Source: a virus
Strand: one strand, 5' to 3'
IMG/VR virus record: IMGVR_UViG_3300002835_000656
Location: 1 to 32,964 of that record
DNA length: 32,964 nt
Shown: in pieces, positions 1 through 32,964 of the stretch
Position numbering within the stretch: position 1 is the first letter of the stretch
How the letters are laid out: each line of letters opens with the position of its first letter
Notes under the pieces: model-generated
What the model saw: the letters and a program-made list of their open reading frames with translations, nothing else
The model's database searches: none
Told to the model about the DNA's origin: nothing
Made by a program: the position numbers and the translations under genes

Positions 1-51
1 AACAGCAGCAAGCATAAGGACGATGCAATCAAAGAACTGATGAAGCGATGA
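1..51 (+). CDS. 3' end of an unidentified gene
   Basis: An open frame enters from the left edge and stops at TGA 49-51, leaving only 16 residues ending in ELMKR. The tail is charged (KHKDD, then KELMKR), as in a helical C terminus. Its stop overlaps the ATG of the next small gene (ATGA), so the two look translationally coupled. Too little remains to suggest a function. Confidence 0.5.
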   Translation, partial: NSSKHKDDAIKELMKR

Positions 52-149
52 CCGATATTGAGTTCGGGTTGATTGTACTGGGCGTGATGATATTCGCATA
101 CGTGGTGGTGCAGGTAATTACCGAGAAGCTGCCTGAAGATAAGAATTAG
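48..149 (+). CDS. Small single-pass membrane protein
   Basis: A 33-residue frame starts at an ATGA overlap with the preceding gene and ends in TAG 147-149. It has a short acidic N terminus (MTDIEF), one hydrophobic stretch of about 17 residues (GLIVLGVMIFAYVVVQV) and a charged tail (TEKLPEDKN), so a single transmembrane helix is likely. Very small membrane proteins are common in phage operons. Holin-like or accessory roles are possible, but nothing here shows which. The overlap and clean membrane topology are the evidence that it is real. Confidence 0.5.
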   Translation: MTDIEFGLIVLGVMIFAYVVVQVITEKLPEDKN

Positions 150-212
150 GTATATTAGCAACGGATTGCACGGTTGGCGAGTTCCGTGTTTTGTTTCATT
201 ATTTGTTTTAGA

Positions 213-239
213 GCCTGCACGATGAATGCAGGCTTTTTT
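213..239 (+). terminator. Rho-independent terminator
   Basis: A perfect 7-bp stem (GCCTGCA 213-219, TGCAGGC 227-233) with a 7-nt loop is followed by six T (234-239). It ends the operon entering from the left edge and separates it from the promoter region at 291-337. Confidence 0.85.
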
Positions 240-290
240 ATTAAATTTTATTCTCTTGTAAATCAATCAGTTATCCAGTAATTAAAAAAA

Positions 291-304
291 TATTTTGCAA
301 AATA
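291..304. promoter_or_regulatory. Perfect 14-bp palindrome, candidate operator
   Basis: TATTTTGCAAAATA is a perfect inverted repeat with no spacer. It ends 4 nt before the candidate -33 element of the promoter at 309-337, where a repressor or activator could bind. No repressor gene for it is identified; HTH proteins encoded downstream are candidates. Confidence 0.4.
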
Positions 305-308
305 CTTG

Positions 309-337
309 TTTGGTATTGTTATTTGTGTTTATATTTG
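309..337 (+). promoter_or_regulatory. Bacteroidota-type promoter of the early operon
   Basis: TTTG at 309-312 and TATATTTG at 330-337 match the Bacteroidota -33 and -7 elements (TTTG or TTG, then TAnnTTTG) with a 17-nt spacer. A start about 6 nt downstream would give a leader of roughly 25 nt before the ATG at 369. The terminator at 213-239 lies upstream, so this probably starts a new transcription unit. Confidence 0.6.
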
Positions 338-340
338 CAA

Positions 341-363
341 TATCAATTAACAACTAAAACAAA
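341..363 (+). repeat. 23-bp direct repeat, copy 1 (leader of first early gene)
   Basis: This A-rich stretch, starting TATCAATTAAC, is repeated exactly at 532-554. It occupies the leader between the promoter and the ATG at 369, where Bacteroidota translation signals sit. Confidence 0.7.
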
Positions 364-368
364 ACACA

Positions 369-548
369 ATGAAAATCTTAATTACAATCGGCACTTACAA
401 CACATCTGATTACAGAGTTGTAAAAGAATACAAGAGCGCAAAAGCTGCATTAAAATTCTTAAAGAGAATAGGCTATGCTTACAATGAAATAAGCAGCGAT
501 TCTTGGAACTATTTCGGAACGAAATACAAGTTATCAATTAACAACTAA
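369..548 (+). CDS. Hypothetical early protein, 59 aa
   Basis: A 59-residue frame from ATG 369 to TAA 546-548. It begins MKILITIGTYN and is basic and aromatic (Lys, Tyr, Trp), which suits a small compact alpha/beta protein. I do not recognise a family. It is the first gene after the promoter at 309-337, with an A-rich leader typical of Bacteroidota starts. Its last codons (LSINN, stop) lie inside the second copy of the 23-bp repeat, so the end of this gene and the leader of the next share sequence with its own leader. Confidence 0.6.
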   Translation: MKILITIGTYNTSDYRVVKEYKSAKAALKFLKRIGYAYNEISSDSWNYFGTKYKLSINN

Positions 549-554
549 AACAAA
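532..554 (+). repeat. 23-bp direct repeat, copy 2 (leader of second early gene)
   Basis: Exact copy of 341-363. It covers the last codons of the 59-aa gene and the leader of the gene at 565, placing the same A-rich signal before both starts. Confidence 0.7.
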
Positions 555-564
555 CCAAAACAAA

Positions 565-930
565 ATGAAACAAGTACAAAAAACAAAATCAACTCACACG
601 CAGGGCGAGTGGGAAGTAACAGCCCCAAAAGGTCTGTATGGTTACGGAATTGTAAGCAAGACTGGTAAACGTGATAAACAAGGCAAGCGGCTACGTATAG
701 CATCATGTCATTTTGAAACTGAATGGCACGACAACGTACTTGGCAATGGTCGTACAATGGATGAAGTTAGAATCAGCAAGGATGAATCATTAGCCAACGC
801 AAAGCTGATAGCAGCAGCACCTGAAATGCTTGAAGCACTAATCAAGATTAGCATATCGCTTGAACAATTACCTTGCAAGAAATCTGACTATAATATGGTA
901 TTGAAAGCAATAAACAAAGCAACTCTATGA
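565..930 (+). CDS. Conserved phage hypothetical protein, 121 aa
   Basis: The protein has a short basic N terminus, then THTQGEWEV, and near residues 77-90 the signature NAKLIAAAPEMLEAL. A Gly-Glu-Trp start followed by an ANAxLIAAAPxxLEAL helix is typical of a widespread family of small phage early proteins with no assigned function. The context (early operon, before recombination genes) fits. The ATG at 565 follows the second 23-bp repeat. Its stop overlaps the next start (ATGA). Family recognition is fairly good; the role is unknown. Confidence 0.75.
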   Translation: MKQVQKTKSTHTQGEWEVTAPKGLYGYGIVSKTGKRDKQGKRLRIASCHFETEWHDNVLGNGRTMDEVRISKDESLANAKLIAAAPEMLEALIKISISLEQLPCKKSDYNMVLKAINKATL

Positions 931-1019
931 AACAAAAGAACAACACCGCAGCGTATGTCGTACTGGCGATATGCGCTTCCTACTTCGCAATTCACATCAT
1001 CATTAAAATCTTAAACTAA
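927..1019 (+). CDS. Small single-pass membrane protein, 30 aa
   Basis: A 30-residue frame starts at an ATGA overlap with the preceding gene. After a polar N terminus (MKQKNNT) comes one hydrophobic run (AAYVVLAICASYFAIHIII), then KILN, consistent with one transmembrane helix. The next gene starts 3 nt after its stop. Function unknown; support is the tight operon fit and the membrane-like composition. Confidence 0.5.
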   Translation: MKQKNNTAAYVVLAICASYFAIHIIIKILN

Positions 1020-1021
1020 CC

Positions 1022-1237
1022 ATGACCTACAAACTAATTAAAGAACGTGCAACCGCAGCAGGTATTCGTGATGCCTATTTCTTGAAGATATATGCAAACG
1101 ACACAATGATTGAAATTAAACCTGCAAGGGAATCAATGACAGAACAAGAGATGCAGAACTGGTTCGATGAAGTTATTTATGACCATCGCAATCCATCTAA
1201 ACCGATAACCATTTTAACCAAGACCTATGAAGATTAA
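1022..1237 (+). CDS. Hypothetical early protein, 71 aa
   Basis: A 71-residue frame with mixed charge and two acidic stretches (SMTEQEMQNWFDEV, KTYED end). No motif is recognised. It starts 3 nt after the preceding stop and overlaps the next gene by 11 nt, so it belongs to the same early operon. The composition suggests a soluble alpha/beta protein. Confidence 0.6.
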   Translation: MTYKLIKERATAAGIRDAYFLKIYANDTMIEIKPARESMTEQEMQNWFDEVIYDHRNPSKPITILTKTYED

Positions 1238-1430
1238 ATTAAGCAAGCACACGAGGATGACACAAGTACCTGCACGCACACTTAACCAATGGAAGTTGAA
1301 ATACAGGTTCGGTGACTACGGCATCATCGCTAAGAAGACAGGCATAAGCCGACCGACCATTATCAAGGCGTTCAAAGGCGAAGCACAAGACATTCTAATC
1401 AAAATAATCAACAAGTACTATGAGCAATAA
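1227..1430 (+). CDS. Small helix-turn-helix DNA-binding protein, 67 aa
   Basis: The protein contains a plausible helix-turn-helix at residues 29-50 (RFGDYGIIAKKTGISRPTII as core), with the pattern 'IAKKTGISRPTIIKAFKGE' seen in Cro/resolvase-like domains. It is basic (KIKLSKHTR start), fitting DNA binding. It overlaps the genes on both sides by about 11 nt. It could regulate the early operon, for example at the palindrome at 291-304, but that link is inference. Confidence 0.6.
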   Translation: MKIKLSKHTRMTQVPARTLNQWKLKYRFGDYGIIAKKTGISRPTIIKAFKGEAQDILIKIINKYYEQ

Positions 1431-1590
1431 GACAGCCAAACCAACCGAGCAGCCGAACTTCAACGACTGGATAAAGTACATCTATGAAGAATGCAGGCGT
1501 ATGCAGATTGAGAATAAGATGCAGCAGATAAAGGACATCAAGCAATCATTTGTGAATACAAATGTAAACACCAAACAAAATAAAAGTTAA
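1420..1590 (+). CDS. Hypothetical protein, 56 aa, helical
   Basis: An ATG at 1420 overlaps the end of the HTH gene, and the frame ends at TAA 1588-1590. After a polar N terminus the protein reads NFNDWIKYIYEECRRMQI and then a Lys/Gln-rich segment, which suggests one amphipathic helix. The last 15 residues are Asn/Thr/Lys-rich and probably disordered. No family recognised. Its stop overlaps a candidate -7 promoter element for the next gene. Confidence 0.5.
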   Translation: MSNKTAKPTEQPNFNDWIKYIYEECRRMQIENKMQQIKDIKQSFVNTNVNTKQNKS

Positions 1591-1595
1591 CTTTG
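1588..1595 (+). promoter_or_regulatory. Candidate -7 promoter element before the recombination genes
   Basis: TAACTTTG matches the Bacteroidota -7 consensus TAnnTTTG and, like the other two candidates upstream, is followed by C. It precedes the ATG at 1612 by 16 nt. No convincing -33 element lies 17-21 nt upstream, so the call is weak. Confidence 0.35.
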
Positions 1596-1611
1596 CACAA
1601 ATCCAAAAACA

Positions 1612-2178
1612 ATGAAACAAAATCAAAAACTCCCATCATTACCCGACTTGTATGCTGATCCTGAAGCGGCAGCAAAGAAGAACGACCTGCTTACCTTATT
1701 GAATCAACCACCGAAGCCTGAATGGATCAAGCAGAACAAGTTCGCTAACAACACGAACTACATCCCGATTGACAAGGTTGAGTATCTGCTGACTGCAATA
1801 TATCAGTCTTGGCGATTCGAGATTAAGAGCGCACAGATAATGGCTAATAGCATCGTGGTCATTGGCAGGCTTCATATTCTTGATCCCATCACATCGCAGT
1901 GGGATTGGCAGGATGGCATCGGTGCAAGTCCTATACAAACGGCAAAGGGTTCAGCAGCGACAGACTTCACACAGGTGAACACATCAGCGGTTCAGATGGC
2001 TGCTCCTGCTGCGGAAAGCTACGCACTCAAAGATGCAGCCGAGAAACTGGGCAGGATATTCGGTAAGGACATCAACAGAAAGGACACCATCGACATTGCG
2101 CCTGTATTGCAGAACAAAGCCGAGCAGTTCAGGATGAAGTTGAACAAGTTAAACAACAACACATCTGACAATGGATAA
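1612..2178 (+). CDS. Rad52/22-like single-strand annealing protein
   Basis: 188 residues with the pattern of the Rad52/22-type annealing proteins found in phages. It has NYIPIDKVEYLL (49-60) and an aromatic segment with WRFEI. A beta strand reading VVIGRLHILDP follows, then DGIGA and the helix AAPAAESYALKDAAEKLGRI before FGKDINR. Such proteins coat ssDNA and anneal complementary strands during phage recombination and replication. The pairing with the exonuclease-like gene at 2787 supports this: annealase plus 5'-3' exonuclease is the standard phage recombination pair. The C terminus is Asn/Thr-rich and probably flexible. The family (Rad52 versus Erf or Sak types) is assigned by eye only. Confidence 0.75.
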   Translation: MKQNQKLPSLPDLYADPEAAAKKNDLLTLLNQPPKPEWIKQNKFANNTNYIPIDKVEYLLTAIYQSWRFEIKSAQIMANSIVVIGRLHILDPITSQWDWQDGIGASPIQTAKGSAATDFTQVNTSAVQMAAPAAESYALKDAAEKLGRIFGKDINRKDTIDIAPVLQNKAEQFRMKLNKLNNNTSDNG

Positions 2179-2422
2179 CAAGAAGCTAACGAAGTTCATT
2201 GCAGAGTTACACAAGAAGCGCAATCCAATATCTGCAAGCGAGATACAACAACTGGCAGCGAAGCACAGCATCACGAGGTCTATTGCGACGATAATGCGCA
2301 AGGCAGGATATGCTAATCGGATTAGGCGTGGCGTATATGTCATCAGTCGCAGCAAGTCAATCAAATCATTGAACAAAACAGAAATCAAAATCAATCACAC
2401 AAGAAACAAACCAAAACTATGA
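2171..2422 (+). CDS. Winged-helix-like small protein, 83 aa
   Basis: A basic 83-residue protein overlapping the annealase gene by 8 nt. Residues 18-57 (ISASEIQQLAAKHSITRSIA and onward, then RRGVYVIS) look like a winged helix-turn-helix: a recognition helix, then a beta hairpin 'RIRRGVYVI'. It may be a DNA-binding accessory to recombination or a regulator; nothing decides this. The lysine/asparagine-rich tail is likely disordered. The next gene starts at an ATGA overlap. Confidence 0.6.
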   Translation: MDNKKLTKFIAELHKKRNPISASEIQQLAAKHSITRSIATIMRKAGYANRIRRGVYVISRSKSIKSLNKTEIKINHTRNKPKL

Positions 2423-2790
2423 ATCAAATTAATCTAAAGACCTACAAATTCACCAACTTGAATCACGGTCAGATTCTTCAGATAATTGAAGAATACAGAA
2501 TCAAAAACGATTTAACTAAAGCAGAAATATCAAGGCGAGCAGGTTATTCTGACACGCAGTATAATCAAGTTCTAAATAGAACTAACTTCTCAAAAAAATC
2601 ATTTAATGCATTTATGAACCTATGCAATGCAGAAACTGAAAGAACTTTATTCAATGCTATTGATAAAAGAATCGAAGAGAATAGAAATGCTAATCAATAT
2701 AATGTATTTGCACGCACGCAAGAAGAAGCGATTAACAAATTGAAATCATTAGGCTTCAAAATTCTTAAACCAACATACACAGAACTATGA
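2419..2790 (+). CDS. XRE-like helix-turn-helix protein, 123 aa
   Basis: Residues 18-60 contain a Cro/CI-type helix-turn-helix pattern: IIEEYRIKNDLTKAEISRRA, then GYSDTQYNQVLNRTNFSKKS. The C-terminal half (EEAINKLKSLGFKILKPT) resembles a small alpha/beta appendage. The gene is visibly more AT-rich than its neighbours, which hints at separate acquisition. It sits between the annealase and nuclease genes and overlaps both neighbours by 4 nt. A regulatory role is likely by fold; the target is unknown. Confidence 0.65.
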   Translation: MNQINLKTYKFTNLNHGQILQIIEEYRIKNDLTKAEISRRAGYSDTQYNQVLNRTNFSKKSFNAFMNLCNAETERTLFNAIDKRIEENRNANQYNVFARTQEEAINKLKSLGFKILKPTYTEL

Positions 2791-3455
2791 GCAACTATAA
2801 CGACTGGATAATGGACAGGTGCGGAAAGATTACTGCATCTGAAATCTATAAGATAATGGGCAAGGGCAGAAACAAAGATGCCTACTTCGGGCAACTGGCT
2901 GAAACCTATATGCTTTCAAAGATAGCCGAGATATTGACACTCGAACCGAACAACGGCGGCAGGGTGAACACGGATGCAATGGACTGGGGCAACGCACACG
3001 AATCAGATGCGGCGGCTGCATTCCAACAGAAGCATCCACACCTTAACCTGCAATACTACGGCATAATGAATCCCAAGTTCTTTGAGTACAACCAATACTG
3101 CGGCGGCAGTCCTGATGGCGTATTCACGGCAGCAACAGGCGACAATGGCATCATTGAAATCAAATGCCCTTACAACTCAACAGAACACGTGCGGCACTTG
3201 CTGATTACAGATGCAGCTTCATTGTTTGACATCGCAACCGAATATTACTGGCAGATGGTCGCTAATATGTTATTCACAGAAACACGCATCGGATACTTCA
3301 TTTCATTCGACCCACGTATGGCACTGGAGCGATTGCAGTTGCACGTTGTACCGATTGAGCCTATTGATGGACATATCGAATTGATAAAGGAACGCATTGC
3401 AGAAGCGAGCAAGTGGATATTAACTAACGTGAACATCTTAAACGACACCTTATGA
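2787..3455 (+). CDS. YqaJ/lambda-exonuclease-like recombination nuclease
   Basis: 222 residues with the motif order of the YqaJ-like viral recombinase family (PD-(D/E)XK fold). These are GKITASEIYKIMG (13-25), WGNAHE (67-72), GGSPDG (106-111, Asp110), the catalytic pair in IIEIKCP (Glu124, Lys126), and YYWQMVANML about 50 residues later. These enzymes degrade one strand of duplex DNA 5' to 3' and make the overhangs used by annealing proteins. The Rad52-like gene three positions upstream is the expected partner. Length is normal for the family. Confidence 0.88.
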   Translation: MSNYNDWIMDRCGKITASEIYKIMGKGRNKDAYFGQLAETYMLSKIAEILTLEPNNGGRVNTDAMDWGNAHESDAAAAFQQKHPHLNLQYYGIMNPKFFEYNQYCGGSPDGVFTAATGDNGIIEIKCPYNSTEHVRHLLITDAASLFDIATEYYWQMVANMLFTETRIGYFISFDPRMALERLQLHVVPIEPIDGHIELIKERIAEASKWILTNVNILNDTL

Positions 3456-3640
3456 AAGACCAGTTAGACTACATTGAAGAACAGCACAACATCGAGATGG
3501 AAGCCTGCCCGATGTGTGACTGCATCGATACAGACTGCGAGTATTGTCACGGCAGTCCTATCTATCCACAGCAAGCAGCAAGCATCAAGAGGATGCTGAA
3601 TGAAGAAGATTACTATTACCCTGAAAATGATATTGTATGA
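3452..3640 (+). CDS. Cysteine-rich small protein, possible zinc ribbon
   Basis: 62 residues with a CPMC...C...CEYCHG arrangement at residues 19-34 (five cysteines plus a histidine), suggesting a small zinc-binding knuckle like a DnaJ-type CxxCxG unit. The C terminus is acidic and tyrosine-rich (EEDYYYPEND). It overlaps the nuclease gene and the next gene by 4 nt each. Zinc binding is inferred from cysteine spacing; the function is unknown. Confidence 0.6.
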   Translation: MKDQLDYIEEQHNIEMEACPMCDCIDTDCEYCHGSPIYPQQAASIKRMLNEEDYYYPENDIV

Positions 3641-4002
3641 TAAAAGGATTTGAGAAACAGACCGAGAAGCTAAATGATGATGAATTAGCCCTTGCACGTA
3701 TTGTGGCGCAGGGGCTATCGAAGAAAACGAAGCACAACCCAGCTTCATCAAGTTACATCTGCGACACGCTGAATGAGAAGTACCCAGACATCAAGCTGAC
3801 CGATGTGCGACTGCGTAAGATAATCAACCACCTGCGGCTGAACGGAATGCCGAACATCTGCGCAAATGGTAAAGGTTACTATGTAAGCGATGATGTACGT
3901 GAGTTGCAGGATTATGCGGTTAGTCTTGGTCAGCGCATCGGAGCGCAGGAAGCGGTGTATAAGTCACTGGTGCATCATATTGAACGGATAATAAAGAAAT
4001 AA
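3637..4002 (+). CDS. Winged-helix-like phage protein, 121 aa
   Basis: The protein has a helix-turn-helix-like region around residues 38-72 (YICDTLNEKYPDIKLTDVRL and RKIINHLRLNG), followed by a beta-hairpin-like ICANGKGYYVSDD, the layout of a winged helix. The C-terminal helix (LQDYAVSLGQRIGAQEAVYK) resembles a conserved stretch of phage early proteins of unknown function. It is co-transcribed with the recombination genes by overlap. A DNA-binding role is plausible, no more. Confidence 0.6.
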   Translation: MIKGFEKQTEKLNDDELALARIVAQGLSKKTKHNPASSSYICDTLNEKYPDIKLTDVRLRKIINHLRLNGMPNICANGKGYYVSDDVRELQDYAVSLGQRIGAQEAVYKSLVHHIERIIKK

Positions 4003-4008
4003 CTCACA

Positions 4009-4230
4009 TTGACAACCTTACAAGGCAATGAAGAACGTGACAAGTATCGTGACAGGATAGTGATGCAGTACCTGAAGTGCGGCGGCAAGTTATATGCAGA
4101 CGATTACTGCGTGTTCGGATTTGATGACAGTTACAATATGCTGCAATACCTAATGAAGCTACAACGTGAGGGCATAGTTCGTGGCAGCATTGATAATAAA
4201 TTTCGCAAGTACTTTGAATTGAAAAAATAA
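4009..4230 (+). CDS. Small winged-helix-like protein, 73 aa (TTG start)
   Basis: The frame opens at TTG 4009, 6 nt after the previous stop. The first in-frame ATG, at about 4063, would lose 18 residues and leave a larger gap, so TTG is preferred. The sequence IVMQYLKCGGKLYADDYCVF and then MLQYLMKLQREGIVRGS resembles a short winged helix. It is the last gene before the leader and terminator at 4213-4339. A candidate promoter overlaps its 3' end. Confidence 0.5.
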   Translation: MTTLQGNEERDKYRDRIVMQYLKCGGKLYADDYCVFGFDDSYNMLQYLMKLQREGIVRGSIDNKFRKYFELKK

Positions 4231-4240
4231 GTTAATTTTG
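4213..4240 (+). promoter_or_regulatory. Candidate promoter for the replication genes
   Basis: TTTG at 4213-4216 and TAATTTTG at 4233-4240 resemble the Bacteroidota -33/-7 pair with a 16-nt spacer, slightly short. As with the early promoter, the -7 box is followed by C. Transcription would start near 4246 and pass through the two hairpins at 4274-4339 before reaching the gene at 4343. Confidence 0.45.
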
Positions 4241-4273
4241 CAGTATGATGAGAACGACATCATTTAAGATATT

Positions 4274-4339
4274 GGTTAAACCTTTAACCCAAACCCAGCA
4301 GCGTAGGTGTTCGTTCCACTGAAACTGTTGGGTTTTTTT
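4274..4339 (+). terminator. Leader hairpins ending in an attenuator-like terminator
   Basis: The first hairpin is the inverted repeat GGTTAAACCTTTAACC (4274-4289). The second pairs AACCCAGCAG (4292-4301) with CTGTTGGGTT (4325-4334), ten pairs with one G-T, and ends in T 4333-4339. It lies between the candidate promoter and the ATG at 4343, so it could be an attenuator for the replication genes or the plain terminator of the early operon. A 25-codon frame (4245-4322, beginning MMRTTSFK) runs through the left arm and stops just before the right arm, the geometry of a leader peptide. Its reality is unproven. Confidence 0.7.
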
Positions 4340-4342
4340 ATT

Positions 4343-5047
4343 ATGAGTAAAGACCCAGCATTTTTATTTTACAGTTCAGATTTTCTGACTGGAACAATGT
4401 TATTTTCAAACGAACAAGTCGGTAAGTATATTCGACTTCTATGTTTGCAACATCAAAAAGGTATACTATCCGAAAAAGATATGTTAAAGATATGTGATAC
4501 ATATGATGAAGATATATGGCGTAAGTTCATAAAAACTGATGCAGGATATTACAATCAGCGACTTCAAGAAGAACAGAAAAAACGTGCTGCATATTCTGAA
4601 AGCAGGCGAAATAATCGAAAAAAGAAAGAAACACAAACAGATATGTCAAACATATCTAAAACATATGTTAAACATATGGAAAATGAAAATGAAAATGAAA
4701 ATATAAATGATAATGAAAATAAAGATAAAAATGGTGTTGAAAAAAAATTCGATGCAAAGGATGCCCTGCTGAAGATGGGTGTCGATTCAAACCTTGCAGA
4801 CGAATGGCTGAAAGTCCGCAAGAACAAACACCTGACCAACACACGTACTGCATTCCTGAAGATATGGCGAGAAATCAAAAAAACAGAACTAACAGCGAAT
4901 GATTGCATCAAGGCAGCAATCGAGCATTCGTGGGGCGGATTTGAAGCCGACTGGCTGACAAACTCTACATTTGCCAAAAAAGGGCATAAAAACGACGAAT
5001 CAAGCCTTACTAACCCCGAAGTGTACAAGAACATCAAATTCACATAA
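4343..5047 (+). CDS. Phage replication initiator/primosome-like protein
   Basis: I start this at ATG 4343 (MSKDPAFLFYSSDFLTGT) because a longer frame upstream would read through the terminator hairpin. The N-terminal 80 residues match the DUF1376-type replication domain of phages (PAFLFYSSDFL, NEQVGKYIRLLCLQHQKG). A Lys/Glu/Asn-rich linker with ENENENEN follows. The last 90 residues (LKVRKNKHLTNTRTAFLKIW, WGGFEADW) resemble the C-terminal domain often found in Bacteroidota phage replication proteins. The DnaC-like loader follows 21 nt later. I infer a role in origin binding or in delivering the host helicase. The first part is visibly more AT-rich than the second. Confidence 0.75.
   Translation: MSKDPAFLFYSSDFLTGTMLFSNEQVGKYIRLLCLQHQKGILSEKDMLKICDTYDEDIWRKFIKTDAGYYNQRLQEEQKKRAAYSESRRNNRKKKETQTDMSNISKTYVKHMENENENENINDNENKDKNGVEKKFDAKDALLKMGVDSNLADEWLKVRKNKHLTNTRTAFLKIWREIKKTELTANDCIKAAIEHSWGGFEADWLTNSTFAKKGHKNDESSLTNPEVYKNIKFT
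4679..4702 (+). repeat. Tandem GAAAAT hexanucleotide repeat in coding sequence
   Basis: Four perfect in-frame copies of GAAAAT encode ENENENEN, with degenerate copies continuing to about 4726. They lie in the linker between the two domains of the replication protein. Copy changes would keep frame and only alter linker length. Confidence 0.7.
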
Positions 5048-5068
5048 TCTTTTAAAATAACCCACTTT

Positions 5069-5812
5069 ATGAACGAAAAAATAGAAAGCTACTTACAGCA
5101 GGAACAAATCAAGCGGCAACAACTACTTGACGACATAAATCTGATTGACCTTACAGATGAAGAATATCAGCTAATCATATTCGACGCAAAAAAGCAAAAA
5201 TATTACAGGCTGAAGTCGGAACAATACCTGCAACAACTAAAGCAGGATGAATGGCACGGATACACGCAATCACGCCTTGCAGAACTATATCTGAAACGAC
5301 TGGCGCAACGTGTGAAGCAGAACAAGCGCAACGACATCAAGGACATCTTCACAGACCTTGCAGGGTATCACCTGAATGGCAGCACTACACTGGACACGAG
5401 CAAGGGCATCCTACTTATTGGCAACATCGGCACTGGAAAGACCATCATTGCATCCTGCGTGCTGAACAACCCGATAGGCAAGTTCGAGATGGTGAACTGC
5501 AATAAGTTGGCGGCGCAGTTCGATGGTCGTTATGATGAGATTGATTATTACACGAAAGAAAATTACTGCGGTGGTTTCCTGTGCTTCGATGACTTGGGTG
5601 ACGAGCGTGAGATTAACCACTACGGCAACCGCATCAACCTAATGTCTGAATTACTGAAAGAGCGATATGTTAACGTGCCGCATAACCGCACTATGGTAAC
5701 GACCAACCTGACACCTGACCAGATTAAGGATAAATACGGCGAGCGTGTATATAGCAGGATGCGTGAGATGTTCAACATCATCCCGATTGCAGGAAGTGAT
5801 TTGAGGCAGTAA
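5069..5812 (+). CDS. DnaC-like helicase loader (AAA+ ATPase)
   Basis: 247 residues. An N-terminal charged, helical region (1-100, many Gln/Lys) would contact the helicase, and a AAA+ core follows. The core has Walker A GNIGTGKT (118-125), Walker B FLCFDDLGDE (170-179, Asp174-Asp175), sensor 1 in MVTTNLTPDQI, and an arginine-finger region GERVYSRMREMFN. DnaC/IstB-type loaders place the replicative helicase at origins. No helicase gene is visible in the window, so it may load the host DnaB or one encoded elsewhere in the phage. It follows the initiator-like gene as in phage replication modules. Confidence 0.88.
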   Translation: MNEKIESYLQQEQIKRQQLLDDINLIDLTDEEYQLIIFDAKKQKYYRLKSEQYLQQLKQDEWHGYTQSRLAELYLKRLAQRVKQNKRNDIKDIFTDLAGYHLNGSTTLDTSKGILLIGNIGTGKTIIASCVLNNPIGKFEMVNCNKLAAQFDGRYDEIDYYTKENYCGGFLCFDDLGDEREINHYGNRINLMSELLKERYVNVPHNRTMVTTNLTPDQIKDKYGERVYSRMREMFNIIPIAGSDLRQ

Positions 5813-5843
5813 CGTTATCGGACTTTGCGAAGTAGCCGAAACG
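5813..5843 (+). other. Imperfect hairpin between loader and methyltransferase genes
   Basis: CGTT (5813-5816) pairs with AACG (5840-5843), CGG (5819-5821) with CCG (5836-5838) and ACTT (5822-5825) with AAGT (5830-5833), around a TGCG loop with small bulges. No T-run follows, so it is not a terminator. It marks the left edge of the AT-rich methyltransferase segment. Confidence 0.45.
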
Positions 5844-5884
5844 AAAAATTAAATCGAAGTACAAAACTTAAAAATTAGAACAAT

Positions 5885-6577
5885 ATGTCAAACGAAGAAC
5901 AAAACGGCTTTTTTGCCAAACCCGTGTTAGCACCAGTACGGGTTCTTAATCTCTATGCTTGTTTAGGAGGCAATAGATTATTATGGGAAAATTGCGAAGT
6001 TACTGCCGTTGAATGGGATGAAGAACTTGCAAAACTATATCAAGAGAGGTTTCCAAATGATAAGGTAATAATTGGCGATGCTCACAAATACTTATTAGAA
6101 CACTTTAAAGAGTTTGATTTTATTTGGAGTTCGCCACCTTGTCCGAGCCATTCAAGAGCAAGATTTGCAAGGCGAAATACAACTACGCCAATTTATCCTG
6201 ATTTGAAGCTGTATGAAGAAATATTGTTTTTAGAAAACTATTATGAGGGCAAATATTGTGTAGAAAATGTAATACCATATTACGAACCATTGATACCTGC
6301 AAAGAAAATCGGAAGGCATTTGTATTGGACAAATTTTAGGTTGCCGAATGATTTAGGAGAACGAAAGCACTCAATTATGGAAAGCAAAGACGAAACTAAA
6401 AAATGGTGCGAATTCCATAATTACGATTTTACTAAATACAAAGGCACTCAACCTGTTCAAAAAATTGCCCGAAATTTAGTTGATTACGAAGCTGGAAAAA
6501 CAATATTTAATATAGCTATGGGAATAATAAACAAACCTAAAACAAGCCAAGAATGTCTATTTGGAAACGAATGGTAG
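5885..6577 (+). CDS. Orphan DNA (cytosine-5)-methyltransferase
   Basis: 230 residues with C5-methyltransferase motifs in order. Motif I is LNLYACLGGNR (21-31, a variant of FxGxGG). Motif IV is SSPPCPSHS with the catalytic Cys86, and motif VI is VENV (126-129). A late AMG segment (NIAMG near 213) resembles motif X. The protein is shorter than bacterial Dcm enzymes (about 300-400 aa), so the target-recognition region, perhaps 140-190, is small. No restriction gene is adjacent, so it is an orphan enzyme, perhaps masking phage DNA from host nucleases. The gene is clearly more AT-rich than both neighbours and is flanked by short non-coding stretches, unlike the overlapping phage genes. This suggests separate acquisition. 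Confidence 0.85.
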   Translation: MSNEEQNGFFAKPVLAPVRVLNLYACLGGNRLLWENCEVTAVEWDEELAKLYQERFPNDKVIIGDAHKYLLEHFKEFDFIWSSPPCPSHSRARFARRNTTTPIYPDLKLYEEILFLENYYEGKYCVENVIPYYEPLIPAKKIGRHLYWTNFRLPNDLGERKHSIMESKDETKKWCEFHNYDFTKYKGTQPVQKIARNLVDYEAGKTIFNIAMGIINKPKTSQECLFGNEW

Positions 6578-6598
6578 TATTGGCACATAACTCACATA

Positions 6599-6628
6599 TT
6601 GGCGCAACTTAAAAAAAACTTACATTCG
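6599..6628 (+). promoter_or_regulatory. Candidate promoter of the secreted protease gene
   Basis: TTG at 6599-6601 and TACATTCG at 6621-6628 (7 of 8 bases fit TAnnTTTG) are separated by 19 nt, the preferred Bacteroidota spacing. Transcription would start about 5 nt before the ATG at 6640. TATTGGC occurs twice just upstream (6578-6584, 6597-6603), the second copy overlapping the -33 element. Confidence 0.4.
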
Positions 6629-6639
6629 CATAAAAAACG

Positions 6640-8889
6640 ATGCGAATCATTACACTTCTACTGCTGATATGCACCTACGTGTCGGCACAAGTTCCGCAGC
6701 TTCAATCGTTGCCGAACAGCACCAATGTTCTATTCCTTGACTTCGATGGCGCAGTAATAAACAACCCGAACTGGAGCGCAAGCACAATCAATGCTGCATC
6801 ATCAGGATTCACCACACAACAGATTCGTGATGTGTTCAATTCTGTTGCGAACTACTATTGGATATTCGACTTGAACGTAACCACAATCGAATCCGTATAT
6901 AACGCAGCACAGACAAGCAAGCGTGGCACTATTGTATTAACGCCAACGGATTCGTGGTATGGCGGTGTCGGCGGTGTTGCCTTTGTCGGCGCGTGGGGAT
7001 GGCAGGCATATCAACCGGGATTTGTATTCACTAAAAACATAACGAGCAACGGACAACCTGACTTCAAGAGCATTGCCAACGCAACAGCACACGAAGCAGG
7101 GCATATGTTGTACCTGAACCATCATTCAGAAAACAACGCACAAGGTCAAGCAGTAGCAGCTTACTATTACGGCAAGGGTGATGGCGAAACATCATTCGCA
7201 CCACAGATGGGCGTGGCATACGGTCGCAATATCGGGGCTTGGGTATGCGGACCAATCAGCGGTCCTTGTGGGTGGCGTATGTCGGGCGGCTTCAATATGC
7301 CGAACTGGCAGGATGACATCGCAGAATTATCACTACAACGTATAGGCGGCAAGGGTTACACGCCGCATCCAAAACTATTATCATTGAAAGCAGACGACAT
7401 CGGAAACACAACAGCAACGGCTAAGAATATCAACATTGTGAACAACGCAGTAAGTGATTCGGGTATGATAGGAATGTCGTTTACAAACACGACTTCATTT
7501 CATTACATAGACAATCCACCTGTAACTATATATGATGAAGATTACTTCAGGTTCACAACTACAACGGCGCAGAACTTCACCATCAACTGCAGACCATTTT
7601 CATTCAGGCAAACGGACAACTGGCAGGCGACAATGGACACAAGGCTAATAATACGCAACGCATCGGGCAACATCATTGCACAGGATTCCAACTTGCAGAA
7701 GTTGTCATCAAGCATAACGCTAATCAATCAGCCAGCAGGCACATACTTTATTCAGGTAGGTTCAGCAGCCAACCCGAATATGAATGCCCCCTGTTACGAC
7801 ACTGACCCGATTGCGAACAGACCACAGAACAAACGCTACAACAGCGTGGGCAGGTATTATATCACAGGCACATTCGCCCCTGCTTCATCCTTACCAGTAG
7901 TGACAATAGGCAACATCAGCACGACTTGTGCAGGGGTGCAGGCTAACATCACCAATCAATCACAGAATGCAACAAGCTATGTGTGGAACTTGGGCAGCGG
8001 CGCAACACCTGCCACATCAACGGCGATAAGTCCGAATGTAACCTATTCAACAGGCGGCACAAAGACTGTGACATTAACGGCGACGAATGTAAACGGCAGC
8101 ACAACGGCGACTAAGAACTTCACCATCACGAACCCGATGCAGGTATCAATCAATGCGCCATCGAGCGTACAGGCAGGCACACCGACCACAATCACAGCCA
8201 ACGCAACAGGCGGCACAGCACCATACACATACAAATGGGCAGGTGGACAGACCACGCAGAGCATCACCATCACGCAGACCGTGACGACATCATACGGCGT
8301 GACCGTTACATCGACGAACGGATGCACTGGCGATGGATTCGTGACCATCAGCATCAGCGTAACGCCACCACCCCCGACTTGCACACAGCCGACCATAACA
8401 GCATCAACAACGTGCCAAGCGGTAACGGTCAGCATTGCACCCAACACGAACTATCAATCCATATCATTCAGCTATGCAGTGAATGGCGGCGCACAGAACA
8501 CGCAGACCTTATCAGCACCATTCACAACCACATTACCGATACAGGCATCGAGCGTAATATTGAGGGCAACGGCAACCTGTACGAATGGCACGAAGTCGGC
8601 GACCAGTGAAATCACATACACCGTGCCTGCCATATCACAAGCACCGCCAGACTTCACCTTGTCATCAAGTGGCGGTAGGTGGACAACTACATTCGTAAAC
8701 AACGGCAGCAAGTTCTACGCAATACGCTTCCGCAATGCAGGCACAACGGCGTGGAGCGAAACGACAACTAATGGCTTAACCATCACACGACCTGCAACAA
8801 TAGGAACGACGATTGAAGTACAATCGCAGTCACGATGCCAGACAGGTTCGGGTGCTTGGTCATCATCTAAAACAATCACAATTCAATAG
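6640..8889 (+). CDS. Secreted metzincin-like metalloprotease with PKD and SprB-type repeats
   Basis: 749 residues. A signal peptide (MRIITLLLLICTYVSA) is followed by a protease domain. That domain begins LFLDFDGAVINN, has WIFDLNVTTIES, and carries the zinc motif HEAGHMLYLNHH. Ligands would be His151, His155 and His161 with catalytic Glu152, as in metzincins, although the usual Gly before the third His is Tyr. Around residues 225-410 is a beta-rich region with a DYFRF segment. Around 420-495 is a PKD-like domain (TSYVWNLGSGA). The next repeat (ATGGTAPYTYKWAGGQTTQS) resembles SprB adhesin repeats. Further Ig-like sequence completes the C terminus, with no obvious type IX sorting domain. Such enzymes are secreted by bacteria, so this is probably phage-borne cargo acting outside the host. 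Codon use resembles the phage genes. Confidence 0.85.
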   Translation: MRIITLLLLICTYVSAQVPQLQSLPNSTNVLFLDFDGAVINNPNWSASTINAASSGFTTQQIRDVFNSVANYYWIFDLNVTTIESVYNAAQTSKRGTIVLTPTDSWYGGVGGVAFVGAWGWQAYQPGFVFTKNITSNGQPDFKSIANATAHEAGHMLYLNHHSENNAQGQAVAAYYYGKGDGETSFAPQMGVAYGRNIGAWVCGPISGPCGWRMSGGFNMPNWQDDIAELSLQRIGGKGYTPHPKLLSLKADDIGNTTATAKNINIVNNAVSDSGMIGMSFTNTTSFHYIDNPPVTIYDEDYFRFTTTTAQNFTINCRPFSFRQTDNWQATMDTRLIIRNASGNIIAQDSNLQKLSSSITLINQPAGTYFIQVGSAANPNMNAPCYDTDPIANRPQNKRYNSVGRYYITGTFAPASSLPVVTIGNISTTCAGVQANITNQSQNATSYVWNLGSGATPATSTAISPNVTYSTGGTKTVTLTATNVNGSTTATKNFTITNPMQVSINAPSSVQAGTPTTITANATGGTAPYTYKWAGGQTTQSITITQTVTTSYGVTVTSTNGCTGDGFVTISISVTPPPPTCTQPTITASTTCQAVTVSIAPNTNYQSISFSYAVNGGAQNTQTLSAPFTTTLPIQASSVILRATATCTNGTKSATSEITYTVPAISQAPPDFTLSSSGGRWTTTFVNNGSKFYAIRFRNAGTTAWSETTTNGLTITRPATIGTTIEVQSQSRCQTGSGAWSSSKTITIQ

Positions 8890-8891
8890 AT

Positions 8892-9287
8892 ATGAAAACA
8901 CTAATTACAATCATACTGACAACGATATGCCTATCATCGGTTGCGCAGATTAAAATGGCGGACAAAATCATCATCAGAGGCAAGTCATTCGACCTGCTAT
9001 CTGAAGCAAAGAACAACGACCTGTTGGACATCGAGTTCCACGATGGCAAGCTATTTACTAAGGCGACCGACTTGGTGATGAACCTGACCTTTGACAGCGA
9101 ATACACACGCAGCTTCACCATTACAGGCTTAACGGTCAAGGCACGCCTGAACATCAACAACAACGGCGATGGTGTCATATCGGGCAACTTGCAGATGGAT
9201 GGCAGCGATGAAGTGTACATCCTTGACAGCTATCAGGGCAAGTACATATTTTTGCGCAAGCCCAAAGAAGTGCTGATACAGGAATGA
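8892..9287 (+). CDS. Small secreted protein, 131 aa
   Basis: A signal peptide (MKTLITIILTTICLSSVAQ) is followed by about 110 residues rich in beta-strand patterns (KIIIRGKSFDLLSEA, NGDGVISGNLQMDGSDEVYI). No family is recognised. It starts 2 nt after the metalloprotease stop, so the two are almost certainly co-expressed and exported together. It might be a partner, inhibitor or substrate of the protease. The stop overlaps the resolvase start by 4 nt, which ties the cargo to the phage operon. Confidence 0.7.
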   Translation: MKTLITIILTTICLSSVAQIKMADKIIIRGKSFDLLSEAKNNDLLDIEFHDGKLFTKATDLVMNLTFDSEYTRSFTITGLTVKARLNINNNGDGVISGNLQMDGSDEVYILDSYQGKYIFLRKPKEVLIQE

Positions 9288-9721
9288 CGATTGACAACAA
9301 CATATTGTATATAGGCATAGACCCCGACATTGACAAGTCTGGGTTATGTGTTTATGACCGATATGCTGAAGATAAGATACAACTATTCACGGCATCATTC
9401 TTTGATGCGTTGCAGACGATTGAAGAGTGGAACAGCAGGCGCAGAACGATTGTAAAGCTTGAAGCAGGGTGGCTGAATAAGAAAAGCAACTGGCACGGCG
9501 GCAAGTCAAACGTGGCGCAGAAAATAGCCAAGAACGTGGGTGAGAATCACGCAGTAGGTAAGTTGATTGAGGTGTACTGCATCCGCAACAACTATCAATG
9601 CCACCTTGTCATCCCTAAGAAGCACAAGGTCAATGCCGAGCAATTCAAACGGCTTACAGGATACGACAAGCGAACGAATCAGGAGGTGCGAGATGCAGCA
9701 ATGTTAGTATATGGCTTATGA
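9284..9721 (+). CDS. RuvC-like Holliday-junction resolvase
   Basis: 145 residues of RNase H-like fold. It has an N-terminal strand with YIGIDPDIDKSGLCVYD (first catalytic Asp13), a second acidic site in VKLEAGW (Glu60), and a C-terminal helix NQEVRDAAMLVYG (Asp137). This is the acidic layout of RuvC-type resolvases. In phages these enzymes cut branched DNA before packaging, which fits the position ahead of the late genes. Third and fourth acidic residues cannot be placed with certainty by eye. Confidence 0.78.
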   Translation: MTIDNNILYIGIDPDIDKSGLCVYDRYAEDKIQLFTASFFDALQTIEEWNSRRRTIVKLEAGWLNKKSNWHGGKSNVAQKIAKNVGENHAVGKLIEVYCIRNNYQCHLVIPKKHKVNAEQFKRLTGYDKRTNQEVRDAAMLVYGL

Positions 9722-11418
9722 CCTTTCACGACTTATATACAGGCAGCGAGTTGTTGAGCATCTGCAAGAAGATAACCAACAACCACGACCTGACAGACGA
9801 CCTATATCAAGAAGTGTTATTGTGCCTGTTGGAGTACGACAAGAATAAACTTGCAGCTATTGAAGCACAAGGGTCGAATAACATCAAGTTCTTTGCAGTT
9901 CGTATTGTGATGACAATGTGGCGCAGTCCACGTTCGACATTCAACTACAAGTACAGGAAGCACCTACACGATGAACTGAATGAAAATATAAATGTGGTTA
10001 CTTTTGATGAAACAAAAACTACAACCTATGACGAAGCAGGCATCCAAGACTACATCCAAGAGCAAGAAAAAAGTTACGGCAGCATCGGCAAGTACCCCTA
10101 CGATGCACGGATATTGCAGCACTATATCGCAGAGGGTTCAATTCGCAAGCTGCACCGAGAGACAGGCATCCCGACATCAGCCATCCACTTCTCGCTAAAG
10201 AAAAGCAAAAGACAAATCAAAGACTATATGAACAACCAACCATACAAGGTGCTGATGCTTCGCAACGTACCTGAATCTGGCGTAGAGTACCACCGATGCC
10301 TTATTCCTGCACACCATATCGCAGACAACTACAAGCACATCGACATCACGCTAATCAACACAATAGACCAAGCGAAAGCAGATTTTTTTAAGAGCTATCA
10401 GTTGTTAGTAATCACAAGGCAGGCATCGAGGTCAATCAACCCTGTACACGTAATCAACACAGCCAAGCAGGCAGGATGCAAAGTGTTGTACGATATTGAC
10501 GATTACTGGGTACTGCCACACGACCACGTTCTATACTATGCATATAACAGAGAAGAATCAAACAGAGTGGTGGACACGATACGAGCGGCAGACTATGTGA
10601 CCACAACGACATCATACCTTGCAGACAAGATAAAGAACTACAACACCAATGTAGAGGTATTGCCGAACGGCATCAATCCAGACCAACCGCAATGGAGCAG
10701 TACGGCAACGGAATCAGACCTTGTGCGTGTCGGATGGCAGGGCGGCATCTGTCATTTGCCTGACATACAGATGATGGCTGATGGGATGGAAAGGCTACAC
10801 GATGACTTGTCAATAAATGGCAAGTATCAGGTTGTGTATGGTGGGTTCAGCAATGGACAAAAGCAGGCATTGCTTATCAACGGCGTGTATGAAGAACGAC
10901 CAATCCAGATTCAGGCGCAGGAATCATACAAATACGAAAAGGTGTTCACAAACAACTACAACTGCCTATCGCCTGACTATGCAGCTGAGTTAAAGAAATA
11001 CGAAACGACCAACATCACGACTAACGAAAAGTACAGGCGTATATGGGGCAAGGACATATACAACTACGGCTACCTATTAGACGAAATGGATGTGTGCCTT
11101 GTGCCGCTTAAGGAGAACGAGTTCAACAAATGCAAGTCGCCGCTTAAACTTGCAGAAGCAGGATTCAAGAAGAAGCCGTGCATCGTATCAAATATCCATC
11201 CCTATCAGCCGCACTACAATGGAAGCAACTACGTGCCAGTTGAACCTAACCGAAGCCATAAAGATTGGTATAAGCAAATCAAGCGAATGATTGAAAGCCC
11301 TGCAATGCGTGAGGACTATGGCAACGCACTATATGAATCGGTCAAGCATAAATTTCACATCGACACCGTAAATAAAAAACGTGTACAGTTATGGAACTTC
11401 ATCGTGAATGGATATTGA
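9718..11418 (+). CDS. Fusion of sigma-70-like domain and GT-B glycosyltransferase
   Basis: 566 residues in one unbroken frame. Residues 1-170 look like a small phage sigma-70-type factor. They have a region-2-like segment NHDLTDDLYQEVLLCLLEYD (23-42) and a region-4-like HTH (GSIRKLHRETGIPTSAIHFS, 141-160), then a basic helix. From about 175 the protein is a GT-B glycosyltransferase (GT4-like). It has YKVLMLRNVPESGVEYHRC, LPNGINPDQ, RVGWQGGICHLPD, DVCLVPLKENEF, and the donor-site motif SPLKLAEAGFKKKPCIVS. An in-frame ATG at 10228 (residue 171), preceded by A-rich sequence, could start a separate 396-aa glycosyltransferase. The start overlaps the resolvase stop. The sigma half might drive late promoters; that is inference. 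Confidence 0.8.
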   Translation: MTFHDLYTGSELLSICKKITNNHDLTDDLYQEVLLCLLEYDKNKLAAIEAQGSNNIKFFAVRIVMTMWRSPRSTFNYKYRKHLHDELNENINVVTFDETKTTTYDEAGIQDYIQEQEKSYGSIGKYPYDARILQHYIAEGSIRKLHRETGIPTSAIHFSLKKSKRQIKDYMNNQPYKVLMLRNVPESGVEYHRCLIPAHHIADNYKHIDITLINTIDQAKADFFKSYQLLVITRQASRSINPVHVINTAKQAGCKVLYDIDDYWVLPHDHVLYYAYNREESNRVVDTIRAADYVTTTTSYLADKIKNYNTNVEVLPNGINPDQPQWSSTATESDLVRVGWQGGICHLPDIQMMADGMERLHDDLSINGKYQVVYGGFSNGQKQALLINGVYEERPIQIQAQESYKYEKVFTNNYNCLSPDYAAELKKYETTNITTNEKYRRIWGKDIYNYGYLLDEMDVCLVPLKENEFNKCKSPLKLAEAGFKKKPCIVSNIHPYQPHYNGSNYVPVEPNRSHKDWYKQIKRMIESPAMREDYGNALYESVKHKFHIDTVNKKRVQLWNFIVNGY

Positions 11419-11654
11419 TATTGTCGCCGTTTATTGCAGCAGCCATCTACCCTGTGAGCAATGTGGTACAGACATTCAAGTGGTTCTTCAACATCAAACG
11501 AATGAAGCCATTTGATTGCACGAAGTGCCTATCGTTTTGGGTATGCCTGACATTGGGCATCATCAACCACGTGTCATTTGAAATATTAATACCTTTGTGC
11601 TTTACATCGATGTTTGCAGGGTATATAATTACAAAATACATCACCAAGCTATGA
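11391..11654 (+). CDS. Conserved phage membrane protein with C-x-x-C motif, 87 aa
   Basis: Two or three hydrophobic segments (ILILSPFIAAAIYPV, FWVCLTLGII, LIPLCFTSMFAGYII) with a central motif KPFDCTKCLSFW. The FxCxxCxxFW pattern is typical of small phage and bacterial membrane proteins of unknown function. The gene overlaps the fusion gene by 28 nt and the next by 4 nt. It sits in the glycan module, where a membrane anchor or transport role is possible but unproven. Confidence 0.65.
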   Translation: MELHREWILILSPFIAAAIYPVSNVVQTFKWFFNIKRMKPFDCTKCLSFWVCLTLGIINHVSFEILIPLCFTSMFAGYIITKYITKL

Positions 11655-11878
11655 ACCAATCACAATACGAAAGACTAAAGGCTGCGTGGACTACATACAA
11701 CACGTGGAAAGTGGCAGGCTTCGTATCGGGCGACAACCAATCTCAGGCAAACCTGATGACGATGCTATCCGTACATATTGAGTTGTTCAATATGCCACCG
11801 CCTGACTTGTCTTGTCCATCTTGCGTACAGGATATGATGAAACGATTATATGAACATTCAAACTACACCTATGAATAA
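11651..11878 (+). CDS. Hypothetical protein, 75 aa, with CPSC pair
   Basis: I choose ATG 11651 (MNQSQYERLKAAW) because it overlaps the preceding stop (ATGA); a longer frame upstream would run deep inside the membrane-protein gene. The protein is helical and ends DLSCPSCVQDMMKRLYEHSN, so one CxxC pair is present. The CxxC followed by a helix resembles small phage proteins of unknown role. It overlaps the glycosyltransferase start by 8 nt. Confidence 0.55.
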   Translation: MNQSQYERLKAAWTTYNTWKVAGFVSGDNQSQANLMTMLSVHIELFNMPPPDLSCPSCVQDMMKRLYEHSNYTYE

Positions 11879-12644
11879 GGCACTGATAGCAATGGCAGTG
11901 TATAATACTGCTGAGAATAAAAAGTTTGAGGTAACGAAGCGCACCATTGATGGTCTAATTAATTCATATGTTCACCATAGACATGACCTATACATTATCG
12001 ATAATGGCTCGCATCATGAAACAATTGATTACATTTTATCACTACCCAAACGAGTAACAAAGATATTTAATGGGGCAAACATCGGAACTGCAAGAGCAAT
12101 CAATAAGGCATGGCAGTTTAGGAAGCAAGGTCAACACGCAATAAAGATGGATGATGATGTAATAATTCATTGTGATAATTGGGTTGAACAGATGATTGAA
12201 GCAATTGATTGTGACCATAACATTGGCATCGTAGGGCTGAAGAGAAAGGATTGTTGGGAGCATCCAAAGCATGAAGAAGAAGATTATAAGTCAACACTTA
12301 TTCAATTGCCACATACACCTGGAAGTCGATGGATAAATGTAGAAGTAGTTAGGCACGTCATAGGAACTTGCCAAATGTATAACTCTGCATTACTGGATAA
12401 GATGGGATTCCTATATCAACCTTCACTCTATGGGTATGATGACGTGATTGCATCGCATAAGTCACAGATAGCAGGGTTCTATAATTGCTTCCTAAACCAC
12501 ATCGACATTGACCACATCGACGAAGGAAATACACCTTATCAGTCATGGAAAGAAAAACATAGCAGCGAAGTGACACAAGAAGTAATTAACTTTGTTCACC
12601 AAATGATAAGAGGTGAACGTGAAATTTATCAACCATTTTACTAA
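11871..12644 (+). CDS. GT-A (family 2-like) glycosyltransferase
   Basis: 257 residues from ATG 11871; a start 21 nt upstream is possible. GT-A features are the first strand ALIAMAVYNT, LYIIDNGS (40-47), NIGTARAINKAW (70-81) and the metal-binding site KMDDDVIIH (Asp94-Asp96). Later come RHVIGTCQMYNSALLDKMGF and a GYDDV acidic site. Such enzymes move sugars from nucleotide donors to acceptors. The gene is more AT-rich than the phage average, as is the next one, so they may have been acquired together. The sugar and acceptor cannot be read from the sequence. Confidence 0.85.
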   Translation: MNKALIAMAVYNTAENKKFEVTKRTIDGLINSYVHHRHDLYIIDNGSHHETIDYILSLPKRVTKIFNGANIGTARAINKAWQFRKQGQHAIKMDDDVIIHCDNWVEQMIEAIDCDHNIGIVGLKRKDCWEHPKHEEEDYKSTLIQLPHTPGSRWINVEVVRHVIGTCQMYNSALLDKMGFLYQPSLYGYDDVIASHKSQIAGFYNCFLNHIDIDHIDEGNTPYQSWKEKHSSEVTQEVINFVHQMIRGEREIYQPFY

Positions 12645-13288
12645 TGATAGTTATAACTAAGATATATACAGAAACACCTTACACTATTCAGATGGTCAAG
12701 TCATTTGAAAAACAAGGATATGAAGTTGCAGTATTGAAAGGACCACACAAAGGAAATGGAGAACTGCTTCGAGAACTTTATGAATGCTACAAGCAAGCAG
12801 CAACAGGTCATAAGACATTCTGTTATTCGGATGGGGCTGATACTTATTGCCAAAAGGCTTTTGATGCACCAAAAGATAAAATAATCTATTCAACAGAAAA
12901 GGCATTGTTCCCTCCACTGGAAGGACTTCAATATCCTGACAAGCCAGTAGTTAACTCAAAATGGAAACATTTGAATGGAGGTGGCGTATGTGGTAGTTTA
13001 GAAGTCATGATTGAATTTATGGAAAAATATGGATTGACAAAACTTACCAATGAAGCAACGGCACAGCTTGAACTTCACTATGCATATTTTGAAACATTAA
13101 AAGATGGCTTTCCATTTGAATTAGATTTTGATTGTAAAATATTTCAATGCATAGCACACATGGAAGAGGGTGACTTTGAATATAAAGATGGGTTGGTCCA
13201 CAACAAAATAACAAAAACAACACCTGCAATTATTCACGCTAATGGAATTACACCCACCCCTAAAGAGTGGGGATTTAAAATTTGGTAA
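12644..13288 (+). CDS. PLOD-type (procollagen galactosyltransferase-like) glycosyltransferase
   Basis: 214 residues with the motif set of the PLOD1-3-like glycosyltransferase domain. It has TKIYTETPYTI at the N terminus, the acidic site YSDGADTY (61-68), the nucleotide-sugar region IIYSTEKALFPP, LNGGGVCGS (110-118), the acidic LDFDCKIFQ, and IIHANGI near the C terminus. In animals this domain glycosylates hydroxylysine; viral and bacterial relatives are mostly uncharacterised. It starts on the last base of the preceding gene's stop codon, so the two are coupled. AT-rich composition matches its partner. Confidence 0.75.
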   Translation: MIVITKIYTETPYTIQMVKSFEKQGYEVAVLKGPHKGNGELLRELYECYKQAATGHKTFCYSDGADTYCQKAFDAPKDKIIYSTEKALFPPLEGLQYPDKPVVNSKWKHLNGGGVCGSLEVMIEFMEKYGLTKLTNEATAQLELHYAYFETLKDGFPFELDFDCKIFQCIAHMEEGDFEYKDGLVHNKITKTTPAIIHANGITPTPKEWGFKIW

Positions 13289-13308
13289 TATGTCATAAAA
13301 GCAAGGCA

Positions 13309-13944
13309 ATGATTTCAATATACGACATCACAGCAGAATTTGAAAGGAAGCTATGCGAGTACACAGGTTCACCATATGCAGTGGCAGTAGATAATCAAAG
13401 CAATGCGTTATTTCTTGCCCTTATGTATGAAAAGCATATGGGTAAGGTAGTCAACAAGACAATCAGCATCCCATCGCACACCTATCCATCAGTGCCTTGT
13501 GCAATCATACATTCAGGCAATAAGGTGAACTTCATACCGAGCGACAGAACATTAACTGGCGAATATCAGCTTATAGGCAGTTCGGTTTGGGATTCAGCAT
13601 TGCGATTTACAGCAGGTATGTATCGAGAACATCAGTATCAATGCTTATCATTTACAGGACCATACAAGCATCTAAAACTTGGCAAGGCAGGGGCGATACT
13701 TACTGACAATTTTTATGCGTATAATTGGTTCAAGCGTGCGAGGTTCAGCGGCAGGGGTGAATGCAGCTACCACGTAGATACATTCGAGATGCTTGGGTGG
13801 AACTTTTATCTGTTACCTGAAATAGCGGCAAAGGGCGTTCGAGATATGCAGCAGTTCTACAACTTGGATGGCACGGCAAAGGAAATGCCAGACATCAGCT
13901 TGCCTTATCCTGATTTGTCTAAATTCGCAGTATATTATGAATAG
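13309..13944 (+). CDS. Shortened DegT/DnrJ/EryC1/StrS-family aminotransferase
   Basis: 211 residues from ATG 13309; a TTG upstream is possible. Sugar-aminotransferase features can be followed in order. They are FERKLCEYTGSPYAVAVDN (11-29), IPSHTYPSVPCAIIHSG (54-70), a PLP-ring Asp in VWDSALRFTAG (Asp95), the probable PLP lysine in LSFTGPYKHLKLGKAGAI (Lys120), and WNFYLLPEIAAKGV, matching the GxNxRxxExxAA segment. Full enzymes have about 370 residues. This one lacks most of the segment between the substrate loop and the PLP Asp, and the whole C-terminal small domain. It may be a minimal enzyme or an inactive relative. The acetyltransferase next door is the usual partner of such enzymes. Confidence 0.72.
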   Translation: MISIYDITAEFERKLCEYTGSPYAVAVDNQSNALFLALMYEKHMGKVVNKTISIPSHTYPSVPCAIIHSGNKVNFIPSDRTLTGEYQLIGSSVWDSALRFTAGMYREHQYQCLSFTGPYKHLKLGKAGAILTDNFYAYNWFKRARFSGRGECSYHVDTFEMLGWNFYLLPEIAAKGVRDMQQFYNLDGTAKEMPDISLPYPDLSKFAVYYE

Positions 13945-14512
13945 CCTTGCGATAGTTGGTTCGGGTGGCTTCGGTCGGGAAGTAGAGCAGTGGGCGAAAT
14001 ATTCGGGGTATAAACACATCGCATTCTACGTAAGCGACAACCTATGCAATGGCGAAATGCCACTATCCACGTTGCCAACAGATATGCCAACGGTGATAGC
14101 AATAGGCAATCCGACCGTTCGTATGCAGTTGGTGAAAGAGATGTCGAGGAATCAGAACTATGACCGCATCATACATAAGACAGCGATAACATCAAGCTAC
14201 AACAATGGAATGATACTATGCCCTTATGCAGTGATAACTACTAACGTAATTGCAGGCAGGCATTTGCATATGAACTTACATTCAGACATCGGTCACGACT
14301 GTGTGATTGGCAATTATGTAACGCTTGCACCAGGCGCACGGGTAAGTGGTTATTGCGTGATAGGTGATTGTGTCTATGTTGGTACAAACGCAGTGATACG
14401 TGAGGGCGTACATATATGCGATGTGGTGACGATAGGCGCAGGGGCGGTGGTGTTGAACGATATAACTGAATCAGGTGTTTACGCAGGAGTACCCGCAAAA
14501 AAAATAAAATAG
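13937..14512 (+). CDS. PglD/NeuD-like sugar N-acetyltransferase
   Basis: 191 residues from ATG 13937, which overlaps the preceding stop; a longer frame upstream is a shadow. The N-terminal nucleotide-sugar domain begins LAIVGSGGFGREVEQWAKYS. The C-terminal half is a left-handed beta helix of hexapeptide repeats (VIGNYVTLAPGARVSGYCVI), ending GVYAGVPAKKIK. The probable catalytic His lies in DIGHDCVIG, as in PglD-type enzymes that acetylate UDP-4-amino sugars. With the aminotransferase it could convert a host 4-keto sugar to an acetamido sugar. The required dehydratase is not in the window. O-acetylation (NeuD-like) is the main alternative. Confidence 0.8.
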   Translation: MNSLAIVGSGGFGREVEQWAKYSGYKHIAFYVSDNLCNGEMPLSTLPTDMPTVIAIGNPTVRMQLVKEMSRNQNYDRIIHKTAITSSYNNGMILCPYAVITTNVIAGRHLHMNLHSDIGHDCVIGNYVTLAPGARVSGYCVIGDCVYVGTNAVIREGVHICDVVTIGAGAVVLNDITESGVYAGVPAKKIK

Positions 14513-14514
14513 AT

Positions 14515-14958
14515 ATGGCAAAGCATAAATACATCAAGACACCTGAACAACTGTGGGAGTTATTTGAAAAATATCAAGAATCGCTTTCAATATTAAAGAT
14601 ACCGCAGTCGCACGTTAAATTAGGAGTAGTTTATTTAGAAGTTAAAGAGCCAATGACATTTGAGGGATTCGAGTGTTGGCTTGCAGATAATGATATTATT
14701 CAAGATTTAGGTGATTATTCAAAGAATGATGATGGCAGATACGCAAATTATGCCCCCATCATTACACGTATAAGGAAGAATATCTATTCACACAACTTCA
14801 ACCGAGCCGCAGTAGGTCTATACAAAGAGAACTTAATAGCACGGCAATTAGGTATGGCAGATAAGGTGCAAGAATCAGGCGACAAGCAGGTAACCGTTAA
14901 AATAGTTGATGAATCCACAAGTAGTTACAATCCCGACATTACACCAAGCGCAGAATGA
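14515..14958 (+). CDS. terS: Terminase small subunit
   Basis: 147 residues. The N-terminal half has MAKHKYIKTPEQLWELFEKY and TFEGFECWLADND, and the C-terminal half has FNRAAVGLYKENLIARQLGM followed by ADKVQE. This last helix is characteristic of small terminase (gp3-like packaging) proteins of Bacteroidota phages. It would recognise the packaging site and regulate the large subunit. It starts 2 nt after the acetyltransferase gene, linking glycan and packaging genes, and overlaps the large-subunit gene by 50 nt. Confidence 0.8.
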   Translation: MAKHKYIKTPEQLWELFEKYQESLSILKIPQSHVKLGVVYLEVKEPMTFEGFECWLADNDIIQDLGDYSKNDDGRYANYAPIITRIRKNIYSHNFNRAAVGLYKENLIARQLGMADKVQESGDKQVTVKIVDESTSSYNPDITPSAE

Positions 14959-16087
14959 AATCGTAAAGAATAGACGCAGGTTCAATGTAGTTGATTGCGG
15001 CAGGCGATGGGGTAAGTCATACCTTGCAGCACATTTATTGATAATTACATCAGCGAAAAGTAAATATCCGTGTGGTTATTTTACGCCGACATATAAGCTA
15101 CTTGAAAACACATATACGCAGCTGCAAAACTTATTGAAGCCTGCAATATCGAGAAAGCACGACAATCAATTTATCGAACTGATTACTGGTGGGCGCATAG
15201 ACTTCTGGACAATGGACAATCCATATGCAGGTCGCTCACGAAAATATAAAGTAGCCATAGTTGATGAAGCAGCATTTGCGAAGAACTTATGGGAACTATG
15301 GACTGAATCAATCAGACCAACGCTAACCGATTTAAAGGGCAGTGCTTGGTTTTTATCCACACCAAAGGGCAAGAATGACTTTTACAAATTATTCGTTAAA
15401 GGTCAGGGCGACAATGACTGGGCAAGTTGGCAAATGAGTACATACACAAACCCATTCATTGAACCATCCGAAATAGATGCAGCACGTAAAGACCTGCCCG
15501 ACATCGCATTCAATCAAGAATATATGGCTATGTTCAATGAGAATGCAGCCAACCCATTCGGACTTGAACACATACGAAAACAGATACAGCAGAAAGCAGA
15601 TGCCACCAACGTACACTTCTACGGCGTTGACCTTGCTAAGTCGAGCGACTACACCTGCATCGTGGGATTGCATCAGAACGGCAGCATAGCGTACTTCGAG
15701 CGTTTTCAAAAGGACTGGAGCAGCACCACTGCAATACTGAAGATGCTAATCGGCACAACACCTGCATTGATAGATAGCACTGGTGTCGGCGACCCTATTG
15801 TCGAAGAATTGGTCAAAATATGTCCAAATGCAGAGGGGTTCAAGTTCACATCGGAATCGAAGCAGCAGATAATGTTAGAGCTTGCTACATCGGTACAAAA
15901 GCGTGAGGTTTCTATTTTAAGTGGGGTAATGCAAGAAGAAATGGAATCATTCGAGTACACATACAGCGCACGTGGTGTGCGATATTCTGCGCCTGATGGG
16001 ATGCACGATGATACGGTATGCGCCCTTGCACTTGCTAACCATTGCAGGCTAACGAAACAATTAAACAAAGTAACTTTATTCCGATGA
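14909..16087 (+). CDS. terL: Terminase large subunit
   Basis: 392 residues from ATG 14909; a TTG directly upstream is less likely. The ATPase domain has Walker A CGRRWGKS (30-37) and Walker B VAIVDEAAF (Asp119, Glu120), with the coupling motif FLSTPKGKNDFY. The RNase H-like nuclease has acidic sites in FYGVDLAKSSDYTCIVG, ALIDSTGVGDPIVEEL and GMHDDTVCALAL. It packages DNA into proheads and cuts concatemers. It is slightly short for the family but has all the key motifs. Its stop overlaps the next start. Confidence 0.95.
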   Translation: MNPQVVTIPTLHQAQNEIVKNRRRFNVVDCGRRWGKSYLAAHLLIITSAKSKYPCGYFTPTYKLLENTYTQLQNLLKPAISRKHDNQFIELITGGRIDFWTMDNPYAGRSRKYKVAIVDEAAFAKNLWELWTESIRPTLTDLKGSAWFLSTPKGKNDFYKLFVKGQGDNDWASWQMSTYTNPFIEPSEIDAARKDLPDIAFNQEYMAMFNENAANPFGLEHIRKQIQQKADATNVHFYGVDLAKSSDYTCIVGLHQNGSIAYFERFQKDWSSTTAILKMLIGTTPALIDSTGVGDPIVEELVKICPNAEGFKFTSESKQQIMLELATSVQKREVSILSGVMQEEMESFEYTYSARGVRYSAPDGMHDDTVCALALANHCRLTKQLNKVTLFR

Positions 16088-16710
16088 TAAGAATAACCCT
16101 ACCGACAGACTGGAGCGACATCAGCATAGGCAAGTTCCAAGAGATATATGCGATACTGAAGATGCCTGATGGCTTGGTGTTGGAAAAGGACATCAAGATA
16201 CTTGCAGTGCTAACAGGACAGAGTGAAGAAGTAATCGGCAACGTGGATATGGATGACTATGCCTTTATGATGAACAAAATAACATTCATCAATCAGTTCC
16301 CAAGCGCAGACCACATCCCGACGCAGGTCAAGTTCGATGGGGTAAAGTATAACTTGCAGATGAAGATGGAAAAGCTGAAACTTGCGCAGTACATAGATTT
16401 GGAGTTGTTGAGCAAAACGCAGGATGAAATCATATACAACATGCACAAGATACTTGCAATCTTTATGAGCGACAGCAAGACATACAGCACTGAAGATATG
16501 ATAAGGCGAGCCGACATATTCAAGGCGAAGATGACCATTGACGTTGCCTATCCAATCACTGTTTTTTTTTATCTGCACTTCAACGCTTTGTTAAGCGCTA
16601 CACTAAGCTATTTGGTTTCGGAAGCAGACAAACAGACGAAGCAGTTGAAACAAACACTGCCGACAACTACGAGAAGAGATGGAAGTGGTATATTATTTTG
16701 GAAGAACTGA
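16084..16710 (+). CDS. Probable tail-assembly chaperone, frame-0 product
   Basis: 208 residues from ATG 16084, overlapping the terminase stop (ATGA). It begins MIRITLPTDWSDISIGKFQE, has ILAVLTGQSEEVIGNVDMDD, and ends in a basic, low-information tail (KQTLPTTTRRDGSG). The N-terminal half resembles tail-assembly chaperones, which hold the tape measure protein. A run of nine T at 16562-16570 allows a -1 shift into a frame that stays open to 16850, as in lambda G/GT. It lies next to the terminase rather than directly before the tape measure gene (23429), which is unusual. The chaperone assignment rests mainly on the frameshift architecture. Confidence 0.6.
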   Translation: MIRITLPTDWSDISIGKFQEIYAILKMPDGLVLEKDIKILAVLTGQSEEVIGNVDMDDYAFMMNKITFINQFPSADHIPTQVKFDGVKYNLQMKMEKLKLAQYIDLELLSKTQDEIIYNMHKILAIFMSDSKTYSTEDMIRRADIFKAKMTIDVAYPITVFFYLHFNALLSATLSYLVSEADKQTKQLKQTLPTTTRRDGSGILFWKN

Positions 16711-16850
16711 GCAGCGACAGGCGTATGTGGGATTACTATTTCGATATGCAGATAATTGAATTTTTTAATTACTATTCATTCAGGCTTGACAAGGCACGGA
16801 ATGATGAAGCAAAACAAAAGAAGCAATGGCAACAATCCCGAAAGGCATAA
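16084..16850 (+). CDS. Probable -1 frameshift fusion product of the chaperone gene
   Basis: If ribosomes slip -1 at T9, the first 162 residues are joined to 93 residues read from 16569 to the TAA at 16848-16850, giving about 255 aa. The extension is protein-like, rich in Trp, Tyr and Phe (KRWKWYIILEELSSDRRMWD then YYFDMQIIEFFNYYSFRLDK), and ends in a charged helix. It fills an otherwise empty 115-nt gap and overlaps the next start by 25 nt, like other genes here. GT-type fusions are made at low ratio and bridge tail tube and tape measure proteins. Confidence 0.65.
16562..16570 (+). other. T9 slippery sequence for programmed -1 frameshifting
   Basis: Nine consecutive T in codons GTT-TTT-TTT-TAT. 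The heptamer T TTT TTT at 16563-16569 is in the correct phase for simultaneous -1 slippage of two Phe tRNAs. A sequencing error in the homopolymer is the main alternative. Confidence 0.65.
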
Positions 16851-17476
16851 ACAAATTACAAAGAGAAAGGTGGGCGAAGTTCGAGGCAGCCGACATCGGC
16901 ATCACGGACACAAGCGACACGCAGGTAATCATACAAGACAGCATCACGGACATACTAATCAAGTTCATCACAGCCGTAAAAAGTCAGGTGCAAGAGAATC
17001 TGAATGCGACGAGCAAGACAGGGCAGCAGAGCCTATATAACAGCGTGCAGGTGAATGTTGAAGAAACAGGCAACACGGTATCTGTTCAGCTTGTGATGAA
17101 CGACTATTGGAAGTATGTGGACAAGGGCGTGAAAGGTCGCAAGTCAACGTATCCCGAGAGTGCTGATTCGCCGTTCGCCTACCCACAGAAGCCGAAGTCA
17201 AGTGGCGGCAAGTTTCAGAATAGTCTTGAGTTATGGATTGCGCAGAAGCCGATACAGATACGCACAAGCACAACACAATCGGGAGCAGCAGTACGCAACA
17301 TCAACAGCAGCATTGCATACGCTATACGCAACAAGATAATTGACAGAGGTATCAGGGCGACTAACTTCTTCAGCAGCGTAATCAACGACCAGAGCATTGC
17401 GGCATTACGTGAGGAAACCGAGAAGCGACTGGGCAAGAAGTTAGAGATTGCACTGACCACATTCAAACGACAATAA
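16826..17476 (+). CDS. gp10-like neck/tail-completion protein
   Basis: 216 residues. Features shared with HK97 gp10-like proteins are an N-terminal helix, a central YWKYVDKGVKG segment, SLELWIAQKPIQIR, and the C-terminal pattern IAYAIRNKIIDRGIRATNFF. These proteins close the head-tail joint or the tail end. The start overlaps the frameshift extension upstream by 25 nt. It is followed by a 19-nt gap containing the shared TTTCTATTTA box of the next gene. Confidence 0.68.
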   Translation: MATIPKGINKLQRERWAKFEAADIGITDTSDTQVIIQDSITDILIKFITAVKSQVQENLNATSKTGQQSLYNSVQVNVEETGNTVSVQLVMNDYWKYVDKGVKGRKSTYPESADSPFAYPQKPKSSGGKFQNSLELWIAQKPIQIRTSTTQSGAAVRNINSSIAYAIRNKIIDRGIRATNFFSSVINDQSIAALREETEKRLGKKLEIALTTFKRQ

Positions 17477-17480
17477 CTTA

Positions 17481-17490
17481 TTTCTATTTA
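17481..17490 (+). promoter_or_regulatory. Shared start box (TTTCTATTTA), copy 1
   Basis: TTTCTATTTA ends 5 nt before the ATG at 17496. The same box with the same spacing occurs before 23429, 28849 and 32426. It may be a phage late-promoter element or a translation signal. Confidence 0.6.
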
Positions 17491-17495
17491 ACAAT

Positions 17496-18704
17496 ATGGC
17501 AATCACGATAATAGACAAGCCCTACACGACCACGCACAACTTCGCACCGACACACAATCCGTGCTTCCTTACCGTATCAGGAACGAACAACGTGCAAACA
17601 GGTTACAGGCACATATATCAGATATTCATCAACGGCACATTGCAGGCAACGGTCAAGAAGTCGCCTATGCCGAACGGATATGGAGCAATAGACCTGCATC
17701 GCATTGTGGATAGTTACATCAGCCACGACATAGAATATGCAGATACAGGCTTCAATAATTGCAGCAATATGCGTGCATCCGTTCAGGTCAAGGTGGGCGA
17801 AGAATACGGCACGACACAGACATTGGACGTGACGAGCGACACATTAAGGCTATGGAACGCATCCATTCCGTATCGTGACTTCATCAACTTTGACACGACC
17901 ACACGCTGCATCAATCAGAACGCATCGGCACGCTTCCTTACCACGCCGTTGACATTCAGACACACACGAGGGTCGTATGCTTGGCTATATATGATACAAG
18001 AGCAGACCAATGATGTGGCAGCGTTATATATTGCTACATACAACAGCGCAGGCGTAGGGCTTGGCACATACAGACTGACCAACACGAACAACACGGTAAC
18101 AGGCTTAACGAATCAATTCCTGCGAGTACCGATTGGAAGTGGCAACATAGCGAACAACACGATTGTGACCTTAACAGGCAGCACGCCGATAATCACTAAC
18201 AACGTGGCATATTACACGGTCACTGCTTTGGATAGCAGCTTCGACTTCAACAGCCTTACATACACGTATTACATACTTGATGCTGAATGCACATACACGA
18301 CATACAACCTTGTGTTTCAAAACAGATGGGGCGGATTTGATTCTGCGCAGTTCACAAAAGTTTCACGAGAAACAATCACGGTAGAGCGGCAGCGATTCGA
18401 AAAAACAGACTACACATTCCCATCAGGCGTGTTCACGCAGAACATCAAGAATAGGGGCAAGACCACATTTCACGTAGAAAGCAAAGAATCGGTTCAGTTG
18501 AATTCGGATTGGCTAACGGATGCAGAGTTCGATTGGTTGCAGGAACTAATTACATCACCGATGGTCTATTCGGTTGAGGATGGTGCATTGGTGCCAGTTG
18601 AAATCAACACGAACACATACGAGGTGCGCAAGTCGGTCAATGATGGTGCTTCGCAGTTAGTTATCGATATGGAATATGGCTATCAGCAATACGCAACACG
18701 ATGA
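17496..18704 (+). CDS. Phage tail structural protein, 402 aa
   Basis: A beta-rich protein with the pattern TTYNLVFQNRWGGFDSAQFT (about 266-285), then FEKTDYTFPSG, and near the C terminus WLTDAEFDWLQELITSPMVY. These stretches are typical of a Bacteroidota phage tail protein family found just upstream of a large tail protein, as here. I infer a distal-tail or tail-hub component; the exact role is unknown. The next gene overlaps its stop by 4 nt. It is preceded by the shared TTTCTATTTA box. Confidence 0.65.
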   Translation: MAITIIDKPYTTTHNFAPTHNPCFLTVSGTNNVQTGYRHIYQIFINGTLQATVKKSPMPNGYGAIDLHRIVDSYISHDIEYADTGFNNCSNMRASVQVKVGEEYGTTQTLDVTSDTLRLWNASIPYRDFINFDTTTRCINQNASARFLTTPLTFRHTRGSYAWLYMIQEQTNDVAALYIATYNSAGVGLGTYRLTNTNNTVTGLTNQFLRVPIGSGNIANNTIVTLTGSTPIITNNVAYYTVTALDSSFDFNSLTYTYYILDAECTYTTYNLVFQNRWGGFDSAQFTKVSRETITVERQRFEKTDYTFPSGVFTQNIKNRGKTTFHVESKESVQLNSDWLTDAEFDWLQELITSPMVYSVEDGALVPVEINTNTYEVRKSVNDGASQLVIDMEYGYQQYATR

Positions 18705-21190
18705 GCAGAACGCAACTATACATATCACCTAACCGCAAGGGAACGGTATCGGTAACGAATGGCAGTATCACGGTAACGGGAACAAATACTGCATTCACAG
18801 ATGCAGACGATGGAAACACTATAATATTCAGGACAAGCAGAGGCGACATTGAAAGAATTATACTGAATGCGAACCCGAACACGCAGACATTAACGCTTAA
18901 TGCGGCAATGCCATTGACTGAAAGCGGAATCTTTTATTATCTTGAATACGTTGAAGTGGACTTGTACGCCGACATACCGTTCACGCTTACATTCAACATT
19001 GCAGACATACGCAATCCTGACAAGCGCAACGGTTCATTCAGCAAGACAGTAAGATTACCAGGCACAGACACGAACAACGCACTATTTGGCAGCATATTCG
19101 AGATTGATATTGATGGCAGCTTCAATCCTAACATCAAGGCACTTGCATACATCGAGATTGACACGATAGAGCAGTTCAGGGGTGTGATGCAGTTGCTTCA
19201 GATTAACCGCACCCGTGACTTCATTGAATACGAGGTGTCTGTATATGGAAATGCAGGTTCTTTATTTTTAGGTATAGGAAATAAGTTTCTAAATGAACTT
19301 GATTTAAGTGCCTATAATCATAAACGAACATCAGCAAACATTCAGAACAGTTTAACTACTTCGATACTGAAAAATGGTAGCACATTTGACAATTTTACTG
19401 GCAGTATAACAACTAAATTCCCGAACGGCGAACCTGATGGAGTTGGTTATATGTATCCAATATTAAATGACGGATCGCAGCAATTTGGTTTGATAGGTAA
19501 TTTCACTTCGGGTGAATTAACGCCTGCTATTTATGCGAAGCAAATAATAGACAGCATATTTGATAGCGTTGGTTATACATACAGGTCAGATTTCTTAAAT
19601 TCATCATTCTTCAAGAAACTTATCATACCATATAAAAAGCAGAAACGTAAAGTAAAGATATTCGCCAATTTAGTAATAACACCAACACCAATCACAACGA
19701 GCGTAAGTGTAAACCTGATAAAAAAATCTGTATTCGATGACATAGAAACAGTGTTAGCTTCGATAATTGTCAACCCTAATGAATATTATACACAGCTGAA
19801 TGCAACAACAGATTTATACTATGGCGATCAGGTCTATGTGACGATAAAAAGTGCAGCAAATAATATTGCTATTGAGCCAAAGGGTAATTTAGGTGTGAAT
19901 GATCCTGGCAGTTATTTCTTTATTGAATATTTAGATTTACAAGGCACTAATTACCCTAACAGTGGTTTTTATGCTTATGTATCAAATCAGATAAATATAA
20001 CTGGTCCGCAGCTTAGTTTCAAAATAATATTTGATAATGACAGCACATTGCCTGCATTTGACCTAAACAGCGGTTACGACAATACAACGGGCATATTCGA
20101 AGAACCAGTAACAAACTTGAATTTATTTGCGCCCGACAAAATAAAACAATCCGACTTCCTAACTTCAATCATAAAGATGTTCAATTTATATGTTGATATA
20201 GATAGGACTAATGTGAAGAATTATATCATAGAGCCGTACAATGATTTTGTTACAGATGAAGTGTTGGACTGGACAATGAAGCTCGATAACAGCAGGCAGA
20301 TTGAAATATATCCGATGGGCGAACTTGACTTCAGCACGTTCAGGCTGAAGTATAAAGATGATATTGATTATTTTAATAAAACATACACAAGCATCTATAA
20401 TGAATTATATGGCGAAAAAAGAGTTGACATTAACAATGATTTCGTAAGAAATGAAAATCGTATAGAAATAATATTTTCACCTACACATTTGAGTGGCAAG
20501 GTAGGATCGCCAATTATTCCGCAGTTATTTGTATTAGAAAACAACCTGCCTGCCGCATACAATTACAATATAAGAATATTGCACTATGCAGGTCTTATAG
20601 ATGGCAATTATTCTATTATTAATGATCCGAATGCAGATACAGTTACGACGACTAACTATACTAAATACCCATTCACGGGGCATACGGATGATCCGCAAAA
20701 TATGACTCTTGATTTGTTGTTCGATAAGCCAAGACAAGTATATTGGATATTAGACAATGCGAACACTTACACTGATAATAACCTATATAACAAGTATTGG
20801 GAAAAGTACATCAGCGAGATAACGGACAAAGATTCAAAGATTGTCAAGATGTGGTTGTATCTGAATGTAAAAGACATCAACCAATTAGATTTCACAAAAA
20901 AGTATTTCATCAACAATTCGTATTACCGACTGAATAAGATTGAGAACTACAATCCGATTACAGAGCAGGTGACAAAGTGCGAGTTCTTAAAGATAAGCGA
21001 GGGTTCACCATTCGTAGCAGGCGATACAGACAACCCGATTGATAACCTTGTCAATTACAACCTTGTCATCGGCGGCGTGGATGAGATACGCAACATCGCT
21101 GCTGATTCATTCTATAACGTAGTGGTGGGCGGTAAGGATGAAGTGCGCAACATTGCAGCTACATCACCATTTCATATCATAAGAGGATAA
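18701..21190 (+). CDS. Large tail protein (baseplate/hub-like) with C-terminal repeats
   Basis: 829 residues. The N-terminal part has a beta-rich domain, then FTLTFNIADIRNPDKRNGSF and SKTVRLPGTDTNNALFGSIF, a pattern found in large Bacteroidota phage tail proteins. The middle, about 19260-20940, is visibly more AT-rich than both ends, suggesting domain replacement. The C terminus carries two 19-residue repeats (GGVDEIRNIAADS and GGKDEVRNIAATS) also seen in the protein at 31780. A fibre-like gene starts 1 nt after its stop. A tail-tip role is inferred from position and pattern; no enzymatic motif is seen. Confidence 0.65.
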   Translation: MSRTQLYISPNRKGTVSVTNGSITVTGTNTAFTDADDGNTIIFRTSRGDIERIILNANPNTQTLTLNAAMPLTESGIFYYLEYVEVDLYADIPFTLTFNIADIRNPDKRNGSFSKTVRLPGTDTNNALFGSIFEIDIDGSFNPNIKALAYIEIDTIEQFRGVMQLLQINRTRDFIEYEVSVYGNAGSLFLGIGNKFLNELDLSAYNHKRTSANIQNSLTTSILKNGSTFDNFTGSITTKFPNGEPDGVGYMYPILNDGSQQFGLIGNFTSGELTPAIYAKQIIDSIFDSVGYTYRSDFLNSSFFKKLIIPYKKQKRKVKIFANLVITPTPITTSVSVNLIKKSVFDDIETVLASIIVNPNEYYTQLNATTDLYYGDQVYVTIKSAANNIAIEPKGNLGVNDPGSYFFIEYLDLQGTNYPNSGFYAYVSNQINITGPQLSFKIIFDNDSTLPAFDLNSGYDNTTGIFEEPVTNLNLFAPDKIKQSDFLTSIIKMFNLYVDIDRTNVKNYIIEPYNDFVTDEVLDWTMKLDNSRQIEIYPMGELDFSTFRLKYKDDIDYFNKTYTSIYNELYGEKRVDINNDFVRNENRIEIIFSPTHLSGKVGSPIIPQLFVLENNLPAAYNYNIRILHYAGLIDGNYSIINDPNADTVTTTNYTKYPFTGHTDDPQNMTLDLLFDKPRQVYWILDNANTYTDNNLYNKYWEKYISEITDKDSKIVKMWLYLNVKDINQLDFTKKYFINNSYYRLNKIENYNPITEQVTKCEFLKISEGSPFVAGDTDNPIDNLVNYNLVIGGVDEIRNIAADSFYNVVVGGKDEVRNIAATSPFHIIRG
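21071..21187 (+). repeat. Two 19-codon C-terminal repeats (copy pair A)
   Basis: Units start at GGVDEIRN (21071) and GGKDEVRN (21128), exactly 57 nt apart; the second is followed by a short tail. The same arrangement and period occur at 32299-32418 in an otherwise unrelated protein, in both cases just before a fibre gene. Confidence 0.75.
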
Positions 21191-21191
21191 T

Positions 21192-23030
21192 ATGTTAAAC
21201 ATACAAGACAGCAAGATAATTCTAAAAAACAGCACTATCTCTGGGCAGGTTCCTACCGTAGCACCCAGCAATGACCATACGGATGGTGCGTGGACTGCAA
21301 CGGACATATATGAGGGCGAGATAATGGCGAACGTGGCAGATAGCAAGGTATGGATGCGTATGAATGCAGGCATACGTGAGTTCTTGATTACACGCAACAA
21401 TTCTGCAACAGGCGACCTATACTATGTCGGCAGCGGCACTTGGCAGCGATTACCGATAGGCACATCGGGGCAGGTGTTAACGGTCAGCAGTGGCGGTGTG
21501 CCAACGTGGGCAGCGAGTACGGGCGGCGGCGGTTCATCGGGTGGGGTACCTACAACAAGAACGATAACGATTAACGGCAACACGCAGGACTTGTCAGCAG
21601 ACAGAACGTGGACAATAGATGGTGGTGTATCTTATGGCGTAGCATCAGGCACGAACACATACACGGTAACCATATCGGGAGTGGCATCATATACAGAGGG
21701 GGATGTATATGCAGTTAAGTTCACCAATGGGAATGATGATGATTCAACTATCAACATAAACGGACTTGGGGCAAAGACATTAGTGAAGCAGTTGAATATT
21801 CAGGTAACAGGGGGCGACATTGAATCAGGGCAGCAGTTTATCTTGATATATGATGGCACTAACTTCCAGATGATAGGTGTTGCGCCGAATCAATTATTTG
21901 CTTATGTAACCAATGCTGATTCTGTAACTATAAACAAAGGACAGCCAGTATATGCCTTTGGTGCGCAGGGCAATCGAATGAGCGTTAAGTTAGCATCGAA
22001 TACTGGAGATGCAACTTCAGCGCAAACGGTCGGTGTTGTATTCAGTTCGAGCATAGGTGCTAACCAAAAGGGATTTATAATTACACAAGGCGTTATATCG
22101 GGCGTGAACACGTCAGCTTATACGGCAGGTGACCAGTTGTATTTGGGTGCTACGGCAGGCACTTTGACTGCAACGAAGCCTGTTGCCCCGAACCACCTTG
22201 TTTATATCGGAATTGTAGAGAGGGCTAATGCAGGTAATGGTCAGATTTACGTTAAGCCACAGAACGGATATGAACTTGACGAATTGCACGATGTCCTAAT
22301 CACAACGCCTGCAAATAACAATCTGCTTGTTTATGAAACAGGAACGAACAACCTATGGAAGAACAAGTCGCTTGGCACGGTATTAGGTGGCAGCACTTCG
22401 CAATATGTGCGTGGCGATGGAAGTCTGCAAACATTCCCAACATTAACAAGCGGCACGGTCACATCGGTAGCAGTTGCAGCAGGCACGACAGGGAGCGACA
22501 TAAATATCAGCGGTTCGCCAATAACGACAAACGGCACGATTACAATCAACATACCAACTGCATCATCAACCAATAGGGGTGCATTGTCATCAACGGATTG
22601 GACGACATTCAATCAGAAGTCGGGCGTGTTTATGCACAGAATCGCACCAACGGCATTTAACCCATTAGATGCGACGACATACTATGCAGGTGACTTATCT
22701 GCATCATTGGATTGGGGAACAACGGCGGCGGCACGTAGGCATTATGTTGCTGCATCATTCGAGTTGATTGCGGCATCGATAATGGTCAGGGTAGCAGGTA
22801 CAATCGGAAGTGGTGAATCAGGCACGTTGGCGATAAGAAAAAACAACACGACAGATTTCACTATATCAGCAGGTGTACTGATGAATGCAGCAAACGTATA
22901 TGTACAAGCAACAGGGTTATCGGGTGCATCGTTTGTTTCGGGCGATTATTTCGAGTTAAAATTCACAGCACCTACTTGGGCGACAAATCCAACAAACGTA
23001 AACTTCATTGTAGCACTTTATTTCAGATGA
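21192..23030 (+). CDS. Tail fibre protein 1
   Basis: 612 residues. The N-terminal ~95 residues (SGQVPTVAPSNDHTDGAW, MRMNAGIREF, LPIGTSGQVLTVSSGGVPTW) are shared with the fibre at 32426. A Gly-rich hinge (TGGGGSSGG) follows. The shaft includes VRGDGSLQTF, GSDINISGSPITTNGTITIN and NRGALSSTDWTTFNQKSG, patterns seen in many phage fibres. The last ~140 residues form a distinct domain, probably the receptor-binding tip. No chaperone or peptidase motif was seen. It overlaps the next gene by 4 nt. Confidence 0.75.
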   Translation: MLNIQDSKIILKNSTISGQVPTVAPSNDHTDGAWTATDIYEGEIMANVADSKVWMRMNAGIREFLITRNNSATGDLYYVGSGTWQRLPIGTSGQVLTVSSGGVPTWAASTGGGGSSGGVPTTRTITINGNTQDLSADRTWTIDGGVSYGVASGTNTYTVTISGVASYTEGDVYAVKFTNGNDDDSTININGLGAKTLVKQLNIQVTGGDIESGQQFILIYDGTNFQMIGVAPNQLFAYVTNADSVTINKGQPVYAFGAQGNRMSVKLASNTGDATSAQTVGVVFSSSIGANQKGFIITQGVISGVNTSAYTAGDQLYLGATAGTLTATKPVAPNHLVYIGIVERANAGNGQIYVKPQNGYELDELHDVLITTPANNNLLVYETGTNNLWKNKSLGTVLGGSTSQYVRGDGSLQTFPTLTSGTVTSVAVAAGTTGSDINISGSPITTNGTITINIPTASSTNRGALSSTDWTTFNQKSGVFMHRIAPTAFNPLDATTYYAGDLSASLDWGTTAAARRHYVAASFELIAASIMVRVAGTIGSGESGTLAIRKNNTTDFTISAGVLMNAANVYVQATGLSGASFVSGDYFELKFTAPTWATNPTNVNFIVALYFR

Positions 23031-23410
23031 TAACAGTACGACTAACCACAGAAACAATACCAAGCGGAGCAGTTCGCAACGTGATTCAATATTACGATAA
23101 CGACATACTATCAAGCATTGAAGTGTTTGCAGATAATAAGTATGATGAAGTGCGCAACTTTCAGATTGCAGAACTATTTGAATATTTCAAAGGAGAACTA
23201 ACCACGCAGCAGTATGTGAATCTGCTGAATGCAATACGCAACCACGTTGATGACTGGCGTGTCGGTTCACCACGATTGCGCTTATGGTTCGAGAACGGTC
23301 AGGATTCTGCTTGGTCAACGAACTTTACAACGAACGGATATGCACAGACGACATATTACACGGTGGCACGTAAGGACAAGGCACTCGAGATATTGCAATT
23401 CATTTCTTAA
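23027..23410 (+). CDS. Hypothetical tail-region protein, 127 aa
   Basis: I start at ATG 23027 (MITVRLTTETIPSGAVRNVI), which overlaps the fibre stop. The protein is mixed alpha/beta with DNKYDEVRNFQIAELFEYFK and a Trp/Arg-rich RLWFENGQDSAWSTNFTTNG. No family recognised. It is placed directly before the tape measure gene, where small tail chaperones often sit, but its own sequence does not prove this. A 15-base stretch (23144-23158) is identical to one in the tail-protein repeat at 21137. Confidence 0.6.
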   Translation: MITVRLTTETIPSGAVRNVIQYYDNDILSSIEVFADNKYDEVRNFQIAELFEYFKGELTTQQYVNLLNAIRNHVDDWRVGSPRLRLWFENGQDSAWSTNFTTNGYAQTTYYTVARKDKALEILQFIS

Positions 23411-23413
23411 CAT

Positions 23414-23423
23414 TTTCTATTTA
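23414..23423 (+). promoter_or_regulatory. Shared start box (TTTCTATTTA), copy 2
   Basis: TTTCTATTTA ends 5 nt before the tape measure ATG at 23429, the same spacing as copies at 17481, 28834 and 32411. Confidence 0.6.
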
Positions 23424-23428
23424 AGGTT

Positions 23429-25039
23429 ATGGCAGAAGTAGTATTAGATGTAAAGGTCAACACAGGGGCAAGCACGAATGCGCTTAAGGAAGCACGCAAC
23501 GAAATAAAACAGTTGACTGCTGCTGCATTGGAAGCGGAAAAGGCAGGCGACAAAGCGTTATCAGATACGTATGCAAAGAAAGCAGCCGAAGCACGTGACC
23601 AAGTAAAAGACCTGCAAGAGAAAATCAATGCACTTGACCCGGGCGCAAAGGCGCAGGCATTCGCTGCATTCGGTCAAACGGTGGCAGGTGGATTGACAGC
23701 GGCTATATCTGCAACGGCGTTATTCGGTGACAAGAATAAAGACCTTGAAGCTACACTTGTCAAGGTTCAATCAGCAACGGCACTATTGCAGGCTACACAA
23801 TCAATTGCGGATGGATTGAAGCAGGCGAGCATCATCAAGACCGTTGCACTGACCACAGCACAATCAGCATACGCAACAGTAGTCGGCGGCACAACAGGCG
23901 CATTGAAGTTATTCAGGATAGCACTTGCATCAACAGGCATCGGGTTGGTAACTGTCGCACTTGGTGCATTGATAGCCAACTTTGAAAAGGTCAAGCAGGC
24001 TATTAATAGCTTTCTTGATACATTAAAAAATATACCGCTTATAGGCAAATTCATTGATGTTGCTCAAAGTGGTGCAAGCAAAGTATTGAACTGGGTAACG
24101 AGTTCAGATGCGGCAAATGATAGCCAAAAAGAATTAAACAAAACACTTGACGATTCTACTCAAAAAACAGATAAATACAACGATTCCATATCTAAAGTAG
24201 ATGAACAGACAAAGACCTATGTAAGCGGCAGTTTGAATGATTACAACAATAGGCTAACCAGACTGCGAGAGGAATTAAACAATCTCGTAATAGGCAGTGA
24301 TGCGTTCTTAGCTAAACAGCGAGAGATTGCAGCTACCGAAGCAGATTTGAAACGATTAACCACAACACCTGCGCCACCACCTGAAGCACCTGCAGCGAAA
24401 GTCGGTCAAACAGAAGAAGAAGCGGCACAAGAGCGACAGAAGATTGAAGAAGATGAAAGAAAAAAACGTGAGGAAAAGCAAAAGCAAGATATACAAGCGG
24501 AGCAGGACAGATTAAACAGGATTAACGCATTTAAGATACAATCCACGCAGGATACACTTTCTGCTATACAGAAATTAACGGAAGCATTTCAAGGGAAAAG
24601 CAACGCATCAGCACGTAGGGTATTTGCCATCAATAAGGCGGTAAGTATTGCACAAGCGACAATCGACACATTACTATCAGCGCAATCAGCATACAAGTCG
24701 CAGTTCAATCCTGTTGCGGAAGTCACTTCACCAGTCAGGGGTGCTATTGCGGCAGGTATTGCTCTTGCGCAAGGTCTTGCACGTGTTGCTTTAATTCAAA
24801 AACAGAAATTCGAGGGTGGCGGCGGCAGTGTATCGAGTGCAGGAGCAGGTGGCGGTGGCGGCGGTTCAATATCTGCACCAACAGCACCGACGATACCCGT
24901 ATTCAACCCACAAGGCACAATCATACCACAAGGGCAAGAACAAGGGCAGCAACCGATTAAGGCGTATGTTCTTGAAGATGATATCAGCACATCACAGAAT
25001 CGAATTACAGACATAAAAACAAAAGCACTATATGGATAA
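23429..25039 (+). CDS. Tail tape measure protein
   Basis: 536 residues. The N-terminal ~75 residues form a charged, Ala-rich coiled coil (ARNEIKQLTAAALEAEKAGD). Ala-rich helices and a hydrophobic segment (about 155-175, with STGIGLVTVALGALIANF) follow, as expected for a tape measure protein that spans the tail lumen and membrane. A second coiled coil (EEERQKIEEDERKKREEKQK-like) comes after a Pro/Ala hinge. The C terminus has Gly-rich sequence near 463-485. The size suggests a fairly short siphovirus tail. About 24000-24240 is more AT-rich. It overlaps the next gene by 8 nt. Confidence 0.82.
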   Translation: MAEVVLDVKVNTGASTNALKEARNEIKQLTAAALEAEKAGDKALSDTYAKKAAEARDQVKDLQEKINALDPGAKAQAFAAFGQTVAGGLTAAISATALFGDKNKDLEATLVKVQSATALLQATQSIADGLKQASIIKTVALTTAQSAYATVVGGTTGALKLFRIALASTGIGLVTVALGALIANFEKVKQAINSFLDTLKNIPLIGKFIDVAQSGASKVLNWVTSSDAANDSQKELNKTLDDSTQKTDKYNDSISKVDEQTKTYVSGSLNDYNNRLTRLREELNNLVIGSDAFLAKQREIAATEADLKRLTTTPAPPPEAPAAKVGQTEEEAAQERQKIEEDERKKREEKQKQDIQAEQDRLNRINAFKIQSTQDTLSAIQKLTEAFQGKSNASARRVFAINKAVSIAQATIDTLLSAQSAYKSQFNPVAEVTSPVRGAIAAGIALAQGLARVALIQKQKFEGGGGSVSSAGAGGGGGGSISAPTAPTIPVFNPQGTIIPQGQEQGQQPIKAYVLEDDISTSQNRITDIKTKALYG

Positions 25040-26057
25040 GTTCCCAATTTACAAAATGATAATTGACGACAACAGCGATACAGGATTGAATGCCGTTTCA
25101 TTAGTTGACCAACCTGCTATTGAACGCATGTGGATGAAGTTCAACGCAGAGATATTTATCGAGCCACAGGCAGGCGAGAGCCAATCCGAGTTCCTATCAC
25201 GTTGCATACCTGCAATGATTGACGAGGGCAAGGAGCAAGACCAAGCCATTGCAATGTGCATCAGTATGTATGAGAATAAAGGGATGTCGGAGCAATTCCA
25301 AGACAGCTATGATGACTATCCGAAGCAGGCATCAGAGAATGCAAAGGTGGCATTGCGTTGGGCTGAAGAAAATGGATGGGGCGATTGTGGCACAGCAGTC
25401 GGTAAGGCAAGGGCGAATCAACTTGCAAACGGCGAACCTATCAGCCGTGACACGATTGCACGTATGGCAGCATTTGAACGCCACAGACAAAATTCACAGA
25501 AAGAACTTGGCGATGGTTGTGGTCGGTTGATGTGGCTTGCGTGGGGTGGCGATGCAGGTATCGAATGGGCGCAACGTAAACTTGAACAGATAGACCGTGA
25601 GCAGAAGCTGAAATTTGCAGTACAAAATGAAGAACGAAGAATAGTAACTGGACCGCTTATGATTGCCAACCTGCCTATATATCGCAAGGGTGCGGATGGC
25701 TTCGAGTTTTATGTCGTATTCGATGCAGCGACTATTGAGCAGCTTGTAATGAAGTACCACAAGGATGGGTTCCAGCATTCGGTAAACTTGATGCACAACG
25801 GTCAGCAGGTCGATGGCGTGTATATGTTCGAGAGTTTCATCATCGACAAACAGCGTGGCATAACAGCACCGACAGGCTTCGACAACATACCCGATGGCAG
25901 TTGGTTCGGTTCGTATAAGATAGAGAATGACGAGGTGTGGAACTTAATAAAAGCAGGCACATTCAAAGGTTTCAGCGTAGAGGGTTTCTTCTTAAAGAAG
26001 TTGATTACTGCAACGGATGAGCAGGTCATCAACAAGCTGAAAGAAGTTCTAAGTTGA
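25032..26057 (+). CDS. XkdF-like prohead protease with inserted domains
   Basis: 341 residues. The start (PIYKMIIDDNSDTGLNAVSL) and the last ~150 residues (GPLMIANLPIYR, EFYVVFDAATIEQLVMKYHK, FESFIIDKQRG, GTFKGFSVEGFF) match the XkdF-type putative protease of phages, which processes the head. Two stretches lie between. One is SEFLSRCIPAMIDEGKEQDQ; the other is ENAKVALRWAEENGWGDCGT and RMAAFERHRQN, a small domain seen attached to phage head proteins. Catalytic residues cannot be placed by eye; His and Ser in the HSVNLMHNG segment are candidates. It sits next to scaffold and capsid genes as expected. A reverse-strand gene overlaps its end by 9 nt. Confidence 0.78.
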   Translation: MDKFPIYKMIIDDNSDTGLNAVSLVDQPAIERMWMKFNAEIFIEPQAGESQSEFLSRCIPAMIDEGKEQDQAIAMCISMYENKGMSEQFQDSYDDYPKQASENAKVALRWAEENGWGDCGTAVGKARANQLANGEPISRDTIARMAAFERHRQNSQKELGDGCGRLMWLAWGGDAGIEWAQRKLEQIDREQKLKFAVQNEERRIVTGPLMIANLPIYRKGADGFEFYVVFDAATIEQLVMKYHKDGFQHSVNLMHNGQQVDGVYMFESFIIDKQRGITAPTGFDNIPDGSWFGSYKIENDEVWNLIKAGTFKGFSVEGFFLKKLITATDEQVINKLKEVLS

Positions 26058-26369
26058 TTTCTTCTTTATTGGCTTAGCCTTATAGTAATGCTTTTTCATC
26101 ATTGCATCAATATCTGATTTCTTTACCCAGATTTTAGTACCTATCTGAATAAATGGAAATCTTCGTCTATCCCTATATGATTGCCATGTTGCGTTACTTA
26201 TGCCTAATAGCTTGGGAACATTTTTTGAATCAATGTAGGTTTCTGAAATAATTTCTTCATTTTTTGTCCTTATCATATCCTTGATTTCGGCAAGGCTATT
26301 TCTAATTTCTTGAAGTTCATCATCTGAAATCACTTTCAGGCTTACTTGGTTTGTTGTTGTATTTATCAT
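26049..26369 (-). CDS. Excisionase/MerR-like helix-turn-helix protein
   Basis: 106 residues on the reverse strand, the only convincing reverse-strand gene here. After a helical N terminus (ELQEIRNSLAEIKDMIRTKN) comes a domain of the HTH_17 type. It reads TYIDSKNVPKLLGISNATWQ, then SYRDRRRFPFIQIGTKIWVK and KSDIDAMM, as in excisionases and AlpA-like regulators. It interrupts the head-gene operon between protease and scaffold, with its own control region (26370-26520). The gene is AT-rich, consistent with separate entry. It may regulate the late genes or itself. No integrase is in the window, so excision is less likely than regulation. Confidence 0.8.
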   Translation of the reverse strand: MINTTTNQVSLKVISDDELQEIRNSLAEIKDMIRTKNEEIISETYIDSKNVPKLLGISNATWQSYRDRRRFPFIQIGTKIWVKKSDIDAMMKKHYYKAKPIKKKST

Positions 26370-26383
26370 AGTTTTTATTTTGA

Positions 26384-26399
26384 TTCAGCAAATGTGATT
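26384..26399. repeat. Repeated box TTCAGCAAATGTGATT, copy 1
   Basis: A 16-bp box 15 bp upstream of the reverse-strand HTH start; 15 of 16 bases match copy 2 at 26475-26490. On the reverse strand it includes CACATTTG, one base from the -7 consensus. Confidence 0.6.
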
Positions 26400-26463
26400 C
26401 TGTTTGCAATGCAGAAGTGTAAGTGATGTGCCATTGATTTTGAATTAATTACTTACAGCAGTA

Positions 26464-26487
26464 TTTACTGATGTTTCAGCAAATGTA
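26464..26487 (-). promoter_or_regulatory. Reverse-strand promoter element inside a repeated box
   Basis: Read on the reverse strand, 26487-26480 is TACATTTG, a perfect TAnnTTTG -7 element for the HTH gene. It lies in copy 2 of the 16-bp box (26475-26490). The adjoining 13-mer TTTACTGATGTTT (26464-26476) recurs exactly at 26555-26567. No clear -33 element is seen. Boxes overlapping the promoter suggest an operator, perhaps for the HTH protein itself. Confidence 0.5.
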
Positions 26488-26554
26488 ATTATGATATAAA
26501 AGCAATAGTGAAACAGATTTCCATTGAATTTTCAGATAATTTGTTTCAGTTGAT

Positions 26555-26567
26555 TTTACTGATGTTT
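26555..26567. repeat. Repeated 13-mer TTTACTGATGTTT, copy 2
   Basis: Exact copy of 26464-26476, 91 bp apart, within the 297-bp intergenic region upstream of the scaffold gene. Candidate protein-binding site. The rest of 26490-26630 is AT-rich with no gene seen. Confidence 0.5.
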
Positions 26568-26634
26568 TAATGGTTTTATATGTAGCGAAAAAGGATAAAA
26601 ATTCTTATCTCATAATTCTAAGTTGAACACCTGT

Positions 26635-26665
26635 GCAGGTTTTCTATTTATTAGAAACAACCTGC
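26635..26665 (+). promoter_or_regulatory. Stem-loop abutting the scaffold start codon
   Basis: GCAGGTT (26635-26641) pairs with AACCTGC (26659-26665) and TTCTA (26642-26646) with TAGAA (26652-26656), around a TTTAT loop with a two-base bulge. The stem ends 1 nt before the ATG at 26667 and contains the shared TTTCTATTTA box. The overlapping ACCTGTGCAGGT (26629-26640) is itself a perfect inverted repeat, so the left arm has two possible partners. This could regulate translation of the scaffold. Confidence 0.6.
26641..26650 (+). promoter_or_regulatory. Shared start box (TTTCTATTTA), copy 3, displaced
   Basis: Same box as at 17481 and 23414, but 16 nt from the ATG at 26667 instead of 5, and located in the loop side of the stem-loop at 26635-26665. 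Confidence 0.5.
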
Positions 26666-26666
26666 T

Positions 26667-27275
26667 ATGTCAGATATTAGACAATCAATCAAAGAATTAA
26701 TCGGCGAAGAGAAATTCGCAAAGATGCGCATCCTGTTAGGGCTTGGCGATGCTATGCCTGAAGCCACAGAAAAACCCAAAGAAGAAGAGAAGATGATGGG
26801 TGAGGGCAAGCTGAAAGATGGCACTATGGTGACGTATGACGAACTTGAAGTGGGCTATCCGCTTATGGTCGTAACGGAGCAAGGCACGAACCCTGCGCCT
26901 GATGGAACGCACGAACTTGAAGATGGCACTAAGGTAACCACAGCGAACGGACTTATCACAGCCATCGAGCCTGTGCTTCCTGCAACACCTGCCGAAACAG
27001 AAGCAGGTATGTACCCAAAGAAAGAAGAAGAAGATATGGGCAAGAAGTTAAAGGAACTGATGGATGCTATCAACGCAAAGATGTCGGCAATTGAAACCGA
27101 AATCAGCAAGCAACAAGAAACCAACAAGCAGATGTTTGAACTGATTGAGAAAATAGGCGACCTGCCAACAGCAGAACTGAAAAAAGAAAATCAGCAGTTC
27201 ACCACAGCAAAGGACAAGAAGCAACAAAAAATAGATTCAATAATAACCACATTAAAAACAATAAAAACTAAATAA
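26667..27275 (+). CDS. Putative capsid scaffolding protein
   Basis: 202 residues, Lys/Glu-rich. The N-terminal 45 residues are helical and charged. The middle (GKLKDGTMVTYDELEVGYPL and TNPAPDGTHELEDGTKVTTA) is a small beta domain seen in proteins next to phage capsid genes. The last 90 residues form a long charged coiled coil (ELMDAINAKMSAIETEISKQ) ending KTIKTK. Position between protease and major capsid, plus composition, argues for scaffold. The stop is 1 nt from the capsid ATG. Confidence 0.65.
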   Translation: MSDIRQSIKELIGEEKFAKMRILLGLGDAMPEATEKPKEEEKMMGEGKLKDGTMVTYDELEVGYPLMVVTEQGTNPAPDGTHELEDGTKVTTANGLITAIEPVLPATPAETEAGMYPKKEEEDMGKKLKELMDAINAKMSAIETEISKQQETNKQMFELIEKIGDLPTAELKKENQQFTTAKDKKQQKIDSIITTLKTIKTK

Positions 27276-27276
27276 C

Positions 27277-28218
27277 ATGGCATTTAACGTAGATTCGTTG
27301 ACCGATTACGTCAACCAAACAAGTAAGGAGTTGCTCACAGCCTTACACTTTGAAAGTGAGACCGCTGCATTGGCAAACGTGCAAGTGGGAGTAAAAAGCA
27401 AAATGGCTTTACAAATTCTAACCAACACGCCGATTCCACAATCAGGTACGGGTTGTTCATTCCTTGCATCAGGAACTACTGCATTCACGCAGCGTGAGAT
27501 TGATGCTAAAGCGGTGAAGTATCAGGACACACTTTGTCCACGTACGCTTGAAGCTAAATGGACACAAATCCTGCTTAAGAACGGACAGAAATATTCTGAA
27601 TCCGACATACCACGTGTAATTGTAACAGACATCGTTGCTCAAATTAAAAAGCACCAAGAAACTGCTGACTGGCAGGGCGACACGACTTCAACATCTGCAT
27701 ACTTGTCAATCTATGATGGTTTGATAAAAATCATTAAGGCTGCAACGGGTACGAATGTAGCTACTGCGGTATCAGGACCAGTGACCACATCAAACGTGCG
27801 CACTATCATGCAGAATGTAGTTTCCAAGATTCCTGTTCAGTTGAAAGGTAATGCAGGCGTTAAGATATTCTGCGGATATGACATCGCTGAATTGTATCGC
27901 CAAAAGATGTTCATCGACAACTTGTTCCACTTCCCTGTGGGCGGCAATCAGAAGAACATATTTGCTGAAGGTTCAGTTCACGAAATCATACCTGTACACG
28001 GTCTTGATGGGTTAGGTGCAAGCACTGGCGACAATCCGTTCATCTTTGCGATGGACCCTGACCGCAACTTATTCTTAGGCGTTGACTTGCTTAACGAAGA
28101 AGAAACAGCAGAAATGTGGTACAGCCAAGACGACCAGAACGTGAAGTATTCATTCCGTTATCGTCGTGGATGGCAGGTTGCATTCCCATCTGAAATCGTT
28201 GAATATTCAAATTCTTAA
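27277..28218 (+). CDS. Major capsid protein
   Basis: 313 residues with no signal peptide or enzyme motif, balanced composition, and typical length for a major capsid protein. Segments such as GVKSKMALQILTNTPIP, TADWQGD, VSKIPVQLKGNAGVKIFCGY and FAMDPDRNLFLGVDLLNEEE resemble a capsid family of Bacteroidota phages with an HK97-like fold. The gene follows the scaffold directly and precedes the tail tube candidate. The fold is inferred by pattern and synteny, not shown by one diagnostic motif. Confidence 0.78.
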   Translation: MAFNVDSLTDYVNQTSKELLTALHFESETAALANVQVGVKSKMALQILTNTPIPQSGTGCSFLASGTTAFTQREIDAKAVKYQDTLCPRTLEAKWTQILLKNGQKYSESDIPRVIVTDIVAQIKKHQETADWQGDTTSTSAYLSIYDGLIKIIKAATGTNVATAVSGPVTTSNVRTIMQNVVSKIPVQLKGNAGVKIFCGYDIAELYRQKMFIDNLFHFPVGGNQKNIFAEGSVHEIIPVHGLDGLGASTGDNPFIFAMDPDRNLFLGVDLLNEEETAEMWYSQDDQNVKYSFRYRRGWQVAFPSEIVEYSNS

Positions 28219-28243
28219 CATCACTTAAAACCACCTTACGAAT

Positions 28244-28765
28244 ATGAGTTGTTTACTAACACAAGGATTCAGTCTTGACTGCTTAGGCGATAATGCAGGT
28301 GGTGTAAAAGAAATATATATCACCGAGTTCAATAACGTAACAGCAGTCACAACGGTAACAGGCGCAATCACTGCAATCACAATGGCATCGGGCAAGCAGT
28401 TCTGGACATACGAACTTTATTCAGAACAAGGCGAGGTGTCAGAGAATGCAATCAAGAAGCCCGAGAATGGCACTATTGCACACGAGCAGTCTGTCAAGAT
28501 ACCGTTGTACAAGCAAGAAACGAACAAGCGCAATGAGTTGTACATCGTTGCGAAGAACCGTGTCTGCATCATCGTTAAAGATTCCAATGACAAATACTGG
28601 TTATATGGTGAGGGCTACGGCTTGAACCTTATCAACCGTACTGCGACATTTGGTAAATTGATTGACGACCGAAATGGATACGAATTAGAGTTCACAGGCA
28701 AAGAGCCACTGCCTGCAAAAGAAGTTGCATCAGGCATCATTGCCGCACTATTGCTACCTGCATAA
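28244..28765 (+). CDS. Probable major tail tube protein
   Basis: 173 residues, beta-rich. It begins MSCLLTQGFSLDCLGDNAGG and has KIPLYKQETNKRNELYIVAK and DKYWLYGEGYGLNLINRTAT, ending with a hydrophobic ASGIIAALLLPA. The YGxxxGL(x)L segment followed by GYELEFTGKEPLPA resembles tail tube proteins in Bacteroidota phages. Position after the capsid gene and before a strong terminator suggests a highly expressed structural protein. Head decoration is the main alternative. Confidence 0.62.
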   Translation: MSCLLTQGFSLDCLGDNAGGVKEIYITEFNNVTAVTTVTGAITAITMASGKQFWTYELYSEQGEVSENAIKKPENGTIAHEQSVKIPLYKQETNKRNELYIVAKNRVCIIVKDSNDKYWLYGEGYGLNLINRTATFGKLIDDRNGYELEFTGKEPLPAKEVASGIIAALLLPA

Positions 28766-28786
28766 ATTAGTTCATAGTTTTTGGAA

Positions 28787-28816
28787 AATGCCCTGCCGTA
28801 ATGGTGGGGCATTTTT
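28787..28816 (+). terminator. Rho-independent terminator after the capsid/tail-tube genes
   Basis: AATGCCCTGCC (28787-28797) pairs fully with GGTGGGGCATT (28803-28813), 11 pairs including two G-T, around a 5-nt loop, followed by a T run to 28816. It separates the capsid unit from the portal unit, so the next gene needs its own signal (box at 28834). Confidence 0.9.
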
Positions 28817-28833
28817 ATTACACTTTTGCCAAT

Positions 28834-28843
28834 ATTCTATTTA
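28834..28843 (+). promoter_or_regulatory. Shared start box (ATTCTATTTA), copy 4
   Basis: Ends 5 nt before ATG 28849, directly after a terminator. A promoter function is therefore most plausible here, since the terminator would cut off upstream transcription. Confidence 0.6.
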
Positions 28844-28848
28844 CTTAT

Positions 28849-29214
28849 ATGATAATAATGCAGAAGAACGGCAATTCAACGGTGGTGGTTACTGCAAGCG
28901 AAATGACCGACTATGACGAAACAAATTTCGTTATTCAATTCAAGTCGAAGCAGACAAACGAAGTCAAGCAGTGCAACGTGGTTGACATCAGCAATTACAG
29001 GCAGCGATACAACCTGCTTACGATAAAGGACACAACCAACCCGATTGCAGCGAATGGCGAAGTGAACCTTGACTTAGGCTATCACGAATATACGGTGCTA
29101 ACAGGAGCAGGTCAAGTTCTTGAACGTGGCTTGGCTTTAGTAATTTGGCAACGCAGCACAATAACTGCACATCAAGTAAACAACACGAATACGATATATG
29201 AGAAAAACAACTGA
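28849..29214 (+). CDS. Hypothetical structural-region protein, 121 aa
   Basis: I choose ATG 28849 because the shared ATTCTATTTA box ends 5 nt before it; ATG 28858 is the alternative. The protein has beta-strand patterns (STVVVTASEMTDYDETNFVI, YTVLTGAGQVLERGLALVIW) and no recognised motif. It is rich in Thr, Asn and Val, like small head or tail accessory proteins. It overlaps the portal gene by 17 nt. A head-decoration or immunoglobulin-like role is possible. Confidence 0.6.
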   Translation: MIIMQKNGNSTVVVTASEMTDYDETNFVIQFKSKQTNEVKQCNVVDISNYRQRYNLLTIKDTTNPIAANGEVNLDLGYHEYTVLTGAGQVLERGLALVIWQRSTITAHQVNNTNTIYEKNN

Positions 29215-31141
29215 CAAGGCTAACCTATATGAGGTGCAACTTGAAGCGCACAAGATACCAGTCAACATCGAGCGACCACGTGATGGCTATGTGACGTATG
29301 GTGAGGACAATCTATATCCGAACTATCTGATTGAACTATACAACAGAAGTGCGAAGCACAATGCTATTGTCAATTCAAAGATTACCTATGTATATGGGCA
29401 GGGTGTCGAGGTTCAGGTTCAGGATGTAAGGGTGCAGGCATTATACGACAGCGTGAACAGATGGCAGTCGATGAATGAGTTCACCTATCAACTGATTACA
29501 GACTTGGAGTTGTACAACGGTTGTGCGATTGAATGTATATGGAATCGGGCAGGCACATCGTATGAGATGAAAGTATTGGAGTTCAAGAATGTGCGGTCGA
29601 ATGTGGATGGCAGTTGTTTCTATTATAGCCCACAATGGGCGCAATACAACACGCCTGAAGTCATTGAATATCCTGCATTCGACATAAGCAAGCGCAAGGG
29701 CAGGCAGATATTTTATTACAAAGTATATAGACCAGGCTCAAAGGTCTATCCAATACCGAACTACATAGGTTGCATACCTTATATCGAAACGGACATCGAA
29801 ATCAGCAACTACCACCTAAACAACATAAAGAACGGATTTTGGGGCGGCAAGGTTATCACATTTATTGCACAACAGCCGACCGCAGAAGAGATGCGTGCGA
29901 TAAGTAAGCAGTTCAAGTACACGAAAGCAGGCACGGACAATGCAGGCAAGTTCGTGTTGAACTTCGTGCCGAACAAAGATGCAGCACCTGTAATCGAATC
30001 ACTCGAACCCGATGACAGCGATACCAAGTTCGAGATATTAAACAAAACCGTGCTGCAAGAGATATTTGTCGGGCATCAGATTGTAAGTCCTATGTTGATG
30101 GGTGTACGTGTAGAGGGGCAACTGGGTGGCAGGACAGAGATGCTTGATGCGTATGAGTTATTCAAGAACACGTACGTGAACGGCAGGCAGCAGATTGTTG
30201 AAAAGATTATCAACTATCATGCAGAGAACATCACAGGCATATCGAATGCGTTTACAATCATACCAACTGAACCGATTACACCTGCACAGCAGGAAGTAGC
30301 AGCCGAGCAACAACAAGAGCAGGCACAACAGGCACAGGTCAATGATGCGTTGCGCAACCTTACTGGCAGGCAGATGCAGAACGTTATGCGCATCATAAAC
30401 AAATATGGCAAAGGCGTATTGACGTATGAGCAGGCAGTTACTATGCTGCGTGGTGGATATGGATTAACCGATGCCGACATCGATATGATGCTTGGCGAAA
30501 GCACAATGGATGAATTTGTAAAAGATTCAAAGGACTGGAAAAAACACCTTGAAATAGCTGCTACATTCGGTATTGATGAAGACAGCGTGACGATTGTCAA
30601 GGTGGTACGGCAGCACTTCAACAGCGTATATGAAGCAGAGCAGTTCGTTGAACAAGAATTGCTTGAAAATAAAATATTGAAGATACTGCAAGAAACACCC
30701 GACATCAGCATTGAGAACATAGCAAAGGCGATACGTGAGAAGACTGAACGCATCAAGAACCTAATCGAACAGATGACCACTGATGGCAGGTTGAAGCAAT
30801 CAGAACGTGATGGACAGATACTGCGCACGCCAACGGCAAGGGGTAGGGATGGCATCACGCCACAGGGCAAGATACCGAGCATCACGACGATGTATCGCTA
30901 TGCGTTAAGGAGCGATGCGCCACCATTAAGCGCAGGCGGTGAAAGTCGTGAGTTCTGCCAAAAGATGATGCAGCGCAAGAAGTTATACAGCAAGCAGGAC
31001 ATAGACAGGATGAGCGCAATATTCGGTTATGATGTATGGCGAATGAAAGGCGGTTGGTACACCGTACCCGATACGGCAGGATTGCTACACGTACCTTATT
31101 GCAGGCATACGTGGGAACAAGTTTTGATAATTGACAAATAA
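29198..31141 (+). CDS. Portal protein with long C-terminal extension
   Basis: 647 residues. The first ~360 residues resemble a phage portal (DGYVTYGEDNLYPNYLIELY, NSKITYVYGQGVEV, RKGRQIFYYKVYRPGSKVYP, FVGHQIVSPMLMGVRVEGQL). A Gln-rich linker (EQQQEQAQQAQ) follows. Residues ~380-430 look like a small helical domain, and ~450-560 like a winged helix. The end has YRYALRSDAPPLSAGGESRE, then YDVWRMKGGWYTVPDTAG and PYCRHTWEQ, a C-terminal domain found on phage head proteins. Portals form the dodecameric gate of the head. The extension may be a fused minor head protein. A classical portal has about 400-450 residues. Confidence 0.82.
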   Translation: MRKTTDKANLYEVQLEAHKIPVNIERPRDGYVTYGEDNLYPNYLIELYNRSAKHNAIVNSKITYVYGQGVEVQVQDVRVQALYDSVNRWQSMNEFTYQLITDLELYNGCAIECIWNRAGTSYEMKVLEFKNVRSNVDGSCFYYSPQWAQYNTPEVIEYPAFDISKRKGRQIFYYKVYRPGSKVYPIPNYIGCIPYIETDIEISNYHLNNIKNGFWGGKVITFIAQQPTAEEMRAISKQFKYTKAGTDNAGKFVLNFVPNKDAAPVIESLEPDDSDTKFEILNKTVLQEIFVGHQIVSPMLMGVRVEGQLGGRTEMLDAYELFKNTYVNGRQQIVEKIINYHAENITGISNAFTIIPTEPITPAQQEVAAEQQQEQAQQAQVNDALRNLTGRQMQNVMRIINKYGKGVLTYEQAVTMLRGGYGLTDADIDMMLGESTMDEFVKDSKDWKKHLEIAATFGIDEDSVTIVKVVRQHFNSVYEAEQFVEQELLENKILKILQETPDISIENIAKAIREKTERIKNLIEQMTTDGRLKQSERDGQILRTPTARGRDGITPQGKIPSITTMYRYALRSDAPPLSAGGESREFCQKMMQRKKLYSKQDIDRMSAIFGYDVWRMKGGWYTVPDTAGLLHVPYCRHTWEQVLIIDK

Positions 31142-31149
31142 AATATAAG

Positions 31150-31725
31150 ATGGTAAGATTCATATCAGAAGCAGACCTTAAGAACAACAGCGTACTAAGC
31201 GACAACATCGACTATAAGGTGCTTGGTCAGTTGATTGACGATGTGCAAGAACAGCGCATCCACCCGATACTTGGCACGGAGTTGTACAACAAGTTGAAGT
31301 CAGATGTCGTGGCAGGTACATTGGCAGGCAATTACTTGACATTGATGAACGATTACATACAGCGTTGCATGATTGCTTATATACTTGCTGATTCACCGAT
31401 GTACATCAGCGTGAGGTACTTGAACAAGGGAATAATGACAAAGGTGAGCGAAACAAGTACACAGGTATCGATGCAGGATGTTAAGGATGTAATCGACTGG
31501 TGGCAGAACAGGGCGCAATGGTACGCAGAACGCATCACGGCATATCTATGTGAGAACAGCACCTTATTCCCCGAATACGAGAACGGCAACGATGCAGGCG
31601 ACGACATACAACCGAACATACAGAACTACTTCAGCGGCATGCTGCTTGACGATGGCGACAATGACTTCATTGATAGGGCAGGCATTCCCCGATTTCAAGA
31701 ACCATACAAGAAACGTAAATGGTAA
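31150..31725 (+). CDS. Head-tail connector-like protein, 191 aa
   Basis: 191 residues, helical. It begins MVRFISEADLKNNSVLSDNI, has QLIDDVQEQRIHPILGTELY (the HPxLGxxLY pattern of a Bacteroidota phage connector family) and CMIAYILADSPMYIS, and ends EPYKKRKW. The start of this family, with helices that bind the portal, fits an adaptor between portal and tail. It starts 8 nt after the portal gene, the usual position of a connector. Confidence 0.7.
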   Translation: MVRFISEADLKNNSVLSDNIDYKVLGQLIDDVQEQRIHPILGTELYNKLKSDVVAGTLAGNYLTLMNDYIQRCMIAYILADSPMYISVRYLNKGIMTKVSETSTQVSMQDVKDVIDWWQNRAQWYAERITAYLCENSTLFPEYENGNDAGDDIQPNIQNYFSGMLLDDGDNDFIDRAGIPRFQEPYKKRKW

Positions 31726-31856
31726 ATAAAAGAACATCCAACAAAAACATTCAGAAGCTAATCAAATACGAACTAAAGCGTGAAGACAAAGTACAGCATC
31801 AACCGACTGATAAGGTCGTTAAAAAGCATAGCAGAAAAGCACAGGCAGATAAATAG
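31719..31856 (+). CDS. Small basic protein nested before the next gene, 45 aa
   Basis: ATG 31719 overlaps the end of the connector gene, and the frame runs to TAG 31854-31856. It is strongly basic (VNKRTSNKNIQKLIKYELKR, KVVKKHSRKAQADK) with no known family. Its second half lies inside the beginning of the next gene in another frame. The ATG overlap and the otherwise empty 54-nt gap support it. Short size and heavy overlap weaken it. Confidence 0.35.
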   Translation: MVNKRTSNKNIQKLIKYELKREDKVQHQPTDKVVKKHSRKAQADK

Positions 31857-32421
31857 CTTCGGCATAGGCAGTCTGTATGATGTGACCTTTCGCAAGTTAT
31901 TATATGGCGGTATGCCTGACAAGAGCACAATCACATCACAGCCTACATATCCACTGATGTGGTTCAATGTCATTGATTCATCCATACAAGGCAGGGCGAT
32001 GTATTTCAGTTTTCAAGTGATACTTGCCGACTTGGTTACGGATGGTGAAAAGAACGACTTTGAGATATATAGCGACCTGCAACTTGTGGCGCAGGATGTG
32101 GTGGGATTATTAAGCAAAGAATCGGCTGATGAAAAGGAGTTCAAATTGGATGAAAGCGTGACGATGACACCATTTGCAGACCGATTCGAGGACAGCCTTA
32201 ATGGGTGGGTATTGAATATGCGCATCAAGATTGCATACGGATATGAGAACAGTTGCAGCATCCCGACCGTTGATGAATTAGGAATCGAAGAAGTAATTGG
32301 CGGCATTGATGAAGTGCGTAATGCAGAGGCGACCAAGCCGCAGACTGTTGTTGCAGGCGGTGTCGATATTGTGCAGTATGAAAATGAGATATTTGAACAA
32401 AACAAGATAAATTCTATTTAA
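31780..32421 (+). CDS. Tail/head completion protein with C-terminal repeats
   Basis: 213 residues starting at GTG 31780 (MKTKYSINRLIRSLKSIAEK HRQINSFGIGS). The N-terminal helix with HxQIxxFGxG and the later YPLMWFN and EIYSDLQLVAQDVVG resemble a Bacteroidota phage completion protein placed after the connector. The last 44 residues carry two 19-residue repeats (GGIDEVRN at 32299, AGGVDIV at 32356) that match those of the tail protein at 18701. A fibre-like gene follows at 32426. Which tail or neck part it forms is not known. Confidence 0.65.
   Translation: MKTKYSINRLIRSLKSIAEKHRQINSFGIGSLYDVTFRKLLYGGMPDKSTITSQPTYPLMWFNVIDSSIQGRAMYFSFQVILADLVTDGEKNDFEIYSDLQLVAQDVVGLLSKESADEKEFKLDESVTMTPFADRFEDSLNGWVLNMRIKIAYGYENSCSIPTVDELGIEEVIGGIDEVRNAEATKPQTVVAGGVDIVQYENEIFEQNKINSI
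32299..32418 (+). repeat. Two 19-codon C-terminal repeats (copy pair B)
   Basis: Units start at GGIDEVRN (32299) and GGVDIV (32356), exactly 57 nt apart, matching the pair at 21071-21187 in both phase and period. The second unit is more diverged. Confidence 0.7.
32411..32420 (+). promoter_or_regulatory. Shared start box (ATTCTATTTA), copy 5
   Basis: Ends 5 nt before the ATG at 32426 and overlaps the last codons of the preceding gene. Same spacing as copies at 17481, 23414 and 28834. Confidence 0.6.
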
Positions 32422-32425
32422 GAGT

Positions 32426-32964
32426 ATGGCAATATTTACGAGAACAGTCAACACGCAGGATAGCAGGATGATACAGAAGCTATCCACAGTAACAGGACAA
32501 GTGCCAACGGTTGCACCATCAGACAACCACGTGGATGGCACGTGGGATTCACTTGACATCTATATCGGTGAGTTGTTTATGAATGCTGCAGATGGCAAGA
32601 TGTGGTGTAGAACTAACAACGGCATCAAAGAGATATTTGTCGTGCCGAGCAATGCAGCGACAGGCGATGTGTTCTATTTAAGCGGTGGAAACATCACACG
32701 ACTGCCAGTTGGCACATCAGGGCAGGTGCTGACCGTTTCATCGGGTAATGTTCCTAAGTGGGAAAATGCAACTGGTGGTGGTGGCAGTACCGATACACTA
32801 TATCAATTCAGGGAAGGTACACCTATTATCACAGCACCGTATGCAGAGGGCGAAAATTCAGTATTGACAACGGGTTCACAAGGAAGAAGAACGCAGCTTA
32901 TGCCTATCTATGTGCCAGTTGATTGCACGGTGGATAGCTTCAAGTCACAAGTGACAACAAGCGG
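32426..32964 (+). CDS. Tail fibre protein 2, N-terminal part (runs off the window)
   Basis: At least 179 residues from ATG 32426 with no stop before the window end. The first ~100 residues align with tail fibre 1: TGQVPTVAPSDNHVDGTW, MWCRTNNGIKEIFV, LPVGTSGQVLTVSSGNVPKW, then TGGGGST. The Gly-rich hinge ends the shared part. After it the sequence diverges (FREGTPIITAPYAEGENSVL), implying a different shaft or tip. So the two genes are paralogues at their virion-attachment ends. The full length and tip are outside the window. Confidence 0.75.
   Translation, partial: MAIFTRTVNTQDSRMIQKLSTVTGQVPTVAPSDNHVDGTWDSLDIYIGELFMNAADGKMWCRTNNGIKEIFVVPSNAATGDVFYLSGGNITRLPVGTSGQVLTVSSGNVPKWENATGGGGSTDTLYQFREGTPIITAPYAEGENSVLTTGSQGRRTQLMPIYVPVDCTVDSFKSQVTTS

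Follow-up and report, generated by a model that had tools for sequence, protein, structure and literature searches.

The window, an IMG/VR virus record analysed over its whole length of 32,964 bases, carries on its plus strand an open reading frame whose product joins a predicted sigma factor to a predicted glycosyltransferase (GT) (Table 1). The gene lies after the replication genes and before a sugar cassette and the terminase genes, and it overlaps the genes on both sides, so the locus is a tightly packed operon. Its GT heads a set of sugar genes, as it does in L012, L039, L040 and L052.

Table 1. Features of the fusion locus and its surroundings (positions refer to the window unless a contig is named).
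Feature	Position	Strand	Basis
Holliday-junction-resolvase-like gene; 4-base ATGA overlap (9718-9721) with the fusion start	9284..9721	+	phrog_1770, E 8.5e-19
Sigma-glycosyltransferase fusion ORF, 566 aa	9718..11418	+	ATG start, internal stops: 0
Sigma region 2 domain, residues 1-80, DLxQE motif D28-E32	9718..9957	+	Pfam, AF2, RpoE superposition
Disordered sigma2-sigma4 linker, residues 82-104	9961..10029	+	AF2 pLDDT under 50
Sigma region 4 helix-turn-helix domain, residues 105-172	10030..10233	+	AF2 vs SigR
In-frame ATG, residue 171, candidate start of a 396-aa free GT	10228..10230	+	Start context, junction ATG kept
GT-B glycosyltransferase domain, GT4 type, residues 176-566	10243..11415	+	phrog_7162, Foldseek
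DIDDYW motif, residues 259-264, invariant in the fused family	10492..10509	+	Alignment
C-x7-E stretch, residues 472-480, at the position of the GT4 E-x7-E motif	11131..11157	+	Alignment
87-aa predicted membrane protein (KPFDCxxCLSFW); overlaps the fusion 3' end by 28 bases	11391..11654	+	
Sugar cassette: GT2, GT_PLOD-like, DegT aminotransferase, PglD-like acetyltransferase (swapped cassette)	11850..14512	+	
Swapped cassette, L001	7194-9109		
Swapped cassette, L003	7160-8783		
Swapped cassette, L002	2182-4060		
Terminase small and large subunits, start of the packaging/structural block	14515..16087	+	phrog_606 4.8e-15, phrog_2 2.4e-40

Close relatives differ in the genes that directly follow the fusion, as in a cassette swapped at a fixed site (contents: GT2/PLOD/DegT/PglD, methyltransferase-GT, epimerase, or ParB-methyltransferase). 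The small membrane protein, with the motif KPFDCxxCxxFW, regularly adjoins the sigma gene, whether a GT is present or not (also in L022/L023, L031, L041 and L109). Positions 6640-8889 of the window encode a 749-aa protein with a hydrophobic N-terminus resembling a signal peptide, a reprolysin-like metalloprotease domain (HEAGH, PF13583, E 3.5e-5) and a PKD domain (4e-8), relatives of which stand at the same place in L001, L003 and L004.

The fused frame and its two halves

The initial annotation had described an unbroken 566-codon frame that passes from a sigma-like to a GT4-type half at about residues 170/175, and these limits proved to be right: the frame has no internal stop, and in the AF2 model the last sigma4 helix (153-172) and the first GT strand (176-181) place the domain boundary at residues 172-176. 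The same unbroken fusion is present in L001 (98% identity), in L002, L003 and L004 (75-76%), in L035 and L036 (66-67%), and, at about 34% identity, in L012, L037, L039 and L040. Because these are independent contigs at four levels of identity, the frame is not the product of an assembly error that removed a stop between the halves, an objection raised at the outset. The existence of split relatives might suggest a sequencing error that merged two genes, but the intact frames in the independent contigs already refute this reading, to which we give virtually no credence. Between the window and L001, dN/dS is about 0.10 for the sigma half and 0.04 for the GT half, values that indicate purifying selection on both. 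Homology and fold show that each domain is there in intact form, and the fusion is real and old.

For the N-terminal half, Pfam Sigma70_r2 matches residues 11-39 of the window protein (E 0.0015), with scores that lie under the curated cut-offs (18.7 vs the gathering threshold of 24 bits for Pfam; 19.3 vs 42.9 bits for TIGR02937). Clear matches come from a sigma family of 17 members comprising fused, split and stand-alone relatives, in which the sigma70-ECF profile (TIGR02937) matches 14 members (best 3.6e-7) and Sig70_bacteroi1 reaches 7.6e-9. The family profile has SigW as its best PDB sequence match (E 0.018), in an alignment on D-x-x-Q-E that spans almost the full length, and in a tblastn search the sigma half matched an ECF sigma gene of a faecal contig (9e-5) that adjoins an anti-sigma-like gene. 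The AF2 model of this half (mean pLDDT 72, sigma2 mostly 85-90) passes from a helical sigma2 domain through a disordered linker to a sigma4 helix-turn-helix. Its sigma2 domain superposes on that of RpoE over 76 residues (rmsd 3.4 A) and on that of SigR over 67 (rmsd 3.0), and residues 104-174 superpose on region 4 of SigR (5fgm) over 62 residues (rmsd 2.1 A, Z 7.4). In a Foldseek search with the sigma half the top rows were sigma factors, ECF sigmas first, and no match reached E 0.001; these modest E-values probably result from the flexible placement of the two sigma domains.

The predicted secondary structure leaves no room for a sigma3 domain between sigma2 and sigma4, and the modelled half shows the features of the ECF type: a sigma2 fold with DLxQE, followed directly after the linker by sigma4. 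In known sigma factors the DLxQE motif contacts the beta' coiled coil. Two of its residues, D28 and Q31, are the only invariant positions in the 17-member alignment, and in a wider set of 27, fragments and highly diverged sequences included, 22 members keep D28 and 20 keep Q31. The sigma assignment of the initial annotation is thus borne out by the family profile matches and by the predicted fold, a sigma/helix-turn-helix fold being found in the N-terminal half as modelled, and we regard this half as a divergent ECF-type sigma factor on the strength of profile and model evidence. Weak similarity under the curated cut-offs, a long disordered linker and the divergence of region 2 in some relatives would fit a sigma-derived DNA-binding or scaffold domain that has lost sigma function; against this, the Asp and Gln of DLxQE are precisely the invariant residues and stay frequent in the wider set, and we consider such a loss unlikely. 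A scan of the window found no second sigma-like ORF, the sigma half of the fusion being the only one, and no anti-sigma gene was recognised beside the fusion ORF. That the N-terminal half might be a small terminase was rejected, as a separate terminase small subunit sits at 14515-14958. L166 (2014-2784) and its relatives encode a sigma-like protein of 256 aa whose C-terminal extension is longer; its gene precedes a GT gene by about 0.65 kb.

The C-terminal half matches the phrog_7162 profile with an E-value of 2.2e-49, shares about 27% identity with phi92-like phage relatives, and is predicted to have the GT-B fold. Its best Foldseek match in the PDB is GlgM (8.3e-13), with PimB', BshA and PglA also found, and its best viral structural match is A0A6J5MRG3 (target TM 0.89). 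Cys472, Lys477 and Glu480 are invariant among the fused members, and the position of the first Glu of the GT4 E-x7-E motif is apparently taken by Cys472 in all of them, in a register set by sequence only. Profile and fold together identify this half as a GT-B, GT4-type glycosyltransferase, as the initial annotation had proposed.

Split relatives and the junction ATG

The synteny search that had been suggested for separate halves was carried out and found them (e.g., L041, L042 and L109). Two broad scans and the L109 locus gave 65 non-redundant GT clusters, seven of which are fused to sigma; in 11 a separate sigma gene runs 4-44 bases into the start of the GT gene, in six it lies 0.5-3.7 kb upstream, in 38 no sigma gene was recognised, and three were undecidable. 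Split relatives are L041, L042, L052, L059, L066, L106, L109, L113, L163 and L168; since many of the split pairs were retrieved through the GT alone, the adjoining sigma gene testifies independently to the linkage. Other sigma genes stand alone, with no GT beside them; in L022/L023 the sigma gene is immediately followed by the small membrane-protein gene that the window also has.

In a GT tree built without long branches, the sigma-linked GTs fall into a single clade (100/99), within which three changes are the most parsimonious count for the fused state. A single fused clade, as expected from one ancient fusion, was rejected by the AU test (p-AU 0.0023), so the genes have passed between the split and fused states at least twice, and probably three times. 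The simplest history is that an overlapping sigma-GT pair underwent fusion on more than one occasion, with a history of both fusions and re-splits as a possible alternative; an old pair of overlapping genes has given rise to the fused form recurrently, and not just once.

An in-frame ATG at 10228, after A-rich sequence and exactly at the boundary, had been noted in the initial annotation as a candidate start of a second product. It is present as residue 171, and its start context and conservation speak for that proposal. An ATG occurs within the last 12 codons before the GT strand in 7/7 fused representatives (22% expected per protein). A start-context matrix derived from the genes of the window places ATG 10228 first among the 174 in-frame internal ATGs there; the junction ATGs of the other six fused representatives rank 1/44, 2/26, 6/65, 3/52, 5/82 and 19/57, and the genuine GT starts of split relatives do not outscore the junction ATGs. 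The sequence before ATG 10228 would be A-rich anyway because the last sigma4 helix is lysine-rich; in a Lys/Arg control the window ATG was still first of 29, with L012, L035 and L040 middling. In Flavobacterium, A at -3 and -6 favours initiation, and -12/-13 are also reported positions (PMC6847099); ATG 10228 lacks the A at the first two positions and carries it at -12 and -13. Conservation at synonymous sites before the ATG is mildly raised (rank 23 of 551 windows) and adds little support for an internal start. On this sequence evidence, the locus probably makes both the full-length fusion and a free 396-aa enzyme.

Possible roles and comparison with known systems

We favour, with a probability of about 0.6, the reading that an ECF-like sigma factor has been joined to a GT4 enzyme out of an older overlapping gene pair, and that the locus yields the fusion and probably the free enzyme. 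The sigma half would bind the host core RNA polymerase and redirect it to phage promoters, either of late genes or of the sugar-cassette genes; a switch to later genes is suggested by the position of the gene, the intact sigma domains and the apparent absence of any other sigma-like ORF in the window. The GT half would act as a sugar transferase in the pathway served by the downstream sugar genes and, because it heads that set, would most likely decorate glycans of the virion or of the host surface. The start codon of the ancestral GT would have been kept in frame at 10228, and because of this retention both products are probably made, the free enzyme matching the separate GT of split relatives. 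The covalent link is probably tolerated or a form of expression coupling, and not essential, since separate proteins suffice in most relatives. The most economical explanation of the pattern is expression coupling, or a free product kept from ATG 10228; the tether may also regulate or target.

The promoter scans bear on the proposed switch and on the host. A scan of the window for sigma-70 consensus promoters showed no excess over shuffles, the Bacteroidota-like -7 motif TAnnTTTG, scanned with a trailing C, showed no excess overall, and no phage-specific promoter motif was found. By region, TAnnTTTG occurs seven times on the plus strand of 1-11418 (2.8 expected) and not at all on that of 16400-32964 (5.4 expected); as the minus strand is depleted there too, this pattern favours a switch to another sigma factor only weakly. 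The TAnnTTTG elements at 1588 and 4233 (+) stand just upstream of early genes. L109 is a prophage-like sigma-GT locus in a Bacteroidetes MAG, and from it, the A-rich start contexts and the promoter-like TAnnTTTG sites at a few early genes, we infer that the host probably belongs to the Bacteroidota; in a sample of 395 genomes of the Bacteroidetes phylum no further clear sigma-GT pair was found beyond L109.

At least 26 ECF groups are extended at the N- or C-terminus by parts for which a regulatory role is predicted (PMC8999054), and the GT half might be an extension of this kind that senses a nucleotide sugar and opens or closes the sigma factor, a functional link with which the recurrence of the fused state outside a single clade and the conserved neighbourhood of the two genes would agree. 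However, the two proteins are separate in most relatives, the fused members keep the GT motifs DIDDYW and C-x7-E, and the described extensions (SnoaL, TPR, Cys-rich or anti-sigma-derived) include no GT-B enzymes (PMC8999054). We regard such a sensor as rather unlikely.

The ADP-ribosyltransferases of phage T4 act on RNA polymerase, and by analogy a polymerase-binding sigma half tethered to a transferase would bring the GT to RNA polymerase or promoter DNA, where it could glycosylate the transcription machinery or the phage DNA. The fused gene of L037 is directly preceded by dCMP-deaminase and thymidylate-synthase-like genes (3912-4950), which is in line with such targeting and possibly links that phage to modified bases. 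But the best structural matches of the GT are transferases of small molecules and glycans and not DNA glucosyltransferases, the sugar cassette downstream speaks for glycans, a search of the window recognised no gene for base hydroxylation, and the split relatives have no tether; targeting in this sense seems quite improbable. That the sigma half carries the GT onto polymerase or promoters and so couples sugar transfer physically to transcription, be it for glycosylation of machinery or DNA or for nucleotide-sugar control of the sigma factor, alongside an untethered pool from the internal start, is unlikely as well.

What is new is an ECF-like sigma factor with a new fused enzymatic partner, in phages; a literature search, outside which the main ECF re-classification paper lay, found no sigma-glycosyltransferase fusion. 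The analysis reveals a conserved sigma-glycosyltransferase gene pair in environmental phages that probably infect Bacteroidota. It offers candidate sigma factors for phages about whose transcription programme little is known, and it makes it possible to test whether the switching of phage transcription and the modification of sugars are functionally tied. The locus is also a clean case of a fusion retaining an old start codon, which suggests two products from one gene.

Like the ECF (group 4) sigmas SigW, SigH, SigR and E. coli sigmaE, the sigma half is predicted to have linker-joined sigma2 and sigma4 domains with DLxQE, whereas the fusion is phage-encoded, very divergent and extended by a C-terminal enzyme of 390 aa. 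In ECF41, ECF42, ECF56 and ECF238 an extra C-terminal domain likewise follows sigma2-sigma4 (PMC8999054); there the extensions are SnoaL, TPR or Cys-rich, and here it is apparently a complete GT-B enzyme that is also found free, and thus of none of the types described (SnoaL, TPR, Cys-rich, anti-sigma-derived; PMC8999054). ECF248, exemplified by Indibacter alkaliphilus (Bacteroidota), has glycosyltransferase genes in its conserved neighbourhood (PMC8999054), a likeness by description only; this group is bacterial and is not reported there as fused or overlapping. The phrog_7162 glycosyltransferases, for example those of the gp164/165 region of Escherichia phage phi92, belong to the same GT family as the C-terminal half, and these phage records match that half only, the sigma half having no match there. 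The phage sigma factors of late transcription, T4 gp55 and SPO1 gp28 and gp34, are not known to be fused to enzymes. No late promoter was identified for the fusion phage; like these factors, the fusion would be a phage-encoded specificity factor for the host RNA polymerase, and its gene stands at the boundary between replication and late genes.

Follow-up and report, generated by a model that had tools for sequence, protein, structure and literature searches.

The gene that follows the terminase large subunit gene in the analysed window (a single IMG/VR virus record of 32,964 bases) carries two overlapping open reading frames (ORFs), the second of which continues in the -1 frame from a run of nine T. 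The dual coding is real; chance, sequencing error and a decayed gene are excluded. Both frames are under selection, as is a run length of at least nine, and the two encoded domains are covalently linked in fused homologues. The reading proposed here is that a group of Bacteroidota siphophages depends on an obligatory stretch of nine or more T, on which RNA polymerase slips, to produce a pair of tail assembly chaperones; on comparative sequence data, it is assigned a probability of roughly 0.6.

The features of the locus are listed in Table 1. The positions given in the initial annotation, including the 25-nt overlap of the -1 ORF with the next start, were correct to the base. The terminase and chaperone genes overlap by 4 nt, the chaperone ATG overlapping the terminase stop. 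The frame-0 protein consists of an N-domain that ends at the slip site (residues 1-162), followed by a 46-aa frame-0 tail.

Table 1. Features of the dual-coding locus and related genes in the window.
Feature	Position	Strand	Evidence or remark
Terminase large subunit	14906..16087	+	PHROG phrog_2, 2.4e-40; Pfam Terminase_6N, 7.8e-8
Probable tail assembly chaperone, short form (frame 0), 208 aa	16084..16710	+	ATG 16084, TGA 16708-16710
T9 slip run	16562..16570	+	T9 or T10 in all 258 loci bearing the site
In-phase heptamer T_TTT_TTT within the T9 run (ribosomal reading)	16563..16569	+	Sequence
-1 frame ORF, C-terminal domain of the long form	16569..16850	+	93 codons plus TAA 16848-16850; fused in sister clade
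Dual-coding overlap, both frames constrained	16570..16710	+	64 disjoint pairs of relatives
Next gene, 216 aa, phrog_29822 (unknown function)	16826..17476	+	ATG 16826 overlaps end of -1 ORF by 25 nt
Tape measure protein gene, not adjacent to chaperone gene	23429..25039	+	phrog_3336, 1.1e-13

The run is read GTT TTT TTT TAT in frame 0 and lies in the sequence context TG-TTTTTTTTT-ATC. It was the sole run of at least nine T observed on the + strand of the window, for which a dinucleotide shuffle gave an expectation of 0.19. When the frame-0 tail was shuffled synonymously, 5% of the shuffles left the overlap free of -1 stops, so the open frame is weak evidence alone and the comparative evidence is decisive.

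An IMG/VR scan with the terminase retrieved relatives down to 36% identity. All of those spanning the region (69/69) carried exactly T9 in the same phase, with a -1 ORF of 88-98 codons; within this set, L075 was truncated by the contig end. A scan with the -1 domain gave 349 relatives, of which 80 were kept, and two further terminase scans brought the total to 258 loci, forming 98, 68 and 33 clusters at 90, 70 and 50% identity, respectively. Some loci in this total come from a contig retrieved more than once; those in which the -1 ORF is complete amount to 207 different nucleotide sequences. For four loci (L177, L182, L213 and L215), the run was assigned separately, because its distance upstream from the detected domain exceeded the range scanned automatically.

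The run was T9 in 252 of the 258 loci, T10 in six and shorter in none, and in every one of them it was followed by a -1 ORF, homologous across the loci and about 80-107 codons long. A programmed -1 change of frame at the T9 run, as claimed in the initial annotation, was thereby borne out, both the run and the -1 frame being kept in the relatives where their conservation was to be checked. In the T10 loci, read CTT TTT TTT TTC, the extra T lies outside the shift and the frames are still out of register. The 68 cluster representatives together cover 490 kb, and on this strand they contain only two other runs of at least nine T. The terminase tree contained two very distant groups, with 44 rows around the window and 33 around the Nonlabens phage P12024S, and the run was present in both, which, together with its conservation in 258 loci, excludes a sequencing artefact. 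One locus on a 5-kb contig (L019) has lost the slip site through a 93-nt in-frame deletion; it was the only intact locus with neither run nor fusion and was treated as an aberrant or misassembled copy.

Run length was maintained independently of codon phase. Among the conserved loci, an A/T homopolymer of at least about nine, here always T, was present in all three phases: the usual NTT TTT TTT TNN, TTT TTT TTT in four loci (L262, L274, L281 and L289), and NNT TTT TTT TTC in a locus from a Bacteroidetes MAG (L305). In the close relatives L289 and L300, the run was shifted by 2 nt and still counted exactly nine T. The three T beyond the six required by an X_XXY_YYZ motif were also invariant, and neither T7, T8 nor any other heptamer was found at the site in 33 divergent clusters. 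A run of at least nine T in any phase, the lack of other heptamers and the fixation of three surplus T fit RNA polymerase slippage better than slippage of the ribosome.

In 57 of the 68 clusters, the first -1 codon is TTA or TTG, so that the second Phe codon could change from TTT to TTC without altering the protein of either frame. This doubly silent change was never seen, for which the probability at 71% TTT usage is about 10^-10.8 with 68 clusters or 10^-5.5 with 33, under a neutral model that ignores a possible preference of ribosomal slippage for UUU over UUC. No Shine-Dalgarno-like element was seen upstream of the run in the loci examined, nor any RNA structure downstream of it (mean z -0.06). 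The missing stimulator is weak evidence, because ribosomal shifts of the lambda type can work without one (PMC5009743).

Published data also bear on the number nine. Selection against A/T runs is evident from nine nucleotides in a large proportion of bacterial genomes (PMC1088944), and ribosomes of E. coli shift only weakly at U_UUU_UUU; the RNA-DNA hybrid measures 9-10 bp (PMC5009743), a length that the T9 run matches. Four facts, namely the surplus T, the phase-free length, the absent T-to-C change and the lack of a stimulator, together with the published nine-nucleotide data, lead us to favour programmed transcriptional slippage over ribosomal -1 frameshifting with moderate confidence.

The strongest competing explanation is ribosomal -1 frameshifting at T_TTT_TTT, in which two tRNA-Phe would slip by one base on unchanged RNA as in lambda G/GT. 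This was the mechanism named in the initial annotation, and its placement of the heptamer in the correct phase was accurate for the window and proved valid in every locus; the direction of the shift is likewise always -1. There is precedent in the tail chaperones of many long-tailed phages, some without stimulators (PMC5009743), and Bacteroidia do perform ribosomal frameshifting, in the +1 direction at prfB (PMC8710568). However, a ribosomal shift needs only six to seven of the nine T, yet nine are fixed in all three phases, and neither shorter runs and other heptamers nor the doubly synonymous T-to-C change are ever used. Ribosomal slippage was accordingly judged possible but not favoured, with a substantial minority share of the probability. 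Since a T9 run always holds an in-phase T_TTT_TTT, both mechanisms could also act.

Under transcriptional slippage, RNA polymerase would slip on the run and add one U in a fraction of transcripts, and ordinary translation of these mRNAs would give a protein of the form N-domain-V-F-F-L-(-1 domain). Both the short frame-0 form and a minority long form, composed of the N-domain and the -1 domain, would thus be made from a two-product gene resembling those of tail assembly chaperones such as lambda G/GT, with the run of nine T as the switch. The ratio of the two forms would presumably matter for tail assembly.

That the -1 ORF belongs to the same protein was evident from a sister clade of eight loci (L186, L192, L193, L197, L198, L199, L217 and L218), placed beside the T9 clades with support of 99/96. 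In these loci the T run is missing and a single ORF spans both domains. When the fused proteins were compared with 68 slip-type representatives, the junction aligned without gaps, the second Phe of the run closing the N-domain and the following residue opening the -1 domain. The initial annotation had regarded the -1 ORF as a real C-terminal extension, and the covalent link in the fused homologues agrees with this. Slip-type junctions read V/L-F-F-L/F, with both Phe in 68 of 68, and fused-clade junctions read T/K/A-K/E/N-F/V/M-L/I/V. As the Phe pair is not kept in the fused clade, it is a by-product of the T run and not a requirement of the protein. Fusion of the two parts, as in this clade, can dispense with the shift.

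The fused clade also weighs against re-initiation, in which ribosomes that have reached the frame-0 stop would start again on the -1 ORF as a small gene in its own right; this is how the end of that ORF is annotated in JQ823122 and JQ823123 (P12024S_39 and P12024L_41). An ATG does overlap the frame-0 stop in P12024S, and one lies within 6 nt of it in 9 of the 68 clusters. ATG is absent from the whole -1 ORF in 10 of the 68, though, and the median position of the first ATG is codon 48, so that the conserved L-F motif (codons 13-14) lies before it, which makes separate translation unlikely. With the gap-free fusion at the run, and with the run itself left unexplained, re-initiation is very improbable.

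Selection on the two frames was assessed from difference rates per codon position in 64 disjoint pairs of relatives. Rates at positions 1, 2 and 3 were 0.092, 0.058 and 0.270 in the upstream frame-0 gene and 0.061, 0.030 and 0.197 in the -1 ORF past the frame-0 stop. Within the overlap, counted by -1 codon position, they were 0.143, 0.074 and 0.102 in the first half and 0.082, 0.044 and 0.147 in the second. The -1 wobble rate in the overlap was 0.63 (95% 0.51-0.77) of that outside it, a slowing that arises because the same base is position 2 of frame 0. The frame-0 tail is therefore also constrained, most strongly right after the slip site; its description as low-information in the initial annotation did not hold, since it is under purifying selection. 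A homopolymer miscount or DNA phase variation, by which a real or alternative genome T10 (or T7) would form one continuous frame, has a negligible probability: homopolymers are error-prone, and a true T8 or T10 making one frame continuous had been named at the outset as what would refute the shift, but the comparative data rule this out, as the frames are out of register in all 258 loci, the six with T10 included, the frame-0 tail is under a selection that this explanation does not predict, and independent assemblies at about 95% and 86% identity share the same T9, which excludes a miscount.

The identity of the protein was approached through both profiles and structures. Pfam and PHROG scans of the two products of the window gave no significant family, and a profile search of solved structures gave no relative. 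Among 26 N-domain homologues, nine matched phrog_166 'tail protein' (best 6.2e-6), seven matched phrog_32199, the P12024S protein's own family (best 4.9e-5), and one matched phrog_18582 'tail assembly chaperone' (0.0032). The AF2 model of the N-domain had a pLDDT of 91.8. A Foldseek search of it against the PDB returned no significant match, and in a second-look structural alignment the HK97 tail assembly chaperone 2OB9 ranked second, weakly, with Z 3.3 over 66 residues. Against predicted viral structures (BFVD), 33 matches below 1e-3 were obtained, the Nonlabens phage P12024S among them, followed by an entry named tail assembly chaperone at 9e-3. The model of the -1 domain (pLDDT 73) was too weak for a reliable structure match.

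Searches against 50,697 phages, by DNA with the 5-kb region and by tblastn with the -1 domain and with the relatives' N-domain, found nothing. As the resemblance of the N-terminal part to tail chaperones is weak, the function is inferred, and a tail assembly chaperone is the best guess for the frame-0 product. The same identity had been called probable in the initial annotation, a strength that the weak matches to phrog_166 and 2OB9 do not raise to proof.

Flavobacterium phage 6H also appeared among the predicted-structure matches, with a poor TM-score of 0.37. Although suggested by fold, it was rejected as a slip-type member, having only T6 and an immediate -1 stop. Its following ORF (L220:8600-11000, minus strand) is in the -1 frame, which may point to a different mechanism or to an error in the sequence.

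G/GT frameshifting is a textbook ribosomal recoding event of long-tailed phages. In lambda, the short form binds the tape measure, the extension binds the tail tube, and the forms are made in a defined ratio. The gene described here resembles this system in being small, with a minor product extended C-terminally through the -1 frame near the 3' end, in needing the extension as a fusion, and in probably serving as a chaperone for tail assembly; two products encoded in overlapping frames and a conserved shift site are further shared traits. In contrast to lambda G/GT, nine or more T take the place of a variable X_XXY_YYZ heptamer, the overlap spans about 25-88 codons with the frame-0 tail under selection, and no homology between the window's gene and lambda G or T could be detected at the sequence level. 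The position also differs, the usual though not strictly defining place being between the tail tube and the tape measure genes, whereas this gene follows the terminase with the tape measure about 6.8 kb away; the initial annotation had remarked on this unusual distance, and it was measured at 6.6-6.9 kb.

Programmed transcriptional slippage at A/T runs is known from the A9 of Thermus dnaX, from Shigella T3SS genes and from many IS elements. The present locus shares with these a conserved homopolymer of nine, a second product in the shifted frame and the lack of a ribosomal stimulator. In the open-access literature searched, no report was found of RNA polymerase slippage in Bacteroidota, of programmed transcriptional slippage in a phage tail chaperone or a Bacteroidota phage, or of a chaperone system with at least nine T.

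If the reading is correct, the locus would do in transcription what lambda G/GT does in translation: the proportion of the two tail chaperones would be governed by RNA polymerase, of the host or of the phage, and not by the ribosome. Such control may be well suited to hosts in which ribosomes make little use of Shine-Dalgarno pairing. Gene callers would split or lose the chaperone gene in these genomes, as in P12024S and P12024L.

The portal protein of the window, compared with 50,697 records, matched only Nonlabens and Tenacibaculum phages. Assembled genomes with the locus, found in the terminase scan, included Psychroflexus and another Bacteroidetes MAG, both with T9. On these grounds, a Bacteroidota phage, as initially annotated, is well supported for the group as a whole, which is large and mostly uncultured. 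A MAG contig labelled Euryarchaeota (L303) has a P12024S-like terminase and a T9 chaperone gene; it probably belongs to a Bacteroidota phage and was mis-binned. A single T9 occurs in Tenacibaculum phage Larrie.

Cultured members were found in the Nonlabens (Persicivirga) phages P12024S and P12024L (Inhavirus), which carry the same gene after the terminase with the same T9 and phase. In P12024S (JQ823122), the T9 lies at 23578-23586 in the usual phase, and the -1 ORF has 81 codons from 23585; its sister phage P12024L shows the same arrangement. Both are distant from the window, the N-domains being linked by weak profile matches (phrog_32199) and by fold. P12024S and its Nonlabens host form a cultured pair in which the mechanism is directly testable. 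In both records the frameshifted gene (L219:23136-23830 in JQ823122; L302:1447-2141 in JQ823123) is annotated as two unrelated hypothetical proteins, and the -1 part before the ATG is unannotated, only its end being annotated.

Several other genes of the window were noted. Positions 6640-8889 encode a secreted-looking protein of 749 aa with a reprolysin-like HExxHxxxxxH metallopeptidase motif (Pfam 3.5e-5) and a PKD domain (4e-8), an unusual cargo for a phage. A 566-aa ORF at 9718-11418 gave matches to sigma-70 region 2 in its N-terminal part and to a glycosyltransferase in its C-terminal part, both weak and below the cut-offs, and is a possible fusion. At 11850-14512, a cluster of glycosyltransferase 2, DegT-type aminotransferase and PglD/hexapeptide acyltransferase genes suggests phage-encoded modification of surface sugars.
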